Position numbers and translations under genes: made by a program. Source: Sinomicrobium oceani (GTDB lineage: Bacteria; Bacteroidota; Bacteroidia; Flavobacteriales; Flavobacteriaceae). Taken from it: 64,000 bases of DNA. Below are positions 1 through 64,000 of this stretch, piece by piece (the first letter of the stretch is position 1; every line of letters begins with the position of its first letter). Location of the stretch: assembly GCF_900119185.1 (NCBI RefSeq), contig NZ_FPJE01000012.1:121766-185765 (forward strand), in the 5' to 3' direction. The notes beneath the pieces were generated by a model. The model worked only from the letters and a program-made list of their open reading frames with translations. It searched no databases and was not told the origin of the DNA.

Positions 1-116
1 ATGGTTTTGCTGAGACCGTCCAGGATACAAAAAGAAAGTCCACTCAAGCTTACCTGAATGGACAATTCGTTATAATTTGTTGTAGGATATGTGCTACTTT
101 CTCTTTTTAGAGTCAT
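1..116 (-). CDS. DUF3822 family protein, N-terminal part (runs off window)
   Basis: The first 38 codons read on the minus strand from an ATG at 114-116, giving MTLKRESSTYP followed by NELSIQVSLSGLSFCIL. That segment resembles the start of DUF3822 proteins of Bacteroidota, an actin-fold-like family of unknown role. The start overlaps the 3' end of the upstream minus-strand gene by 23 bases, which points to translational coupling in one operon. The remainder lies outside the window, so length and domain content cannot be judged. Family assignment is from memory of the pattern only. Confidence 0.6.
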   Translation of the reverse strand, partial: MTLKRESSTYPTTNYNELSIQVSLSGLSFCILDGLSKT

Positions 117-744
117 AGATCATTGGCCAGTTACCTGTTGTTTTCACTTCATCCATAGAACCTACGATGATTTCCGGACCGTTAACATCATCCACAGAGA
201 TGACCTGCTTTTCTTTAGCAACGAGAGCTTTGGGCTGATCGTGGAGTATAACACTCTTATCTACTTTAGCTTCGAAAACAGCAGCCTGAAAACCACTTCT
301 GCTTATTGTTCCGGCTTTCATGGCAAATTGCTCATCGCCGGTAGCATAAGGAACTTTAGCGAGGTTTTTATAACTGTCGGAGTTTTTAAACAGCGAATCT
401 TTCACGGAAACAAAACCTAAAGTATCGATGATTTTTCCCTCTTTTGGCATGTCAATACGATATACCGGATCGTATTCTACCCAACTTGTGTCTCGTTGCG
501 TAGTAATAGCGAATTCCGCAGTATCTATAAACGTAATCAGACTATTGAAATCTTTGGCGAATTTACCGGTAACAGCTCTGTATGCTTCCTGTGAATCCCT
601 GATGTCTTTCAGTTTGTCAATAACCTTGGCATAACGTTCTTTTTTCACTTTATCAAATTCTATAGGGTCGTTAACGGACCTGTAAATTTTGTAGGCGAAG
701 AAAATACTCAGAAGCCATAAAGCAATTTGTATCGCTGTTTTCAT
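94..744 (-). CDS. conserved hypothetical membrane-anchored protein
   Basis: The protein has 216 residues. Residues 4-22 are hydrophobic (AIQIALWLLSIFFAYKIYR), so it looks anchored by one N-terminal transmembrane segment with the remainder on one side of the membrane. The region after it, KKERYAKVIDKLKDIRDSQEAY, is helical and charged and resembles the helical start of pilin-like or gliding-associated small proteins, but no enzymatic motif is visible. It overlaps the downstream DUF3822 gene by 23 bases and is divergent from the RecD-like helicase. I recognise it as a protein typically seen next to DUF3822 in flavobacteria but know no function. Confidence 0.75.
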   Translation of the reverse strand: MKTAIQIALWLLSIFFAYKIYRSVNDPIEFDKVKKERYAKVIDKLKDIRDSQEAYRAVTGKFAKDFNSLITFIDTAEFAITTQRDTSWVEYDPVYRIDMPKEGKIIDTLGFVSVKDSLFKNSDSYKNLAKVPYATGDEQFAMKAGTISRSGFQAAVFEAKVDKSVILHDQPKALVAKEKQVISVDDVNGPEIIVGSMDEVKTTGNWPMIYDSKKRK

Positions 745-970
745 TTTAATCTTTTGATTTTAGTTTAAAGAGGTTTTACGCAAAACTACAATTTTTTTTT
801 ATTCGGAAAAGTTTTTCCCATTAAAAATGAGTTTGACTTTCAAAACTTGAAAAATTGTATAATATGATTACAAAAACTATACCTTTCCCGGTTTAATTCT
901 TAAAAATCTTTATTTTTTTTAATAAGGTGATGTATGCGTATGATGATCTGGCTAATCCTAAATCAATTTG

Positions 971-978
971 TACTTTTG
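971..978 (+). promoter_or_regulatory. Bacteroidota -7 box (TACTTTTG) for the RecD-like helicase
   Basis: TACTTTTG matches the TAnnTTTG -7 consensus exactly and lies 20 bases upstream of the ATG at 998. A TTG codon at 968 that would extend the reading frame falls inside the promoter, which argues for the 998 start and a very short leader. No clear -33 TTG is seen at the expected distance. Confidence 0.5.
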
Positions 979-997
979 GCAAAAGAAGTACTTTCGT

Positions 998-2425
998 ATG
1001 GATGCACCTTTGTTTTATCGAACCGTAATCAAAACCTTTCCGCATAGTCCGACCCTGAAACAGGAGATGGCATTGCAACAGTTATCGGAGTATATTTTTT
1101 CGGTGTCGAAAGACAGGCTGTTCCTGCTCAAAGGATATGCGGGTACCGGAAAAACGACTATTATAGGTGCCCTGGTAGAAAATATGCGGGGCAATTTTAA
1201 AAAGACCGTTCTGCTTGCACCAACCGGAAGGGCGGCAAAGGTGATCACTTCGTACGCGGGCACCACGGCTTTTACGATTCATAAGAAAATATATTTTCCG
1301 AAGAAGGAAAAAGGTGGCGGAGTGAAATTCGTACTGCAGCCCAATAAACACAGAGACACCTTATTTATCGTAGATGAAGCATCGATGATACCGGACCTGC
1401 CGGGCGATTCCAAACTTTTCGAGAACGGATCGCTTCTCGACGATCTTATGTATTATGTGTATTCCGGCTACAACTGTAAATTGATGCTCATCGGGGATAC
1501 GGCCCAGCTTCCCCCGGTAAATCTCGATATCAGCCCTGCACTCGATGAAAATACCCTTTCCTTACATTATAACAAGGAGGTGAATAAGGTGGAGCTCGAT
1601 GAAGTCGTGCGGCAGCAACTGGATTCCGGTATATTGTATAATGCCACCAATATAAGAGAATGCCTGTCCGGGGACAGTTCTTTTGATTTTAAGTTCGAGC
1701 TCAGCGGCTTTAAAGATATGGTCAGGCTCACCGACGGGTACGACATTCAGAATGCCATAGATGAAGCGTATGGCCATAGCGGAAAGGAAGAAACAGCTAT
1801 CATTGTCCGGTCAAACAAAAGAGCAAACCTCTATAATCAGCAGATCAGGGGGCGCATTCTTTTTCTCGATAACGAACTGGCCACAGGAGATTATCTTATG
1901 GTCGTGAAAAACAATTATTTCTGGGTAAAAGCAACCAGTGAAGCCGGTTTTATTGCTAACGGGGATATTATAGAAGTACTGGAGATCTTTGCGATAAAGG
2001 AACTTTACGGGTTTAAGTTTGCAGAAGTAAAAGTGCGTATGGTGGATTATCCGGATATGCCACCGCTGGAGACCGTATTACTGCTCGATACGATAGATGC
2101 CGAAACCCCTTCGCTGTCCTATGAAGATTCCAACAGGCTGTACCAGGAAGTGATGAAGGACTACGAAGAAGAAACCGCCAAATACAAAAAATTCCTGAAA
2201 GTAAAGAATAACAAGTATTTTAATGCTTTGCAGGTTAAATTTTCCTATGCGATTACCTGTCATAAAAGCCAGGGCGGGCAATGGGATACCGTATTTATAG
2301 AGCAGCCTTATCTGCCCGATGGTATAACAAGAGATTATCTGCGCTGGTTGTATACGGCAGTAACCCGTGCGAGGCGTAAAGTATATCTCATAGGATTTAA
2401 AGACGACTTTTTTATAGAAGAATGA
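998..2425 (+). CDS. ATP-dependent RecD-like DNA helicase (AAA_30/UvrD_C_2)
   Basis: 475 residues. Walker A is GYAGTGKTT near residues 46-54, Walker B is FIVDEASMI near residue 125, and the C-terminal SF1 motifs include YAITCHKSQGGQWDTVFIE and LYTAVTRAR near residues 440-470. This is the SF1B RecD/Pif1-like organisation (N-terminal AAA_30, C-terminal UvrD_C_2) expected of a 5'-3' DNA helicase acting in repair or recombination. It lacks the long N-terminal HHH region of RecD2, so it is the short stand-alone type common in Bacteroidota. The start is taken at ATG 998 because the upstream in-frame TTG overlaps a -7 promoter box. It is divergent from the DUF3822 operon. Confidence 0.88.
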   Translation: MDAPLFYRTVIKTFPHSPTLKQEMALQQLSEYIFSVSKDRLFLLKGYAGTGKTTIIGALVENMRGNFKKTVLLAPTGRAAKVITSYAGTTAFTIHKKIYFPKKEKGGGVKFVLQPNKHRDTLFIVDEASMIPDLPGDSKLFENGSLLDDLMYYVYSGYNCKLMLIGDTAQLPPVNLDISPALDENTLSLHYNKEVNKVELDEVVRQQLDSGILYNATNIRECLSGDSSFDFKFELSGFKDMVRLTDGYDIQNAIDEAYGHSGKEETAIIVRSNKRANLYNQQIRGRILFLDNELATGDYLMVVKNNYFWVKATSEAGFIANGDIIEVLEIFAIKELYGFKFAEVKVRMVDYPDMPPLETVLLLDTIDAETPSLSYEDSNRLYQEVMKDYEEETAKYKKFLKVKNNKYFNALQVKFSYAITCHKSQGGQWDTVFIEQPYLPDGITRDYLRWLYTAVTRARRKVYLIGFKDDFFIEE

Positions 2426-2430
2426 TTTCT

Positions 2431-2438
2431 TATTTTTG
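2431..2438 (+). promoter_or_regulatory. -7 box (TATTTTTG) upstream of the DUF4126 gene
   Basis: TATTTTTG fits TAnnTTTG and sits 27 bases before the ATG at 2465, in the 39-base gap after the helicase stop codon. It suggests the DUF4126 gene has its own promoter. No convincing -33 element is seen. Confidence 0.4.
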
Positions 2439-2464
2439 AGGATAGCTATTGAAAAACTCAGGGA

Positions 2465-3037
2465 ATGGATACCGGAACAATTGTCAGTATTTTTTTGGGA
2501 GTCGGACTGGCCGCAAGTGTTGGCTTCAGAGTGTTTTTGCCACTTCTCGTACTGGGAATGGCATCTCATTTCGGTCTGTGGGAACTCAATGAGAGCTGGC
2601 GGTGGATAGGTAGTATCCCCGCGCTTACGATATGGGGTGTCGCCGTAATTGCCGAGATATTCGCATACTATATTCCCTGGGTGGACAACCTGCTCGACAG
2701 TATAGCTCTTCCGCTGGCCGGGATAGCCGGTACGCTTGCCGTGGTGTCTACCGCTGCCGGAATGGATCCTGCTATGACCTGGACCATTGCATTGATAGCC
2801 GGGGGAGGTACGGCAGCAGCCATTAAAGGAGCATCCTCTGCGACAAGACTGACCTCTTCCGTAACAACGGCCGGCTTTGGTAATCCGATCCTCTCTACTA
2901 TAGAAACTATAATCTCGGCAGTCTTATCCGTGCTTTCCGTGCTGCTTCCCGTCATAGCTATTATTCTGGTGATTATTATTCTCTTTATGGTGTTGAGGTT
3001 TTACAACAGGATTCGGCCGGGGAGAAAAGCAAAATAA
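2465..3037 (+). CDS. DUF4126 family integral membrane protein
   Basis: 190 residues with about five hydrophobic stretches (roughly residues 5-30, 48-70, 78-98, 104-122 and a long one at 145-180) and a basic tail RIRPGRKAK, so it is an inner-membrane protein. The glycine/alanine-rich middle, AGGGTAAAIKGASSATRL, and the final VLLPVIAIILVIIILFMVL segment fit DUF4126 (about 150-200 residues). The biochemical role of the family is not known. It follows the helicase gene but has a separate -7 box; the downstream kdsB gene starts 222 bases later. Confidence 0.82.
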   Translation: MDTGTIVSIFLGVGLAASVGFRVFLPLLVLGMASHFGLWELNESWRWIGSIPALTIWGVAVIAEIFAYYIPWVDNLLDSIALPLAGIAGTLAVVSTAAGMDPAMTWTIALIAGGGTAAAIKGASSATRLTSSVTTAGFGNPILSTIETIISAVLSVLSVLLPVIAIILVIIILFMVLRFYNRIRPGRKAK

Positions 3038-3120
3038 CCGCTGGATAGGTTTAAAAGGGAGACAGCCCTAATTTCCCGTAAAACAGGATGCAATAATTTT
3101 CGGAACTGGACGGAAATAAT

Positions 3121-3128
3121 TATTTTTG
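3121..3128 (+). promoter_or_regulatory. candidate -7 box (TATTTTTG) for the kdsB operon
   Basis: TATTTTTG matches TAnnTTTG in the 222-base gap before kdsB. It would give a leader of about 120 bases. The leader contains no recognised riboswitch or strong hairpin. Confidence 0.35.
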
Positions 3129-3258
3129 ATCCTTTAAATCCGGAAATATCCGAACAGCAGTACGCTGTTTTTCTTTCAGAGAAACAGGCAGCGACGACCC
3201 GCAAACAGAATTTCGGGTTTTCTTTTTGATATAAATTCCGCTTATTCGACAATATCGT

Positions 3259-3987
3259 ATGAAGATCATAGCTATGATACCGGCGCGTTATGCCGCTACA
3301 CGTTTTCCTGCCAAGCTGATGCAGGACCTCAATGGTAAACCCGTAATTCTGCGGACGTACGAAGCTACGGTAGCCACGGGCCTTTTTGATGATGTCTTTG
3401 TGGTCACCGACAGCGATATCATTTATAAAGAGATTACCGGTAACGGAGGAAAGGCCGTAATGAGTATAAAAGAACATGAGTGCGGAAGTGACAGGATAGC
3501 CGAAGCCGTGGAAAACCTGGACGTGGATATTGTGGTTAATGTTCAGGGAGACGAGCCGTTTACCGAACGGGAAAGTCTCGGTAAGGTGATTGAAGTGTTT
3601 CGGGACGACCCCGATAAAGAGATCGATCTGGCCTCACTGATGACCGAGATCAGGGACTGGGACGAAATAAACAATCCCAATATGGTAAAAGTGATTGTCG
3701 ATCACCGGAATTTTGCACTTTATTTTTCACGTTCCCCCATACCCTATCCGAGGGCAAAGGATGCAGGGGCAAGGTATTTTAAACACAAAGGAGTGTATGC
3801 ATTCCGTAAAAGTGCGATTATGGATTTCTATCGTTTACCGATGCTACCCCTTGAAGCATCTGAAAAGATCGAAGCTATACGATATCTGGAATACGGGAAA
3901 AAAATAAAAATGGTAGAAACCGGGGTAGGAGGTATCGAAATAGATACTCCGGAAGATCTCGAACGCGCCAAAAAAGCATGGAAGTGA
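3259..3987 (+). CDS. kdsB: 3-deoxy-manno-octulosonate cytidylyltransferase (CMP-KDO synthetase)
   Basis: 242 residues, the usual KdsB length. It activates KDO with CTP to CMP-KDO, the donor for the inner core of lipopolysaccharide; the enzyme is cytoplasmic. Diagnostic segments are the N-terminal nucleotide-binding [46 protein letters not shown] (metal/nucleotide site) and [15 protein letters not shown]. Its last 10 bases overlap the start of the HAD hydrolase, so the two are translationally coupled, and a KdnB-like alcohol dehydrogenase follows, which makes a small KDO-related group. Confidence 0.95.
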
Positions 3988-4676
3988 AATACAAAGGAAT
4001 AAAAGTCATCGGTTTTGATGCGGACGATACGCTCTGGGTTAACGAAACTTATTTCAGGGAAACCGAACAGAAATTCGCCCGCCTGCTATCGCAGTACGAA
4101 ACCGAAAACAAGGTAGATCAGGAATTGTTTAAAACAGAGATCAGTAATCTCGAATTATATGGCTACGGGATCAAGGGGTTTGTATTGTCTATGATAGAAA
4201 GTGCCATAGATCTTTCCAACGGGAAAATTAATACTGCAACCATATCGGAAATCCTGCATCTTGGAAAAGAGATGATCGCGAAACCTGTAGAACTGCTGGA
4301 CGGTGTAGAGGATGTGCTTCGTGAACTCAGCGGGAAATACCGGCTCATTGTACTGACCAAAGGCGATTTGCTCGATCAGGAACGAAAGATGGAACGTTCC
4401 GGACTTTCGGAGTATTTTCATCATATCGAAGTGCTGAGCGACAAGAAAGAAGAGAATTATCAGAATCTGCTGGAACATCTGCAAATAAGCACAGGAGAGT
4501 TTCTCATGGTAGGGAATTCCCTGAAATCGGATGTGCTTCCATTGGTGAATATAGGGGCCAGGGCCATACATGTGCCTTTTCATACTACCTGGGTTCATGA
4601 AATAGTGGAGGCTGACGATAATAATGGTGGATATCATACCATCGGTAACATCCGGGAAATCCTGGAGTTTTTATAA
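3978..4676 (+). CDS. HAD superfamily hydrolase
   Basis: 232 residues with all HAD motifs: motif [10 protein letters not shown] (nucleophile DxD at about residues 14-16), motif II VLTKGD, a motif III lysine in LSDKKEENY, and motif [15 protein letters not shown]. The cap is of the C1 helical kind between motifs I and II. This is the YjjG-like phosphatase/dehalogenase branch; the substrate is unknown. The 10-base overlap with kdsB suggests a job connected with KDO or sugar phosphate turnover, but the usual KDO-8-P phosphatase KdsC is a shorter, tetrameric enzyme, so this should not be called KdsC. Confidence 0.85.
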
Positions 4677-4826
4677 TCTCATTTTCCAGATACCGCATAT
4701 TTAGGTTTTAGGACGGCTATCGGAAAACCGGAAATCCCTTGTCGGTGTTCAAAAGTGTAAAAAACATGAAAGAGCATTTCCGGCCAGGGAAAAGCCGGAT
4801 AGTACAGAATAAAAAAAGCAAGACTT

Positions 4827-5906
4827 ATGAATTTTAGAAATTTTCCAATGGTACCAAGAGTTGTTTTTGGCCGTGGAAGTTTTGACCAGTTGGACGAAAT
4901 TATCAGTCCTAAAAGGAAAAGCGATAATGCCCCTTTTATCTTTCTGGTAGATGATATTTTTAAAGATACCGGACTCGAAAAGAAAATTCCCTTAAAGCAT
5001 AACGACAAGATTATCTTCGTCAATTCCGATACCGAACCGAAAACTTTCCAGGTCGATACCCTTCGGGATACTATAGTACAGGAGTTCGGAGCATTGCCTT
5101 CCGGTGTTTTGGGGATCGGGGGCGGAACTTTGATGGACCTGGCCAAGGCAGTAGCCATAATGCTGGCTAATCCCGGATCTTCGGCCGATTACCAGGGATG
5201 GGATCTCGTGAACAAACCTGCGTTATATCATGTTGGTATCCCTACGATAAGCGGTACCGGAGCTGAAGTATCGAGAACTACCGTACTTACGGGACCGGAA
5301 AAAAAACTGGGGATCAATTCCGATTATACGCCTTTCGATCAGGTTGTATTGGATCCCGATTTGTGTACCGGCGTTCCCCGGAATCAATGGTTTTATACGG
5401 GTATGGATTGCTTTATACACTGTATTGAATCGCTGACGGGAACTTATCTGAATGCTTTCAGTCAGAGTTACGGGGAAAAAGCATTGGAACTTTGCCATGA
5501 AGTATTCCTCAATGGAGCACTCTCCGAAGAGGAATCGAGAGATAAACTGATGATGGCTTCATGGCACGGAGGGATGAGTATCGCGTATTCTCAGGTAGGA
5601 GTTGCCCATGCCATGAGCTACGGTCTGTCTTATCTTCTGGGAACAAGACATGGTGTTGGAAACTGTATTGTCTTCGATCAGCTCGAAGAATTCTACCCGG
5701 AAGGTGTCAAAAACTTCAAGCAGATGACAGACAGGTATGAAATAGAGATCCCCAGAGGATTGTGTGGCGCACTTAGTGATGCCGAATTCGATACTATGAT
5801 CAATGTCTCCATGGGGATGGTCCCGCTATGGGAAAATGCTATGGGGAAGGACTGGAAAAAAGTTATTACACCCGGAAAACTCAGGTCAATGTACGAAAAG
5901 ATGTAG
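4827..5906 (+). CDS. kdnB: iron-containing alcohol dehydrogenase, KdnB-like (KDO 8-oxidase type)
   Basis: 359 residues of the Fe-ADH family. The dinucleotide site is GIGGGTLMDLAKAVA (about residues 97-111). Candidate metal ligands are in GMDCFIHCIES, VAHAMSYGLS and TRHGVGNC, as in group III ADHs. Known KdnB of Shewanella oxidises KDO at C8, after which the aminotransferase KdnA makes 8-amino-KDO. The N-terminus here (FRNFPMVPRVVFGRGS) and the position after kdsB fit KdnB. No kdnA is present nearby, so either it lies elsewhere or the enzyme does something else to KDO. A strong terminator follows at once. Confidence 0.78.
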   Translation: MNFRNFPMVPRVVFGRGSFDQLDEIISPKRKSDNAPFIFLVDDIFKDTGLEKKIPLKHNDKIIFVNSDTEPKTFQVDTLRDTIVQEFGALPSGVLGIGGGTLMDLAKAVAIMLANPGSSADYQGWDLVNKPALYHVGIPTISGTGAEVSRTTVLTGPEKKLGINSDYTPFDQVVLDPDLCTGVPRNQWFYTGMDCFIHCIESLTGTYLNAFSQSYGEKALELCHEVFLNGALSEEESRDKLMMASWHGGMSIAYSQVGVAHAMSYGLSYLLGTRHGVGNCIVFDQLEEFYPEGVKNFKQMTDRYEIEIPRGLCGALSDAEFDTMINVSMGMVPLWENAMGKDWKKVITPGKLRSMYEKM

Positions 5907-5937
5907 TCGTATCGTACTACGGAACGTAATATTAGGT

Positions 5938-5966
5938 CCCCATGGCACAAAGCCATGGGGATTTTT
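5938..5966 (+). terminator. intrinsic terminator after kdnB
   Basis: A perfect 9-bp stem CCCCATGGC / GCCATGGGG (5938-5946 and 5952-5960) with loop ACAAA is followed by ATTTTTG. It lies 32 bases after the kdnB stop codon. Confidence 0.9.
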
Positions 5967-6264
5967 GTTGGTAAGTCCTTTCTTCTCCATTGATAAAGCC
6001 TTTAAAAGCTATTTTCACCATACTTCACTTGTTTAGGTCTCAAACAAATAGAATTTCTCTAAAAAAATAATTCAAACGCATTTTTTGTAAATGACTGATA
6101 TTTAGGTTTAAAAAAGTTTATAACCATTTGTACTTGATTTCAAACGGGTACAAACGAAAGTAAATGTTTATTAACCGACTATGAGATCCGGCGGGGTCTA
6201 AGTTTGTCCTGTCAAACCAATAGTGTCATTAATATCAACTGTTTAACTTTAAAATTATATTACA
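5967..6264. other. intergenic region between kdnB terminator and ssb
   Basis: No gene seen. The stretch is AT-rich. A TAAGTTTG box at 6199-6206 fits the TAnnTTTG -7 pattern and could be the ssb promoter with a leader of about 55 bases; no -33 box is clear. No ribosomal RNA, tRNA or stable hairpin was recognised. Confidence 0.4.
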
Positions 6265-6597
6265 ATGAATGCAATCAGAAACAAAGTACAATTGATCGGA
6301 AGACTGGGGCAGGACCCCGAATACGTAAACTTTAAGGATGGTGGCCGTATGGCCAGGTTTGCGCTGGCTATAGATGATAGTTACAAGAGTAAAGATGGCG
6401 AAAAGGTAGAGCGTACATACTGGCATAATGTAGTTGTTCGGGGAGGCCTTGTACAGGTTGTGGAAAGCTTTGTGTCCAAGGGAAAGGAAATTGCGATAGA
6501 AGGTAAGCTGGCTACGCGTTCCTGGGAAGATGATAAGGGCATCAAGCGGTATATTACCGAAGTCATCTGTAATGAGCTGCTCCTGCTCGGTAAGTAA
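6265..6597 (+). CDS. ssb: single-stranded DNA-binding protein, short form
   Basis: 110 residues making one OB-fold: MNAIRNKVQLIGRLGQDPE, then RMARFALAIDDSYKSKDGEK, TYWHNVVVRGGL, FVSKGKEIAIEGKLATRSW and ITEVICNELLLL. These are the classic SSB strands. The protein ends directly after the OB-fold (LLLLGK) and so lacks the flexible linker and acidic DIPF-like C-terminal tail that recruits partner proteins. Bacteroidota often carry such a second, short Ssb beside a full-length one. It precedes recQ by 142 bases on the same strand. Confidence 0.93.
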   Translation: MNAIRNKVQLIGRLGQDPEYVNFKDGGRMARFALAIDDSYKSKDGEKVERTYWHNVVVRGGLVQVVESFVSKGKEIAIEGKLATRSWEDDKGIKRYITEVICNELLLLGK

Positions 6598-6739
6598 AAG
6601 AAGCTCCGGAAATGCCCGTTATTTTGAAATGTAAATTTTACTTTAGCGGGCGTGGTTCCGGGGACCTTTCCGGGTTTATGAAATAATCCGGAACTTTGAA
6701 GCCATACTCCGGACACAAATTAACATCAAAGTATTATAC

Positions 6740-8827
6740 ATGATAGAGAAAAAGACCGTATATGAGTGCCTGAAAACCTATTTTGGTTATGATACGTTCC
6801 GCCCTAACCAGGAAGAAATCGTAACGGATATCTGCGAGGGTAGGGATGTTCTCGCTATTATGCCCACCGGGGGAGGGAAATCGCTGTGTTTCCAGTTGCC
6901 GGCTCTGATGCTGGAAGGAACTGCCGTAGTCATTTCCCCACTTATAGCTTTGATGAAAGACCAGGTTGACGGTTTGCGTGTCAATGGGGTGGAAGCGGCT
7001 TGTTACAACAGTAGCCTTTCTTCCGAAGCGCAATCCGGATTATGGGAAAGCCTGCGCGACGGAAACCTGAAACTTTTATATGTGGCTCCCGAGAGCCTGT
7101 CGCAGCTTATACCGTTGTTGTCCGGTTGTAAAATAAGTATGGTCGCGGTCGATGAAGCACATTGTATATCTGCCTGGGGCCACGATTTCCGTCCGGCCTA
7201 TACCAGGCTTCACGATCTGAAAGACCATTTCCCCGGGGTGCCGGTAGCTGCTTTTACAGCAACGGCAGATGCTGCTACGAGAGAAGATATCGTACGGCAA
7301 TTGAATATCCCTGCAGCAGTACGGTATATGGCTTCTTTCGATCGGAAAAACATCTGTCTTGAAGTCCGGCCGGGAACAGACCGTCTGAAACAGATTCTCA
7401 GTTTCCTGGACAACAGAAAGGAGGAGAGCGGAATTATTTATTGTACAAGCCGTAAATCTACCGAAAAACTTGCCGCCCGTTTACAAAAGAACGGTTATGA
7501 GGCAGGAGCTTATCACGCCGGCATGCCTCCTGAGGAACGTATTTCCGTACAGGAGGATTTTATCAACGACAGGATTCATGTGGTCGTGGCTACTATTGCC
7601 TTTGGGATGGGAATAGATAAGAGTAATGTGCGATGGGTTATTCATTATAATATGCCCAAAAATATCGAAGGATATTACCAGGAAATAGGACGTAGCGGAA
7701 GGGACGGACTCCCGGCACATGCGCTATTGTTCTATAGCTTTGCGGATGTCGTACAACAGCGGAAGTTTATAGACGATTCTTCAGCAAAGGACGTTCAGCT
7801 TGCCAAACTCGAACGTATGCAGCAATTTGCCGAAACGCTGCATTGCAGGAGAGGGACTTTGCTCAATTATTTCGGTGAGCAGTTGCCGCAGGATTGCGGA
7901 AACTGCGATGTATGTATGTCGCCTCCCGAATATTTTGATGGCACTGTACTGGCCCAGAAAGTATGTTCGGCGGTAGTGCGGTTAAAAGAAAGCGAATCGC
8001 TCGGAATGCTTGCCGATGTGCTTCGCGGAGCACAGAATGCAGCCGTTCTGGAAAGAGGGTACGATAAAATAAAGACGTATGGAGCCGTGAAAGAGGTATC
8101 CTGGAAAGATCTGCAACAGTATATTATACAGATGATCAACCAGGGGATACTCGATGTACGGTTTCAGGAAAACAGCAGGCTGGTCCTTACATCTTTGGCC
8201 AGGGAGATCCTTTTTGAAAGCAGACCGGTAAGACTGGCCAGATTGGTTCGTCCGGATAAAGAGACTTCCCGGAAAAAGCAGCAAAAAAAGAAGGAAGGAG
8301 AGACACTTTTCGGAAAACTTCGTGCCTTGAGATCGGAAATAGCCGTAGAAGAGCACGTCCCTGCCTACGCTGTTTTTAATGATGCCACTTTACGCGATAT
8401 GGAAGAAAAACAACCGGAAGATACAGATGCTTTTGAGGGTATAACCGGGGTCGGGAAAATCAAAAAAGAGAAATATGCCGATCGTTTCCTCCATGTAATC
8501 CGTGTCTATAAAGCATCCCGGCAAAAAAAGCTTCCCACACACGAAGAAACCTATGTGTTGTATCAAAAAAACATACCGCCCGAGGCGATTGCGGCACAGC
8601 GCGAACTCCGTATAGATACGATTATGGGGCATTTGCTTAAAAAGAAAGAAGAAGAAGGAACTGCCATAGATCTTATGGAGTTTATGACACCCGAAGAGGT
8701 TACCGCTGTAGGTGAAGCCTTAAAGGAAATCGGTGATACGGATGCTTTGAAGCCGTATTTCGATCACTTTGACGGAAATATGCCCTATTGGAAAATAAGA
8801 TACGGGCTGTACCTGTTGAATACCTGA
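6740..8827 (+). CDS. recQ: ATP-dependent DNA helicase RecQ
   Basis: 695 residues, SF2 helicase unwinding DNA 3'-5' in recombination and fork repair. Order: helicase core with Walker [14 protein letters not shown] (about residue 40), DEAH box [16 protein letters not shown] (about 138), motif [14 protein letters not shown] (about 315); a RecQ zinc module with cysteines in [13 protein letters not shown] (about 370-395); winged helix; HRDC-like segment [15 protein letters not shown] (about 570); and a C-terminal HTH_40-type extension ([20 protein letters not shown]). The length is typical of the Bacteroidota form with the extra C-terminal domain. It ends 10 bases from the convergent AraC gene. 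Confidence 0.95.
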
Positions 8828-8836
8828 AGACAAGGC

Positions 8837-9685
8837 TCAGCCTTCGCGGTACTCGGACGGGGAAACACCCTTACTCCGTTTGAAGATGCGGTGGAAATAA
8901 GAAAGACTGTTAAAACCGGAAGCATAGCATACGTCCGAGATCGTGAGCGAATTATGCGCATCGAGTAACGATTTACAGGCAAACCCCACACGGATATCAT
9001 TCAGAAATGATACAAAGGACTTACCGGTCTTTGCTTTAAAATACCTGCAAAAAGCGGTTTTATTCATCCCGGCGTAAGAAGCGATATCAGCCAGGCTCAG
9101 TTCTTCATGAAAATGAAGCATGATATACTGGAGGATTTTGTTCAGTTTTCTGTCGCTCGAATTAAACTGGTCTATCCATGCCGGGGTGGCGAGATGAACC
9201 TTTTCTTTGTGCTGAAGATGGTACAATATTCGCATAAAATGTAAGGTACTTTCCTGTATGCCGCCTTTCAGGGTTTTCCGGAATATTTTAAAGGCTTTTT
9301 TACCGGGATCGGGGAAGAGTAATCCTGTGACGGCATGTTTGACCAAAGATGGGATATATCCGAATTCGACATTGTTTTCGAAGAAGCTCCTGATAAAGGG
9401 ATCTCCGAAATGCACGACATAGGCTTCGGAGATTTCCTCATCATCCGGGTTTAGAGAGGCCGGAGACGATTCGAACATGTGAGGCAGGTGTGCTCCGATC
9501 AGGAAAACATTACCGGGCTGATACGGGCCTATATAGTCTCCTGCGTAGATCGTGCCCCGTCCCCTGGAGATGTAAACCAGTTCGTATTCCGGGTGGTAAT
9601 GCCAGAGTTTCAAAAATTCTTTTTCCCGGTGAAGTGCAACTTTAAGATTTGTTTCCAGGTTTTTATGCAGGAAATGTAAATCCAT
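8837..9685 (-). CDS. AraC family transcriptional regulator of the fucose locus
   Basis: 282 residues from the ATG at 9683-9685. Residues about 1-150 form a cupin-type ligand-binding half (FLKLWHYHPEYELVYISRG, GNVFLIGAHLPHMF). Residues about 180-280 hold the double helix-turn-helix (SLADIASYAGMNKTAFCRYF and ISDVCYASGFNSLSYFHRIF, ending GVSPSEYRE). It is divergent from the altronate dehydratase-like gene; the intergenic region has divergent -7 boxes around a 15-base palindrome, so it probably regulates itself and the fucose genes. The ligand is unknown; fucose or fuconate would be logical. An upstream in-frame extension would cross the promoter, so I chose the internal start. Confidence 0.88.
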   Translation of the reverse strand: MDLHFLHKNLETNLKVALHREKEFLKLWHYHPEYELVYISRGRGTIYAGDYIGPYQPGNVFLIGAHLPHMFESSPASLNPDDEEISEAYVVHFGDPFIRSFFENNVEFGYIPSLVKHAVTGLLFPDPGKKAFKIFRKTLKGGIQESTLHFMRILYHLQHKEKVHLATPAWIDQFNSSDRKLNKILQYIMLHFHEELSLADIASYAGMNKTAFCRYFKAKTGKSFVSFLNDIRVGFACKSLLDAHNSLTISDVCYASGFNSLSYFHRIFKRSKGVSPSEYREG

Positions 9686-9737
9686 ATACCATTTTTTAAC
9701 GACAATACGTTTTGAGCAAATATTGTACAATTGATGG

Positions 9738-9780
9738 CAAAGATATAAGAACTTTTCGTTACGAAAACTATTTACTTTTG
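9738..9780. promoter_or_regulatory. divergent promoters around a palindromic operator
   Basis: The palindrome TTTTCGT-T-ACGAAAA occupies 9753-9767. On the minus strand a -7 box TATCTTTG lies at 9745-9738 (towards the AraC gene); on the plus strand TACTTTTG lies at 9773-9780 (towards the altronate dehydratase-like gene). The palindrome thus occupies the -33 zone of both promoters, the expected place for a shared regulator site. The assignment to the AraC protein is inference. Confidence 0.6.
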
Positions 9781-9879
9781 ATATTCGGGAAATGGTGTTT
9801 TCCTGAAATGGAGTCATAACGACTTATAATGGCATGATAAAGCCTCTTGAAGGAAGATGACATTTAGGGATAGTCCGTT

Positions 9880-11544
9880 ATGCAGGTCTTATTTTTTAAT
9901 ACTATATTATTTTATATCCGGTTGGAAAAAATTTTAAGAATTCATCCGGGGGACAACGTTGTTGTAGCCCTTACGGATCTGGACAAAGATGCTGATGTTG
10001 TCGTAGCCGGAAAAGCGCTTCGATTGCGCGAGGCGGTTCCGGTAAAACACAAGTTTACACTCGAACCTATGCGGGAAGGAGATACTGTTTTTATGTATGG
10101 AGTTCCTGTAGGTAAGGTCGTAACGGATTTATCTGCCGGGAGCCTTCTCACTACGGAGAATACCAGGCATGTAGCCGCTCCTTATGCAATAGGTTTACAG
10201 AACTATACCCATGAAAAACCGGATGTAGATCGGTATCTGAACCGTACTTTCAACGGGTTTCACCGTAAGGACGGTCAGGTAGGTACCGGGAATTACTGGT
10301 TGTTCGTGCCCCTGGTATTCTGTCAGAACCGGAACCTGAAAGTGCTGCAGGAAGCTCTGGAAACCGAACTCGGTTTCCGGAAAGAAAATCCGTATAAGCT
10401 TCTCGTCAGGGATCTTGCGGATAAATTCAAAGGTGGGGAAAAGGAAGGTCATTACGAAACGAAAAAGAGCCCGAAACTCTTCCCGAATATAGACGGAATT
10501 AAATTCCTGCTCCACGAAGGAGGTTGCGGAGGAACGCGACAGGATGCGCAGTTGCTGGTAGATCTTCTTGCCGGATATATCCGGCATCCCAACGTAGCAG
10601 GTGCTACGGTGCTGAGTCTGGGGTGTCAGCACGCCCAGATGACGATGCTCGAAGAGGCTATCGCCAGGCATAGGCAGGAGCTCGGAAAACCTCTGTTGTT
10701 TTTTGAGCAACAGAAATATCCTTCGGAGCATGCGATGCTTCAGGATATTATCCGGGACACTTTCGAAGGCCTGAAGGAAGCCAATGAAAATTCGAGAAAA
10801 CCCGCACCATTAGAAAAACTGACTATCGGGCTCGAATGTGGGGGATCGGATGGTTTTTCCGGAATTTCAGCCAATCCGCTGATCGGCGTTATAGCCGACC
10901 GGATCAATGCGCTTCGGGGTAAAAGTATCCTCTCGGAATTCCCGGAATTGTGCGGGGTAGAGCAAGACCTTATCGATCGTTGCGAACGAAAAGAAACAGC
11001 GGAGAAATTTGTCCGCCTGATGGAAAACTATGAAGCCAGGGCCCAGGAAGTAGGTTCAGGGTTTGATATGAACCCGTCTCCGGGAAATATCAGGGACGGA
11101 CTGATCACCGATGCCATTAAATCGGCAGGAGCGGCGACGAAAGGTGGAAGAAGTGCAGTTGCCGATGTACTCGATTATGGAGAGTATGCAACCCGGGAAG
11201 GGCTGAACCTGCTCTGTACCCCAGGAAACGATGTGGAGTCTACCACAGGACTGGCAGGTGCAGGAGCCAATATGATTCTCTTTTCTACCGGACTGGGGAC
11301 ACCTACCGGAAACCCGGTATGTCCGGTTGTGAAAATTGCATCCAATTCTATGCTTCCCGAAAAAATAAACGATATTATCGACTTTGATGCGGGAAGACTT
11401 TTTTCCGAAGGGATATCTCAGGAACTGTTAGCCGATGAGCTTATGGAGCTGATTATAGCAGTAGCAGGCGGAGAGAAGCAGACCTGTGCACAAAAGTTAC
11501 AGCAAGACGATTTCATTCCGTGGAAAAGAGGAATATCTTTGTAA
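9880..11544 (+). CDS. altronate dehydratase (UxaA) family protein, probable L-fuconate dehydratase
   Basis: Up to 554 residues. An N-terminal SAF domain (KILRIHPGDNVVVALTDL) is followed by the large UxaA/GarD catalytic part, with GGCGGTRQDAQLL, LGCQHAQM and GLECGGSDGFSGISANP. These Fe-dependent enzymes dehydrate sugar acids to 2-keto-3-deoxy acids. The cluster lacks an enolase-type fuconate dehydratase, so this enzyme is the likely L-fuconate dehydratase; substrate is inferred from context. The first 14 residues after ATG 9880 are unlike the family; a TTG at 9922 would start right at the conserved part, so the true start may be 9922. Confidence 0.85.
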   Translation: MQVLFFNTILFYIRLEKILRIHPGDNVVVALTDLDKDADVVVAGKALRLREAVPVKHKFTLEPMREGDTVFMYGVPVGKVVTDLSAGSLLTTENTRHVAAPYAIGLQNYTHEKPDVDRYLNRTFNGFHRKDGQVGTGNYWLFVPLVFCQNRNLKVLQEALETELGFRKENPYKLLVRDLADKFKGGEKEGHYETKKSPKLFPNIDGIKFLLHEGGCGGTRQDAQLLVDLLAGYIRHPNVAGATVLSLGCQHAQMTMLEEAIARHRQELGKPLLFFEQQKYPSEHAMLQDIIRDTFEGLKEANENSRKPAPLEKLTIGLECGGSDGFSGISANPLIGVIADRINALRGKSILSEFPELCGVEQDLIDRCERKETAEKFVRLMENYEARAQEVGSGFDMNPSPGNIRDGLITDAIKSAGAATKGGRSAVADVLDYGEYATREGLNLLCTPGNDVESTTGLAGAGANMILFSTGLGTPTGNPVCPVVKIASNSMLPEKINDIIDFDAGRLFSEGISQELLADELMELIIAVAGGEKQTCAQKLQQDDFIPWKRGISL

Positions 11545-11628
11545 AGACTCCGGATATATCACAGAGTTCGGAAACCTGGAGATTCCGGGGAGAGAATAGC
11601 CGTTGAATTCAGATAAAATTAACAGAAT

Positions 11629-12384
11629 ATGTCAAAAAATGTAATTATAACCGGAGGTGGATCCGGTATAGGAGCAGCGATAACCAGGATATTTCTCGAA
11701 AAAGGGCACAAGGTTTTTATGCTCGAGAGAAATACCGGGGGGGCAAAAGAGGCTTTTGCCGGAACCGAAGACACCCGGCTGCAGATTATTCCCTGTGATG
11801 TAAGCAACCAGGCACAGGTGGTAGAAATTATCAACGGGATAGCTGGTAAAACGACCATAGATATTCTTATCAATAATGCCGGGGTATCTCATATAGGTAC
11901 GGTCGAAACGACTTCCGAACAGGATATGGATAACGTATTTGCCGTCAATGTAAAAGGAGTTTATAACTGTATCCATGCCGCTATACCTCACATGAAAAAG
12001 AACGGAGGAGGGGTCATACTCAATATGGCATCTATCGCATCTCATGTAGGGATAGCCGATCGTTTTGCCTATTCGATGACCAAAGGAGCCGTATTGGCCA
12101 TGACATACTCCGTGGCTAAAGATTATGTAGCCGATGGTATTCGTTGCAACAGTATTTCTCCGGCAAGGGTGCATACCCCTTTCGTAGACGGTTTTCTGGC
12201 AAAGAATTACCCGGGAAAAGAAAAAGAGATGTACGATAAGCTTTCCAAAACCCAGCCCATCGGGCGAATGGCCAAGCCGGAGGAAGTCGGTAAACTTGCC
12301 TATTTCCTGTGTTCCGAAGATGCTTCTTTTACAACCGGTACCGATTATCCTCTGGATGGCGGATTTATAAGACTAAACAGCTAA
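11629..12384 (+). CDS. SDR oxidoreductase, probable 2-keto-3-deoxy-L-fuconate dehydrogenase
   Basis: 251 residues, classical short-chain dehydrogenase. Cofactor motif TGGGSGIG (about residues 8-15), NNAG (about 83), catalytic Ser in MASIASH and YSMTK (Tyr and Lys of YxxxK, about 148-152), ending in PLDGGFIRLN. In the known non-phosphorylative L-fucose route an NAD-dependent SDR oxidises 2-keto-3-deoxyfuconate at C4. Its place between the dehydratase and the FAH-family hydrolase fits that step. It starts 84 bases after the dehydratase and is followed within 43 bases by the hydrolase, so one operon is likely. Confidence 0.85.
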   Translation: MSKNVIITGGGSGIGAAITRIFLEKGHKVFMLERNTGGAKEAFAGTEDTRLQIIPCDVSNQAQVVEIINGIAGKTTIDILINNAGVSHIGTVETTSEQDMDNVFAVNVKGVYNCIHAAIPHMKKNGGGVILNMASIASHVGIADRFAYSMTKGAVLAMTYSVAKDYVADGIRCNSISPARVHTPFVDGFLAKNYPGKEKEMYDKLSKTQPIGRMAKPEEVGKLAYFLCSEDASFTTGTDYPLDGGFIRLNS

Positions 12385-12427
12385 GGAAAAAAAAGTTCAA
12401 TTACATAAATTCATAAATACACAACGA

Positions 12428-13288
12428 ATGAGATTATTCAGATTTGGACCGGAAGGCGAGGAGAAACCCGGAGTGGAATTGCAGGATGGCACTGCGCTGG
12501 ACGTAAGCGCCTTCGGACAGGATTACGATGAAGATTTTTTTGCCGGAGACGGTGTCCGCAAACTGGGGGCCTGGTTAGAACAACACAAAGACAACTGCCC
12601 GGTAGTTGAGGGAGAATTCCGTTTCGGTCCTGTAGTCAAACGACCTTCCAAATTGATCTGTATTGGGCTGAACTATGCAAAGCACGCTGCGGAAAGCGGA
12701 ATGGATGTGCCCAAAGAACCGGTGGTTTTCTTCAAAGCCACTTCTTCGATCACAGGGCCCAACGATCCGGTTATTATTCCGAGAGGTTCGGAAAAGACCG
12801 ATTGGGAAGTCGAACTGGCCGTAGTTATCGGTAAAAAAGCTTCTTATGTGAATAAAGAAGAAGCTATGGATTATGTTGCCGGATATGCGCTGCACAACGA
12901 CTACAGTGAAAGAGCTTATCAGCTCGAACGCGGAGGACAGTGGGTAAGGGGAAAGAGTTGTGATACTTTTGCTCCGCTCGGGCCATACCTGGTTACGGCT
13001 GATGAAAAACTCGACCCGCACCATCTCAATCTCTGGTTGAAAGTCAACGGAGAAACATTACAGAATTCCAATACTTCCGATTTTATTTTTGATATCCCTA
13101 CGGTAATAAGTCACCTCAGTGAATTCATGACGCTGCTTCCCGGAGATGTGATCTCTACGGGGACGCCTGCGGGAGTGGGACTCGGTTTTCAACCACCGCG
13201 GTATCTCAAGGCCGGCGATGTGGTAGAACTCGGAATAGAAGGGCTCGGTTCCTCAAGACAGGAAGCTGTCGCTTATAAAGCAAAATAA
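12428..13288 (+). CDS. fumarylacetoacetate hydrolase family, probable 2,4-diketo-3-deoxy-L-fuconate hydrolase
   Basis: 286 residues. N-terminal cap followed by the FAH barrel: KLICIGLNYAKHAAESG, VFFKATSSITGPNDPV, a metal-binding EVELAVVIGKK, GYALHNDYSER, RGKSCDTFAPLGP and VISTGTPAGVG. The family hydrolyses C-C bonds of diketo acids with a divalent metal. In the fucose route the equivalent enzyme splits 2,4-diketo-3-deoxyfuconate into pyruvate and L-lactate, which explains the downstream LutABC genes. A hairpin terminator follows the gene. Confidence 0.88.
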   Translation: MRLFRFGPEGEEKPGVELQDGTALDVSAFGQDYDEDFFAGDGVRKLGAWLEQHKDNCPVVEGEFRFGPVVKRPSKLICIGLNYAKHAAESGMDVPKEPVVFFKATSSITGPNDPVIIPRGSEKTDWEVELAVVIGKKASYVNKEEAMDYVAGYALHNDYSERAYQLERGGQWVRGKSCDTFAPLGPYLVTADEKLDPHHLNLWLKVNGETLQNSNTSDFIFDIPTVISHLSEFMTLLPGDVISTGTPAGVGLGFQPPRYLKAGDVVELGIEGLGSSRQEAVAYKAK

Positions 13289-13295
13289 ATCCGGT

Positions 13296-13330
13296 AAAAG
13301 GCTCAGGAGATGTGTTTCCGGAGCCTTTTG
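13296..13330 (+). terminator. intrinsic terminator after the FAH-family gene
   Basis: AAAAGGCTC (13296-13304) pairs with GAGCCTTTT (13321-13329) around a loop that can add GGA/TCC pairs. The T-run is inside the 3' arm, so it may be partial read-through rather than full stop, consistent with the next gene starting 33 bases later. Confidence 0.65.
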
Positions 13331-13362
13331 TATAGTATCTAACACCTAAAAGATCAATCAGA

Positions 13363-14187
13363 ATGTATATCGATTCACATCAGCATTTCTGGCAATATCA
13401 CCCGGAGAAGGATGCCTGGATAGACAAAACCATGCAGGCCATACGCCGGGACTTTATGCCTTCCGATCTTGAGCCCGTTCTTCATGCCAATGGGGTCTCG
13501 GGATGTGTAGCGGTTCAGGCCAGTCAATCTGAAGAAGAAACGTCTTTTCTTTTGGAATGTGCCGATAAAAATCCGTTCATAAAAGCGGTAGTTGGCTGGG
13601 CAGATCTTCAGGGAGATAATATTAAAGAAACGTTACTCCGGTTTTCGGAGCATAACCGTTTTCGGGGTGTACGCCATGTCGTACAGGGTGAACCGGACGA
13701 TTTTATGTACCGTCCGGCCTTCCGGAGGGGAATTGAAGAACTCGAGCCCCTGGGGCTTACTTATGATATTCTCGTTTTTGCCAGGCAATTGCCTGCCGCC
13801 ATAGATCTCGTACGCCGGTTCCCGAAACAGCGTTTCGTACTGGACCATATCGCCAAACCGGTTATCTCTGCAGAGCCTGATAAAGCCTGGGCAGATCATA
13901 TTCGTATTCTTGCCGGGCATGATAATGTGTGCTGTAAGGTGTCGGGGATGGTAACGGAAGCTACGGACCGGACATGGAAACAAGAGGAGTTTACACCTTT
14001 TATGGAGGTTGTAACCGAGGCCTTCGGAACAGACCGGGTCATGTACGGATCGGATTGGCCGGTATGCCTGCTGGCTGCATCCTATGCAGAAGTCATAAAT
14101 ATTGTCCGGGCATTTTACAGCGAAGATGAACTTCCTAAAGTTATGGGAAAGAATGCAGCGGATTTTTACGGGATTACAGCTATTTAA
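13363..14187 (+). CDS. amidohydrolase family, probable L-fucono-1,5-lactonase
   Basis: 274 residues of the COG3618 TIM-barrel amidohydrolases. Metal and catalytic segments are IDSHQHFWQYHP (HxH, about residues 5-7), RHVVQGEP, FVLDHIAKP (about 160) and MYGSDWPVC (Asp, about 228). The family includes L-fuconolactonase and L-rhamnonolactonase, which open the lactone made by the sugar dehydrogenase. The fucosidase follows 35 bases later. Specificity for fuconolactone comes from the neighbours. Confidence 0.87.
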   Translation: MYIDSHQHFWQYHPEKDAWIDKTMQAIRRDFMPSDLEPVLHANGVSGCVAVQASQSEEETSFLLECADKNPFIKAVVGWADLQGDNIKETLLRFSEHNRFRGVRHVVQGEPDDFMYRPAFRRGIEELEPLGLTYDILVFARQLPAAIDLVRRFPKQRFVLDHIAKPVISAEPDKAWADHIRILAGHDNVCCKVSGMVTEATDRTWKQEEFTPFMEVVTEAFGTDRVMYGSDWPVCLLAASYAEVINIVRAFYSEDELPKVMGKNAADFYGITAI

Positions 14188-14222
14188 AAGTATGAACCAA
14201 CCATAAATTAAAAACCCGATAT

Positions 14223-15638
14223 ATGAAAACTTTACGATGGACAGTATTGATCGTCTTATGGATGGCAAGCTGCAAACAAAAACCGGCGGCAAACACTACA
14301 ACTGAAAAGGTTGTTCCCGAAAAAAGTGTCAATTACCTGGAGGAGTCCGAAGAAGATTTTGACGAACGTATGGCCTGGTGGAGAGACGCGAGGTTCGGAA
14401 TGTTTATTCACTGGGGGGCTTATGCCGTTCCGGCAGGAAGGTACCAGGGGAAAGAAGTGGCAAGCGTGGGAGAGTGGATTATGCAAAATGCCAAAATACC
14501 GATAGAAGAATACGAAGAATATGCCCGGAAGTTTAACCCGACTTCGTTTGATGCCGAAAAATGGGTTGCTACAGCAAAAGATGCGGGAATGAAATATATG
14601 GTGATTACCTCAAAGCATCACGATGGGTTCTGTCTTTGGGATTCGGAGGTAACCGACTACGATATCGTGGATTATTCTCCTTACGGAAAAGATATTCTGA
14701 AGGCTCTTTCCGAGGCCTGTAAGAAGCAGGGCATAAAATTCGGGCTTTATCATTCTATAATGGACTGGCATCATCCCGATTCACATGCCGATACTTACGC
14801 AGGAGGAACGCCCTCGGAAAATAACGAAGCCCGTTTTGCAAATTACCTGGAAAATTACCTGAAGCCGCAACTCAAGGAACTGGTGGAAAATTACGATCCT
14901 GCAATTCTCTGGTTCGACGGGGAGTGGGAGAAAGAGTTTACACACCGCCAGGGACAGGAACTTTATCAGTACGTAAGGACGTTGAAACCCGAAATTATCA
15001 TTAATAACCGGGTAGACAAAGGGAGAAAGGGAATGCAGGGCATGAATAAGGAAGACAGTGATTATGCCGGAGATTTCGGAACCCCGGAACAGGAAGTTCT
15101 GGCAGGGACCTCTGCGCTCGACTGGGAATCGTGTATGACCATGAACGATACCTGGGGGTATAAGACAGATGATAAGAACTGGAAATCTTCACAGAATCTT
15201 ATCCGTCACCTGGTAGATGCTGCAGCCAAAGGCGGAAACTATCTGTTAAATATAGGGCCCGATGCGGCGGGTAATATTCCTGAAGCCAGTTTGGAAAGAC
15301 TGGACGATATAGGGCGCTGGATGAAAGTGAACGGGGAAGCGGTTTACGGTACGGAAAGCCCGGAATCCGGTTTTGAAGAAGGAGACGATATACGGTTTAC
15401 GGCCAAGAAGAGTACGCCTTTCTGTTATGCGGTGACCTTTAAAAGACCAGAGAATACTTTCCGTCTTAAAAATCTGAAACCCGAAGCCGGATCGGAAATC
15501 AGGCTGCTCGGATATGAACAGCCGCTGACATGGGATTACCAGGAAGATTCCGGACTCGCCATTTCCGTTCCCGCAACCGTTTTAGAGCAAGTAGGAGAGA
15601 CACCTGCCTGGACATTTAAGATAGAGACCCGGAAATAG
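14223..15638 (+). CDS. alpha-L-fucosidase, GH29, lipoprotein
   Basis: 471 residues. The N-terminus MKTLRWTVLIVLWMASCKQK is a type II signal peptide with the lipobox cysteine at residue 17, so the enzyme is probably lipid-anchored in the envelope. GH29 features: WWRDARFGMFIHWGAYAVP (about 55-73), YMVITSKHHDGFCLW, FGLYHSIMDWHHPD, and ILWFDGEWE (about 237-245), whose Asp is the expected nucleophile; a C-terminal beta domain is present. It releases L-fucose from fucosylated glycans and so feeds the FucP and oxidative pathway genes that surround it. Confidence 0.93.
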   Translation: MKTLRWTVLIVLWMASCKQKPAANTTTEKVVPEKSVNYLEESEEDFDERMAWWRDARFGMFIHWGAYAVPAGRYQGKEVASVGEWIMQNAKIPIEEYEEYARKFNPTSFDAEKWVATAKDAGMKYMVITSKHHDGFCLWDSEVTDYDIVDYSPYGKDILKALSEACKKQGIKFGLYHSIMDWHHPDSHADTYAGGTPSENNEARFANYLENYLKPQLKELVENYDPAILWFDGEWEKEFTHRQGQELYQYVRTLKPEIIINNRVDKGRKGMQGMNKEDSDYAGDFGTPEQEVLAGTSALDWESCMTMNDTWGYKTDDKNWKSSQNLIRHLVDAAAKGGNYLLNIGPDAAGNIPEASLERLDDIGRWMKVNGEAVYGTESPESGFEEGDDIRFTAKKSTPFCYAVTFKRPENTFRLKNLKPEAGSEIRLLGYEQPLTWDYQEDSGLAISVPATVLEQVGETPAWTFKIETRK

Positions 15639-15825
15639 AATAGGGTAGCTAAAGGTCGGTTTTCTGTAATCAGGAAATCAAGGGCCCAAATTTTGCGAAG
15701 CATATCATGGGAGGAGAATAAAACAATATAAAATGCAAATGTTAAATCCTTAATATTAGGGTGTGGAAATTTTTTTTAAGCTAATTTTAGCCCTTAAATT
15801 GTGTCGGAAATAGGAAAATGAAGGT

Positions 15826-16608
15826 ATGAACTTACATTTAGATAAAAAAGTGATCATCGTTACCGGTGGAGCCAAGGGGATAGGTTTGGGTATATGTGAA
15901 GTTTTGGCGGCTGAAGGGGCGATCCCGGTATTAGTAGGAAGAAATGAGGCAGATAACGAGAAGGCTGTGCGGGCTATTCTTGACAACGGAGGGCAGGCTG
16001 ATTCGGTCATAGGTGAACTCACCGACCCGGAAGCCTGTAGGAACGCGGTAGCACAGGTAGTGTCCCGATACGGTAAAATAGATGGTTTGGTCAATAATGC
16101 GGGGGTTAATGACGGTGTGGGGCTCGAAAACGGATCGTATGAGCTTTTTACGGCCTCCATACAGAAGAACCTGACACATTATTACCTTATGGCACATCAT
16201 GCCTTGCCCGAACTCAAAAAGACAAAAGGGGCAATTGTAAACATAGGTTCCAAAACATCGCTGACCGGCCAGGGCGGGACTTCCGGTTATGCTGCCGCTA
16301 ATGGCGGACGTAATGCGCTGACCAGGGAATGGGCTGTGGAACTGCTGCCGTATGGAATCCGGGTCAATGCCGTGATCGTTGCGGAATGCTATACGCCCCT
16401 CTACGAAAAGTGGATCAATACCTTTCCGGATCCCAAAGAAAAGCTGAACACCATAACAGAAAAAATCCCATTAGGTCACAGGATGACTACCGCAACGGAA
16501 ATTGCCGATGCCGTAGCTTTTCTGTTATCCGAAAAATCGAGTCATACCACCGGGCAGCTCTTGTTTGTCGATGGAGGCTATGTACATCTGGACAGGGCAC
16601 TGACCTGA
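15826..16608 (+). CDS. SDR oxidoreductase, probable L-fucose dehydrogenase with YxxxN instead of YxxxK
   Basis: 260 residues. TGGAKGIGLGI (about residues 12-22) binds the cofactor; NNAGVND (about 89) and VNIGSKTS (catalytic Ser region) are normal. The catalytic tetrad lysine, however, is asparagine: the segment reads GYAAANGGRNAL, with codon AAT. The C-terminal part (GIRVNAVIVAECYTPLYEKW, FVDGGYVHLD) is that of sugar dehydrogenases near fucose genes. The role would be oxidation of L-fucose to the lactone. The other SDR of this locus retains YxxxK. Whether the Asn is normal for this subfamily must be checked. A 187-base gap with no recognised element precedes it. Confidence 0.78.
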   Translation: MNLHLDKKVIIVTGGAKGIGLGICEVLAAEGAIPVLVGRNEADNEKAVRAILDNGGQADSVIGELTDPEACRNAVAQVVSRYGKIDGLVNNAGVNDGVGLENGSYELFTASIQKNLTHYYLMAHHALPELKKTKGAIVNIGSKTSLTGQGGTSGYAAANGGRNALTREWAVELLPYGIRVNAVIVAECYTPLYEKWINTFPDPKEKLNTITEKIPLGHRMTTATEIADAVAFLLSEKSSHTTGQLLFVDGGYVHLDRALT

Positions 16609-16628
16609 AAAAACAGGAAATAGTTTCC

Positions 16629-16648
16629 GGATGCTCCCCGGAGCATCC
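16629..16648 (+). repeat. perfect hairpin between fucose dehydrogenase and fucP
   Basis: GGATGCTC-CCCG-GAGCATCC (stem 8 bp, loop 4) lies 21 bases after the SDR stop codon. There is no T-run, so it is more likely an mRNA stabiliser or attenuating hairpin than a terminator. Confidence 0.5.
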
Positions 16649-16718
16649 CCAAACCCGCTTATTAGATTACCCGTAATTACACCCAATATCAATCAATTTA
16701 ATTAAAACTCATAACATA

Positions 16719-18023
16719 GTGAAGAAAGACACATTACCTCCTGTGGTTTCGCGGAAAAACCTCATTCCATTTATTTTAGTAACCTCTTTATTTGCCCTCT
16801 GGGGCTTTGCCAATGCGGTTACGGATCCCATGGTACAGGCTTTCAAGAAAGTCCTTGAACTCAGTAATTCACAGGCTGCCTGGGTACAGATGGCATTTTA
16901 CGGAGGATATTTTTGTATGGCCCTGCCCGCTGCGCTTTTTGTCCGAAAATACTCTTATAAAACAGGAGTACTTATAGGGCTCGCTTTGTATGCAGGTGGA
17001 GCTTTGTTGTTTTATCCTGCAGCCATCACCGAAAAATTCTGGTTTTTTTGCCTGGGATTGTATATCCTGACATTCGGACTGGCTTTTCTCGAAACTACGG
17101 CAAATCCTTATATTCTTGCTATGGGAGATAGCAGGACAGCTACACAGCGACTCAACCTGGCTCAGGCCTTCAATCCGCTGGGACTGGTACTCGGCCTATT
17201 GGTAGCTCAGCAGTTTGTGCTCAGAAAGCTGCAATCTGTGGATGTGCAAGATTTCGGGGCGCTGGACGAGGCTTCCAAAGTGATGATCCGTACCTCCGAT
17301 CTTATGGTAATACGCGATCCGTATGTAGCTCTCGGCCTGGTGATTCTCGCCGTATTTGTGTTCATATTTGTCAGTAAAATGCCTCAGGTCAAGGACGAAG
17401 GTGGTATTCCGGGGCTTGCCGATACGTTTTCCGGACTTTTTAAGAATAAAAAATATACCCTCGGCGTACTGGCCCAGGTACTCTATGTAGGAGCACAGAT
17501 TATGTGCTGGACCTATATCTACCAGTATGCGGAAGCTATCAATGTGAGTAGTGATGATGCGGCTTATTACCAGTTTATAGCCTTTATTCTCTTCCTGGTA
17601 GGACGTGCCATAGGAACCTATATGCTTCGTTTTATGAGTTCCGGAAAGTTACTGATGTTATTCGCTTTCTTAGGGATAGCATTTGCTGCAGGAGCCATCT
17701 GGATAGAAGGAACTTTAGGAATATATTGTATCGTAGGAATATCTTTTGCCATGTCTTTGATGTTCCCCACCATTTACGGGATTGCTCTGGAAGGACTGAG
17801 TGAAGAAGAATCCAAGATAGGTGCAGCGGGTCTGGTTATGGCTATTGTAGGAGGTGCTTTGATGCCGCAGTTGCAGGCTCTTATCATCGATATAGGAGGT
17901 TCCGGGGTGGCAGATGTCACTATTGCCGGAGTACCTGAGGTTAATTTTTCGTTTATATTGCCTTTGTTGTGCTTTGTGTATATCAGTGTGTACGGAAAAT
18001 GGGTACACAACAAGGTATATTAG
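16719..18023 (+). CDS. fucP: L-fucose:H+ symporter, MFS
   Basis: 434 residues beginning at a GTG. About 12 transmembrane segments. FucP signatures: LFALWGFANAVTDPM (first helix), QAAWVQMAFYGGYFCMALPA, TFGLAFLETTANPYILAMG (motif of fucose/glucose-galactose permeases) and NLAQAFNPLG. It imports L-fucose across the inner membrane with protons. It sits after the fucose dehydrogenase and 188 bases before the mutarotase gene. That gap holds only a GGGGCT/AGCTCC hairpin near 18103-18118. Close relatives transport other hexoses, but the enzymes around it support fucose. Confidence 0.92.
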   Translation: MKKDTLPPVVSRKNLIPFILVTSLFALWGFANAVTDPMVQAFKKVLELSNSQAAWVQMAFYGGYFCMALPAALFVRKYSYKTGVLIGLALYAGGALLFYPAAITEKFWFFCLGLYILTFGLAFLETTANPYILAMGDSRTATQRLNLAQAFNPLGLVLGLLVAQQFVLRKLQSVDVQDFGALDEASKVMIRTSDLMVIRDPYVALGLVILAVFVFIFVSKMPQVKDEGGIPGLADTFSGLFKNKKYTLGVLAQVLYVGAQIMCWTYIYQYAEAINVSSDDAAYYQFIAFILFLVGRAIGTYMLRFMSSGKLLMLFAFLGIAFAAGAIWIEGTLGIYCIVGISFAMSLMFPTIYGIALEGLSEEESKIGAAGLVMAIVGGALMPQLQALIIDIGGSGVADVTIAGVPEVNFSFILPLLCFVYISVYGKWVHNKVY

Positions 18024-18211
18024 TACACCGGGAACCAACCGAGGTGTAGTAGGCAGTATTCGGGAAGGCAACATAAGAATCGGAGAACACTATTGTATTT
18101 ATGGGGCTTCGTAGCTCCGGACTTTGAATAAAACGGAGGAGAGAGACTGTGATACTACACGAACAGATAACTGAACTATAAATTGTGGAGAATCCCGAAC
18201 AGTGAAAAAAG

Positions 18212-18553
18212 ATGAAACGGTATTGTTTAGCTTTAGATTTAAAAGATGATGAACGGCTGATTGCCGAATATGAAACACATCATCAAAAAGTTTGGCCCGA
18301 GGTGCTGAAAAATATTTGTAAAAGCGGTATTATCGATATGGAAATATACCGTATTGAAAACCGGTTGTTGATGTTGATGGAGACAGATGACGGTTTCAGT
18401 TTTGAGCAAAAAGAAGAACTCGATGCGGCCAGTGAAACTGTTCAGGAGTGGGAAAAGCTCATGTGGAAGTACCAGCAGGCTATTCCGGGAAGCAAACCCG
18501 GTGAAAAATGGCGCCTGATGAATAAGATCTTTGATTTTAAAACAGCATTGTAA
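18212..18553 (+). CDS. L-rhamnose mutarotase family protein (probable L-fucose mutarotase)
   Basis: 113 residues, the size of the RhaM/DUF718 dimeric alpha-beta barrel. MKRYCLALDLKDD is the usual start; the likely acid/base histidine is in YETHHQKVWPEV; LLMLMETDDGF and WEKLMWKYQQAIP complete the fold. These proteins interconvert the alpha and beta anomers of 6-deoxy sugars. In this locus the substrate should be L-fucose, giving the anomer used by the dehydrogenase. The stop codon overlaps the lutA start by one base (TAATG), tying it to the lactate genes. Confidence 0.85.
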   Translation: MKRYCLALDLKDDERLIAEYETHHQKVWPEVLKNICKSGIIDMEIYRIENRLLMLMETDDGFSFEQKEELDAASETVQEWEKLMWKYQQAIPGSKPGEKWRLMNKIFDFKTAL

Positions 18554-19281
18554 TGACCGTAGGATTATTTGTCCCCTGTTACATAGATCAGCTATATCCC
18601 AAAGTAGGGAGAGATACACTGGAAGTTCTGGAAAAAGCAGGTTGTAAAGTCGTTTTTTTGCAGGATCCGTTGTGTTGCGGACAGCCTATGGCGAACAGCG
18701 GATATGAAAGCAAGACCCGGGATTTTGAAAAACCTTTTCTCAAAGTACTGCCCGAGGTAGATTATCTCGTAACGCCATCGGCCAGTTGCTCATATCATTT
18801 GTCCCATCACTTGTTGAAACCCTTTGTAGCAGCAGAAGAACTTGCCAAGGTAAAAGAACTGACGGAGTTTCTGCATGATATAATAGGACCGGATAAAATT
18901 CATGCTTCTTTTCCGTATAGGGTAGGTCTGCACCTGTCCTGCCATGGTTTACGCGGGCTCAATCTCGGTACACCTTCCGAGCTAAAGGTGCCCTATTATT
19001 CCAAAATAGAGAAAGTGCTTGCTGCTGTGGACGGACTTGATCTGGTGGTCCCTTCCAAAGCCGATGAGTGTTGCGGATTCGGGGGAAGTTTTGCAGTTTT
19101 CGAATCGGCCGTATCTGTAAAAATGGGATGTGATAAGATGAAGACGATGTCCGGGGCGGAAGTATCGTATGTTGCCGCAACCGACATGTCCTGTCTTATG
19201 CATCTCGAAGGTGTTTTTCGTGCCGAAGAAAGTACTATGAAAGTGATGCATATCGCAGAGATACTCAATGCAGGAGCGTAA
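18553..19281 (+). CDS. lutA: (Fe-S)-binding protein, L-lactate oxidation subunit LutA
   Basis: 242 residues with two CCG domains: VFLQDPLCCGQPMANSGYE (about residue 35-53) and HLSCHGLRG ... DECCGFGGSF (about 140-182). Cysteine-rich CCG repeats bind an Fe-S cluster, as in LutA/YkgE and GlpC. LutABC oxidises L-lactate to pyruvate in Bacillus. It begins one base inside the mutarotase stop codon, so it is translated together with a fucose gene, and is followed by lutB and lutC. This strongly suggests that the lactate comes from fucose breakdown. Confidence 0.9.
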   Translation: MTVGLFVPCYIDQLYPKVGRDTLEVLEKAGCKVVFLQDPLCCGQPMANSGYESKTRDFEKPFLKVLPEVDYLVTPSASCSYHLSHHLLKPFVAAEELAKVKELTEFLHDIIGPDKIHASFPYRVGLHLSCHGLRGLNLGTPSELKVPYYSKIEKVLAAVDGLDLVVPSKADECCGFGGSFAVFESAVSVKMGCDKMKTMSGAEVSYVAATDMSCLMHLEGVFRAEESTMKVMHIAEILNAGA

Positions 19282-19313
19282 ACATTTTGTTTAACCGACG
19301 AAAGAACAAACTG

Positions 19314-20690
19314 ATGAAAGGAACACATGCGAATCTGAGTAAGGGGTTTATAACCGGCTCCGAGAAGACGGACTGGCATAATAATGCACTCTGGTTTTTA
19401 AGGGCCAAAAGAGATATGCAACGGGATACGATTCCCGACTGGGAAAAATTACGAGCCACTGCCGCTGCAATAAAAGACCATACCCTGTCGCGTTTACCGG
19501 AATACCTCCAACGTTTCGAGGAAAATGCCATAAAGAACGGTATACAGGTACACTGGGCATGGGACGATGCTGAACTTCGTGAGATTACAGCTTCTATTCT
19601 CCGGGAAAACAACGCAAAATCCGTAGTAAAGAGTAAGTCCATGCTCACAGAAGAGTGCGGCCTGAACCCTTACCTGGAAAAAGAGGGATTCGATGTCGTA
19701 GATACCGATCTGGGAGAGCGGATCGTACAGTTGCGAAAAGAGCATCCGAGCCACATTGTGGTGCCTGCCATTCACCTGAAAAAAGAAGAGGTGAGTGATA
19801 CGTTTCACGAAAAAATGAATACGGAGAAAGGAAATTCGGATCCCGATTATCTGGCTTCCGCCGCACGGGAAGCACTTCGTAAGGATTTTATGAGGGCCGA
19901 TGCCGCTATTACCGGGGTTAATTTCGGAGTGGCTGAATCCGGTACGGTGGTAGTGTGTACCAATGAGGGGAACGCCGATATGGGAGTACACAGTAAAAAA
20001 ACGGTCATTCACTGTATGGGGATGGAGAAACTGGTGCCCGGGTATAAAGAACTGGCGGTTTTTACGCGTTTGCTCGCGCGTTCCGCTACGGGACAACCCG
20101 TTACCGTTTTTACCTCACATTACAGAAAACCCCGTCCGGAAACTACCGAACATATTATTATAGTAAATAACAAGCGTACCGATATTTTTGAAGATCCGGA
20201 ATTCCGGCAGGCCATGCGTTGTATCCGTTGTGGCGCCTGTATGAATACCTGTCCGGTGTACCGGCGCTCGGGCGGGCATTCCTATCACCATACTGTTCCG
20301 GGGCCTATAGGCAGTGTGCTCGCTCCTTTTTACGGGAAAGAAAAAAATAAAGATCTTCCCTTTGCTTCGACATTATGTGGCTCCTGTAATAATGTATGCC
20401 CGGTGAAAATAGATCTTGCAGGCCTCTTGTACCGGTGGAGACAAAAACTTACGGACGAAACATCACCCGACCTGTCCAAAAAGATAGGGATGGATATCGG
20501 GAGCAAAATACTAAAAAGCCGTACAACTTACAGCCTGGCGACCAGAGCCTTTCGCTGGGTCCCCGGAAGCGTACTGCAATCCGGCCTGAACCCTTGGAAT
20601 GTCACGGCGAAAAACGGGCATAAAGAACGCATATTTCCGGATGTGCCCGGGGAGAGTTTCAGGGAATGGTACAAAAAAAATCAGGAGTAA
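19314..20690 (+). CDS. lutB: iron-sulfur protein, L-lactate oxidation subunit LutB
   Basis: 458 residues from ATG 19314 (a TTG at 19287 would add nine basic residues unlike the family). The N-terminal two thirds are the LUD domain (KSMLTEECGLNPYLEKEG, GVNFGVAESGTVVVCTNEG). Two 4Fe-4S motifs follow: CIRCGACMNTCPVYRRSGG (about residue 304-322) and LCGSCNNVCPVKI (about 353-365). LutB is thought to pass electrons from lactate through the complex to quinones. It lies 32 bases after lutA and 10 bases before lutC. Confidence 0.93.
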   Translation: MKGTHANLSKGFITGSEKTDWHNNALWFLRAKRDMQRDTIPDWEKLRATAAAIKDHTLSRLPEYLQRFEENAIKNGIQVHWAWDDAELREITASILRENNAKSVVKSKSMLTEECGLNPYLEKEGFDVVDTDLGERIVQLRKEHPSHIVVPAIHLKKEEVSDTFHEKMNTEKGNSDPDYLASAAREALRKDFMRADAAITGVNFGVAESGTVVVCTNEGNADMGVHSKKTVIHCMGMEKLVPGYKELAVFTRLLARSATGQPVTVFTSHYRKPRPETTEHIIIVNNKRTDIFEDPEFRQAMRCIRCGACMNTCPVYRRSGGHSYHHTVPGPIGSVLAPFYGKEKNKDLPFASTLCGSCNNVCPVKIDLAGLLYRWRQKLTDETSPDLSKKIGMDIGSKILKSRTTYSLATRAFRWVPGSVLQSGLNPWNVTAKNGHKERIFPDVPGESFREWYKKNQE

Positions 20691-20700
20691 TCGCACAGAA

Positions 20701-21282
20701 ATGATGAACAGTAAGGAAAGAATATTAAACACGCTGAACAAGGTTAGCAGGGACGCGCTTCCCAGACCCGAAATAGAGCTGCAGTATCCTCCTGAGGTTC
20801 TGGTGGAGGATTTTGTACGGATAGCAGAAGCATCGGGAACGGAGGTATTTCTCGCTACCCCCGACACGGTTGCCGATACCGTCCGGAAGTGGAGCAGAGG
20901 GGGAGACATACAGTCCTGTGTTCCCGGCTTACAGGATGAGTTTCCTTTGATATTTGACGAACAAATACCTTTCGACCGGGAGAAAATGCCGGAAGTCTTT
21001 GTTGCCGAAGCTGCTTTCGGGGTGATCGAAAATGCAGCGCTGTGGCTTACGGACAGCGAACTTCGTGCCCGTTTACTGGCTTTTATCCCCGAACGTATTG
21101 TCGTATTGCTCAAAGCCGGGTCTCTGGTGTCTACCATGCACCAGGCCTATGCTATTATCGCTGAAAATGATCCTTTCGGTTTCGGGCTCTTTATGGCGGG
21201 AGCATCCAAAACAGCCGATATCGAGCAAACCCTTGTAAAAGGGGCACAGGGAGCAAAAGAACTGGCCGTAATCCTGTATTGA
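20701..21282 (+). CDS. lutC: LUD domain protein, L-lactate oxidation subunit LutC
   Basis: 193 residues from the ATG at 20701 (ATGATG; the second is equally possible). LUD domain features: AEAAFGVIENAALWLTDSE, RIVVLLKAGSLVSTMHQAY and DPFGFGLFMAGASKTADIE, the last being the conserved C-terminal GPSRTADIE-like segment with a single change. It completes LutABC. The strong hairpin terminator 39 bases downstream closes the fucose locus. Confidence 0.9.
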   Translation: MMNSKERILNTLNKVSRDALPRPEIELQYPPEVLVEDFVRIAEASGTEVFLATPDTVADTVRKWSRGGDIQSCVPGLQDEFPLIFDEQIPFDREKMPEVFVAEAAFGVIENAALWLTDSELRARLLAFIPERIVVLLKAGSLVSTMHQAYAIIAENDPFGFGLFMAGASKTADIEQTLVKGAQGAKELAVILY

Positions 21283-21320
21283 TTTAAAGAAGGAAAGACA
21301 AAAGGATTACCATACGATCA

Positions 21321-21364
21321 AAAAAAGCGAAGGCTGTCCGATAAGGTACAGCCTTCGCTTTTTT
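21321..21364. terminator. bidirectional terminator between lutC and the TlpA gene
   Basis: A 17-bp perfect stem, AAAAAAGCGAAGGCTGT (21321-21337) against its complement (21348-21364), with a 10-base loop. A-run on one side and T-run on the other make it work in both directions between the convergent genes. Confidence 0.93.
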
Positions 21365-21394
21365 ACTTATATGATGGTTTGTTCCGGAAACCGG

Positions 21395-22504
21395 TTACAT
21401 TTCAAAAAGTTCAGCCAGTTTGGCATCGAGTGCTTCACCACGGAGATCTTTAGCGATGATTTTTCCGTTTTCATCAAGTATAAAAGTAGCGGGGATTGCC
21501 TTTACGTTATATAGCTGAGCTATAGGGTCCTGCCAGAACTTGAGGTTAGACACATGGTGCCAGGGAAGCTGATCTTCGGCGATAGCCTTTTCCCAGTCCT
21601 CTTTTTTTCTGTCGAGAGAAACACCGATGATGCTGAGTCCCTGATCTTTATATTTTTCATAAAGTTTTACGACATGAGGGTTTTCGGCACGACAGGGTTT
21701 GCACCATGCAGCCCAGAAATCTATGATCGTTATTTTTCCTTTGATATCTTTCAGAGCAAGCTCTTCACCTTCCGGAGTAGGAGCGGAGAATTCGGGAGCT
21801 GTAGCCCCTACGGAAACCTTGGTGAGGTTTTCTATCTGCTTGGCAACCCTTTCGGCAACTGCTGTTTTCTTTACGTCTTCGGACAAGGAAGAATAAAGTT
21901 CTTTGAGCTCTTCGGGAGTCTGCGACTGTGACATCAGCATTTTTTCCAGTACAAGAGCGGAAATATACGAATCCGGATGTCCTTCGACAAAATTAACCTC
22001 ATACTCCTTGGCCTCTTCCTGGATATCTCCGTAAGTGTCCTGCAGAGTTGCAATAGTTACGGTATCTCTTTCCTGAGAAGCTTTCATCATTTGCTGACGC
22101 AATGCATTGATACGCTCACCGATACCGCGGGTACCTGAAATAAATTCGTAAAAATCATCATTAGACGGGGAACCACCCATCTTGGAGAAGTTGATACTGT
22201 CTTTATAAGCTTCTATTTCGATGTCTCCGTTTTCTACAATAACAGGAATGTTACCTACCTGGTCTATGAGAAGAAAGTGAATTTCAGGAGTGTCTGCTTT
22301 TCCCGTAAAGGTAAACTGCCCCTGCTGCACTGTTGTGGAATCGACATCCACCGGCTGGTTGTTTACATCCGCTTTTTTCATGAACACGGTTTTGCCGTCT
22401 TCCACACCGTCTATTTTAACGGTAATTGTGTAGCTGTCTTTATGTTGTTGGCCACAGGAAGCTGCAATTAGCGCCATGAGAAATAATACGCCGATCTTTT
22501 TCAT
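21395..22504 (-). CDS. TlpA-like thiol-disulfide oxidoreductase lipoprotein with DUF4369
   Basis: 369 residues. The start MKKIGVLFLMALIAASCGQQ has a lipobox cysteine at residue 17. Residues about 25-130 resemble DUF4369 (YTITVKIDGVEDGKTVFMKK), residues 130-230 are helical, and the C-terminal 140 residues are a thioredoxin fold with WAAWCKPCRAENP (redox CxxC) and IPATFILDENGKII (cis-Pro). Such proteins act as thiol reductants or disulfide exchangers in the envelope of Bacteroidota. It stands alone, convergent with lutC, with its own -7 box upstream. Confidence 0.9.
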   Translation of the reverse strand: MKKIGVLFLMALIAASCGQQHKDSYTITVKIDGVEDGKTVFMKKADVNNQPVDVDSTTVQQGQFTFTGKADTPEIHFLLIDQVGNIPVIVENGDIEIEAYKDSINFSKMGGSPSNDDFYEFISGTRGIGERINALRQQMMKASQERDTVTIATLQDTYGDIQEEAKEYEVNFVEGHPDSYISALVLEKMLMSQSQTPEELKELYSSLSEDVKKTAVAERVAKQIENLTKVSVGATAPEFSAPTPEGEELALKDIKGKITIIDFWAAWCKPCRAENPHVVKLYEKYKDQGLSIIGVSLDRKKEDWEKAIAEDQLPWHHVSNLKFWQDPIAQLYNVKAIPATFILDENGKIIAKDLRGEALDAKLAELFEM

Positions 22505-22532
22505 TCATCTGTAATTTTAAAAGGTTTATGTG

Positions 22533-22540
22533 CAAAGTTA
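22533..22540 (-). promoter_or_regulatory. -7 box (TAACTTTG) of the TlpA-like gene
   Basis: On the minus strand TAACTTTG matches TAnnTTTG and lies about 29 bases before the ATG at 22504. No good -33 TTG was found. Confidence 0.45.
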
Positions 22541-22698
22541 AACTTTCCGACCATAAATCGATGATGTTTAGGATAAAATTAAGTAAAGGGGTAGCATATC
22601 ATAAATTCATAAAATGCATTTATTTTGGTCGATTGCTTTAATACCGGGAGATACGGTAAAAAATAACGTAGTAAAATTTAAATTTATACTTTTACATC

Positions 22699-23595
22699 AT
22701 GCTTGATTTTCGTTTAAAGGTGTTTCATACCGTAGCCAGGCGGCTCAATTTTACCCGGGCTGCCCGTGAACTCTATATATCGCAGCCTGCCGTGACCAAG
22801 CATATCAAGGCCCTTGAAGAAGAGTATAGCACGCGTTTATTTGATCGTAACGGCACCAAAATACAACTTACCTATGCAGGTAAATTGTTTCTGCAACATA
22901 CCGAACGCCTTTTTGAAATACACCGGAAACTGGAAATGTCTCTGCATGCCTTATCCGGTAAACATACCGGTAAATTGCGTATAGGAGCCAGTACGACCAT
23001 TGCAAGTTATATTCTCCCGAGGGTGTTACCCGCTTTCCTGAAGAAATATCCGGATATGGAGATCGAGCTACGCTCCGGGAACACAGAACAGGTGGAGCAA
23101 CTATTACAGGACAAAGCGGTCGACCTTGGGATCACCGAAGGATTTTCCAAACTTCCCGCTTTCAGATATACGTCTTTTCTGCGTGATGAGATTGTACTTA
23201 CCACCGGTGCCGGACATCCGTTGACCAAAGAAGAAACGATAAATCCCGAAGTATTGAAAACACTTCCGCTATTGCTCCGGGAACCGGGTTCGGGAACTCT
23301 TGAAGTCGTAGAACACGCCCTTCGCGGAATTCGGATAAACCCTGCCGATCTTCGCGTGTCCATGCAACTTAGCAGTAGTGAGAGTATCCGCGAATACCTT
23401 TTGCATTCCGATAGTTTTGCCTTCTTATCCGTATATACTATTCTTCACGAATTGAGGAACGGGAGCCTGAGTATTATCGATGTAAACGGACTGGAGATCG
23501 AGAGGTATTTTTATTTCATGCAGTTGCAGGGACAGGCCGATCCGCTTTCCGGCCTGTTTATGGATTTCGCCCTTCATCATAACTACAGGTTATAA
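22699..23595 (+). CDS. LysR family transcriptional regulator
   Basis: 298 residues, full-length LysR. The winged HTH at residues 1-65 reads VARRLNFTRAARELYISQPAVTKHI in part, with ALEEEYSTRLFDRNGTKIQLT after it; residues 90-295 form the periplasmic-binding-like effector domain (LRIGASTTIASYILPRVLP, VDLGITEG). It is followed after 69 bases by a YeiH family transporter on the same strand, a pairing seen in many bacteria (the regulator called YeiE in E. coli), so it probably controls that gene. Note that the regulator and target are co-directional, not divergent. Confidence 0.9.
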   Translation: MLDFRLKVFHTVARRLNFTRAARELYISQPAVTKHIKALEEEYSTRLFDRNGTKIQLTYAGKLFLQHTERLFEIHRKLEMSLHALSGKHTGKLRIGASTTIASYILPRVLPAFLKKYPDMEIELRSGNTEQVEQLLQDKAVDLGITEGFSKLPAFRYTSFLRDEIVLTTGAGHPLTKEETINPEVLKTLPLLLREPGSGTLEVVEHALRGIRINPADLRVSMQLSSSESIREYLLHSDSFAFLSVYTILHELRNGSLSIIDVNGLEIERYFYFMQLQGQADPLSGLFMDFALHHNYRL

Positions 23596-23664
23596 TGCAT
23601 AGCTATTAGTGATTTCCGAAATTTTCCGAAGACCCGGAACTTTGTATTCAGAAATCATAAAATC

Positions 23665-24663
23665 ATGCACCACAAATTAAGAGACCGGCGGGTTCATTAT
23701 AACGATTATCTCCGAAAAACACTGAACAAACGGATAAGTGTCCGGGAACTTGTATTTGCAGGACTGGCCATACTTTGTATTTCTTCCCTGGTATCTCCGC
23801 CTATGGCATTACTATTCGGGATACTGACCGCCTGGTTTATAGGACATCCTTACCTGCATCTGAATCATAAGATCACTCATTTTCTGCTTCAGGCTTCCGT
23901 AGTAGGACTCGGTTTTGGTATGGATGCCGGTAATGCCTTTAAAGCGGGGCAGGAAGGCATAATGTTTACCATAGCGTCCATTTTGGTGACACTGATCATG
24001 GGATATCTGCTATGCAGGTTATTTGCTATCGATAAGAAGACAGCCTACCTGGTAACGGTAGGTACTGCAATCTGCGGAGGAAGTGCTATAGCAGCTATTG
24101 CTCCCGTGATCCGTGCAAAAGAAAAACAGGTATCGGTAGCACTTGGCGTAGTGTTTATGCTCAATGCTCTTGCTCTTTTTGTATTTCCCCTCATAGGACA
24201 TGCCCTCGGAATGTCGCAGGAGGCATTCGGGTTATGGAGTGCGGTAGCTATTCATGATACCAGTTCGGTAGTAGGGGCCGCAGGCAGGTATGGTGCTATG
24301 GCCCTGGAAACCGCAACGACCGTAAAACTGGCAAGAGCTTTATGGATCATTCCGCTGGCCCTGATTTCTTCGATGGCTTTTGGCAAAAAAGGCAGGAAAA
24401 GCAAAATAAAGATACCCTATTTCATAGGATTATTTATTCTTGGTATGTTGCTTCATACGTATGTGCCTGCTGTCCGGCATGTAAGTCCGTATATTACGTC
24501 CATAGCTTCCTCCGGATTAACACTTACCCTGTTTCTTATAGGTTGTGGTCTAACCCGCAAAGTGATAGGGACCGTAGGGGGGAAGTTGCTTCTGCTGGGA
24601 CTCGTACTCTGGATTTTCACAGCTGTTTTATCGCTCTGCGGAATTATTTTCTTTGTTTCATAA
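23665..24663 (+). CDS. YeiH family (UPF0324) membrane protein, putative sulfate exporter
   Basis: 332 residues with about 9-10 transmembrane segments. Family features are VGLGFGMDAGNAFKAGQEG, ICGGSAIAAIAPVIRAKEK (the conserved CGxSA motif) and VAIHDTSSVVGAAGRYG. In E. coli the homologue is linked with sulfite/sulfur stress; the substrate here is inferred only from the family name. Paired with the upstream LysR gene. A hairpin with a T-run follows. Confidence 0.88.
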   Translation: MHHKLRDRRVHYNDYLRKTLNKRISVRELVFAGLAILCISSLVSPPMALLFGILTAWFIGHPYLHLNHKITHFLLQASVVGLGFGMDAGNAFKAGQEGIMFTIASILVTLIMGYLLCRLFAIDKKTAYLVTVGTAICGGSAIAAIAPVIRAKEKQVSVALGVVFMLNALALFVFPLIGHALGMSQEAFGLWSAVAIHDTSSVVGAAGRYGAMALETATTVKLARALWIIPLALISSMAFGKKGRKSKIKIPYFIGLFILGMLLHTYVPAVRHVSPYITSIASSGLTLTLFLIGCGLTRKVIGTVGGKLLLLGLVLWIFTAVLSLCGIIFFVS

Positions 24664-24681
24664 AGGTAGGGGGAAGGGTGG

Positions 24682-24702
24682 AAAACAGCACTCCTGTTTT
24701 TT
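24682..24702 (+). terminator. intrinsic terminator after the YeiH gene
   Basis: AAAACAG (24682-24688), loop CACTC, CTGTTTT (24694-24700) then TT. Short but followed by T residues. Confidence 0.55.
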
Positions 24703-24871
24703 ATCCTTTCGTTAGAGAAAACACCATTGTTTTTGGGAATATCTATTTGCAATCCGTAATTTCCTTCGTTACTTTTTCCACCTGTTTTTCGGATATTTTA
24801 GGGTGGAAAAGGGTATATTAGCAGGGTAAATCATAGGACTGCGTCCCAGGGCAGTACTGAAAAAATAAATT

Positions 24872-25711
24872 ATGAAGGGGATTCATCTTTATGTCATGAG
24901 TATTGTTTTTTTTCTGGTTACAGGAAGATTTACGGGCTATGGCCAGGCTACGTATAATTCGGATTCCGATATATTGTATTATAAAAATACAGGGAAGGAC
25001 GAGGATGCTTACAGATCGGAAATGTGCAGGCTCGATGTCTACTATCCCGAAGCGACAAGGGATTTTCCGGTAGTGTTATGGTTTCACGGCGGTGGTCTTA
25101 CCGGAGGGAGTAAAGAAATCCCCGAAGATTTAAAAAACCGTGGTTTTGCCGTGGTGGGTGTCGGATACAGGCTTTCCCCGGTAGTGAGGTCGGAACAATG
25201 TATCAAAGATGCTGCCGCTGCGATAGCATGGGTGTTTCAACATATCCGGGAATACGGGGGAGATCCGAAACAGATCTTTGTTTCCGGACATTCTGCAGGT
25301 GGGTATCTCGCCATGATGACCGCCTTAGACAAATCATATCTCGGGGAACACGGTGTGGATGCCGATAATATTGCGGGGATCGTACCTTTCAGCGGACAGG
25401 CTATTACGCATTTTAATGTACGCAAAGAAGCAGGGATACAGGACACACAGCCGGTAATAGATCGTTTTGCTCCGTTATGGCACGTACGCGCCGATGCACC
25501 TCCTATGCTGCTCATTACAGGAGACCGGGATATGGAAATGCTCGGGAGGTATGAGGAAAATGCCTATTTAAAGCGGATGATGGAGATCTCAGGACATCAG
25601 CATACCGAACTTTATGAACTGGAAGGTTACGGACATAATATGGTAAAACCTGCTTTGCCTTTGCTGATCCGGGAGATCAGAAAACGAAGTGCTGAGATCA
25701 CAGCCAGATAA
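24872..25711 (+). CDS. secreted alpha/beta hydrolase (carboxylesterase-like)
   Basis: 279 residues. Hydrophobic N-terminus with a likely SPI cleavage after TGYGQA (about residue 26). The fold is the BD-FAE/esterase type: oxyanion motif WFHGGGLTGG (about 70-79), nucleophile elbow VSGHSAGGY (Ser about 145), acid in LLITGDRDME and His in GYGHNMV near the C-terminus. It should hydrolyse an ester in the periplasm, possibly acetyl groups from sugars. It stands alone, preceded by a 208-base gap and followed by the largest gene-free stretch of the window. Confidence 0.87.
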   Translation: MKGIHLYVMSIVFFLVTGRFTGYGQATYNSDSDILYYKNTGKDEDAYRSEMCRLDVYYPEATRDFPVVLWFHGGGLTGGSKEIPEDLKNRGFAVVGVGYRLSPVVRSEQCIKDAAAAIAWVFQHIREYGGDPKQIFVSGHSAGGYLAMMTALDKSYLGEHGVDADNIAGIVPFSGQAITHFNVRKEAGIQDTQPVIDRFAPLWHVRADAPPMLLITGDRDMEMLGRYEENAYLKRMMEISGHQHTELYELEGYGHNMVKPALPLLIREIRKRSAEITAR

Positions 25712-25723
25712 GGATATATAGCC

Positions 25724-25749
25724 GCATCGGAAGCTATGACGATGCTTTT
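25724..25749 (+). terminator. weak intrinsic terminator after the esterase gene
   Basis: GCATCG (25724-25729) pairs with CGATGC (25740-25745), followed by TTTT. Six-pair stem and short T-run, hence moderate confidence. Confidence 0.4.
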
Positions 25750-26937
25750 CCGGTTATACCTGGTTATGCTGGTCGGAACTATGTACACCTTGGTTTAGCG
25801 GTATGTTTTTACCCGATCTCCGGGCAGCAGGATACTTCACGGGACCTATATTTGTGTGATTTTATTCTTATATCACAGTATTTCATTGATTTACATAGGT
25901 TCTTATGTTGTTTTTCATCTTTTTTATAATGCTTTTGGTGTCTTTTTGAGAGGTGGGCTTTCCGGACTCTTTACAGGATTACTCAGATCGAGATTTACAG
26001 GTTTTCAATAATGTCTTTTTGCGCTTCGTCAAGCGTAAAGTGTTGAAAACTTAGGGAGTATCTGGCGGGCTTATGTGAGCCATAATACTAATTTTGTACC
26101 GTTATAAAACCCGTAAACCTTCACCCCGTGATACTTTCCTGGCCCGTGCATGTTCCGGTGTGATGACAAGGATGCCTATACGGAGGATAGTAATATGATG
26201 CTGTTGACCATATCGAGTCGCTCCGGACACGCGATAAAACCGAGTAGTTGCGAGGAAAGTACAATAAGAATTGTAACATGGCAAAAAGTTTTAGAGTCTT
26301 GAGAATTAGTAATAATCCCGGGCAATTCATTAATCCGTCAAAAGCATCACGACAGATATATCGGCTGGTTATTCCGGACTTTTCCGGTCATACCGGGGTA
26401 ATGAGCTAAGTATAAGTCTGTCGATAATGGTTGGCGTTCCGGTCTTTTTTTGAACGGCTAAAGCTTCCTGACAAAGTGTTGATCTTCGTCAGAACCCGTT
26501 TTTACCACGTGTTTTCTCCGGACAATGGATACCTGTTTCTTCATGGCATTCATGTATATGTTGATTGAAAATTGTTCTCAGGCATTGATTTGGTCTCATT
26601 TGGCAAGGTGTAGTATATGTGTAACCTTCAATGCACGATACCTTATGATTTTTTTTTCACCTTTATCCGTTGAATATCTGCACATACCGAAAAGGTGTTT
26701 TTTTAGTTAAATATAAGTACCGGTAGGATAAGGCAGGACTATTAAAAATTCAACAAAACTTCCGGGTATACACGAAGCTTATGCTTTTATGTAATAGGTA
26801 TGGTGCTCTGCATCCCGGAATATCATATACCTGATTTTAATGTATGAATCTCGTGAAACAAAAAAGAGATAAAACAACATTCGAACGCTATTCAACCAAT
26901 AATGAGTTAAATGAATATGTACTGATCCTGTCGTTTG
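25750..26937. other. 1.2-kb region without a supported gene; contains one structured hairpin
   Basis: Short open frames on both strands have no start signals, no recognisable motif and odd composition, and I do not accept them. The one clear element is at 26001-26050: GTTTTCAA (26001-26008) pairs with TTGAAAAC (26043-26050), and inside lies a second stem CGCTT-CGTC-AAGCG (26022-26035). Such a nested hairpin could be a small RNA or a relic of a mobile element. The rest is AT-rich sequence that looks like decayed intergenic DNA. Confidence 0.45.
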
Positions 26938-27810
26938 ATGAAATTCCTTTTCATTATAAGTAGGTATGGTTGCCTCATGGTATTATTATGCTTTTTATTT
27001 CCCTTACTTTCTTTCGGTAAGGAGTATGAAAATGTGTGGGATAATTCACCCGAGTATAACTCCTTGTTCCTGACCTTCCATACAGAGTATGAGCTTCTTC
27101 TGGTTTGGGATACAAGTCTTTTAGAAGAAGTTAAAGTGCATTGTCCTGAAACCTTTGGGTGGCGGGCGTATCGGGCTGTAAAGCTGTTCTGTGGCATCCG
27201 GACTGACGAAAGTGAGCTTCATAAGAATCCGAAAAACGATATGGTACCCCAGCCAAGACAGGAAAATGTAGTCAGAGATAATAATAGTATGGAGGGGAAG
27301 GATGCCATTTCAAACCATCCGGAAAAGGAACACATGGTCGTAAAGACAATGGTGTATTACATCATTGCCGGAGGGCTTATTTTCTGGTCGGTAACTTTTC
27401 TTTTATTGATCATGTTAAACAGGAGAGAGCATTTACATCACCTGGAAATCATACGGGAACAAAGGCGGATTATAAAAGAAAAAGAAGAAGAGCACGAAGC
27501 TCTGAAGAAGAAACTGAACCTTGCTTTTAAGGAAGTGGTGACGCTTGCCAAGAAAAACTCCCCGTCTTTTCTGGCCCGTTTCCAGGAGGTTTACCCGGAA
27601 GTTTGCGAAAAATTACTGGAGGTCAATCCGAAACTGGTCAATACAGAGCTTAGTTTTTGTGCCATGATCTGGTTGAACTTTTCCAGTAAGGAAATTGCCC
27701 GTTACACTTTTATACAACCCAAAACAGTACAGATAAAAAAGTATCGTTTACGTAAAAAGCTGAAAATTCCCCGTGATGAAGATATTTATATATGGATTAA
27801 AAACCTGTAA
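26938..27810 (+). CDS. membrane-anchored regulator with LuxR-like C-terminal HTH
   Basis: 290 residues from ATG 26938. A signal-like hydrophobic start (LMVLLCFLFPLLSFGKEY), a short extracytoplasmic part to about residue 135, a transmembrane helix (YYIIAGGLIFWSVTFLLLIM, about 139-159), a charged coiled coil (RRIIKEKEEEHEALKKKL) and a C-terminal HTH (SFCAMIWLNFSSKEIARYTF, IQPKTVQIKKYRLRKKL). The last matches the HTH of Bacteroidota LuxR-like/TPR regulators, which are cytoplasmic and DNA-binding. TPR repeats usual in that group are missing, so the sensor part is unusually short. The target is unknown. Confidence 0.75.
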   Translation: MKFLFIISRYGCLMVLLCFLFPLLSFGKEYENVWDNSPEYNSLFLTFHTEYELLLVWDTSLLEEVKVHCPETFGWRAYRAVKLFCGIRTDESELHKNPKNDMVPQPRQENVVRDNNSMEGKDAISNHPEKEHMVVKTMVYYIIAGGLIFWSVTFLLLIMLNRREHLHHLEIIREQRRIIKEKEEEHEALKKKLNLAFKEVVTLAKKNSPSFLARFQEVYPEVCEKLLEVNPKLVNTELSFCAMIWLNFSSKEIARYTFIQPKTVQIKKYRLRKKLKIPRDEDIYIWIKNL

Positions 27811-28075
27811 TCCGCGGTAATGCTCAGAAATTTGTTTCTGAAGTGATGCAGTACATGTGTAACCCTTTGTATTTGGTGTACCTGACACTTTATATGCATT
27901 TTTGACAGGACAATCCTAAACAACCCTTTTAACCTTGTGTAACACATTATAAACATGAGAGCAACCACCCCGGCCTACAGATATTTATCTGTGAATAATG
28001 AAAAATATAGCTGCCTTTCCCCGGCAGGGAGCGGACAAAACGCGATAGGTGTAAAACACTTCTTTTGTATATGAC

Positions 28076-28735
28076 ATGGAGAAGGTATATGAAAAAAGAG
28101 AGCTGTCCGTAGCGGACATCCTGAAGAATGTGAAAAAACATCTTGGTATAAAAACCAATAAAGAACTTGCAGTTTTGCTCGATGTGCAGCCCAACACGAT
28201 TTCCACATGGAAAACCAGGAACAGCCCGGACTATGAAAAGCTCATTACGATTATCCGGGAGGCCAGGGGAGACCTTAACAAATTCTTCTTTGACGAATCG
28301 CATTGTCACAAAATAGTGAAGAGCGAGCAAAGATTGGTGACGGTCCCGTTAGAATATCAGTACGAGTACGTAACAGCGTTTAAGAATGATGTTTTTTTTA
28401 AAAAACTTCCGAAACATCATTTTTCGATAGTTACGGGCGAAGAAAAACTACGTGCATTTCAGGTTTCGGACCTTAACTCTTGGTACGCGTTTAAAGGCGC
28501 TTTTTATGCCATAAGCAGCTTGTCAAAGAATATCAGGGTCGGAAATGTCTATGTCATCGTCAATAAGGTCAAAGGGATATTTACAGGACTTATAGAGCGC
28601 GATGCCGATGACCCCGACATTATTTATGTTCTGGGAGACAGCAGGTGGATGGTCGGAAATAAAATAAAAATGAGCCTGAAAGACGTCGTAGAAGTGTGGA
28701 AAGTAAAACACATTGTTCTGAATGACAATGCCTGA
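28076..28735 (+). CDS. CI-like repressor protein (phage-type HTH with S24-like C-terminus)
   Basis: 219 residues. Residues about 10-75 carry a phage CI-type HTH: DILKNVKKHLGIKTNKELAV, then LDVQPNTISTWKTRNSPDYE. The C-terminal half (GAFYAISSLSKNIRVGNVYV, IYVLGDSRWMVGNKIKM) resembles the LexA/CI S24 fold, but I do not see the usual catalytic Ser (SMxP) and Lys, so self-cleavage is doubtful. No prophage genes are nearby; it is preceded by a 266-base gap with no recognised feature and followed by 288 bases without a gene. It may be a domesticated repressor. Confidence 0.7.
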   Translation: MEKVYEKRELSVADILKNVKKHLGIKTNKELAVLLDVQPNTISTWKTRNSPDYEKLITIIREARGDLNKFFFDESHCHKIVKSEQRLVTVPLEYQYEYVTAFKNDVFFKKLPKHHFSIVTGEEKLRAFQVSDLNSWYAFKGAFYAISSLSKNIRVGNVYVIVNKVKGIFTGLIERDADDPDIIYVLGDSRWMVGNKIKMSLKDVVEVWKVKHIVLNDNA

Positions 28736-29022
28736 GGCTGTATGGAATATGTGGTATGAAAAAGGATTTGCTTTAATACATGCAGATACTTTCCGACTAA
28801 TTCCTCTCCCGGATAATAATTACTTGCTTTCCGATGATCAAAAAAGAACAACCCGGACCTGTTTCGGGGCATGCTATGAAATCTGTCAATTCACTTTATT
28901 CCGCCGTTATAATCCGATCTGCAGCTTGCTTACTGCTTCCTGAAAATCTCCGGTACGGATAGTAAGAAGCACCTTCCGATCCAAACATTAAACATATACC
29001 TAATCAATAATAACCCCGTAAA

Positions 29023-29406
29023 ATGAAAAAAAAATTACTACTCACAGGTTGCATGATATGCAGCTTTGTTGTTTTCTCTCAGGAATCTTCAGACCAAAAA
29101 AAGCTAAAGAGGTACGATAAGTATACGTATATCGAAATAAGCGAGCTGCCGAGGCAACAGGCAAGCAGAGACCGTGTACTGAATGATCTCTCTTCGGCAG
29201 ATATGAACAACTACACGCTTAAAAATTACCTGGAGCTGCTTTCTTACGGAGGCAGGATGAAGCCGTTGAGCTATAACAATATCAAGAAAACAATGGCAAA
29301 GCCCAAGGTGAATATGAAAAGTACGCTGGAGATGGGTAAAACCCCGTCTTATTACGGAAAACCTTTGGATTTGAAAAGTATAAAGTTGGGGTCTATATGG
29401 AATTAG
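29023..29406 (+). CDS. small secreted hypothetical protein
   Basis: 127 residues. Start MKKKLLLTGCMICSFVVFSQ is a signal peptide; cleavage is likely after FS-Q (about residue 20). The mature part is basic and has no motif I recognise. No homology known to me. It stands between the CI-like repressor and the convergent aldo/keto reductase and is closed by a strong bidirectional terminator. Confidence 0.65.
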   Translation: MKKKLLLTGCMICSFVVFSQESSDQKKLKRYDKYTYIEISELPRQQASRDRVLNDLSSADMNNYTLKNYLELLSYGGRMKPLSYNNIKKTMAKPKVNMKSTLEMGKTPSYYGKPLDLKSIKLGSIWN

Positions 29407-29415
29407 ATCGCTAAG

Positions 29416-29460
29416 AAAAGCCCCGGAGGCACACTATATTATTGCTTCCGGAGCTTTTTG
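29416..29460. terminator. bidirectional terminator between the small secreted protein and the aldo/keto reductase
   Basis: AAAAGCCCCGGAGGCA (29416-29431) pairs with TGCTTCCGGAGCTTTT (29443-29458) with two weak positions, followed by TG. Serves both convergent genes. Confidence 0.85.
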
Positions 29461-29476
29461 TTTATTAGCCTGTTTA

Positions 29477-30472
29477 TTACAGATCGAGCTCGAGTTTATT
29501 AAGTTTTGCTGTAATCTCGGAAATCTCGCTTTTGGAAAGGGATTTTTCCATGGCTTTGGCATTTTGTACAGCCTGAGACTCGTTTCTGGCCCCCACAAGC
29601 GCAATAGTGATGGCGGGTTGTTCCAGCGTCCAGAGTATGGCCAGCTGTCCGAGGCTCAGGCCTTTGGCATCGGCTATAGGTTTGATGCTTTCCAGGAAAG
29701 CGTTGGTTTTCTTTAGGTTCGTATCCTTGAAATATGGATTTGAAGCCCTGTGGTCACCTTCTGCAAACCGGTGTCCGGGTTTCAGTTTGCCTGTGAGTAA
29801 CCCTCTCTGCATAGGGCTGTATGCCAGTATCCCTTTATGATGTTCCTGGCAGTAGGGTACGACGTCTTTTTCGATGTCTCTCTGCACCATGCTGTAGGGA
29901 ACCTGGTTCGAGGCCAGGGAAACATAGTTTTCGGCTTCGGCCATTTGTACGGCATCGTAGTTACAGACCCCGGCATGTCGCACTTTTCCCTGTTCGATGA
30001 GCTGTGCCACAGCTTCCATCGTTTCCTGTATGGGAGTCGTCACATCGGGCCAGTGTATCTGGTAAAGATCAATGTAGTCCGTGCCTAACCTTCGGAGACT
30101 GTCCTCACATTCTTTAATAATACTCTCCTTTCCTGCGTATTTATAGATGTCTATATCCTTACCGTCGTTATTCTTGCTGCTGAACCCGAAATTTCCTTTT
30201 TTAAGGTCCCAGCGCATACCGTATTTGGTGAGGATCTGTACCTGATCTCTCGGAATATCTTTTATAGCTTCTCCTACGATCTCCTCACTGGTGCCCTGTC
30301 CGTATATGGGAGCAGTATCTATAGAGGTTACACCATGGTCATAAGAAGCTTTTATGGCCCGTATGGCATCGTTGCGTTCCGTACCTCCCCACATCCATCC
30401 TCCGGCAGCCCATGCGCCGAAGGTAACTGCAGATATATTCAGATCCGTCTGGCCTAATTTTCTGTACTTCAT
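29477..30472 (-). CDS. aldo/keto reductase
   Basis: 331 residues, NADPH-dependent TIM-barrel oxidoreductase. Segments: SIDTAPIYGQGTSEEIVGEA (Asp and Tyr of the catalytic tetrad, about residues 50-60), LTKYGMRWDL (Lys), DLYQIHWPDV (His), HAGVCNYDA, and AITIALVGARNESQ near the cofactor phosphate. It belongs to the COG0667 subgroup acting on small aldehydes or sugars. Followed on the same strand, 72 bases downstream of its start codon side, by nothing; upstream on the same strand lie the cytochrome c and PQQ dehydrogenase genes. Confidence 0.9.
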   Translation of the reverse strand: MKYRKLGQTDLNISAVTFGAWAAGGWMWGGTERNDAIRAIKASYDHGVTSIDTAPIYGQGTSEEIVGEAIKDIPRDQVQILTKYGMRWDLKKGNFGFSSKNNDGKDIDIYKYAGKESIIKECEDSLRRLGTDYIDLYQIHWPDVTTPIQETMEAVAQLIEQGKVRHAGVCNYDAVQMAEAENYVSLASNQVPYSMVQRDIEKDVVPYCQEHHKGILAYSPMQRGLLTGKLKPGHRFAEGDHRASNPYFKDTNLKKTNAFLESIKPIADAKGLSLGQLAILWTLEQPAITIALVGARNESQAVQNAKAMEKSLSKSEISEITAKLNKLELDL

Positions 30473-30544
30473 AACTGTTGTTTATACGTTTTCAATTTAT
30501 TTACGGTGTGTTTGTTGAGCTTTCCGTAACGCGTTTCAGACCGG

Positions 30545-31030
30545 TTACTTCAAAATCTCATGGCGAACCGTCCGGACTTCTTCTGCTGTCACCGGTCCTG
30601 CCGTATTACCAAAAGCGGTTCGTATGTAGGCTAACAGCTCCGCAACCTGAGTGTCGTCGAGAAAGTCATGGGCAGGCATGGTATTGGCATACGTTTGCCC
30701 ATCGACCTCCAACCCCTCGTCCGAGCCTTTCAGGATAATACGGATGAGCCGGGATGTGTTGCCTGTCACATAATCTGTATTTCGTAACGGTGGATTGAGG
30801 TTAGGCACTCCGCTACCATTGCGCTGATGGCAGGTAGCACAATACTGTCCGTAGAGTTTTTTCCCTTCCGGATACGCTGTTTCCTCTATTTCAGGGGCTG
30901 CTTTTTTTACCGTTGCAGCAGGGGTTACGGGATCTGTTTTTTCTTTTTTATCTTTTTCGCCGCATGCGGATACCATCAGGGCAAACACGATGGTAAGTAC
31001 TTTCAAATACCTAAGGTTTTTCATATACAA
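30545..31030 (-). CDS. c-type cytochrome lipoprotein
   Basis: 161 residues; an internal Met at residue 3 (31024) is an equally good start. The signal LTIVFALMVSACGEK is a lipobox with Cys about residue 23. The heme site is CATCHQRNGSG (CxxCH about residue 63) and the axial Met is probably in YANTMPAHDFLDD; typical class I cytochrome c. It precedes the aldo/keto reductase and follows a PQQ-type sugar dehydrogenase and IorAB, so it is the likely electron acceptor for one of them in the periplasm. Confidence 0.88.
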   Translation of the reverse strand: MYMKNLRYLKVLTIVFALMVSACGEKDKKEKTDPVTPAATVKKAAPEIEETAYPEGKKLYGQYCATCHQRNGSGVPNLNPPLRNTDYVTGNTSRLIRIILKGSDEGLEVDGQTYANTMPAHDFLDDTQVAELLAYIRTAFGNTAGPVTAEEVRTVRHEILK

Positions 31031-31135
31031 GGCCGGAATTTATTGGCGCCGCCAAAGGGTTTAATACCCCGAGACTTGCCTGGAAATTAAAATTCAGTTT
31101 CGTAGGAATGCCTCGTGTGCTTGCACCGAGGTAGT

Positions 31136-32455
31136 TTACTTTCCGTTATACACGATCCTGTATATCGTACCTCCCGCATCGTCCGAAACGTAGAGCGAGC
31201 CATCAGGGCCCTGTGCCAGTCCGCAAGGGCGGTGTTTGGCATCTCCGGGCGATAATACCGGATCGACCCCGGCAAAACCTTTGGCAAAAACTTCCCATTC
31301 TCCGGCCGGTTTTCCGCCCTTGAACGGAACAAAAGCAACCATAAAACCTTCCTGCTCTTCCGGAGCGCGGTTCCACGAACCATGGAAAGCGACAAAAGCC
31401 CCGTTTTTGTATTTCTCCGGAAACATAGACCCGGTGTAAAACAATAAACCGTTCGGGGCCATGTGTGCAGGGAAAGCTACAAGAGGATCTATGGCATTTT
31501 TACCCTTGCCCTCTTCCGGTTCTTTTTGTCCGTCCCCACCGTATTCCGGGCTCAGTATCTTTTTTCCCTGGTTCTGGTCGTAATAGATGTATGGCCATCC
31601 GGCATCGTCACCTTCTTCTATTTTGTAAAGGGTCTCCGCAGGAAGATCTGCAGAGGCCTGCGCATCGTATAAATCCGGAAACAGGTCATGGAGGTTATCC
31701 CTGCCATGCTGCATGACGTAAAGCGTGTTGTCTTCTTTGTTCCAGTCGAGCCCTACCACGTTTCGCAATCCTGTAGCGTAACGTGCGCCCTCTCCATAAG
31801 ACTGCTTCATGGCATTGGCCCTGAATTTCCAGATACCCCCGGCGGAATCGAGAATAGTACAGGGATACATGCCGGGAGAATCCTTGGTACGGTCCCGTTC
31901 CTGGCAGGCATTGGAGTAGGCCCCGATATTTACATAGAGGTTATTGTTGTCATCGAGAGTGATCGATTTGGAGTTGTGCTGGCGGCGATCGATAAGACCA
32001 TGGACAATCGTATCCGGGGTATTGGTATTTTCGGGGAGCTCATTCTCATCAAGGGCATAGCGGAATACGGAGGTATTGGAAGAAGCATACAGGTAATTGC
32101 CTTTTAAGGTAATTCCCGTTCCGCCGTAATTTCCAAAACCTGTTTTGCTTTCCGCTTTACCGTCCCCGTCTTTGTCCGAAAGGATGAGTATCCCTTTACC
32201 GTCCTTGGGTTTGTTGAGCTTTACGAGAACATCTCCGTTTTTATTTACGGCAAGATGCCTTGCTTCGCCGACACTGTCAGCCACGATAAGAGCCCCGAAA
32301 CCTTCGGGAAGGGTCAATGCCGCATTATTCTTATCCGGTATAATATCTCCGTTATCATTTTTTTTATCTTCTTTATCCGAACACGACAAAGTACCTAATG
32401 TGAATGCCGTGACCACCGGAATATACCACCATGAGGAGGAGAATTGTTTTTTCAT
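31136..32455 (-). CDS. PQQ-dependent sugar dehydrogenase/sorbosone dehydrogenase-like lipoprotein
   Basis: 439 residues from the ATG at 32453-32455; a longer frame upstream lacks signal character and is rejected. The N-terminus has an SPII signal with TLGTLSCSDKE (Cys about 25). Beta-propeller features: LPEGFGALIVADSVGEARHL, YATGLRNVVGLDW, QHGRDNLHDLFPD, GDDAGWPYIYYD, FHGSWNRAP and HRPCGLAQGPDGSLYVSDDA. These are the six-bladed propeller of soluble glucose/sorbosone dehydrogenases. It would oxidise an aldose or aldosone in the envelope and give electrons to cytochrome c next to it. Confidence 0.87.
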   Translation of the reverse strand: MKKQFSSSWWYIPVVTAFTLGTLSCSDKEDKKNDNGDIIPDKNNAALTLPEGFGALIVADSVGEARHLAVNKNGDVLVKLNKPKDGKGILILSDKDGDGKAESKTGFGNYGGTGITLKGNYLYASSNTSVFRYALDENELPENTNTPDTIVHGLIDRRQHNSKSITLDDNNNLYVNIGAYSNACQERDRTKDSPGMYPCTILDSAGGIWKFRANAMKQSYGEGARYATGLRNVVGLDWNKEDNTLYVMQHGRDNLHDLFPDLYDAQASADLPAETLYKIEEGDDAGWPYIYYDQNQGKKILSPEYGGDGQKEPEEGKGKNAIDPLVAFPAHMAPNGLLFYTGSMFPEKYKNGAFVAFHGSWNRAPEEQEGFMVAFVPFKGGKPAGEWEVFAKGFAGVDPVLSPGDAKHRPCGLAQGPDGSLYVSDDAGGTIYRIVYNGK

Positions 32456-32713
32456 AAAAAGCGTTGTTTTTAAGTTTTTCTGAATTGCTGTTGTGATACT
32501 AATATGGGTACTATATTGAATGTTCTGAAATTTTTCCTCAAATTGAAATTTTACTTTTAGGGTGCTCTGAGCGTAAAAATGTGATGCTAAAAATAGCACG
32601 TAGTACAAAAATCAACATTTTTCACTACAATCAAAAACCCTGGAGAGGGTTCGTCAAAAAAAGTTACGCTCCTGCCGTAATGATCCTCAAAGCCAAAAAA
32701 CAGAAACGGCTGT

Positions 32714-33808
32714 TTACAGTACGATACGCTTTCCTTCTTTTGCCGATTGACGGGCGGCCTGCAGGATTTCGACAACGATAAGGTTGTTTTCCAATGAAGA
32801 AAGGTCATTTTTTGTAACCGCTTCTCCCGTAAATACGGCTTCGAGATAGGCGATCTGGTCTTTAAAATACGCATCGGAAACCTGTAGTTTCTGCACATTT
32901 TCTATGCTTTCGGCCCTGATGAGCGTATTGGCGTCCGTGGCATGGAGCGACAGTTGTGTTCCGTAGACTTCAAAACTCTTTATCCCATAAGGCCAGTTCC
33001 AGGAAGCTTCTATAATACCGGTAGCCCCGTTTTTATATTCGAGCAGTATGGTGGCATCATCATCTACATCCGGGTATACAGCGGGTTTAACCTGTCGTGT
33101 AACGGCGGTTACGGCTACGGGGCGTTCCCCGTTCATGAGCCAGGTCATGAGGTTTGCACCGTAACACCCGAAATCGATGAGTGCCCCGCCACCGTTTTTT
33201 TCCGGATCGGTGAGCCAGTCCAGGAAAATTTCACTGCAACCTATTTCCCTCGGACCCTGGTGGCCGTCTTTGGCAATCATACGTTTCAACGGTCCCGAAC
33301 CCGATTGTTCCAGATGTTGTTTCAGGGCATGATTGCTGCCGTACCAGGTAGTTTCATAGTTTGTAAATACAGGAGTACCGTACCTTTTCGAAAGGTCAGA
33401 GATCTTCCGGGCCTGCTTATTAGTTATGGCCAGAGGTTTTTCTACCATTAACGGAATCTTTTGCGGCAAACAGGCTTCCGCTACGGAAACATGTTCGGAA
33501 ATGGGGTTGTAAGCGAGTACCACATCCGGTCTGGTAGCGCTTAACATTTCTGCTACCGTATCATAAAAGAGCGAATCCGGAAGCATATAGTGTTTACGGA
33601 GATTCGCTATCCGTGTTTTGTCGGGTTCCGCTATACCCGTAATAACAACCCTTTTTTGTTTGTATTGCTGTAAGAGCACATGGATATGATCATGGCTCAT
33701 ACCTGCGACGGCTACGCGGAGGAGTTTTTCCTGTCCGAAAACGGGTGGAACATACAGCATAAAGATGATGAAGAAGGAGACCCCTCCGGATATTAATTTG
33801 TGTATCAT
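32714..33808 (-). CDS. secreted Gfo/Idh/MocA family oxidoreductase
   Basis: 364 residues. Signal peptide VSFFIIFMLYVPPVFGQ (cleaved about residue 25). The NAD-binding half follows (LLRVAVAGMSHDHIHVL, with a variant glycine motif), then LMVEKPLAITNKQA (the EKP motif of the family) and the C-terminal alpha/beta domain (GGGALIDFGCYGANL, ASWNWPYGIKSFEVYG). Export of this normally cytoplasmic fold occurs in Bacteroidota, where NAD is carried tightly bound. Substrate unknown; a sugar is likely given the neighbouring sugar dehydrogenase. Confidence 0.88.
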   Translation of the reverse strand: MIHKLISGGVSFFIIFMLYVPPVFGQEKLLRVAVAGMSHDHIHVLLQQYKQKRVVITGIAEPDKTRIANLRKHYMLPDSLFYDTVAEMLSATRPDVVLAYNPISEHVSVAEACLPQKIPLMVEKPLAITNKQARKISDLSKRYGTPVFTNYETTWYGSNHALKQHLEQSGSGPLKRMIAKDGHQGPREIGCSEIFLDWLTDPEKNGGGALIDFGCYGANLMTWLMNGERPVAVTAVTRQVKPAVYPDVDDDATILLEYKNGATGIIEASWNWPYGIKSFEVYGTQLSLHATDANTLIRAESIENVQKLQVSDAYFKDQIAYLEAVFTGEAVTKNDLSSLENNLIVVEILQAARQSAKEGKRIVL

Positions 33809-33979
33809 GACATTTAAAGTTTACAGACCGTGCGATACGGCTGTGAAAGTACAGGAAACAGGATGTGATCAACAGCCCTTTCTTTTAAAGAAAATAAATA
33901 CAGGTTACCGATTTATAAGGATAAAGGTTGTCGCTACGGACAACCTCATACATTATAGAGCAGGAAAAAGCTTCAAGTC

Positions 33980-36142
33980 TTAACCGATCACTTTTTCTTC
34001 GGTTCCGAGATATTTGGTAAAGGGCTGTGCCAGTATTCTTTTTCCCGTAGCTTTTTTTATGGCATTGGCCAGGGCCGCTCCTGCGGGAGGCAAGGCAGGT
34101 TCCCCGAGTCCGGTGGGAGAGAGGCCGTTCTGTATAAAGTGAACGTCGACCTCCGGCGCTTCTTCCATACGGATAAGTCTGTAGGCCCCGAAGTTTTTTA
34201 CTCCCGGGGTACCGTTTTCGAAAGACAGGTCGCCATACATGGCATGTCCTATACCATCAATAACACCACCTTCTACCTGGTTTCTGGCTCCTGTAGGGTT
34301 AACCACGATCCCGCAATCTACGACGCAGGTCACCTTTTTTACCGAAGGCATTCCGTTTCCGTTCATGGTAACATCCACTACTTCCGCAACATGACTGTTG
34401 TGACAGTAGTAGGCAGAAAACCCACGGAAAACTCCCGGAGAAGCAGGGACATTCCAGCCCGACTTGGTAACGGCGGTACGGATTACTTCCTGCATGCGTT
34501 CCGGCGAATACTGTATCCTTTCGTCTGTAGTACCTTTTACGTTGTCCAGTAGGTCGAGCCGGGCCTGTATCGGGTCCGTTTCCATAATCTCAAAGAGTTC
34601 GTCCAGGAAACTCTGTTCGGCAAAAGCCAGAAAATTGGTATAAGGTGCACGCCACGGTGCGGTAGTGATGTGGCTTTTGTAGTTGGCCACATCGACCTGG
34701 TAATTTTCGATAGCTCCTGCCGGAAAGAAGTTGGGGATAAGACCATACATATTACTGTTAACAGCAGCCTCTTTAAGGTGATATCCCGTTATTTTTCCAT
34801 CCTTCAGGGAAGCTGCAATCCTGTATTTTATAGCAGGGCGGTATTGTCCGCAGGTCATATCGTCCTCGCGGGTGTAGAACAATTTTACCGGTTTGCGTAC
34901 CACATCCGATATTTTAGCGGCTTCCAGTACAAAATCACCTATAAGTCGTCTTCCGAAACCGCCACCCATACGCGTCATGTTTACCCGGACTTTAGCAATA
35001 TCAACACCCAGGGCTTCGGCCACTGCTTTCTGGCTTCCTTCCGGGGTTTGTATCGGGCCGGTGAGTTCTACCTCCTCGTCCGTGACATCGGCAAAGAAAT
35101 TCATGGGTTCCATACAGGAGTGGGGGAGAAAAGGCGATTCGTAAGTACGTTCGATCACCCGGTCGGCTTCTGCAAATGCTTTTTTAACATCACCGTCCGC
35201 ACGGAGTGTTTCAAAATCCTTTCCGTCCAGGAGTCCCAGCAGAATCCGGTCGTGGTCTTCCGTACTCTCCAGTTTTTCGTCGTCCCATCGTGCCTGTAGC
35301 TTTTCTTTACCTTTTTTTGCCGCCCAGGTATTCGTGGCTACCACGGCGATCTTATCTTCAAACCGGAACACATCGGTAACTCCGGTCACCTTTTTCGTTT
35401 CGGAATCGTCAAAGGAAACCAGTTTACGGCCAAATGCAGGCGGGCGCAATACACAGGCATAGTGCATACCCGGCTTGCTGTAATCGAGTCCGAAAAGCGG
35501 TTTGCCACTGATAATCTTATCGATATCCACATTAATGGCATCCCTGCCGATGATTTTGTATTGAGACGGATCTTTCAGTGGAGCGTTGTCCTGGATGTCG
35601 AGGGCAGCAGCAGCCTTTACCACATCACCGTATCCCAGTTGGTTGCCTTTGCTATCGGAGATCACACCTTCCGAAACCTTACAGTCGGCAGGAGAGATCT
35701 CCCATTGTTTTGCGGCGGCGTGTATGAGCATCTGCCTGGCATTGGCCCCGGTTTGTCGGAGAATATCCCATCCGTGTCTTATGGACTGGCTTCCCCCGGC
35801 TACCTGGCGGGTAAAATTTTTCGTATCGAGAGGCGCCTGTTCCACATAAACGTCTTTCCAGGCCACATCGAGTTCTTCGGCGACGATCATGGGCATGGAC
35901 GTTTTTACCCCCTGGCCGATCTCGGGGTTGGGAGAGAAAATGGTGACCTTACCGTTGTCGGCAATTTTTATGTATGCATTAAAATTATTGAAATTCAGTT
36001 GAGAGATATCTTCGGGCATTTTCGCTTCCGGTTTACACGAATTCAGGAAGTTAACACCAATAAGGAGACCTCCGCCGGCAAGTGCAGTCGTACGCATGAA
36101 AGAGCGTCTGCTAAAGGCAGGGAGAGTGATTTCGTTTTTCAT
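33980..36142 (-). CDS. iorB: xanthine dehydrogenase family molybdopterin-binding subunit (IorB-like)
   Basis: 720 residues. A Tat signal RRSFMRTTALAGGGLLIGV leads the protein to the periplasm. The rest is the isoquinoline 1-oxidoreductase beta type molybdenum hydroxylase subunit: FSPNPEIGQGVKTSMPMI, VAGGSQSIRHGWD, HSCMEPMNFFAD, RMGGGFGRRL, WRAPYTNFLAF and GLGEPALPPAGAALANAI near the end (catalytic Glu region). It oxidises aldehydes or N-heterocycles with water as oxygen source. Its partner IorA lies 18 bases upstream. Confidence 0.92.
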   Translation of the reverse strand: MKNEITLPAFSRRSFMRTTALAGGGLLIGVNFLNSCKPEAKMPEDISQLNFNNFNAYIKIADNGKVTIFSPNPEIGQGVKTSMPMIVAEELDVAWKDVYVEQAPLDTKNFTRQVAGGSQSIRHGWDILRQTGANARQMLIHAAAKQWEISPADCKVSEGVISDSKGNQLGYGDVVKAAAALDIQDNAPLKDPSQYKIIGRDAINVDIDKIISGKPLFGLDYSKPGMHYACVLRPPAFGRKLVSFDDSETKKVTGVTDVFRFEDKIAVVATNTWAAKKGKEKLQARWDDEKLESTEDHDRILLGLLDGKDFETLRADGDVKKAFAEADRVIERTYESPFLPHSCMEPMNFFADVTDEEVELTGPIQTPEGSQKAVAEALGVDIAKVRVNMTRMGGGFGRRLIGDFVLEAAKISDVVRKPVKLFYTREDDMTCGQYRPAIKYRIAASLKDGKITGYHLKEAAVNSNMYGLIPNFFPAGAIENYQVDVANYKSHITTAPWRAPYTNFLAFAEQSFLDELFEIMETDPIQARLDLLDNVKGTTDERIQYSPERMQEVIRTAVTKSGWNVPASPGVFRGFSAYYCHNSHVAEVVDVTMNGNGMPSVKKVTCVVDCGIVVNPTGARNQVEGGVIDGIGHAMYGDLSFENGTPGVKNFGAYRLIRMEEAPEVDVHFIQNGLSPTGLGEPALPPAGAALANAIKKATGKRILAQPFTKYLGTEEKVIG

Positions 36143-36160
36143 AAGGATCAGGTTTTGGGG

Positions 36161-36622
36161 TTAACTCATTTTTTCTGCGGCAAGAGATACCGCTTTTTCA
36201 ATACGTGTATAGGTGGCACACCGGCATATATTTCCCTGCATGGCACCCCGGATATCTTCGCTTGTCGGATTGGGATTGCTGTGCAGAAATGCAGAAGCTG
36301 TCATGATCTGTCCGGCCTGGCAATATCCGCATTGCGGAACATCTATTTCTTTCCAGGCCTGCTGTACCGGATGTGAGTTGTCTTCCGAAAGCCCTTCGAT
36401 CGTTGTAATTTTCCGTTCCCCGGCCTGTCCTATGGTTAGCAGACAACTTCGGGTAGCTTCACCGTCCACATGCACGGTACACGCGCCGCATTGTCCGATC
36501 CCGCAACCGAATTTGGTACCCACCAGTTGCAGTTCATCACGCAGCACCCACAACAACGGGGTGTCGCTGTCGGCATGCACCGTATGTGCCTTACCATTGA
36601 CTGTAATGTTAAAAGCTGGCAT
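36161..36622 (-). CDS. iorA: 2Fe-2S subunit of an isoquinoline 1-oxidoreductase-like enzyme (IorA)
   Basis: 153 residues with two 2Fe-2S clusters: plant-type [15 protein letters not shown] with a more distant Cys (about residues 39-60), and [10 protein letters not shown] with GNICRCATY (about 97-138). No Tat signal of its own, so it should be co-exported with IorB as a complex. It precedes iorB by 18 bases in one operon and begins just after an AT-rich promoter region. Confidence 0.93.
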
Positions 36623-36845
36623 AATAAGTTTAGTTTAGTTAATGATTTGTCAGTGTATTTCTAATTGCTCCAATAAGATACGGATAATTTGCTTTACCCC
36701 GAATTTGTTAAGGGTTGTTTAACACTTTTAACAGGTTGAGCATAGCCTCACCCGGACCGAAATACAGGATGTCTCTTTATAAAGCCATGTAGTGAAAAAG
36801 TGGAGGATTGAAGGAAATTAATGGTTTTATGGTAAGTGAGGAGGT

Positions 36846-36880
36846 AAAAAAATCCCGGAGCTATACGAAAAGCCCCGGAA
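36846..36880 (-). terminator. intrinsic terminator of the histone-like gene
   Basis: On the minus strand TCCGGGGCT pairs with AGCTCCGGGA (one bulged G), followed by TTTTTTT (36852-36846). About 70 bases after the stop codon of the 58-residue gene. The stretch 36623-36845 holds no gene that I can see. Confidence 0.75.
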
Positions 36881-36949
36881 TTGTTTCTAAGCTTTGAAGT
36901 ACAGTAATCCGGTGCGATTGTATTTCCGGGTATACTGCAGGTCAAAAAA

Positions 36950-37126
36950 TTACTTTTTAGACTCTTCCAAAGATACTTTACGGAAATCTTTCATAAGCTT
37001 GCTGATCTCCAGGGCAGCTTTACGAGCTCTTGTTCCTGCAGCCTTGTTTCCTTTTTCCACCTGAGCCTGCGCTTCAGTGTTGAACGTTTCAATCTCTGTT
37101 TGGATTTTTTCTAATAACTCTTTCAT
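36950..37126 (-). CDS. histone H1-like small basic protein
   Basis: A 58-residue frame on the minus strand from ATG 37124-37126 to TAA 36950-36952: MKELLEKIQTEIETFNTEA at the start, KGNKAAGTRARKAALEISKL in the middle and RKVSLEESKK at the end. The lysine/arginine-rich middle after an acidic helix matches the short histone H1/Hc1-like proteins of Bacteroidota, thought to bind the nucleoid. A hairpin terminator with seven Ts follows. It stands alone between iorA and the MocR gene. Confidence 0.85.
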   Translation of the reverse strand: MKELLEKIQTEIETFNTEAQAQVEKGNKAAGTRARKAALEISKLMKDFRKVSLEESKK

Positions 37127-37356
37127 TTGAATTTGAATTTATACAATGAGAGGCGAAAATAAATAATTTTGAAAACATGAGTAGCATAGAAAGCCTGTGT
37201 ATTTGCAGTATTTACGACAGATAACACGTTTTTTAGGGCAACTGGTATCTGTTTGGGGTATGAAAAGGCATATCGGGCAGGTTTCGGGAGGGTAGAATAG
37301 ACATTTCCGACATCATCGCCGATCGTAGAAGTATTTGCCCGGTAACGGTACGGAAA

Positions 37357-38778
37357 TCAGATCATTTGTTGTAATGTGGCTCCTATCTGCTTCAGGGCAT
37401 CGTCGATCTCGGGGGTAAAAGGAGAACCGAAACTGACCCTGAAATACGTTCTGAGATCCAGCTTTTGAGAAAACAATTGTCCGGGGGCAATACTGATCTT
37501 CTTTTTTATCAGTTTCCGGTAGAGTTTTACACTGTCACATCCCATCGGGAGCGCTACCCAGATCACAAAACCCCCTTTCGGGGCAGAGACTTCAATAGGG
37601 CCGGGAAAATATTCGTAAATGGCCTGGAGGTATTGCAGGCATTGGGTATGAAGATCTTTTCTGAGTTGTCTTATATGCAGGTCGTACCTGCCGTTTTTCA
37701 GAAAATGGGCCATGGCCATTTCGGTAACGGAAGCCGTTGTTACGGAGTGGTTCATCTTGTATTCGAAAATCTCACTCCGGTATTTTCCCGCGATAAGCCA
37801 GCCTACGCGATATCCCGGAGCAACAGATTTGGAAAAGGAAGAACACAAGATCACATTTTGCTGCAGGTCATAAGCCTTACAGGCATTCAGGCGGTGAGGA
37901 TCAAAATGGAGTTCGCCGTAAATATCATCTTCGATAAGCACAATATCCTTACGGGTCACCAGGGCAACCAGGGCCTTTCGCTTCTCTTCGGTAAGATGGG
38001 CCCCCGTGGGATTTGAAAAACTACTGGTTACAATACAGGCCTTGACATGGTGCTGTGTAATACAGGTTTCCAGGCTGGGAATATCTATTCCCGTTACCGG
38101 ATCGGTAAGTACTTCTACCGGGATACGGCCGTGGGCTTCTATGGCCTTAAGCAGGCCGAAATAGGTAGGACTTTCTATGGCCACGGTATCGCCGGGGCTG
38201 GTGGTAGCCAGAAGTGCATAGTGTATGGCTTCCAGGCAACCGGAGGTGGTAATGATATCGTCCGGATACAACAGCAGGCCTGCAGCATAGGATATCCTCG
38301 CTATCTGTCTGCGAAGTTCCTCATCGCCCTGGAGATTGTTGTAGTTGACCAGCCTGTCCGGCCGTTCGCGAACAGTGTGCAACAGGGAATTTTTCAGCTT
38401 GGTTACCGGTAGTATGGAGGTATCGGGCTTATTGATGGAAAGTTTGATCAGCGTAGGATCGCTGAGCGGTACATAAACTTCTTCCTGGAGCGATTTAACT
38501 TTCTGACGGCGGGTTACTGCCTGTTGCCTGATATGTGTGATCTTTTGGATCTGTTTGGTACTGAACCGGACGTAATAACCCGATTTTGGCCGGGCTTCCA
38601 CCAACCCTCTGCTTTCCAGTTCTATATAGGCCTTATACACACTGCTGATGCTCACTTTCTTTTCTTTGCTCAGTTGCCGTACCGAAGGTAAGCGTTCGCC
38701 GATGCGCAAAGCTCCGGACAAAATAAGTGTTTCGAGCTGCCGTGCGATGTCCTGGTATAAAAAAGGGTCGCTTTTCAT
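37357..38778 (-). CDS. MocR-type GntR regulator with aminotransferase domain
   Basis: 473 residues. Residues 1-75 are a GntR winged helix (LRIGERLPSVRQLSKEKKVS, SSVYKAYIELESRGLVEARP); residues 100-470 are a fold type I PLP-dependent aminotransferase (TSGCLEAIHYALLATTSPGD, SSFSNPTGAHLTEEKR, VLIEDDIYGEL). The PLP lysine lies in CSSFSKSVAPGYRVGW (about residue 315). MocR proteins sense an amino-type ligand through PLP and control transport or metabolism genes; the neighbour on the other strand is the EamA transporter fusion, which is the probable target. Confidence 0.93.
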   Translation of the reverse strand: MKSDPFLYQDIARQLETLILSGALRIGERLPSVRQLSKEKKVSISSVYKAYIELESRGLVEARPKSGYYVRFSTKQIQKITHIRQQAVTRRQKVKSLQEEVYVPLSDPTLIKLSINKPDTSILPVTKLKNSLLHTVRERPDRLVNYNNLQGDEELRRQIARISYAAGLLLYPDDIITTSGCLEAIHYALLATTSPGDTVAIESPTYFGLLKAIEAHGRIPVEVLTDPVTGIDIPSLETCITQHHVKACIVTSSFSNPTGAHLTEEKRKALVALVTRKDIVLIEDDIYGELHFDPHRLNACKAYDLQQNVILCSSFSKSVAPGYRVGWLIAGKYRSEIFEYKMNHSVTTASVTEMAMAHFLKNGRYDLHIRQLRKDLHTQCLQYLQAIYEYFPGPIEVSAPKGGFVIWVALPMGCDSVKLYRKLIKKKISIAPGQLFSQKLDLRTYFRVSFGSPFTPEIDDALKQIGATLQQMI

Positions 38779-38846
38779 GGATATGGTGTCATCTGTTATG
38801 CTGTAAAATTATAAATCTGAATCTGTTTTTGAATTAAAAACGCTAT

Positions 38847-38854
38847 TATTTTTG
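38847..38854 (+). promoter_or_regulatory. -7 box (TATTTTTG) for the EamA-GNAT gene
   Basis: TATTTTTG fits TAnnTTTG; a TTG at 38829-38831 lies 15 bases upstream, shorter than usual. It is in the divergent region shared with the MocR regulator, and includes a TTTGA-AAAA-TCAAA palindrome at 38851-38864. Confidence 0.45.
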
Positions 38855-38973
38855 AAAAATCAAATCGTTTAAAGGACGGCTGGGAAATGTGCGTTAACAC
38901 ATTTACCGGCCCCGCGATAGGTTGTCCGGGGATGTTATGACCGGTGAGAATACTAAAAAACAGAAGATAACCA

Positions 38974-40368
38974 ATGAAAACAAAGGCTTATATAGCACTG
39001 TTGCTGGTATGTATAGTGTGGGGAACCACTTATTTTGCCATAAAGATCGGGATAGATCATTTTCCGCCTTTTGCTTTCCTGGGTATTCGCCATACTTCGG
39101 CCGGACTGTTACTCTTACTGGGGATGTGGTTTTTCCGGAGAAAGGATATTTCGTTTTCACGTAAAACCGTGAGGCCCCAGGTACTTCCCGGAATATTCAT
39201 GGTAGGCCTGGGAAACGGGCTGCTCGGATGGGTAGAACAATACGTGCCTACGGGGATCATCGCTATACTCTTTGCACTTGTACCCGTATATGTGGTGGGG
39301 TATAACCTGTTTGTCGAAAAAAGAGAAGTATTCCCGAAGGCCGGAATTGCCGGGATCGTTACCGGTTTTGTGGGTGTTTTGCTTATTTTCGGAGACAGCC
39401 TGCCGCGGTTGGCGGACCGGTCGTATACTTTGGGCCTGCTGGTCGCTTTTTGTTGTACAGTATTCTGGGCTGCAGGAAGTATGATAAGTAAAAAGAACCG
39501 GTCTGCCACCGGTCCTGTATTCAATACAGCCATACAACTGCTTAGCGGAGGAATTTTTCTGTTACTCCTCAGTCTGGCTACGGAAAACCGGATGGCACTG
39601 CCCCCTGTGACCCCGGCTGTGGCCTGGGCGATGTTGTACCTAATAATTTTCGGGTCCCTTATCGGGTTTATGGCCTATGTATATGCGGTGACCTATCTCC
39701 CGCTGGAACAGGTTACCATTCACACCTATATCAATCCCCTGGTGGCTATTCTGCTGGGATGGGCTTTTCTCGGGGAAAAGATCTCCGTAAACAGTGCTGT
39801 AGCTGCCGTACTTATACTTTTCGGGGTTTACCTGGTCCATGCTGCGCTGCGCCGGAAGAAATTCAGGATAGTACATACAAAACCCGGTGATGTTCCTGAG
39901 GTCCTGGAACTGTACAGGGCGGGTATTGCCTTGCAAAAACTCCGGGGAGAAGTGTACTGGCCCGATTTTACAGCCGATGACGTGCTGGGAGAAATACGTC
40001 GCAGAGGGCATTACAAGATCATGTCGGGCCATCGTATGGCAGCTGTTTTTTCTATCGTGTATAACGAACCTGTCATCTGGGAAGATACCCCGGAAGACAA
40101 ATCGGTGTATATACATCGTTTGACGGTACATCCGGATTTTCGCGGTAAGGGCTTGTTCGGTATCGTAAAAGCGTGGATGATAGAAGAAGCAGTCAGGTGC
40201 AATGTCCGTACCATCCGTCTGGATACCTGGTCGGGAAGCGAAAGATTGACAGCGTATTACCGCAAATCGGGATTCGATCTTGTCGGTACGCGAAAAATAG
40301 TGGAAACCAAAGGACTGCAGCAGCATTATAAGAATATAGAAGTAGCCCTGTTCGAAATAAAACTTTAA
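38974..40368 (+). CDS. EamA family transporter fused to a GNAT acetyltransferase
   Basis: 464 residues. Residues 1-295 are a ten-helix EamA/DMT permease: IALLLVCIVWGTTYFAIKIG at the start, GLGNGLLGWVEQYVPTG, and the second EamA repeat ending VAAVLILFGVYLVHAALRR. Residues about 305-464 are a GNAT domain (KFRIVHTKPGDVPEVLELYR, IHRLTVHPDFRGKGLFGIV as the acetyl-CoA loop, LTAYYRKSGFDLVGTRK). No stop or frameshift separates the halves. A single chain exporting and acetylating a small metabolite is suggested. It is divergent from the MocR gene and 18 bases ahead of the NTF2-like gene. Confidence 0.9.
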   Translation: MKTKAYIALLLVCIVWGTTYFAIKIGIDHFPPFAFLGIRHTSAGLLLLLGMWFFRRKDISFSRKTVRPQVLPGIFMVGLGNGLLGWVEQYVPTGIIAILFALVPVYVVGYNLFVEKREVFPKAGIAGIVTGFVGVLLIFGDSLPRLADRSYTLGLLVAFCCTVFWAAGSMISKKNRSATGPVFNTAIQLLSGGIFLLLLSLATENRMALPPVTPAVAWAMLYLIIFGSLIGFMAYVYAVTYLPLEQVTIHTYINPLVAILLGWAFLGEKISVNSAVAAVLILFGVYLVHAALRRKKFRIVHTKPGDVPEVLELYRAGIALQKLRGEVYWPDFTADDVLGEIRRRGHYKIMSGHRMAAVFSIVYNEPVIWEDTPEDKSVYIHRLTVHPDFRGKGLFGIVKAWMIEEAVRCNVRTIRLDTWSGSERLTAYYRKSGFDLVGTRKIVETKGLQQHYKNIEVALFEIKL

Positions 40369-40386
40369 CCTGAAATCAAGACAGCA

Positions 40387-40734
40387 ATGATACATGAAAA
40401 TTTTACAACGGTATGGCTGGAAGCCTGGAACAGCCATAACCTCGACGCCATCATGGCACATTATGCCGACGATGTTTCGTTTTATTCCCCTGTTGCTGCA
40501 GAGCTAAGCCCGGAAGGCAAAGGTCATATTAGCGGAAAAGAGGCGTTAAGAGAATATTTTTCGATGGCTTTGCAAAAGTATCCCGGGCTCTGTTTTACCC
40601 TGCACAAGGCGCTGAAGGGAGTAGATTCCGTAGTGCTGTATTATACCAGTATCCGGCATCTGAAATCTGCGGAATGTATGATTTTTGACCGCGAGGGAAA
40701 AGTGCGGGAGGTGTATGCCCATTATGCCCCGTGA
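40387..40734 (+). CDS. NTF2-like (SnoaL type) small protein
   Basis: 115 residues. WLEAWNSHNLDAIMAHYADD at the start is the signature of SnoaL-like/NTF2 folds; ALREYFSMALQKYPGLCF follows. These proteins bind small ligands or act as steroid isomerase-like enzymes; no catalytic residues can be assigned. It follows the transporter fusion by 18 bases, so it may act in the same pathway. Confidence 0.8.
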   Translation: MIHENFTTVWLEAWNSHNLDAIMAHYADDVSFYSPVAAELSPEGKGHISGKEALREYFSMALQKYPGLCFTLHKALKGVDSVVLYYTSIRHLKSAECMIFDREGKVREVYAHYAP

Positions 40735-41238
40735 TATTCATGCCCTGGTCCCGGGATAACATCGTATTCGGTTTTATCCGGAGTTGATGTTTTGGAATTT
40801 GGAGGTTATGTTCGAAGTTAAACCTATATACTTCAGTGTATCCGCTTTAGCTTCTGAAAAAGCTATGATCCGACTGGGTTGGGTCAAGTGATGGAGTTAT
40901 TTAGTGGGTTAGTTCGTAATTGGTTATGGGGTATCAGACCTATTTGGGCATTCAGTTATTGACTACCCGTATAGGATCTTTGATTTTTTATGAGCCCGGG
41001 GCGGCTGCGTGCTCCGGCTCTCCGCCGGAGTATAACGAAGTCCCGGATTTAAGGGAGGGGATGGTGAAGTCACGGAGTGGTTAGATCGTTGTCTTAATAA
41101 CCTGATGACGAGTAACCGGTATATCAATTTTACAGCTTGTCTCAACCTGTGTATTTCAGGTGAGCGTAGTTTAGTATCTTTAAATGCTACGGGGCAGGCC
41201 GCATTTCAATAGAAGTATAAACTCTAAACCAGGGAAAT
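40735..41238. repeat. gene-free stretch with GC-rich dispersed repeat, copy 1 (40999-41046)
   Basis: No gene accepted. The GC-rich block 40999-41046 begins GGCGGCTGCGTG and continues with TCCGGCT, GCCGG, then GAAG and CCCGG. The same pattern is present at 58869-58912 (see there). The CTCCGGC/GCCGGAG parts form a hairpin. The remainder (40735-40990 and 41047-41220) is AT-rich with no recognised signal. Confidence 0.7.
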
Positions 41239-41820
41239 ATGGAAGAAAGTAATTATCTGGAAAGTGTACGGAAACTTTTTGAGTACTATAAAAAGCTGGG
41301 AGAGAAAGCCATGGAACAGGTCCCGGACCCGGCCTTGTTCTATCAGCCCGACGAGACGTCGAATAATATTGCTGTTATTGTAAAACACCTGTCGGGCAAT
41401 ATGCGTTCGCGGTGGACGGATTTCCTCACTTCGGACGGAGAGAAGGAATGGCGTGACCGTGACGGTGAATTTACGGATACTTTCGGGAGCAGGGAGATAT
41501 TGATGCAGGCCTGGGAAGCCGGCTGGCACTGTCTTCTTGGTGCCATAGGAGATCTCGGACCTGCCGATCTCGACAAAACAGTTTACATCCGCAACGAGGG
41601 CCACACGGTTACGGAAGCAATAAACAGGCAACTCGCGCATGTACCCTATCATATCGGGCAGATCGTGTATATCGCCAAAATGCAATCCGGTAACCACTGG
41701 CATACCCTGAGCATAGCCAGGAATGCCTCGGCGGATTACAACCGGGACAAGTTCCGGAAGGAAAGGGCAAAGAGATTTTTTACGGATACCGGGGAGCATG
41801 ATGCTTCCGGTCATTCCTGA
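41239..41820 (+). CDS. DUF1572 family protein (DinB-like)
   Basis: 193 residues. NYLESVRKLFEYYKKLGEKA and VIVKHLSGNMRSRWTDFLTS with the HVPYHIGQIVYIAKM segment show the four-helix DinB/YfiT metal-binding bundle; His of VKHLSGN and of HVPYHIGQ are the expected metal ligands. DUF1572 proteins of Bacteroidota and Firmicutes may act as thiol-dependent transferases but none is well studied. It ends 12 bases from the convergent AraC gene. Confidence 0.88.
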   Translation: MEESNYLESVRKLFEYYKKLGEKAMEQVPDPALFYQPDETSNNIAVIVKHLSGNMRSRWTDFLTSDGEKEWRDRDGEFTDTFGSREILMQAWEAGWHCLLGAIGDLGPADLDKTVYIRNEGHTVTEAINRQLAHVPYHIGQIVYIAKMQSGNHWHTLSIARNASADYNRDKFRKERAKRFFTDTGEHDASGHS

Positions 41821-41832
41821 GCTGATTATGCG

Positions 41833-42822
41833 TTACCCGTTCCTGAGCCTGCCCGGCGATATCCCGTATTTCCTGCGGAAAGCCGTGGTGAAGTACTGCG
41901 GAGTGCTGTAGCCACAATATTCGGCTATTTCCTGTATGGTGCTTTGCCCGTCCAGCAGTTGCCTGTAGGCTTCCCGGAGCCGGATGTCCCTTAAATAGCC
42001 GAATACCGTGGTCCCGAAAAGCGATTTGAAACCTTTTTTGAGCTTAAATTCGTTCATACCGGAGTATCGGGCAAGGGTGGGTAGCGAATAATGATCTTCA
42101 AAGTTAGTTTCGAGCATGGTTTTTACGTGATGCAGTTTTTCGACATCGCTCCTTAACAGTATTTCCGGATGGGCGATACCCGAATGGTAGTCTTCAAGTT
42201 GCAGCATGAGTAATTCCAGAACTTTGGCCTCGATATAAAAACGTTTGAGCGTTCCTTTTTTATCGCAATGGATAATCTGGTGAAGTACCATCTGCATTTC
42301 GGGAGTGATCTTACGGTTCTTCCCGTGGAGAAAAGAAGCCCTTTTATTTTCTACAGCAGCGAGGAAGCGGTCCGTCAGTTGAGAATGACCTTCGGTGACC
42401 CGCTTGAGGAATTTTTCCGAAAGGTGTATTTCCAGCATTTCGGAAGGCTCCTTTTGGCGGGGATGGTAAAAGTAACCGTCGAAATAAGGCATGTAAAACA
42501 GGTTGTGTTCTCCGCGGTTAAAGGTGGCCCAGGAAGCAGGGTTTCCCGAACTTCCGGCACTGCTCGATCCGGATATGGCAAAGTGCATTTCTATAACCGG
42601 TGTGTCACAATCTGCTTTGAGTTTGATGTCGTGTATGGTATGGGAAACCCCATAGGTGATATGAATGCCTTCAAACCATAATTCCCTGTAGCGGCCGTTT
42701 CCCGAGACCATGTCAAAACCAAACTCCGTTTCGGCCATCCCTGACAAAACCTGGTAATCGGGAGCAAGCTCCCTTTCGTAAATAAGCTCCTGCAGGTCGG
42801 ATGTTCTTAAACTGAATCGCAT
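41833..42822 (-). CDS. AraC family transcriptional regulator
   Basis: 329 residues. The C-terminal 100 residues are the double HTH (SLPTLARYSGMNEFKLKKGF and STIQEIAEYCGYSTPQYFTT, ending KYGISPGRLR). The N-terminal 200 residues show a fold of cupin-like type (CDTPVIEMHFAISGSSSAGS). The form recalls AraC regulators of iron/siderophore genes. It is divergent from the methyltransferase and SIP genes at 42.9-44.9 kb, which it probably controls. Confidence 0.85.
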   Translation of the reverse strand: MRFSLRTSDLQELIYERELAPDYQVLSGMAETEFGFDMVSGNGRYRELWFEGIHITYGVSHTIHDIKLKADCDTPVIEMHFAISGSSSAGSSGNPASWATFNRGEHNLFYMPYFDGYFYHPRQKEPSEMLEIHLSEKFLKRVTEGHSQLTDRFLAAVENKRASFLHGKNRKITPEMQMVLHQIIHCDKKGTLKRFYIEAKVLELLMLQLEDYHSGIAHPEILLRSDVEKLHHVKTMLETNFEDHYSLPTLARYSGMNEFKLKKGFKSLFGTTVFGYLRDIRLREAYRQLLDGQSTIQEIAEYCGYSTPQYFTTAFRRKYGISPGRLRNG

Positions 42823-42926
42823 ATGCTCCTTATTTTATAAAAAAACATCCCGCAATTGTAAACGAAATGTACGGGAATGTACCAAATTTGTACAAAGATA
42901 ATTATTTAGAATAAATCTAAATTGAT

Positions 42927-43592
42927 ATGTCCGAAATAAACGAATTTCATACGCTGGCGGCACAGTTAAAGTGCCCTGACGGAGCAGAGGGGATCGCCGT
43001 GGGAGAGCAGATGTTCCGTACCAACGGTAATATGATCCGTAAAACCGTGGCACAAATGGATATTTTACCCTGCGACCGCGTCCTCGAAATAGGTTTCGGG
43101 AGCGGGAAGCACCTGAAAATGTTATACCAGAAGCAACCCATGCTCACCTATTACGGGGCTGATACCTCTGCAGTAATGGTAGCACAGGCCACTGCAAATA
43201 ACATGAGCCATGTACGCGAAGGAATGGCTGTATTTGATCGTACCGATGGTATACAATTACCCTATGACACTGCTTTTTTTGACATGATTTTTACTGTAAA
43301 CACCGTATATTTCTGGGAAAACCCCGAATTGCAGTTGCGCGAGATCTACCGGGTACTGGCACCGGGAAGGAGTTTTTATTGTGCCGTAGTAGACCGTTTG
43401 TCTATGGAGGATCTTCCTTTCGTAGATGATCGTTTTAGGTTATACGGTAATACAGAACTGGAAGAATTACTTCACAAGCATGGCTTCTCCGGTATCACTT
43501 CCCGGGTTTTTAACGAACAGGTCCGCAGTAATGCCGGGACAGTAACCGACCGGAAATTCCGGATCGTTAAAGCACAGAAGGCTTCGCTATAA
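42927..43592 (+). CDS. class I SAM-dependent methyltransferase
   Basis: 221 residues, Methyltransf_11 type. SAM site VLEIGFGSGKHLKMLY (about residues 52-67), then YYGADTSAVMVAQA, GIQLPYDTAFFDMIFTVNTV and ELQLREIYRVLAPG. The substrate cannot be told. It opens a plus-strand group with a DUF6176 protein and a siderophore-interacting flavoprotein. Confidence 0.88.
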   Translation: MSEINEFHTLAAQLKCPDGAEGIAVGEQMFRTNGNMIRKTVAQMDILPCDRVLEIGFGSGKHLKMLYQKQPMLTYYGADTSAVMVAQATANNMSHVREGMAVFDRTDGIQLPYDTAFFDMIFTVNTVYFWENPELQLREIYRVLAPGRSFYCAVVDRLSMEDLPFVDDRFRLYGNTELEELLHKHGFSGITSRVFNEQVRSNAGTVTDRKFRIVKAQKASL

Positions 43593-43679
43593 CCGAAAAT
43601 AGATTGTTTATTATGCCCTGTCCTGATGTTTTAAGTACCGGACAGGGGAAATATCAGGTATCATAAGTTCGTAAAAAGG

Positions 43680-44030
43680 ATGAATACAAAACAGCAGGAA
43701 GTCCGTCTCGTACGTTTTCCGTTAAAAAAAGGCAAACTAACCCGCTTTTATGAGTGGATGCAGTATCTTAACGAACCCAAAAACCGGGGAGAGATCATTG
43801 AAGGGATAGGTGAGGCGGAAATCTTTGCCGAATCCGTTTTTCTGTCCGAAGAAGCCGGGCATTATTATGTCTATTACTATATGAATTCGGAAAATCCGTT
43901 CCGGGGCCATAGGGCTGTCAGTTCCGGAAACCGCTCTGCGGATATAAGACATTTCAGGTTTTTTGCCGAATGTATCGATATGGAGAACCATGTAGTACAG
44001 GAAGCCCTGTTCCATGTTAACAAACCGTAA
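43680..44030 (+). CDS. DUF6176 family small protein
   Basis: 116 residues. VRLVRFPLKKGKLTRFYEWM and EIIEGIGEAEIFAESVFLSE followed by YYVYYYMNSE suit the ferredoxin-like barrel of DUF6176. No function known. Gaps of 87 and 16 bases connect it to the methyltransferase and SIP genes. Confidence 0.7.
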   Translation: MNTKQQEVRLVRFPLKKGKLTRFYEWMQYLNEPKNRGEIIEGIGEAEIFAESVFLSEEAGHYYVYYYMNSENPFRGHRAVSSGNRSADIRHFRFFAECIDMENHVVQEALFHVNKP

Positions 44031-44046
44031 TTAATTATAAAAAAAG

Positions 44047-44868
44047 GTGATGAACAAACCAGCTGTCCCCGATATCATCAGGTCGGTATTTACCGTAAGC
44101 CGTAAAACCTATATAACACCGCATTATCTTCGTGTCTATTTTACCGGAAAAGACGTTCCGCTGATAGCCAATACCACGGTAGGGATAAATAATAAGATAC
44201 TGATCCCGCCGCCGGGTGTAAAGGAAGTCTGTTTTCCGGAATTCGACAGCGAAAAAGGAGAGTGGCTCCATCCGGATGAAGCAGTCCACCCCTCGGTCCG
44301 TACCTACACACACCGCGGAATAGATCCGGAACATCATGAAATATGGATCGACTTTGTCGTTCATGGCGATGAAGGGCCGGCATCGGCCTGGGCAATCCGT
44401 GCACAAAAAGGAGATCGGTTGGGAATTCTTATGAAAAACGGTAGAAGCACACTTTATCCTGCTGCCGCTCATTATCTCCTTGTAGGGGATGCAACGGGAA
44501 TTCCCGTATTGGGCAGTATTCTCGAAACGCTGCCTCCGGACGCGCAGGGAATTTGCATTCTGGAAGTTCACGGCAAAGAAGATGAGCAACCTCTGCAGAC
44601 CAGGGCAGATATCAGGTTTGTGTGGTTGCACAATCCCTATCCCCAACGTGGAAGCCGTCTTCCCGAAGTCGTGCGGCAACAGTCCCTCTGGAAGTCGTCG
44701 AGATTTGCGTATGTGGCTGCCGAATTCTCTTCCGTAAAACAAATCCGTACCTACCTCCGAAAAGAATTGTTGTGGGAGCGGGAAGAGCTCTATGCCTACT
44801 CGTACTGGAAATCGGGAGTGTCCGAAGACCGGTCTCAGGACGACCGCAGGGCAGAGAAAGATGTCTGA
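44047..44868 (+). CDS. siderophore-interacting protein (FAD/NAD(P)H ferric reductase type)
   Basis: 273 residues with the SIP layout: an FAD-binding beta barrel (VSRKTYITPHYLRVYFTGKD, SVRTYTHRGIDPEHHEIWID with the RxYT-like motif) and an NAD(P)-binding half (AHYLLVGDATGIPVLGSILE, SRFAYVAAEFSSVKQIR, LYAYSYWKSG). The family reduces ferric siderophores in the cytoplasm. A hairpin terminator follows. Confidence 0.9.
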   Translation: MMNKPAVPDIIRSVFTVSRKTYITPHYLRVYFTGKDVPLIANTTVGINNKILIPPPGVKEVCFPEFDSEKGEWLHPDEAVHPSVRTYTHRGIDPEHHEIWIDFVVHGDEGPASAWAIRAQKGDRLGILMKNGRSTLYPAAAHYLLVGDATGIPVLGSILETLPPDAQGICILEVHGKEDEQPLQTRADIRFVWLHNPYPQRGSRLPEVVRQQSLWKSSRFAYVAAEFSSVKQIRTYLRKELLWEREELYAYSYWKSGVSEDRSQDDRRAEKDV

Positions 44869-44893
44869 TCCCGGTATAGGGAATAATTTTCAC

Positions 44894-44931
44894 GGGCAGC
44901 CGGGCGTATAGGATCTGCCCATGGCTTTTTT
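44894..44931 (+). terminator. probable terminator after the SIP gene
   Basis: GGGCAG (44894-44899) pairs with CTGCCC (44915-44920), followed by ATGGCTTTTTT. The gap between stem and T-run makes it weak. Confidence 0.4.
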
Positions 44932-44933
44932 AG

Positions 44934-45230
44934 TCATTCCAGAAATAGGGTAACCTTACCTACAGTTCTGCCACTTTCCACATGGGTATGGGCTTCGGCC
45001 ATGCTTTCAAAAGGATAAACTTTATCCAGATGCGCTTTTAGCTTATCTTCTCCGAGCATTCCGGCTATCGCCTGCATATCCTCTCCGGAAGAACGGACCA
45101 GCATGGTATAGCCTTTTGCCCCGATTTCAGCAGCCTTTTCCGTAACGGTTTCGTTCAGCCCTGTGGGAATACTGATGATGGTTCCGCCTGTTTTGGTTAC
45201 GTACAGCGATTTGTCGATCGTGTCGCCGCC
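44934..45230 (-). pseudogene. quinone oxidoreductase/zinc-type alcohol dehydrogenase, C-terminal fragment
   Basis: The minus strand encodes 98 residues ending in a stop: TIDKSLYVTKTGGTIISIPT, then NETVTEKAAEIGAKGYTMLV and HTHVESGRTVGKVTLFLE. This is the C-terminal third of an MDR-family NADPH:quinone oxidoreductase. The frame is closed by a stop just upstream (45231-45233), and no N-terminal part or start is found. From 45235 onward the composition changes (AT-richer). The gene was cut by insertion or deletion at that point. Confidence 0.82.
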
Positions 45231-45316
45231 TTATCGGTAAGGAGTGTTTTAATAAAATTATCGAATTCGAATATGAGGGAAATGACTATGACCAACTTTA
45301 CAAAAGACCACACCGT

Positions 45317-45349
45317 AATTCTGCCCCACAGTACCCGACAGGCAGAATT
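45317..45349. repeat. inverted repeat upstream of ada
   Basis: AATTCTGCC (45317-45325) and GGCAGAATT (45341-45349) are perfect 9-base arms around 15 bases. It lies about 65-95 bases before the ada start and may be an operator or a small hairpin. It also lies in a frame (45234-45351, plus strand) that resembles the tail of a broken gene. Confidence 0.5.
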
Positions 45350-45412
45350 TAGCAAGTTTCGGATTTTATAACAGCGATTTAGTTGTGACATTTGCAATAT
45401 AAATTCAGAGCG

Positions 45413-46255
45413 ATGAACGAACAACAACAAATTAATTATCACAGAATTGCCGGAGCAATAGAGTATATAAAAACCAATTTCAAAGCACAACCCAACCTTG
45501 ACGAAATTGCGGAACAAGTACATTTAAGCCCGTTTCATTTTCAACGTTTGTTCAGTGAATGGGCAGGAACGACACCCAAAAAGTTTTTACAGTACATCAG
45601 CATTGAACATGCCAAAAGATTGCTGATCAGCCAACGGGCCACACTTCTGGACACCGCTTTTGAAACAGGGCTTTCAGGTACGGGACGGTTACACGATTTA
45701 TTTGTAAACATTGAGGGAATGACACCTGCCGAATATAAAAACGGGGGCAAAAATCTTTTCATCAATTATAGTTTTACGGAAAGTCCTTTTGGTAATCTAA
45801 TTGTTGCATCTACACTAAAAGGTGTTTGTTATATGGCATTTGAAGATGAAGAAGAAAAAGCGTTGAACGACCTTAAATCCAAATTTCCCAATGCCGTATT
45901 TCAACGAAAATTAGACTTGTTACAACAAAACGCTTTATTCGTTTTTCAAAATGACTGGAGCAAACCCAACGAAATAAGACTACATTTAAAAGGCACTGAT
46001 TTTCAGTTGAAGGTTTGGGAAACGCTTTTAAAAGTTCCAATGGGCCAATTGTCTACGTATGGCAACATTGCCGAACAAATCGGCAATTCAAGTGCTTCGA
46101 GAGCAGTAGGAACAGCCATCGGAAGCAATCCTATTGCATTTCTAATTCCGTGCCACCGTATTATACAGGCTTCGGGCAAATTTACCGGGTATCGTTGGGG
46201 GACCATACGAAAAACAGCCATAATAGGCTGGGAGCAGGCAAAAATAAATCTGTAA
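45413..46255 (+). CDS. ada: Ada-type AraC HTH / O6-methylguanine-DNA methyltransferase
   Basis: 280 residues from ATG 45413 (a TTG at 45392 is upstream in frame but less likely). Residues 1-110 are an AraC HTH (NLDEIAEQVHLSPFHFQRLF and LDTAFETGLSGTGRLHDLF). Residues 120-280 are an OGT: LSTYGNIAEQIGNSSASRAV and the active-site IPCHRIIQASG with its alkyl-accepting cysteine. The separate zinc-binding phosphotriester domain of E. coli Ada is absent but occurs as its own gene two frames later. It starts the alkylation-repair cluster. Codon use is AT-richer than the flanks. Confidence 0.92.
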   Translation: MNEQQQINYHRIAGAIEYIKTNFKAQPNLDEIAEQVHLSPFHFQRLFSEWAGTTPKKFLQYISIEHAKRLLISQRATLLDTAFETGLSGTGRLHDLFVNIEGMTPAEYKNGGKNLFINYSFTESPFGNLIVASTLKGVCYMAFEDEEEKALNDLKSKFPNAVFQRKLDLLQQNALFVFQNDWSKPNEIRLHLKGTDFQLKVWETLLKVPMGQLSTYGNIAEQIGNSSASRAVGTAIGSNPIAFLIPCHRIIQASGKFTGYRWGTIRKTAIIGWEQAKINL

Positions 46256-46367
46256 CGTTATGGTGTTATGGATATGGATAAGAAATATTGGTGATGCCCG
46301 ACAAATTTGGATAATCTGACCAAATCCGATTGTGGTTATCCGTATTAAAAACCAACTAAAGAGTATA

Positions 46368-47081
46368 ATGAAGGATATTATCCAAAGAATAGAAAATACA
46401 GATTGGCAAAACATAACCGAAACAATGCACACCAATGGTTATGCAATTATTCCAAACCTGTTATCGGCTGAACAATGCGAAATACTTAAATCGGAATACT
46501 ACAGCCAGGACGCTTACAGAAAAACGGTAGTTATGGAGCGTTACCGTTTCGGTTCGGGCGAATACAAGTATTTCAATTATCCGTTACCCGAGGTTATCCA
46601 GCAAATCAGAACAAAAATTTATCCGTACCTTTTACCTGTTGCCAATACCTGGTTTAGGGTGTTGAATATGAATAAACAGTTTCCATTGGAACATGCAGAA
46701 TTGCTGCAACAATGTCATCAAAACGGGCAGCGGAAAGCGACTGTTCTGATATTGAAATATGGTAAAGGAGGTTTCAATACATTACATCAGGATCTGTATG
46801 GTGAAATTTATTTTCCGATACAGATCGTCTTGTTTTTGAACGAACCCGACCAGGATTTTACAGGTGGAGAATTTGTATTGACACAGCAAATTCCAAGAGC
46901 GCAATCCAAAGCAATCGTGTTGAAACCAAAGAAAGGTGATATGTTGATTTTTACAACCAATTTTAAACCTGAAAAAGGTGAAAAAGGTTATTACCGGGTA
47001 AATATGAAACACGGTGTAAGCAAAGTACATAGCGGAGAACGTTACACTTTAGGCATTATCTTTCACGATGCCATCAGTTAG
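46368..47081 (+). CDS. 2OG-Fe(II) oxygenase in the ada operon
   Basis: 237 residues from ATG 46368. Double-stranded beta-helix dioxygenase: KYGKGGFNTLHQDLYGEIYF carries the HxD pair (HQD), GGEFVLTQQIPRAQSKAIVL and GDMLIFTT are the core strands, and MKHGVSKVHSGERYTLGIIF holds the distal His and the 2-oxoglutarate-binding Arg. The overall form is prolyl-hydroxylase-like rather than AlkB. Its place between ada and the Ada zinc gene suggests a role in alkylation damage repair or response; that is inference. Confidence 0.88.
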   Translation: MKDIIQRIENTDWQNITETMHTNGYAIIPNLLSAEQCEILKSEYYSQDAYRKTVVMERYRFGSGEYKYFNYPLPEVIQQIRTKIYPYLLPVANTWFRVLNMNKQFPLEHAELLQQCHQNGQRKATVLILKYGKGGFNTLHQDLYGEIYFPIQIVLFLNEPDQDFTGGEFVLTQQIPRAQSKAIVLKPKKGDMLIFTTNFKPEKGEKGYYRVNMKHGVSKVHSGERYTLGIIFHDAIS

Positions 47082-47083
47082 CA

Positions 47084-47332
47084 ATGATAAGACATAGTGA
47101 GATATCCGACATCGACTTGCGAAGTAAAATCAAACAACAGAAAATTTGTTTTGGTGGCAATCGTAAACTGAAAATTTACGGCACTTTGTCATGTACTTCG
47201 GGAAAGAAAATGAAACGGGAAAACAGGATTTTCTTTTTATCGGAAAAGGAAGCAAAAGAAAATGGTTTTCGTCCATGCGGACATTGCTTCAGGGAAAAAT
47301 ATCAGAGATGGAAGAAGAATGGAACTATTTGA
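47084..47332 (+). CDS. Ada metal-binding domain protein (stand-alone)
   Basis: 82 residues. FGGNRKLKIYGTLSCTSGKK, RIFFLSEKEAKENGF and RPCGHC are the Ada zinc domain. Three cysteines stand at the positions of E. coli C42, C69 and C72; the position equal to C38, the one that takes methyl from phosphotriesters, reads glycine (KIYGTLSC). It starts two bases after the oxygenase stop, in one operon, and its end overlaps the start of the alkB remnant. A role in recognising methylated DNA rather than methyl transfer is suggested. Confidence 0.87.
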   Translation: MIRHSEISDIDLRSKIKQQKICFGGNRKLKIYGTLSCTSGKKMKRENRIFFLSEKEAKENGFRPCGHCFREKYQRWKKNGTI

Positions 47333-47455
47333 TGGCATCACAGACAACACAAAAAATTGATTGCCAAAGAGACGTAGTGGTAAACTATTATGGCCAATTG
47401 TTTTAATCAAAGAGAAGCCGACAATTATTTGGAAAAGTTGCTTAAATATTCCTGA
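47319..47455 (+). pseudogene. AlkB-like 2OG dioxygenase remnant, frameshifted and truncated
   Basis: Reading across frames gives MELFDGITDNTKN, then (one-base shift near 47355) RDVVVNYYGQLF, then (extra T near 47402) NQREADNYLEKLLKYS and a stop. This is the N-terminal part of Bacteroidota AlkB proteins, where NYYG is conserved before the first helix pair. Both shifts lie in homopolymer runs, but the homology also stops near 47450, so the gene is truncated and not just mis-sequenced. It followed the Ada zinc gene in the operon. Confidence 0.7.
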
Positions 47456-47500
47456 TTTTCAAAGTGCCGGAGTAAGCGCATACTGGCACGTCGCACCACC

Positions 47501-47528
47501 AAAAGCCCTGCTTATACACAGGGCTTTT
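47501..47528. terminator. bidirectional terminator between the repair cluster and the alkaline phosphatase
   Basis: AAAAGCCCTG (47501-47510), loop CTTATACA, CAGGGCTTTT (47519-47528), perfect 10-bp stem with A/T runs in the arms. It ends the phosphatase gene and the repair cluster from opposite sides. Confidence 0.85.
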
Positions 47529-47558
47529 CCGGAAACATCTTATAAAAATAAACAGGGG

Positions 47559-48695
47559 TTAGTGCATAGCTGCGGCTTTCATCATTTTGTGAAAGATCTC
47601 GTTGTTCTCGTAGATCCCGGAAAACAGTTCTTTTCCTTTTCCTGTTGCAAAGACCGGTACGTGTGTTCCGGTATGCTGGTCGGTGATAAAGTACACTGCG
47701 ACCTTGTCCGGGTCTTCTGTTTTTTTCCCGGTGTTGCTGTCCGTATCGTAGTATTTACCTACGGCGGCACCTCCGGTTTCGTGGTCTGCCGTGACGATGA
47801 GCAGCGTGTTGGGATGGGTGTTTACGTAGTCGAGGGCCACACCTATGGTCTTGTCGAAATCGAGGACTTCCTGTACCATCATTTCCGGGTCTTTGGCATG
47901 TCCGCCCCAGTCGATATACGATCCTTCGACCATAAGAAAGAAGGGTTTGTCGTTTTCTTCGAAATACCCGAGGGCTTTGGCGGTGGCTTCCGGCAGAAAA
48001 TCGCCTCTTCCCTGTGTTTTGGATGGCATGCTCTCCGGGGCCAGTAAGAAACCGTTTCGTACGGCGGGGTCTACGGTAGCCATACCGGTAGAGTCCATAT
48101 GGTATCCCAGGTCCCGTAGCCCGGCATACAGGTTTTTTCCATCTTCCCTTTCGGTAAAATATTTCAGGCCTGCCCCGGCAAAGAAATCGACCTGGGCTTT
48201 CATCATGTCCAGGGCAATGGCCTCATGCATATCGCGGTTTTCCACATGGGCGTAGAAAGCGGCGGGTGTGGCATGGGTAATAGCGGTAAGACTTATGAGC
48301 CCGGTACGATAATCTTTCGCTTTCAGAAGCTCGAGTATGGTAGGCAATGCTACAGTGTCTGCGGATACCCCGATCGCTTTTTTATACGTCTTTTCGCCTG
48401 TAGACAGCGCAGTAGCCCCTGCGGCGGAGTCTGTAATACGATGGCTGGTACACGAGGTTTTGCTGAGTCCCGTAACGGGGAAGCGTTCGAAGTTGGAAAC
48501 CGTGTCTTTAAAATAGGAGGCCGAGGATACCTGAGACAGTCCCATACCATCACCGATCATAAGAATGATGCTCAACGGGGCTTCGGTAGCGGGAGTCGGG
48601 TTGGTTTCGGTATTTTCTTTATTTCCGGGCGATTGGCATCCCAGGGTAAGCATGCTTATGGAGGCGAGTGCAAAAGTCTTGAAGAGGTATGGCAT
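47559..48695 (-). CDS. alkaline phosphatase, lipoprotein
   Basis: 378 residues from the ATG at 48693-48695. The start has SMLTLGCQSPG, an SPII lipobox with Cys about residue 19. Catalytic pattern of the PhoA family: IILMIGDGMGLSQVSSA (metal Asp), DSAAGATALSTGEKT (nucleophile in the SAAGATA stretch), VEGSYIDWGGHAKD and TADHETGGAAVGK (metal Asp/His). It frees phosphate from organic esters outside the cytoplasm. It is the last gene of the sigma/FecR/SusC/SusD locus, 95 bases after susD, which suggests that uptake of a phosphorylated nutrient is the job. Confidence 0.93.
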   Translation of the reverse strand: MPYLFKTFALASISMLTLGCQSPGNKENTETNPTPATEAPLSIILMIGDGMGLSQVSSASYFKDTVSNFERFPVTGLSKTSCTSHRITDSAAGATALSTGEKTYKKAIGVSADTVALPTILELLKAKDYRTGLISLTAITHATPAAFYAHVENRDMHEAIALDMMKAQVDFFAGAGLKYFTEREDGKNLYAGLRDLGYHMDSTGMATVDPAVRNGFLLAPESMPSKTQGRGDFLPEATAKALGYFEENDKPFFLMVEGSYIDWGGHAKDPEMMVQEVLDFDKTIGVALDYVNTHPNTLLIVTADHETGGAAVGKYYDTDSNTGKKTEDPDKVAVYFITDQHTGTHVPVFATGKGKELFSGIYENNEIFHKMMKAAAMH

Positions 48696-48790
48696 AATGT
48701 ATACAGGTTTTAATGAAAAAAAAGGATACGGCAGGGCATAGCTCCTGCCGCATCGTGTATAGGAAACAGTAAAAACATTTAATGATAATA

Positions 48791-50518
48791 TTAATAGCCG
48801 GGGTTTTGTTCCAGGTATCCCGGGGCATTCGAGGACCCGTCTATGGCTGCCTGTGGTATGGGGAACAAACGGTGGCGCACATCCGTATCCGTTTTTTCCG
48901 TCCATCGGTCCTCATAGCGCCCGAAGCGGATCATATCGGTACGCCTGGACATTTCCCAGTACAGTTCAAAACCGCGTTCGCGGTACATGATATCCAGATC
49001 TATGGCCTGTAGTGCTGCCGGGATGGGGGCGCGGGCCGTACGGGCGCTTCGCATAAGGTTTACATCGGCCAGGGCCCCGGCGTTATCTCCTTTTCGCAGT
49101 CTGGCTTCGGCCCGCATCAGGTAGATCTCCGCATAGCGCAGTAGTACGAGGTCTACGCTGCTGTAATTATTACCGTTATCCGAGGTATGGCTAAACTGGT
49201 ATTTGGACACGCGGTACCCGCTGGCATAACCGTTGTTGCCGGTAAAGTCGATATCGAGCGTGTGGTTTACGTAATATTCCATACTGGCTTCTCTTCTTTC
49301 GCCCACGGCATAGATACGATACCCGCCGTCGCAGGTGTAGAAATTCCCGTCTGCGTCTTTACGTGGTGCCCATGGTGTTCCCCTGAGGATCCCGCGGTCG
49401 ATTTCAAAATCTTCGGCTGCGACACAGAGATAACGGTCCTGGTCGTTCTGCGGGGTATAGCCGGTAAGGTCTTCAAAGGCCGCAGGTACTGCCACGTTCT
49501 TCTGGTAAAAACGGGCATCGGCCTCTGCAGGGTCAACGTTGCCATAGGCCTCGGTCCAGGTCCGGTAAAAATCCGGGGTAATGGCCGGTCCGTCCGTTCC
49601 ATCTGCGTTGGGGTATTCCGGGCGTGGAAACATGGACCCGGAAATAGACCAGTATGCCCAGCGGCTGTGGTCGTTATTCAGTATACCGCGCTGGTCGAGT
49701 GCAAAAATGAGTTCCTTGTTATCGTGATTATCGTCGTTGAACAGGTCGAAATACTCCGGAGAGATCACGAAATCACCCGAGTTGATGATGTGGTCCGTAT
49801 ACTCGATAACCTTGTCCATATCTTCGGTAGTGAAGCTGGGTGTACCGTAGGGATCGCGGTACACGGCAGCATTGAGGTGCAGTTTGGCAAGGAACCCCCA
49901 CACTGCGGCCTGTGTCATCCTGCCGGGGCCCTTATCGGTATTAATAACATCTACAACAGATGTAAATTCGCTTTCGATATACGCTATGGCATCCTGTGTA
50001 CGCAGGATTTCCGACATTTCGGAAGACGATTCTTTTTTAAAGGCGATCCCCCAGCTGTCGAGCATCAGCATATTCAGGTATGCCCGCAACGCTTTCATTT
50101 CGTACAGGGCTTCCTGTGCTTCGGTATTGGTTTCTGCCAGTGGCGTAAGGACTTCTATAGCGGTTACGGTCCGCGATATGTTGGTGGTCAGGTAGTTCCA
50201 GGCATCACCTACAAGACCGTTGCTTGCGGTGGTCTTATGGGTGTGCAGTTCGAGGAAGCGCCCCCCGTCGTACCATTGGTCCCCGCCACGTGCCGGGAGA
50301 ATGGCTTCGTCCGACGGAATGAGTTGCAGCCCGAAGTAACGGGTATGCCGGAAGGTCTGTGGCATCAGTCCGTAAGCAGGTGCAATGGCCCCGCTGATGG
50401 CTTCCGATTGCCCGCTCCCGGTAAGGGATTCGTCCAGGACCTCTTCTTCGAGATCGGTACAGCTTGCCCCGATAAGGGAACTTATGGTTAACAGTGCTAT
50501 GATGAATTTATTTTTCAT
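48791..50518 (-). CDS. RagB/SusD family outer membrane lipoprotein
   Basis: 575 residues. Signal LLTISSLIGASCTD with lipobox Cys at about residue 20. Helical TPR-like SusD fold: ALYEMKALRAYLNMLMLDSW, KLHLNAAVYRDPYG, LLRYAEIYLMRAEARLRKGD, RGFELYWEMSRRTDMIRFGR and the end RHRLFPIPQAAIDGS, all typical. It caps the SusC channel and binds the ligand at the cell surface. It is 21 bases from susC in the same operon. Confidence 0.95.
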   Translation of the reverse strand: MKNKFIIALLTISSLIGASCTDLEEEVLDESLTGSGQSEAISGAIAPAYGLMPQTFRHTRYFGLQLIPSDEAILPARGGDQWYDGGRFLELHTHKTTASNGLVGDAWNYLTTNISRTVTAIEVLTPLAETNTEAQEALYEMKALRAYLNMLMLDSWGIAFKKESSSEMSEILRTQDAIAYIESEFTSVVDVINTDKGPGRMTQAAVWGFLAKLHLNAAVYRDPYGTPSFTTEDMDKVIEYTDHIINSGDFVISPEYFDLFNDDNHDNKELIFALDQRGILNNDHSRWAYWSISGSMFPRPEYPNADGTDGPAITPDFYRTWTEAYGNVDPAEADARFYQKNVAVPAAFEDLTGYTPQNDQDRYLCVAAEDFEIDRGILRGTPWAPRKDADGNFYTCDGGYRIYAVGERREASMEYYVNHTLDIDFTGNNGYASGYRVSKYQFSHTSDNGNNYSSVDLVLLRYAEIYLMRAEARLRKGDNAGALADVNLMRSARTARAPIPAALQAIDLDIMYRERGFELYWEMSRRTDMIRFGRYEDRWTEKTDTDVRHRLFPIPQAAIDGSSNAPGYLEQNPGY

Positions 50519-50539
50519 GGTCTTTCTTTTTCAAAATGA

Positions 50540-53500
50540 TTAAAAGGATACATTCAGGCCCAATAAAAATGTTCTCGCTTTCGGGTAGGTGTACCTGTCG
50601 ATCCCGAAAGTCTGGATACCGCCGGAGGAGTTCCCGGTATTCACCTCGGGGTCGAAACCGCTGTAGTTGGTCAGTACAAACAGGTTTTGCCCGGTAAGGC
50701 TCAGCCGTATATTTCTCACATGGTCGCCGAGCCCCAGCACTTGCGGATCCAGGTTATAGCCAAGTGTGGCATTGTTCAGCCGCAGGTAATCCCCGTTTTC
50801 GAGATAGCGGGTAGAGACTTCGTTGGTGTTGTTTATACCTTCGTTCTCGTAGGCTATGGCTTTGTCGGTCGTGTTGAAAGACAGGGCGAGATTTCCTTTG
50901 GTAAAGTTAGACATGGCGGTGTGGTTATAGATCTGGTTTCCGGCGGCACCGTTAAAGTTCAGGTTCAGGTCGAATTTCTTATAGAAAAAATTCAGGTAGA
51001 AGGCATAGGTGACATCGGGCAGGGCCTTGCCTACCACCATTCTGTCATTATCCAGGATCTCGCCGTCGCCGTTGACATCGCGGAACTCACTAAATCCTTC
51101 CCCGTCAATACCGAGGAATTCTTTCATATAGAAGGTGCCTATGGGTTGGCCGTTGAGGTAACCGTTAATGGTGGCCCCGGTTTGTCCCGCACCCTGCGCA
51201 GCTCCGGTGGTGAGTACCTGGTAGGGAGAATTCGCTACCTTGTTCCGGGTAAAAGCGGCATTACCTCCTATGGTATAGGAGAAATCCGGGGTATTGCCGT
51301 TGCTTCGGTATTCGAGGGCCACTTCGAGCCCCTTGTTGCGGATCTCCATATCCGGAATATTGGTCCAGAACGTATTGGTCGGCTGGATGGGGTCGGACGG
51401 AACCACTTCGAGCAGTACGTTTTCGGAGATCTTGTTAAAGTAGTCTACCGTACCCGTAAGGCGGTTGTTGAATAAACCGAAGTCCAGTCCTATGTTGGTC
51501 TGTGTGGACACTTCCCACTGGATGTCCGGGTTCGCCAGGCGGGTATATACCGTACCGTACGGATAGTCGTCCAGGCTGGTGATGTTATCGCTGAGCGGGT
51601 AGGTATCGTTATCTGCCCGGCTGTCGGTATAACTGGCCTGGGTGATCTTGGAAGGAATTTCCTGGTTCCCGGTACGTCCCCAGCTGGCACGTAGCTTCAG
51701 GTTGCTGACCGGCGAATCGATCATAAAGTTTTCCTTGCTGATATTCCATCCGGCAGCCACCGAAGGAAAGTAGCCGTACTTATTGTTCTTCCCGAATTTG
51801 GACGATCCGTCGGCACGCATGGTCAGGGTAAGCAGGTATGTATCGGCATAGCTGTAGTTAACCCTTCCGAAGAAAGATTGCAGTTCGTTTTTAATGGCGT
51901 CCGACCACTGCGAAACGGGGTTTCCGGCCGCTTCGATCTGATACCTGGGCTCTATGCCGTTGTCCGGAAAATTACGGTAGTACCATCCGCGGGCCCGGTA
52001 GAGTGTTTCCTGGTAGGTGTGCCCTGCGAGGAAGGTCATATCGTGCTGCTCGTGGGTGAGTTTGTAGGTCAGGTAGTTTTCTACGAGGGTGTTGGTGTTG
52101 CTGGTATAGGATATGTCCAGGGTGCCGATCTCGTCTTCCCTTGCCGTGTAGGGTTTGTTTTGCTGTTCCCTTTCGGTATTGGAATAGTCTACACCGAGGT
52201 TCAGTTTATAGGTAAGACCTTTAACGATCTCGAGAGAAGGAGAGATGTTGGCCAGGATACGGTTGTTATTGGCAAAGTCGTCATACAGTTTTTCGCGGAC
52301 CAGGGCGTTAAACTGGTCCCCGTTAATTACGGGAGTGGGCTCCCCGTCGGTATAGGCGGGATAGGTAGGGTTGGACCGCAGCATATCCGATATGATGGTT
52401 GTGGTAAGCGGTCTCTGGTTTTCGGTACGGGTACCGGAAAGGTTCATTTCTACCTTAAAACGGTCGTCGAAAGCCTTTTGCGACAGGTTTACCCGCCCGG
52501 AATACGTCCTGAGGTTACTGTTGCGCAGAATACCCTCCTGGTCATTGACACCGGCAGAGCCGAAGTACGAGAACTTTTCGGTACCGCCACCCATGGAAAA
52601 ATTGATGTTTTTGGAGACGGCCGTACGGGTAAAGGTGTCCTGCCAGTCGGTGCTGGCGCCTCCGTCCCTGAGGTTACCGCCCACGGCAGTGACCTGACGG
52701 CGGAATTCGTCGGCGCCGAACACATCGATTTTACGGGCCAGTTTGGATAGTGCGGTAGAGACCGAAAGGTTCATTTCGGTGCGTCCCTGTTTTCCTTTTT
52801 TGGTCGTAATCACAATTACCCCGTTGGCGGCCCTTGCCCCGTATATGGCGGCGGCAGAAGCATCCTTGAGGACATCTATTTTTTCGATGTCGTGCGGGTT
52901 TATAAAGTTCAGCGGATTGGTAGCTACCCCGGTAGAGGTATTGTCCAGGGCAAAACCGTCTACGACATACAAAGGGGTGGTTCCGGACCGTAAACTTCCT
53001 ATACCGCGGATGATGACATCCTGGGAAGCCCCGGGTTCGCCGCTGACCGTAGCCACGTTGACCCCGGCTACTTTACCTTGCAGTAACTGTCCCGGGTTGG
53101 TTACGATCCCCTTGTTAAAGTCGCCCTCTTTTACGGAAGCGATAGACCCGGTAACATCGGTTTTTTTCTGGGTACCGTATCCGACTACGACCACATCGTC
53201 GAGCTGGGCAGCATCCGGCAGCATCTGAATATGGATCTCGGTACGTCCGCTTACGACGATTTCCTGTGGTTTATAGCCCAGGTAGGAAACGATCAGCACG
53301 GCCTGTTCCGCTACATTGATAGAGAAATTCCCGTCAAAATCGGTAGAGGTACCGTTGGATGTTCCTTTTTCCACGACCGAGGCACCGGCCAGGGGCACCC
53401 CGTTCTCATCGGTGATGGTCCCCGTGATGTTGAGGTAAACGATCTCTACCACCTTTTCTTTGGCCACCCGGTTGCGGTTGACATCAATGGAAATGGTGTT

Positions 53501-53827
53501 GTTGATCCTCCGGAAGGCGAGATTGGCATCGCGCGCTATAACTTCGAGTACAGCACGAAGCGATTCGTGGCTGTAGTGCATATCGAGCGTTTTTCCGAGA
53601 CGCTCGATCTTACGGTCGTAAACAAACTTAAAATCGGTTTGTGCTTCGATGTCTTTCAGGACTTCCACGACGGTAGCATTCCTGGCCGACAGGTCTATTT
53701 TATAGCTTTCCAGTTTTTGCCCTGCTGCATCGGCCGCGAGGACCGGGTTGAGTAAGGTTCCGATAATCAGAAAGCAAAATGTATGGAATGTCAATTGAAT
53801 ACATTGTTTAAGAGTTAGCAATTTCAT
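50540..53827 (-). CDS. SusC/RagA TonB-linked outer membrane transporter with STN domain
   Basis: 1095 residues. Signal peptide about 1-31; STN domain about 45-115 (VVEVLKDIEAQTDFKFVYDR) typical of TonB-dependent transducers; carboxypeptidase-D-like repeat (ITGTITDENGVPLAGASVVE, about 132-215); TonB plug with VVVVGYGTQKKTDVTGSIA and VDGFALDNTS; and a 22-strand barrel that ends in LLGLNVSF. The STN domain lets it signal to the FecR anti-sigma and ECF sigma genes directly upstream. The substrate is unknown; the phosphatase suggests a phosphorylated compound. Confidence 0.95.
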   Translation of the reverse strand: MKLLTLKQCIQLTFHTFCFLIIGTLLNPVLAADAAGQKLESYKIDLSARNATVVEVLKDIEAQTDFKFVYDRKIERLGKTLDMHYSHESLRAVLEVIARDANLAFRRINNTISIDVNRNRVAKEKVVEIVYLNITGTITDENGVPLAGASVVEKGTSNGTSTDFDGNFSINVAEQAVLIVSYLGYKPQEIVVSGRTEIHIQMLPDAAQLDDVVVVGYGTQKKTDVTGSIASVKEGDFNKGIVTNPGQLLQGKVAGVNVATVSGEPGASQDVIIRGIGSLRSGTTPLYVVDGFALDNTSTGVATNPLNFINPHDIEKIDVLKDASAAAIYGARAANGVIVITTKKGKQGRTEMNLSVSTALSKLARKIDVFGADEFRRQVTAVGGNLRDGGASTDWQDTFTRTAVSKNINFSMGGGTEKFSYFGSAGVNDQEGILRNSNLRTYSGRVNLSQKAFDDRFKVEMNLSGTRTENQRPLTTTIISDMLRSNPTYPAYTDGEPTPVINGDQFNALVREKLYDDFANNNRILANISPSLEIVKGLTYKLNLGVDYSNTEREQQNKPYTAREDEIGTLDISYTSNTNTLVENYLTYKLTHEQHDMTFLAGHTYQETLYRARGWYYRNFPDNGIEPRYQIEAAGNPVSQWSDAIKNELQSFFGRVNYSYADTYLLTLTMRADGSSKFGKNNKYGYFPSVAAGWNISKENFMIDSPVSNLKLRASWGRTGNQEIPSKITQASYTDSRADNDTYPLSDNITSLDDYPYGTVYTRLANPDIQWEVSTQTNIGLDFGLFNNRLTGTVDYFNKISENVLLEVVPSDPIQPTNTFWTNIPDMEIRNKGLEVALEYRSNGNTPDFSYTIGGNAAFTRNKVANSPYQVLTTGAAQGAGQTGATINGYLNGQPIGTFYMKEFLGIDGEGFSEFRDVNGDGEILDNDRMVVGKALPDVTYAFYLNFFYKKFDLNLNFNGAAGNQIYNHTAMSNFTKGNLALSFNTTDKAIAYENEGINNTNEVSTRYLENGDYLRLNNATLGYNLDPQVLGLGDHVRNIRLSLTGQNLFVLTNYSGFDPEVNTGNSSGGIQTFGIDRYTYPKARTFLLGLNVSF

Positions 53828-53970
53828 AATTTCACATCATGTTTAATAGTTATTTGTAATTATTGAAGTCTTGCAGTCTGCACATGCTCGCCAAAGTGTT
53901 GCAGGCTGCTTTTTTTGTGGTGTAGATGCTATGTCATACGCTTTGTTTTTGTGTTGGACAGGTTAGATTA

Positions 53971-54936
53971 TCAGTCGGTACATCTCCCTTTAATCAGTAT
54001 TTTATGGTCTTCGAGGTATTCGTATTGCAGGCCTTTTTTGGCGTACTTTATGCTTTCCAGAACTACCGACAGTATCTCGTTGTTATAGATGGCGGTAAGG
54101 TGACAGTTTTTGAGTTTTTCTTCGGCAAAGACAAAAGTTACCCCATACCAGGCTTCCAGTACTTTGGTAACCTCCGATAGCGAAGTATCTTCGAAACGGA
54201 TGATCCCGTCCTTCCACTGTATAAAGTTGCTGATGTCTGTTTTTCTGCGGGAGATCCGGTTGGTTGTTTTGTCAAACACCCCTTGCTCGTCCGGTCCAAG
54301 GAATACGGCATGTTGCCCGGAAGCTACTTTGACTTTCCCGGTAGCTACCGTAACGGTCACTGCCGGGCTATCGGGGAAGGTATTGATGTTAAAAGAAGTT
54401 CCCAGCACTGTGGTCCGGACTTCCCCGGAGGTAATCACAAAGGGCCTTTCGGGATTTTTGGATACATTAAAGAAGGCTTCCCCGGAGAGTTCCACCTTGC
54501 GGATGTTGCCGGTAAACCTTTCCGGAAATTTGAGGGTACTGCCCGAGTTGAGCCGTACTTCCGTACCGTCAGAGAGGGTCAGGCTCAGTTTTTGTCCCCA
54601 GTCCGTATGCTTTTCCAGGAGGGTTACAGGATGGGTCTGGGCCGGTGTATTCCATTTCAGATACAGCGAAAACCCGATACCCAGGAGAATAACTGCCGAA
54701 GCCGCCACTTTACCCCAGGCTATCCGGCGGAGTATGCTGCGCCGGGCTATGGAATTGCGGATTGCGCGCTGCAGCTTTTGCCCGGTACGTCTTTTGTGCT
54801 GGGGATTGTGAAAGACACCCTGTTTCCGCCTGTGGAGAAGCCGGCTGTCAAATTCTTCCAGAAGCAGTTCCTCCCTGTGGTTCAGGGTGCCGTCCTGGTA
54901 TTTTTTCATTAAGGTTTTAATCTCGTTTTCGGTCAT
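53971..54936 (-). CDS. FecR family anti-sigma factor
   Basis: 321 residues. Cytoplasmic N-terminal part 1-80 (MTENEIKTLMKKYQDGTLNH), a transmembrane helix KVAASAVILLGIGFSLYLKW (about 84-103), a FecR domain (LSLTLSDGTEVRLNSGSTLK, GEAFFNVSKNPERPFVITSG) and a C-terminal DUF4974 domain (IIRFEDTSLSEVTKVLEAWY). It should hold the ECF sigma factor until the SusC STN domain signals. It is 143 bases upstream of susC and 176 bases after the sigma gene. Confidence 0.93.
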   Translation of the reverse strand: MTENEIKTLMKKYQDGTLNHREELLLEEFDSRLLHRRKQGVFHNPQHKRRTGQKLQRAIRNSIARRSILRRIAWGKVAASAVILLGIGFSLYLKWNTPAQTHPVTLLEKHTDWGQKLSLTLSDGTEVRLNSGSTLKFPERFTGNIRKVELSGEAFFNVSKNPERPFVITSGEVRTTVLGTSFNINTFPDSPAVTVTVATGKVKVASGQHAVFLGPDEQGVFDKTTNRISRRKTDISNFIQWKDGIIRFEDTSLSEVTKVLEAWYGVTFVFAEEKLKNCHLTAIYNNEILSVVLESIKYAKKGLQYEYLEDHKILIKGRCTD

Positions 54937-55112
54937 TGTACGTGCGTTACACCTTAGAGTACCAAAAACATTACGGTACGCACATGGCCATATGCAGTGT
55001 TAACGATTGCTTAATCTGCCGGGAATTCCCTTAACTTTTTGGTAAAAAACACAGGATAGAAGATACCGTTCCGGCGGGCCGTGCGGGGGCAGGCAGGGGT
55101 GGCATAAGGGGG

Positions 55113-55682
55113 TTAAAAGAAGAATATGCGCACTACATACAGTTCTCTGCGCAATTTGGCCAGGGCAAGGGATAACTGGTTTTCTACCGAGCGACGGGAT
55201 ATCTGCAGTTGCCCCGCAATTTCCGTATTGCTGTAGTGGTGTATACGGCTCAGGGTAAAGATCTCCCTGCATCGTTCCGGAAGGTCTGCTATAATAGTTT
55301 GTATCTTTTTGGAAAGCTCCGTAACATCTTCTTCCAGTTCGGTCTCTGCCGGGGTGGTTATCGTATGGGCTGTTTCGGCCTGTAAAGGGGTGAATTTCGA
55401 ATCTCTCAGCGCATTATAACACCGATAGCGTATGGCGCGGTAGAGGTAGGGTTTTATATGGCGTATCTGTACTTCTTCCCGGCGCTGCCAGTAGTCGATC
55501 CAGACTTCCTGCACGAGATCCTCAGCTACGGAACGGTCCGGGAGCATTGAGGCCGCGTAGGTGTACATCGGTTCCCAGAGCATGTTAAAGAGTATATTAA
55601 AAGCTTCTTTGTCGGAGTTCTGTACACGTCTTGCAAACCGGTCTATACGGGCATCACTTTCTGTAGTATATGGTGTTGTCAT
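55113..55682 (-). CDS. ECF RNA polymerase sigma-70 factor
   Basis: 189 residues. Sigma2 region: AFNILFNMLWEPMYTYAASM, SVAEDLVQEVWIDYWQRREE; sigma4 region: IFTLSRIHHYSNTEIAGQLQ, ISRRSVENQLSLALAKLRRE. It is the FecI-like type that pairs with FecR in Bacteroidota and should turn on the susC operon in response to the receptor. Confidence 0.93.
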   Translation of the reverse strand: MTTPYTTESDARIDRFARRVQNSDKEAFNILFNMLWEPMYTYAASMLPDRSVAEDLVQEVWIDYWQRREEVQIRHIKPYLYRAIRYRCYNALRDSKFTPLQAETAHTITTPAETELEEDVTELSKKIQTIIADLPERCREIFTLSRIHHYSNTEIAGQLQISRRSVENQLSLALAKLRRELYVVRIFFF

Positions 55683-56094
55683 ACGATGAGGTATAACGGT
55701 GTGTTACGGGTTACGTTCTTTTTCCCGGATGATACGATGTCTCCACAGTCTGCGGACTCCGGTAACATCTGCGGGCAGATTCGGAGCATAAGCGGTACAG
55801 CAGGGTTGCGTGTATTCCCCTGGCGTAATCTTGGGTGTTCCGGGGCATGGCTATGGGTAAAAACAAGCCCGTGAACCCGGGCAACTTCCGGTGGACACAA
55901 GATTTCCTGACTTGCTTTTACCGGTTGCAAAGTACACAAAAATCGTGTGGACGGATATTATGTTATTGTAAATTCATGTTGTGGTGCAGTTTACATTAGC
56001 GTCATCTGCCCGGCGCTAACAGGGGGGCAGGAGCCCTGTTAGCGCTGTGGTGCGGTATTCCGGGAAAGCGCCTATGGACAGCAATATGGAGGTA
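55683..56094. other. gene-free region between the sigma factor and the TonB receptor
   Basis: No gene accepted; short frames lack start signals and motifs. It should hold the promoter of the sigma gene. No recognisable hairpin terminator was found for the minus-strand TonB receptor (its stop is at 56095). Confidence 0.5.
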
Positions 56095-58467
56095 TTATTG
56101 CTGGTTGTCCAGCTTAAAAGCTACTTTCAGGAAGGCAAACGTATCGTAATTATAGGTCTGATTGTTGGAGAAGCCTTCCCCGGTCGTATTATAGTCATAC
56201 TTCGCTGTGCCCAGCAGGTTGTAAGCGCCAACGGTAAAGGTCCAGCGGTCGTCTGCAACAGCTTTTTGCAGGGAAGCCGAGGAATTGAGGAAACCTTCGC
56301 GGGTGCCCTGCACTTCCTGTACGGGACTGTTGTAGTTCATGTTGTATTTCAGGATAAAACCGTGAGGGAGCGAAAGGGTGTTATTCCATTTGAATTCGTA
56401 ATTGAACTGCTTCCGCGTTTGCTGTTCGTTTTCGAAATCGATGTGCAGCCTGTAATCGAACAGGGAGGTGCTGAGGTTGGTTTCCCACCATTCTGCGGGT
56501 TTGTAATTGCCCATAATCTCTATCCCCGTACTTTTGGAGGTACCTACGTTATGGGGTTTTATAAGGAGTAGTCCCCCGGCGTCGGAGGTATTGATATCGT
56601 TAATAACATTGGTTCCTGCGCGGTGGAAGAGTTGAATGCTCAGGTAGTTTTTATTGCTCCAGTTTTGCTTGAAACCTACTTCATACGCATTGATATAAGA
56701 CGGACGGATATCCGGGTTTCCCTCGAAGTAGGCCGTTACGCTTTGGTAGCGCCGGTAGGGCGTAAGCTGCCAGTATCCCGGACGGTCTATCCGGCGCGAA
56801 TAGTTACCTACCAGTTGGGTCTGCTCCGAGATATTATAGAGCAGGTGTACGGTAGGGAAAAGCTGGGTAAACTTATCTGTTCCGGGCACAAAAAAGATTT
56901 CGCCTTCCGGGGTGCGGTAGCTGTAGTCGGTCTTGGTATAGGTGTTTTCTACCCGCAATCCCAGCTGGTATTCCAGCAATCCTATACCGCTTTTAAACGT
57001 GGCATAACCCGAGTAGATGTTTCTGCGGAAATCGACGGTTTGTGCGGTGCGTTGCCCGGAATAGGGCACGAGGTTACCCCCGGCATCGAAAGTACCGTTT
57101 TCGTTGCCCAGCAGCGGTATCTGGTGTACTTCGATCTCCATACCTGTTTCCAGCGAACTCTTTTCCGAGAGGGGCAGGGTATAATTGATCTTACTGTCCA
57201 GGACCAGCTCCTTATTTTCAAAACCTTCGTACCCCACGGCCGAGACGCTGTCTGTATATAGCTTACGGTCTTTTTGCTGCTCTTCGTAAGGGGAGAGGTA
57301 GTAGGAGACATCGGCATAGGCGCTGATCTTGTGCGATTTGTCTGTTTTGAAATAATGTTCGTAATTGAGCGTACCCCCGATATAGTGGAATTTTTCGAAG
57401 CCGGAAGACCGCAGCCGGTATATTTCGGCAGCTTGCAGATCTCCTGTTTCCGTAAGCGGCCCTGCGCTGACGTTACCGCGGATAGTGCGGAAGTTTTTCA
57501 TTTTAAAAGGGTTGATATGTACGGCCATATCAATGTAGTCCTTGTCCGTAATGTCGTGATTAAAACCGGCTTCGACATACATACGGTCAGCGCCGTTGCT
57601 GTAACGTTGGTTCAGCCTGGTCTGGTAGGGAACACCGTCTTCCATTACGGTCTGTACCTGTTGGAGCTTAAAGTTAGACCACACGTTGTGCCCGCCGTTG
57701 GTATTGATATACCAGCCGCTTTTTTCACTTTTCTTGTCGATAGAAAAATAGCCCTGTACCGCACCACGCGAATTGGCATACGTATTGGCATTGATGGCAT
57801 ACCCCTGCATACGGTTTTTTTTGAGGATCACCTGTATAATCCCTGCCGTACCCTCGGAGGCATACTGTGCCGGCGGGTTGGTAATAATCTCTATGCGTTC
57901 TATCTGCGATGACGGAATCTGTCTCAGTTTCTCCACCCCGTTGGCCACCGGGTGCCCGTTGATAAATACGCGAAAGGTGCCGTCTCCCCGATATTTGATA
58001 TTCCCTTCCACGTCTACACTTACCGAAGGGACGTTTTCCATAAGGTCTATGGCCACATGGGCCGCAGGGAAGGCCTCCGCATTGATAATCTGCCGGTCTA
58101 CCTTGTACTGTACCGCCGGACGGGACGATTTTACGACTACTTCTTCGAGGTTCTCCACCTGTTCTTCGAGGTATATGGTGCCCACATTGCTGTTTTTACC
58201 GTCTACCCGCAATGGTTTTTGAACTTCGCGGTATCCCATAAAATTTACGGTAAGCGTATAATTACCCGGAAGTACCCGGGCAATAGAAAAGCGGCCTTCC
58301 TCGTCACTGACGGCCCCGAGCATGGTACTGTCCGAAGCTATAACGGTAACATTGGCATAGATAACAGGTAACTCCGTGTCTTTATCCAGGAGTTTACCGT
58401 GTACGGAGGTTTGGGCATGTATATAAAAGGCGGGGAGTATGAAGAACAGGAGTAAGGTCGGTTTCAT
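56095..58467 (-). CDS. outer membrane beta-barrel TonB-dependent receptor (OMP_b-brl_3 type)
   Basis: 790 residues. Signal LLLFFILPAFYIHAQTS, cleaved about residue 19; a carboxypeptidase-D-like domain (VHGKLLDKDTELPVIYANVT, about 22-100); a TonB plug (VVVKSSRPAVQYKVDRQIIN, GTAGIIQVILKKN); and a C-terminal barrel with SRRIDRPGYWQLTPYRRY. It lacks a SusD partner and an STN domain, so it is not of the SusC class. The ligand is unknown. It stands alone on the minus strand upstream of the sigma gene. Confidence 0.9.
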   Translation of the reverse strand: MKPTLLLFFILPAFYIHAQTSVHGKLLDKDTELPVIYANVTVIASDSTMLGAVSDEEGRFSIARVLPGNYTLTVNFMGYREVQKPLRVDGKNSNVGTIYLEEQVENLEEVVVKSSRPAVQYKVDRQIINAEAFPAAHVAIDLMENVPSVSVDVEGNIKYRGDGTFRVFINGHPVANGVEKLRQIPSSQIERIEIITNPPAQYASEGTAGIIQVILKKNRMQGYAINANTYANSRGAVQGYFSIDKKSEKSGWYINTNGGHNVWSNFKLQQVQTVMEDGVPYQTRLNQRYSNGADRMYVEAGFNHDITDKDYIDMAVHINPFKMKNFRTIRGNVSAGPLTETGDLQAAEIYRLRSSGFEKFHYIGGTLNYEHYFKTDKSHKISAYADVSYYLSPYEEQQKDRKLYTDSVSAVGYEGFENKELVLDSKINYTLPLSEKSSLETGMEIEVHQIPLLGNENGTFDAGGNLVPYSGQRTAQTVDFRRNIYSGYATFKSGIGLLEYQLGLRVENTYTKTDYSYRTPEGEIFFVPGTDKFTQLFPTVHLLYNISEQTQLVGNYSRRIDRPGYWQLTPYRRYQSVTAYFEGNPDIRPSYINAYEVGFKQNWSNKNYLSIQLFHRAGTNVINDINTSDAGGLLLIKPHNVGTSKSTGIEIMGNYKPAEWWETNLSTSLFDYRLHIDFENEQQTRKQFNYEFKWNNTLSLPHGFILKYNMNYNSPVQEVQGTREGFLNSSASLQKAVADDRWTFTVGAYNLLGTAKYDYNTTGEGFSNNQTYNYDTFAFLKVAFKLDNQQ

Positions 58468-58860
58468 AAAAGCACAATTCTTTTTTATAGAGATGGCAAT
58501 TACAGGAGACTGTTACACCTGCGACAGTAAAAAACATAATTTTAACATATACGAGGAAAAAGCAGGGATCATGCGTCTGTTTTACCCATGGGGGGCTATG
58601 TCGAAGATATGGCAAGGCGTGTCCATTTTGTCCGCTTTGTCCGTTTTTGTCCACTTTTGTCCGTTTTTGTCACCCCCTTCCCGGGTTTTCTTCGGGTCTT
58701 CTTCGGGTCTTGTTCGGTAGTCCTTCGGAAAACAGGTACTTTTTCCGAAGAAATGTCGAAGGACGGTCGAAGGAAACCGGGCTTCGGTACACCTTTCGGT
58801 CACTGCACCATACCTTCGGTGCTCCGTTCCCTACACGCATTCAGCCCTCGTTAAATAGAC
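58468..58860. repeat. gene-free stretch with short tandem repeats
   Basis: GTCC recurs at 58621, 58630, 58639, 58649 and 58659 (then GTCA at 58669), each separated by T-runs, a 9-10-base period. Next, three 11-base units GGGTnTTCTTC/GGGTCTTGTTC lie at 58683-58715. Translations across the region are arginine/lysine/proline-rich and look like noise. No gene is supported; the promoter of the TonB receptor must lie in its first bases. Confidence 0.6.
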
Positions 58861-58914
58861 GGGGCAGAGGCGGCTGCGTGTTCCGGCTATGCCGGCATGT
58901 ACCGAAGCCCCGGG
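58861..58914. repeat. GC-rich dispersed repeat, copy 2
   Basis: From 58869 it reads GGCGGCTGCGTG, then TTCCGGCT, GCCGG, a short variable part and CGAAG, CCCGG. The same order is found at 40999-41046. The last nine residues of the minus-strand HEPN protein (PGLRYMPA region) are encoded here, as would be those of the spurious frame at copy 1. This looks like a mobile or amplifying element. Confidence 0.7.
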
Positions 58915-59906
58915 TTGTCGACGGTCTTATCCACCTCCCCATACAAGGCTATAAGCGAGTCCAGAAGTTGCATAGCCCCCTGCACTTCGGCAAAATAGTT
59001 TTTTATCATGCCGTGTATGGCCTGGCGCAAATCTTCTTCGTTACCTACAGGGGCCAACTCCCCACCTGTACCCAGCAATGCCCTGAAGCGTTCTGCGAGT
59101 TCCGGTAACGGCCTGCAATCTTGCGCCTGGCGCTGCACCATATCTTCAAGCCCCTTTTTGCAGGCGTAATACCGCAGGAGGAATTGCTTTTCTGTCAGGG
59201 CCAATACCTTGTCCAGTTTGGCCTGCAATACGGTGAGCTGCTCGGGCCGTATCTCGTAGGCGCCATAGCGTACTTCGTGGTAGGCCCTGTCGATGAGGTG
59301 CAGCAGGGTGGCATCGGGTTCCTTTTCGGGGGCGAATACCTGCCCGAGTTGCGGCACATGGGCAAGGATGTATTGCTGGTGGGTGCCAATACGGTGGCAT
59401 ACCTTTTCCCTGCCCATGACCAAACACTCTGCAGCCCGATAGGCCAGCTCAAAGGCCTGGTGCAACATAAAGGCGGTTGGTGGCATCTGGCCTGCCTCCA
59501 GGAAAAACTGTGCCCCCCGGCTAAAGCTTACCGCCTTGTCGTAGTTGTGCTCAAAACAGCTTCTGGCCTTGCTCAGAAGGGGGTGCAGTTGTGCTGCAGA
59601 TAGCAGCTCCGGGGCCTGCGTGTCCGGGCCGCAGTATTGCAGGTGCCCGGGCATACAGGCATGCAGGAAAAAGAGGTTGCCCTGTTCCAGTTGTGTGCGT
59701 GCAGTATGCTCGGTGTACACCCGGTAGCGATACTCGGGGTATTGCGCAAAAATATCCGAGACGGAGGGCAGGTTTTTATTGGGCCGGTTGGGGGCTGCGG
59801 TGAGTATCAGTACCCCGGTTTGTCCGGCTATGGGAAAAGCGTAGACATAGGTGACATCCATGATGGCTACGACTTTATGGACGATATAGGAGATTTCGGT
59901 ATTCAT
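58887..59906 (-). CDS. HEPN domain-containing protein
   Basis: 339 residues from the ATG at 59904-59906. The N-terminal 90 residues (VHKVVAIMDVTYVYAFPIAG) may be a degenerate nucleotidyltransferase-like or other domain. The region about 125-250 has the HEPN form: ARSCFEHNYDKAVSFSRGAQ, PPTAFMLHQAFELAYRAAEC, HRIGTHQQYILAHV and AYHEVRYGAYEI. HEPN proteins can be RNases of toxin-antitoxin or defence systems, but here the R-x4-6-H motif is not clear. The C-terminus is encoded by the dispersed repeat and may be new. Confidence 0.65.
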   Translation of the reverse strand: MNTEISYIVHKVVAIMDVTYVYAFPIAGQTGVLILTAAPNRPNKNLPSVSDIFAQYPEYRYRVYTEHTARTQLEQGNLFFLHACMPGHLQYCGPDTQAPELLSAAQLHPLLSKARSCFEHNYDKAVSFSRGAQFFLEAGQMPPTAFMLHQAFELAYRAAECLVMGREKVCHRIGTHQQYILAHVPQLGQVFAPEKEPDATLLHLIDRAYHEVRYGAYEIRPEQLTVLQAKLDKVLALTEKQFLLRYYACKKGLEDMVQRQAQDCRPLPELAERFRALLGTGGELAPVGNEEDLRQAIHGMIKNYFAEVQGAMQLLDSLIALYGEVDKTVDNPGLRYMPA

Positions 59907-59926
59907 AAGTTTGTGTTTTTGGCGGG

Positions 59927-60244
59927 TTAATTTTTGTGTATCCATTGGACGATTTCGTGCTGGGGTATGGAGGTTTTTACCACATCGCGGAAGTGCATAC
60001 GCTCCCACACGGTGCCCCCGTCTGCGGCGCATACTTTGGTAAAGAGGTGCAGGCGGGAGGTGAGCAGGGAGACCAGGGTATCGGGTACGGATAGCTCCCG
60101 TATTTTATTTTTCTTTTTGTTCAGGTGGAGCAGGGCATACCTGGGGGTGCCGTTGTCTTTGGCCAGGGCTACCCACTCAAAATAGCGCACAATGGCTAAG
60201 GGTTCGTGGCTGTCCAGGAGCCTGGTGATCTCTAAAGCTTTCAT
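59927..60244 (-). CDS. small hypothetical protein next to the HEPN gene
   Basis: 105 residues from the ATG at 60242-60244 (a longer frame upstream lacks support). KALEITRLLDSHEPLAIVRYF and ALLHLNKKKNKIRELSVPDT are the notable segments; a mix of basic and hydrophobic residues, no membrane segment, no MNT-type GSx10DxD. It ends 20 bases before the HEPN start, so the two genes form an operon. I do not recognise the family. Confidence 0.6.
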   Translation of the reverse strand: MKALEITRLLDSHEPLAIVRYFEWVALAKDNGTPRYALLHLNKKKNKIRELSVPDTLVSLLTSRLHLFTKVCAADGGTVWERMHFRDVVKTSIPQHEIVQWIHKN

Positions 60245-60489
60245 AGACGTATGTTTTTTATGGTTATACAACAGGCTGCACTCCGGGCAGCTTGCCGGGG
60301 TGTGCCGATCTCCGTAGGGGAGTTGGTAGTACGTGGTGCTAAAAAGAAAAGAAAAAGGCGTCCCTGTTCCTTTCCGTACTACCCCAAACATGACAAGGCA
60401 TACGCCTTGCTAAAGGATTTATGCGAATTTTCCAAAAGAATAATGGTGTAGATGGCGTTGCTTTAGAGAAGAGTTACCGTAAAATAAAT

Positions 60490-60613
60490 GGGCGTGGAAC
60501 TCAACTTACCGCATTGAGGTACTGGCATACCCGACGATGATAAGAGAGCCCACGCCCGGGTCGTGAGCTAAATTACTTATCCTCTCATCGTCTAAAAAGT
60601 GCCAGTTTTCAAT
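60490..60613. repeat. nested inverted repeats of about 124 bases
   Basis: Arm A GGGCGTGG (60490-60497) pairs with CCACGCCC (60550-60557). Arm B GACGATGA (60533-60540) pairs with TCATCGTC (60585-60592), ACTGGCA (60521-60527) with TGCCAGT (60600-60606) and ATTGA (60513-60517) with TCAAT (60609-60613). The two sets overlap and cannot form at once, so this is either a switchable RNA or a recombination site. The stretch 60245-60489 holds nothing else I can see. Confidence 0.6.
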
Positions 60614-60705
60614 ACGAGATTCTAAGCAATAGCTTCTAATATTTTTCTATTTGAAGAATTGCAAAAATATTTATTTCAATTCAAATATAGGTATAAATAT
60701 TCAAA

Positions 60706-60723
60706 TGCGTATAATAATACGCA
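60706..60723. promoter_or_regulatory. palindromic operator upstream of the XRE gene
   Basis: TGCGTAT-AATA-ATACGCA is a perfect 7+4+7 palindrome whose centre is about 42 bases before the ATG at 60757. A second inverted repeat AATATTTAT/ATAAATATT lies at 60666-60674 and 60693-60701. Likely autoregulatory sites of the small XRE protein. Confidence 0.6.
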
Positions 60724-60756
60724 CTATTTTTTTTGTGTTTCGATTACTTTGTTTTT

Positions 60757-61023
60757 ATGGATGATAAAACAGATATAGGCAAATTAGTGTCTCGTTATAT
60801 TTATTACACTTGGATTTCTAAAGCTAAATCTCAAAGAGATTTTGCATCTACCCATGATATTGAAGAAGCCACAGTTAGGAGAATTAAAAATGTAGCATTA
60901 GGAACTTCGAATGTAGAGTATAACATGACCGTCAAGACATTACACAAAATATGTAATAAAAGGGGAATTTCTTTACAAGATTTTTTTAGAATGGTAGAGG
61001 AGTTTTCTAAAGGGGCGCGTTAA
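60757..61023 (+). CDS. small XRE-like HTH regulator
   Basis: 88 residues from ATG 60757. KSQRDFASTHDIEEATVRRI is the HTH core and TVKTLHKICNKRGISLQDFF is the fourth/fifth helix typical of Bacteroidota XRE proteins (LxxICxxxxISLxDFF). Single domain, so it should be a repressor or TA antitoxin-type protein. It follows two inverted repeats that may be its own operator. Composition is AT-rich in contrast to the HEPN pair. Confidence 0.82.
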   Translation: MDDKTDIGKLVSRYIYYTWISKAKSQRDFASTHDIEEATVRRIKNVALGTSNVEYNMTVKTLHKICNKRGISLQDFFRMVEEFSKGAR

Positions 61024-61443
61024 GGTCCTTTTTTTATTGGCAATGTGCAATACTTGCTTACGCTATCTCGTCGTTAATAGGCTGTTTTTGCTGATTCTAA
61101 GATAAACTTTCTCGAAAAAATGTGGCTTTCCGTAACGGAATATAATGAATAGGTATTACTTTAGTAAATGGGTTTTGAAAGTGAGCTTTTGAATCTGGTA
61201 TGGTATGTAGGTGGGTATTTCAGCTAAGTATTGTGTAAGAGCCATAGCGGTCTGACATGGGTAATAATTCTATTTATGGTTTTATGTATATTTGAATGTA
61301 TACCGTTATAACAAACCTAAAATACTTGATAGATTGAAATAAGATAAACAAGATCGTTGTTATTTGCTTTATCCGGTTAGTTAAGAGGATAAAATGGTAT
61401 ATTTAATACGTATATAAGGAGTTAGATTTTATTTGAGAAAATT
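61024..61443. other. AT-rich gene-free stretch upstream of the first cassette-like gene
   Basis: No gene or RNA recognised. A GTTAGAT at 61421-61427, 20 bases before the next ATG, fits GTTRRRY of an attC core site but without a visible partner, so it may be chance. Confidence 0.35.
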
Positions 61444-62010
61444 ATGACTATACCGAAATCCCTATTTCATTATTACGAACTTGACAACGGCCCATTCCGG
61501 AATATTACTGAATATGGATTTGAGAAAGCCGAGATTATCCAGAAACAAATCTTAAAAGGGTGGAATAGTAAAAGACCAGAGAATTATGTTGGTTTAAGAT
61601 TTTCATTGGAAAAGCGAATTAGAGAGCAGTTTATCTTAAAAGGAGGAAAACCGAACAGAAATGACCCTTTTTATTTTACACTTGGTGAATGTGATTGGGC
61701 AAAATCTTGGTATATAAATCCTGGTGTTATAAAAATCCCTTTAACTGACTTTAGCCCTGATCATATAAGTTTTACTTATCCTGACAGTATGGTGTCATTT
61801 CAGTTTTATGATGAACCTAAATTAAAAACATATAGAAAAAATTGTAATGGACAAATTTTTCTGTTAAGTGAAATAAGTGGCTTAATAAATAAATACGGGA
61901 TTCCATCAGAAGAAAAGTGTCAAATAGAAGAAAGACTTCAATACGATAAATACATTGAGGCTCAAGTGTGGGATGATGAAGTAATAAAGGAATATAAAAA
62001 CAAAGCCTAA
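61444..62010 (+). CDS. hypothetical protein, cassette-like gene 1
   Basis: 188 residues, mostly aromatic and charged, no signal or membrane segment: LFHYYELDNGPFRNITEYGF, NYVGLRFSLEKRIREQFILK, YFTLGECDWAKSWYINPGVI, and the end DKYIEAQVWDDEVIKEYK. It resembles a family of uncharacterised proteins seen scattered in accessory regions of bacteria, but I cannot name it. Its stop codon overlaps the attC-like arm GCCTAAC (62005-62011). GC is low relative to the flanks, which hints at transfer. Confidence 0.72.
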   Translation: MTIPKSLFHYYELDNGPFRNITEYGFEKAEIIQKQILKGWNSKRPENYVGLRFSLEKRIREQFILKGGKPNRNDPFYFTLGECDWAKSWYINPGVIKIPLTDFSPDHISFTYPDSMVSFQFYDEPKLKTYRKNCNGQIFLLSEISGLINKYGIPSEEKCQIEERLQYDKYIEAQVWDDEVIKEYKNKA

Positions 62011-62136
62011 CAGCAGCTATCCGAAAGTGGCGGTTCAGTGGTTAAATCAAGCTTTGTGCTCCTATCAAAGTTTGTTCTTGGTTGATAGTTAAGTGTTTAT
62101 AAATAAACATATTGGTGTTGATGCAAACCGTTAGGC
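62005..62136. other. attC-like recombination site between two cassette-like genes
   Basis: The arm GCCTAAC (62005-62011) matches the integron R'' consensus RYYYAAC, and GTTAGGC (62130-62136) matches R' GTTRRRY; they are perfectly complementary and 132 bases apart, inside the known attC size range. It overlaps the stop of the first gene and ends 6 bases before the ATG of the second, as in gene cassettes. No integrase gene is in the window. Confidence 0.5.
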
Positions 62137-62141
62137 ACAAT

Positions 62142-62858
62142 ATGAATAAAACTTTGAGAAGAAGATTATCAATTAGTATTTTGACCCTATTTCTGACTCA
62201 AATCGGATTTAGTCAATCAATTGAAAAATTTGTCGATTCGACAATCAAAGTTGATAGGCTAAATGTTCCAACTGATTTAAGACAACCTTACTTTCCGAAA
62301 GAAATGTTTCCTGAAGTTGAAATGGATTGGATTAAAACTGATAATGGAACGAAAATAGTAACTAAAGTCAAGGAAGGAACTTATGACGAATTTGTTGTGA
62401 ATTGGTATTCAAAGCATCTTCATGCAATGAAAGAACCTTTGTTGTTTAATAGAAAAATTGACAAAGAAATTTATCGCTTTACTTGGTTAAGGACTTTTGA
62501 CAAACCAATGACTTTTAGATTTGAAAAAGGAAATGATGGATATATTCTTTATTGGAAAGTTCTAACTGGTTCTGGTGGATATGAACCTGGAGAAATAGAA
62601 GTTGAGCGAATAAAAATACTAACCGAAAAAGAATGGGCTGAATTTACGCAACTTGTTGGAAAATCGGATTTTTGGAATATGGACTTGGGTCGTAGCTCAA
62701 TAGGGACGGATGGTTCTGAATGGATTATGGAAGGTGTAAATCAAACAGATTATAGAGCTGTAAGTGTTTGGTCGCCGAGTAAAGGGAATTTTTATAACAC
62801 TTGTGATTACCTGATTTCCTTAGTTAATTTGAAAATACCGGAAAGAGAAAAATATTAA
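62142..62858 (+). CDS. secreted hypothetical protein, cassette-like gene 2
   Basis: 238 residues from ATG 62142. Signal peptide RRRLSISILTLFLTQIGFSQ, then a soluble part with WLRTFDKPMTFRFEKGNDGY, EWAEFTQLVGKSDFWNMDLG and GTDGSEWIMEGVNQTDYRAV, suggestive of a beta-rich exported protein of unknown role. The gene is bordered by the perfect inverted repeats TAGGCACA (62132-62139) and TGTGCCTA (62865-62872). Low GC. Confidence 0.75.
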   Translation: MNKTLRRRLSISILTLFLTQIGFSQSIEKFVDSTIKVDRLNVPTDLRQPYFPKEMFPEVEMDWIKTDNGTKIVTKVKEGTYDEFVVNWYSKHLHAMKEPLLFNRKIDKEIYRFTWLRTFDKPMTFRFEKGNDGYILYWKVLTGSGGYEPGEIEVERIKILTEKEWAEFTQLVGKSDFWNMDLGRSSIGTDGSEWIMEGVNQTDYRAVSVWSPSKGNFYNTCDYLISLVNLKIPEREKY

Positions 62859-63210
62859 AAATAATGTGCCTATCCTATAAAGTGCGTAAATAAGAAATAT
62901 CGCTTCGCTCTGCAAAGTTTGCAACTTCGCAGTTTACTATATGTTATCGATATGCCTATATTTGAATTCTCCGCGCTGAGGGGGTGCCCAAAGGTTTTTT
63001 TGAGGGCTGCTTCTATTTTAATAAGGTTCTTGTATAGAACTGTAAGCTTCCCCTAATTTTACGACAATACATAAAAAGGTGCTTTTGGGGATAGGGTTTC
63101 GAAGTTGCTGAATGGCTGATGTATGTTTTTACCCTAAATCGACAATTATAAAATTGTAATTAACGATAATAAGAGATTATAAGCTTTACTATCAAAAATC
63201 AGCTCATTAC
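62859..63210. other. gene-free region after cassette-like gene 2
   Basis: GCCTATC at 62868-62874 is one base off the R'' consensus, but no good GTTRRRY partner follows, so a second attC site would be decayed. On the minus strand between about 63045 and 62945 a frame reading EAALKKTFGHPLSAENSNIG looks like the tail of a broken gene. Otherwise nothing recognised. Confidence 0.35.
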
Positions 63211-63534
63211 TTGGAGGATATACATCAAAGAATTAATCATGTGAATGCCGAAATGTCCAGGTATCAAAACCAACTGTACGGGATGAAAAAACGGATTCCT
63301 GTTTTAATCTTAATTGGAACGGTATTCGCTTTTCTGTTTCCTTATTTACCGGGACGATATGGAAGACCCGCTATGGTAGATACGTGGGGCTATAGCAACG
63401 CGGTCATATTTAGTGCAGTTATTTTTGCAATAGTCTATCTAATCGGTTATTCTATGAGGAAAAATGAAATAGAGAAAAAACTCAGGGAGTTGAAGCTGGA
63501 AAAATATCTGATAGAGAAGGATTTAGGGGAGTGA
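63211..63534 (+). CDS. small membrane protein with flanking coiled coils
   Basis: 107 residues from the TTG at 63211, or 93 from the ATG at 63253; the frame stays open further upstream, so the start is uncertain. An N-terminal helical part (VNAEMSRYQNQLYGMKK), two transmembrane segments (IPVLILIGTVFAFLFPYL and VIFSAVIFAIVYLIGYSM) and a charged coiled coil (NEIEKKLRELKLEKYLIEKD). I do not recognise a family. It lies 123 bases from the IS21 end. Confidence 0.55.
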   Translation: MEDIHQRINHVNAEMSRYQNQLYGMKKRIPVLILIGTVFAFLFPYLPGRYGRPAMVDTWGYSNAVIFSAVIFAIVYLIGYSMRKNEIEKKLRELKLEKYLIEKDLGE

Positions 63535-63657
63535 AGGACGGAACCTACAGCCAAAGCCTTATTTCTCCCGTACAATGCCACGCTAAGCGCTATTTCTGGT
63601 CATAGTAGTTAGTGCCATAAACTCCTCACTTTTCTATGTTCTCCGTATTCTGCCAAA

Positions 63658-63795
63658 TGTAAAGTGGATATTCCGGACTAAGCTGACCCCTCTAAAGCCT
63701 ACCTTTTAGGTATCTGTCATTCCGGCGGATGCTGACCCCCTTGTAAATTTAAAAATGGTTTTCCGGTAAAATTATTCCGGATCATACTGCCCCCC
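63658..63795 (+). mobile_element. left end of an IS21-family element with three terminal repeats
   Basis: Starting with TGTAAAGTGG at 63658, three direct repeats ATTCCGG...CTGnCCCC are found: 63670-63690, 63719-63740 and 63774-63795. Multiple terminal repeats of this type flank istA in IS21 elements. The right end lies outside the window. Confidence 0.75.
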
Positions 63796-63848
63796 ATTTT
63801 TTGAATTGGTTTTTGGTTTATTTGATGGATACCATCAAAAGATAAGTA

Positions 63849-64000
63849 ATGGCCGGAAAACCAAAACGAATGAGTCAAGTAAAACAAATACTCCGTATGC
63901 ACCAGCAGGGCAAGGGCATAAAAACTATTGCCAGAACCTTGTCCATCAGTAAGAATACCGTTAAAGGGTATGTTCGTAAAGCTAAAACAGGTACGCTTCG
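63849..64000 (+). CDS. istA: IS21-family transposase IstA, N-terminal part (runs off window)
   Basis: The ATG at 63849 begins MAGKPKRMSQVKQILRMHQQ, then GKGIKTIARTLSISKNTVKG, YVRKAKTGTL at the window edge. This is the HTH that starts IstA of IS21 elements in Bacteroidota; the DDE core lies beyond the window. It is preceded by three terminal repeats of the element. Confidence 0.9.
   Translation, partial: MAGKPKRMSQVKQILRMHQQGKGIKTIARTLSISKNTVKGYVRKAKTGTL

Follow-up and report, generated by a model that had tools for sequence, protein, structure and literature searches.

A predicted oxidative L-fucose cluster in Sinomicrobium oceani with adjoining LutABC genes for likely L-lactate oxidation

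Within the window, a 64,000-nucleotide stretch of Sinomicrobium oceani DNA to which all positions below refer, a sequence-only reading had placed a full oxidative L-fucose gene set and LutABC at 8837–21282. Using the open reading frame list and domain searches, we found that all 12 genes it named are open frames with the expected domains, and that every predicted enzyme family of the known route 3 for L-fucose is present, followed by LutABC. The genes stood but their listing order did not, as the plus strand runs UxaA, SDR, FAH, lactonase, GH29, SDR, FucP, mutarotase and lutABC. An AraC-family regulator (8837–9817, minus strand; AraC_binding and HTH_18 domains) is divergent from uxaA, and an AraC gene occupies the same place in the sister locus of S. 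pectinilyticum (L038). Gene content, order, overlap, families and residue patterns were read directly from the sequence.

Arranged by predicted step, these families suggest a pathway in which L-fucose would pass through fuconolactone, fuconate, 2-keto-3-deoxyfuconate (KDF) and 2,4-diketo-3-deoxyfuconate to yield pyruvate and L-lactate. The first step is assigned to the second SDR (15826–16608), which scores 419.8 bits against the NCBIfam L-fucose dehydrogenase model NF052481 (cut-off 300) and is referred to here as FucDH. For step 2 we predict an L-fucono-1,5-lactonase of the Amidohydrolase_2 family (13363–14187), whose sole NCBIfam match, NF052480, falls below its cut-off (270.7 versus 400 bits) and for which PDB offers only 4dlf at E 1e-10. 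Step 3 is given to a UxaA/GarD-family enzyme (9922–11544; GD_AH_second and GD_AH_C domains; a TTG start at 9922 is likelier than ATG at 9880) with cysteines 134, 202, 235 and 306 aligning with those of GarD 6u7l; it is a predicted L-fuconate dehydratase from a family in which sequence does not settle the substrate. The first SDR (11629–12384), a predicted L-2-keto-3-deoxyfuconate 4-dehydrogenase for step 4, carries the ligand residues R-R-F-T relative to 8XWK, which is the type-4 pattern among the types 1–4 defined in PMC11199699. An alignment that includes the window retained R/R/F and the catalytic S-Y-K in 49/49 rows, with T (35), S (13) or A (1) at the fourth ligand position. The FAH-family hydrolase (12428–13288) would release pyruvate and L-lactate in step 5; it is LRA6-like, with the L-2,4-diketo-3-deoxyrhamnonate hydrolase 8gsr as its closest solved relative (E 1e-79), and it reaches 346 bits with NF053535, below the cut-off of 500.

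Beside these route enzymes are encoded a GH29-family alpha-L-fucosidase with a lipoprotein-like N-terminus as read by eye (14223–15638; PF01120, E 2e-102) and an L-fucose:H+ symporter of the FucP family (16719–18023; TIGR00885, 502 bits, cut-off 280). The sister locus L038 additionally contains a GH95-family gene, and similar ORFs occur in the sister loci L143 and L144. A RhaM-family protein (18212–18553; PF05336) is a predicted L-fucose mutarotase, and its weak PDB matches (L-fucose mutarotase 7byu, E 5e-5; rhamnose-type 1x8d, E 0.004) weakly place it nearer the fucose than the rhamnose type.

The cluster ends with lutA (18553–19281; two CCG stretches), lutB (19314–20690; LUD and Fer4 iron-sulfur domains) and lutC (20701–21282; LUD, PF02589), found side by side by domain search. 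LutB scores 406.6 bits with TIGR00273, below a cut-off of 444.8 that only 2/296 genomes of the host order pass, and it is the genomic context that suggests oxidation of L-lactate by LutABC. The noted junction of lutA with the mutarotase gene was confirmed in the sequence: the rhaM stop (TAA, 18551–18553) and the lutA start (ATG from 18553) overlap as TAATG, and this overlap is kept in L038, L143 and L144 (L145 is judged to be the same record as L038 and was not counted as a separate locus or tree row). We likewise confirmed the terminator, a hairpin (21321–21364) with a 17-bp stem (21321–21337 / 21348–21364) and a predicted RNA fold of -31.4 kcal/mol (z -7.0; 0/200 shuffles as good). As it lies between the convergent lutC and a TlpA-like gene, it probably serves both.

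That the whole cluster forms one transcription group was not confirmed. Alignment of five Sinomicrobium loci revealed a conserved block immediately upstream of fucDH (15717–15825), containing the inverted repeat GCTAATTTTAGC at 15780–15791, and this candidate internal promoter or operator makes a single transcription group doubtful. The block is much weaker in the same-genus sister strain locus L039, where lut is absent. The cluster probably comprises two transcription units, the second being fucDH-fucP-rhaM-lutABC. The Bacteroidota -33/-7 promoter consensus had 0 matches in the intergenic gaps, and an Rfam search returned 0 matches.

We then considered whether the host genome, which is 99.98% complete, encodes other ways of handling fucose or lactate. 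PF07881 (FucI) gave 0 matches there, the control matching in 3/14, and no FucA was found, as the two class-II aldolases matched by PF00596 are AraD and a RhaEW-type enzyme; a fuculose-phosphate route elsewhere, which would have undercut the oxidative reading, is rejected on these grounds. Searches of the same genome also found no LldD, no second LutABC and no lactate permease of the PF02652 family, which is not the only lactate-permease family.

Comparison across the order and phylum, which the sequence-only reading had proposed, demonstrated that LutABC recurs beside oxidative-fucose and rhamnose genes. Among 296 genomes of the order, counting only LutB copies above 400 bits, 3 of the 18 copies lie in L-fucose clusters, 14 in L-rhamnose clusters and 1 in neither, placing 17/18 in deoxyhexose clusters with L-lactate as a predicted product. 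Raw TIGR00273 counts at E 1e-3 are mostly partial iron-sulfur matches and were rejected as support. In a phylum sample of 395 genomes, with at most 6 SDR candidates scored per genome and genomes treated as independent, any LutB occurs in 49/55 FucDH genomes versus 29/340 others, and LutB with LutA and LutC beside it in 27/55 versus 15/340; 37/90 LutB copies of this sample have FucDH or RhaEW no more than 15 kb away. A second LutB family, termed class B and lacking a detected neighbouring LutC, accounts for 47/97 fetched loci, including L194, which has a 53%-identical LutB and a LutC match and was placed there only because LutA went undetected. With class B left out, LutABC and LldD are both absent from 18/55 FucDH genomes. 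Together, these comparisons support extending the LutABC-lactate idea beyond the host cluster.

We built a LutB tree of 64 rows in which class B was kept out except as outgroup (five rows chosen, of which two fell short of 380 residues and were dropped), L024, the window itself (L135) and L145 were omitted, and L203 was labelled as fucose by hand for its uxaA-lutABC-GH29-type genes. Fucose- and rhamnose-cluster copies are mixed: the fucose label changes 8 times, supported branches force no fewer than 7 of these changes, and the changes may be gains or losses. Long branches were flagged, among them outgroup L211 and L192, the latter grouping with the Sinomicrobium copies. The data reject one fucose clade (p-AU 0.0008), and with it a single origin of the fucose-lut association. 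Genome G429 carries lutAB twice, once following uxaA (L203) and once within a rhamnose operon (L205), the copies sharing 95.7% DNA identity over 2172 bp.

A contig scan with FucDH as the only query provided a further comparison, in which we examined the best 80 of at least 551 confirmed loci, a set leaning to close relatives. Within these best 80, 9 have an LldD-family gene downstream of fucDH accompanied by fucP and/or rhaM, 8 others have LutB as LutAB(C), none has both, and 63 have neither, both 10-kb flanks being present in only 48/80. We reject LutABC as a constant component of such clusters, as only those 8 of the best 80 have it and the fucose genes of L039 are not followed by lut. Across the six genomes of the host genus, LutB occurs in 4 and LldD in 3, every genome has at least one of them, and both LutB-less genomes carry LldD, with no fucose cluster around it within the 20 kb examined. 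The exchange is not strict: the rhamnose cluster L119 holds RhaEW, a separate aldolase/aldehyde dehydrogenase, LldD and LutABC together, and LutB and LldD co-occur in 6/79 genomes with FucDH or RhaEW, only one of which (G533) has LutA and LutC beside LutB. Oxidative-fucose and rhamnose clusters of Bacteroidota appear to have a lactate-oxidation slot filled by LutABC or the unrelated LldD, with many showing neither.

Collectively, these findings favor, at a probability of roughly 0.84, a cluster whose families make up a predicted non-phosphorylating L-fucose route to pyruvate and L-lactate, with the adjoining LutABC likely oxidising the L-lactate to a second pyruvate. The idea that LutABC burns fucose-derived lactate draws its support from the recurrence of LutABC in L-lactate-yielding deoxyhexose clusters, the repeated context changes, LldD behind fucose genes elsewhere, the complementary genus pattern and the host-genome absences. 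We infer each enzyme activity, induction by fucose and intracellular lactate as the main substrate of LutABC.

The same genes could be read differently. Were LutABC a general scavenger lying beside the fucose genes by chance, its main substrate would be lactate from outside or from other pathways, and 15/50 LutABC loci with LutA and LutC do lie in neither fucose nor rhamnose context (one, L190, on a 5.7-kb contig); with only one LutABC, the host might also use it for lactate arising from its RhaEW rhamnose operon (L140), which has no lut of its own. We nevertheless regard chance proximity as unlikely, given the deoxyhexose setting of nearly all the order's strong loci, the repeated context change in the LutB tree, LldD in the equivalent position elsewhere, the missing PF02652 permease and the rhaM-lutA overlap kept in three sister loci.

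The main substrate might instead be L-rhamnose or a similarly configured sugar (D-arabinose, L-galactose), fucose being secondary. The available part of PMC6336799 reports a UxaA/GarD-family dehydratase active on D-arabinonate, D-altronate, L-fuconate and L-galactonate, and the FAH and mutarotase families are common to rhamnose routes. The GH29 gene in the cluster, the GH95-family gene and similar ORFs of the sister loci, the above-cut-off scores of FucP and FucDH and the separate host rhamnose operon make this quite improbable. It is more improbable again that LutABC oxidises another 2-hydroxy acid of the pathway, such as fuconate, rather than L-lactate. The Bacteroidota LutB lineage does fall below the TIGR00273 cut-off, but the same LutABC lineage sits in rhamnose clusters whose routes are not expected to pass through an aldonic acid, either with RhaEW or, in L121 and L131, with distinct genes for the aldolase and the aldehyde dehydrogenase; L-lactate is the predicted product common to these fucose and rhamnose routes, and an LldD-family FMN enzyme takes LutABC's place elsewhere.

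The preferred fucose-to-two-pyruvates reading has known relatives. In Bacillus subtilis LutABC, LutA carries CCG domains, LutB combines LUD and iron-sulfur motifs, and LutC has LUD; domains and gene order are the same here, whereas the present genes are embedded in a fucose cluster, in a genome lacking a PF02652 permease, and encode a LutB below the curated cut-off. The lut genes of Campylobacter jejuni lie outside its fucose region. That region shares a UxaA-type dehydratase, SDR, amidohydrolase, sugar transporter and non-phosphorylative use with our cluster but, among the rows shown, includes genes for a DapA-like protein and an aldehyde dehydrogenase and lacks FAH (PMC12566272), which in our reading corresponds to route 1. 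Route 3, as described for Xanthomonas campestris and Herbaspirillum huttiense in the sections of PMC11199699 at hand, ends in pyruvate and L-lactate, and its mutarotase, dehydrogenase, lactonase, dehydratase, KDF 4-dehydrogenase and diketo-acid hydrolase match our six predicted steps. The X. campestris dehydratase is of the enolase type whereas ours is UxaA/GarD-type, our KDF dehydrogenase shares the type-4 pattern with that of Sphingobacterium, and here an L-lactate oxidation system is built into the cluster. The fuc locus of Algoriphagus marincola HL-49 is likewise a Bacteroidota oxidative fucose locus with FucP; the accessible text of that report describes fuconate dehydratase as missing and mentions no lactate genes (PMC5507952).

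The sequence-only reading had called the coupling of fucose and lactate use little described. For rhamnose this does not hold, as judged from the portions of two papers available. The genes lldD and lldEFG (another name of lutABC; PMC6955870, in part) belong to rhamnose (RhaR) regulons of Actinomycetales and Rhodobacterales, placing L-lactate oxidation with deoxyhexose catabolism as here; that work concerns L-rhamnose via RhaEW by regulon inference, in contrast to oxidative L-fucose in Bacteroidota with repeated context change and the same genes followed by either LutABC or LldD (PMC3870299). In Chthoniobacteraceae SH-KS-3 (Verrucomicrobiota), a LutABC operon includes a rhamnulokinase gene, and its authors tie LutABC to deoxyhexose use by proposing oxidation of the L-lactate formed; theirs is a phosphorylating route for rhamnose/fucose whose lactaldehyde is enclosed in a microcompartment, and the oxidative fucose route is not described in that portion (PMC11596606). 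For the oxidative fucose version the statement may stand, as we found no report of LutABC or LldD within such clusters in the open-licence literature; this is weak evidence of novelty because the search covered open-licence papers only, and these in part.

Tentatively, and at odds a little short of even, L-lactate oxidation by LutABC in Bacteroidota may serve mostly as the dedicated final step of 6-deoxyhexose catabolism and not as scavenging, with LutABC and LldD repeatedly interchanging in one slot of fucose and rhamnose clusters as a portable "lactate terminator" module whose same-genome copies can stay alike by gene conversion. For annotation, we suggest that LutABC or LldD beside FucDH/FAH/SDR or RhaEW genes be treated as a pathway step, and that such clusters without either be considered candidates for lactate secretion; Sinomicrobium, with its nearly complementary LutB and LldD, offers a small natural test. 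If the main reading is true, fucose-glycan-eating Bacteroidota using route 3 would hold on to the lactate half of fucose and oxidise it with no leak, a retention that would matter for models of carbon flow and cross-feeding.

Domain searches of the window recovered all twelve genes that the sequence-only reading had assigned to the fucose cluster (8837-21282), each with its expected domains, and established the order araC on the minus strand, then uxaA, SDR1 (the predicted L-2-keto-3-deoxyfuconate 4-dehydrogenase), FAH, lactonase, GH29, fucDH (SDR2), fucP, a rhaM-type mutarotase gene, lutA, lutB and lutC on the plus strand. The reported 17-bp terminator was confirmed as a strong hairpin that ends the cluster and is probably common to a convergent TlpA-like gene. 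Curated cut-offs were reached by the fucose dehydrogenase and FucP; the lactonase, FAH and LutB scored below theirs. A gene-for-gene match at 72-95% protein identity was present in S. pectinilyticum of the same genus (L038), where a GH95-family gene (Pfam) lies in the stretch between GH29 and fucDH (L038:7263-9820). This gene is absent from window:15639-15825, the 187 bases that separate GH29 and fucDH at the same place, and the sister loci L143 and L144 contain ORFs of 789-799 aa similar to it.

In an alignment to 8XWK, a solved L-2-keto-3-deoxyfuconate dehydrogenase, SDR1 carries Arg, Arg, Phe and Thr at the four ligand positions, the first three of which, together with the catalytic Ser-Tyr-Lys, were kept in 49 of 49 rows, with T (35), S (13) or A (1) at the fourth; the available text of PMC11199699 describes this type-4 pattern as active in a Sphingobacterium mizutaii enzyme. 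The nearest solved relative of the FAH protein is L-2,4-diketo-3-deoxyrhamnonate hydrolase, and the same text gives the diketo intermediate as common to the rhamnose and fucose routes and cleaved to pyruvate and L-lactate. UxaA keeps four cysteines in register with GarD, the proposed iron ligands of that family (PMC6336799, available text). The mutarotase matched a solved L-fucose mutarotase (E 5e-5) somewhat better than a rhamnose mutarotase (E 0.004), both matches being weak.

The alternative that the sequence-only reading had set against itself, cleavage through a fuculose-phosphate aldolase encoded elsewhere, was rejected on searches for FucI and class-II aldolases: FucI was not found in the 5.02-Mb, 99.98% complete host genome, and its two class-II aldolases are an AraD, encoded in an arabinose operon, and a fusion of the RhaEW type (rhamnose-route aldolase/dehydrogenase), encoded in a rhamnose operon without lut. 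LUD-domain matches in the host comprised lutB and lutC of the cluster and one 202-aa frame elsewhere. LldD, an FMN-dependent lactate-dehydrogenase family unrelated to LutABC, was not found in the host at E 1e-60 (phylum search) or E 1e-20 (genus search), PF01070 matched twice, partially and at 31 bits, and the lactate permease family PF02652 was not found in the genome.

A second fucose-type locus of the host (L139, contig C48, 1312-10054) encodes SusC, SusD, GH29, a zinc alcohol dehydrogenase, a fucose dehydrogenase that passes the NF052481 cut-off and is 55% identical to the cluster copy, and a RhaM-like mutarotase; dehydratase, FAH and lut were not matched in the 19.9 kb examined. Elsewhere in the window, a molybdopterin-binding dehydrogenase subunit, a GFO/IDH/MocA oxidoreductase and a GSDH-like protein lie side by side at 31136-36142, possibly forming a sugar-oxidation group. 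SusC/SusD-type and another outer-membrane receptor gene occupy 48000-60000 at ~50-52% GC, which drops sharply to ~37% from 60000 on. ARAGORN called a tRNA at 29840-29926, giving it no type and an anticodon of four bases (tttt); Rfam returned no matches in the window, so this call is probably false.

The proposed search for LutABC beside fucose genes across Bacteroidota revealed its recurrence in both fucose and rhamnose clusters. Among 296 genomes of the order, the 18 LutB copies above 400 bits fell into 14 rhamnose clusters, three oxidative fucose clusters (the window, L120 and L123) and one setting of neither kind (L134). RhaEW was present in 12 of the 14 rhamnose loci, running past the stretch end in L119; in L121 and L131 the class-II aldolase and the aldehyde dehydrogenase are encoded by separate genes, accompanied by a kinase homologue and, in L121, by a rhamnose isomerase. 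Across 395 phylum genomes (FucDH scored in at most six SDR candidates per genome), we counted 90 LutB copies in 78 genomes, 37 of them no more than 15 kb away from RhaEW (33) or FucDH (5), one being near both. As raw counts ignoring ancestry, any LutB occurred in 49/55 FucDH genomes versus 29/340 others, or 27/32 versus 19/139 by genus, and, with a second LutB family left out of the count, in 27/55 versus 15/340 genomes. That family (L146-L185, L211, L219, L222-L225) is 33-43% identical to the window LutB, had no LutC detected alongside in the fetched loci, and in some copies adjoins rhamnose or fucose genes. LutA and LutC accompany LutB in 50 of 97 fetched loci (31 in rhamnose clusters, 3 in fucose clusters, 15 in neither, and L203, which we placed with fucose manually); most of the remaining 47 belong to the second family.

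In the rhamnose cluster of L119, LldD (PF01070; NCBIfam L-lactate dehydrogenase models top-ranked but below cut-off) adjoins LutABC, so both enzymes can coexist. This cluster (G256, 8528-19419) also combines RhaEW with a separate class-II aldolase and aldehyde dehydrogenase, an apparent redundancy of its lactate-making and lactate-burning genes. LldD occurred in 17/395 phylum genomes, of which 16 also have FucDH or RhaEW; for 13 of its 18 copies, one of the two is no more than 15 kb away. In G133 one copy adjoins FucDH and another RhaEW. The 79 FucDH/RhaEW genomes divide into 54 with LutB only, 10 with LldD only, 6 with both and 9 with neither when any LutB is counted, and into 35, 15, 1 and 28 for LutABC proper (G454 counted as LutABC). 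In the best 80 of at least 551 FucDH loci, LldD lies same-strand downstream of fucDH with fucP and/or rhaM in nine, at most ~115 bp from the preceding gene in eight and 1.1 kb in L046. LutB occupies eight others and in five of these follows rhaM, which is also its position in the window; within the stretches examined, none of the 80 had both and 63 had neither. In the host genus, LutB was found in 4/6 genomes and LldD in 3/6, both LutB-less genomes having LldD and one genome having both; no fucose-cluster genes lay in the 20 kb examined around each of the three LldD genes (L229-L231).

On a tree of 64 LutB rows, fucose-cluster copies are interspersed with rhamnose-cluster copies, the fucose label requiring eight changes (gains or losses), at least seven forced by well-supported branches; a single fucose clade was rejected (p-AU 0.0008). 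Copies from Sinomicrobium group together in a single clade with a long branch. Placement varies as well: lut follows rhaM in Sinomicrobium (L038), Larkinella (L055, L082), L072 and L086, SDR1 in L042, L068 and L090, FAH in L123 and L191, and directly uxaA in L203, and stands at the operon head beside a divergent araC in L120. Where lut follows rhaM, the two overlap in Sinomicrobium and are otherwise separated by 58 bp (L086), ~0.9 kb (L055, L082) or 1.8 kb (L072). One genome (G429) contains lutAB twice on the same contig, at a distance of ~95 kb: once behind uxaA (L203) and once behind a rhamnose kinase in a rhamnose operon (L205), with 95.7% DNA identity over 2172 bp from just before lutA to ~55 bp inside lutC; only a 185-bp piece of the remaining lutC could be aligned, at 73%. 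The simplest reading is recent copying from one cluster into the other, or gene conversion between them; a conversion tract with an edge ~55 bp into lutC is likely.

The other three sister loci with lut (L038, L143, L144) retain the TAATG overlap of rhaM and lutA, from which translational coupling had been proposed. Placement of the whole cluster in one transcription group fared less well: ~110 bases upstream of fucDH are strongly conserved in these three loci and the window, making a single unit doubtful. They contain an inverted repeat, GCTAATTTTAGC, from which L143 deviates at one base. The block is poorly conserved in L039, which is without lut there, the GH95-family gene of L038 lies just 5' of it, and DNA before rhaM showed no conservation among the Sinomicrobium loci compared; for the region before uxaA, the comparison comprised two loci. 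Thus, fucDH-fucP-rhaM-lutABC may be transcribed separately, which would link lut with the entry steps.

Catabolism of fucose by route 3 is already known, as are the enzymes involved (PMC11199699, PMC6336799, available text). The association had been called little described, which does not hold for rhamnose: the available text of PMC3870299 (2013) reports lldD and lldEFG (L-lactate dehydrogenases) as members of rhamnose regulons in Actinomycetales and Rhodobacterales and concludes that those pathways probably run on to pyruvate, and that of PMC11596606 proposes lactate oxidation for LutABC in one operon with a rhamnulokinase gene in a Verrucomicrobiota genome. It may stand for oxidative fucose, with no report of the Bacteroidota version, or of LutABC/LldD exchange, found in the open-licence literature.

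Given the enzyme activities predicted from these sequences, GH29 most likely releases free fucose, FucP imports it, the mutarotase supplies the correct anomer, and the oxidative steps yield pyruvate and L-lactate. The strongest argument for L-lactate as the LutABC substrate is that all three routes, oxidative fucose, RhaEW and split rhamnose, are predicted to yield it. Half of the fucose carbon would end as lactate without a further step; LutABC would convert this lactate to pyruvate and hand the electrons onward.
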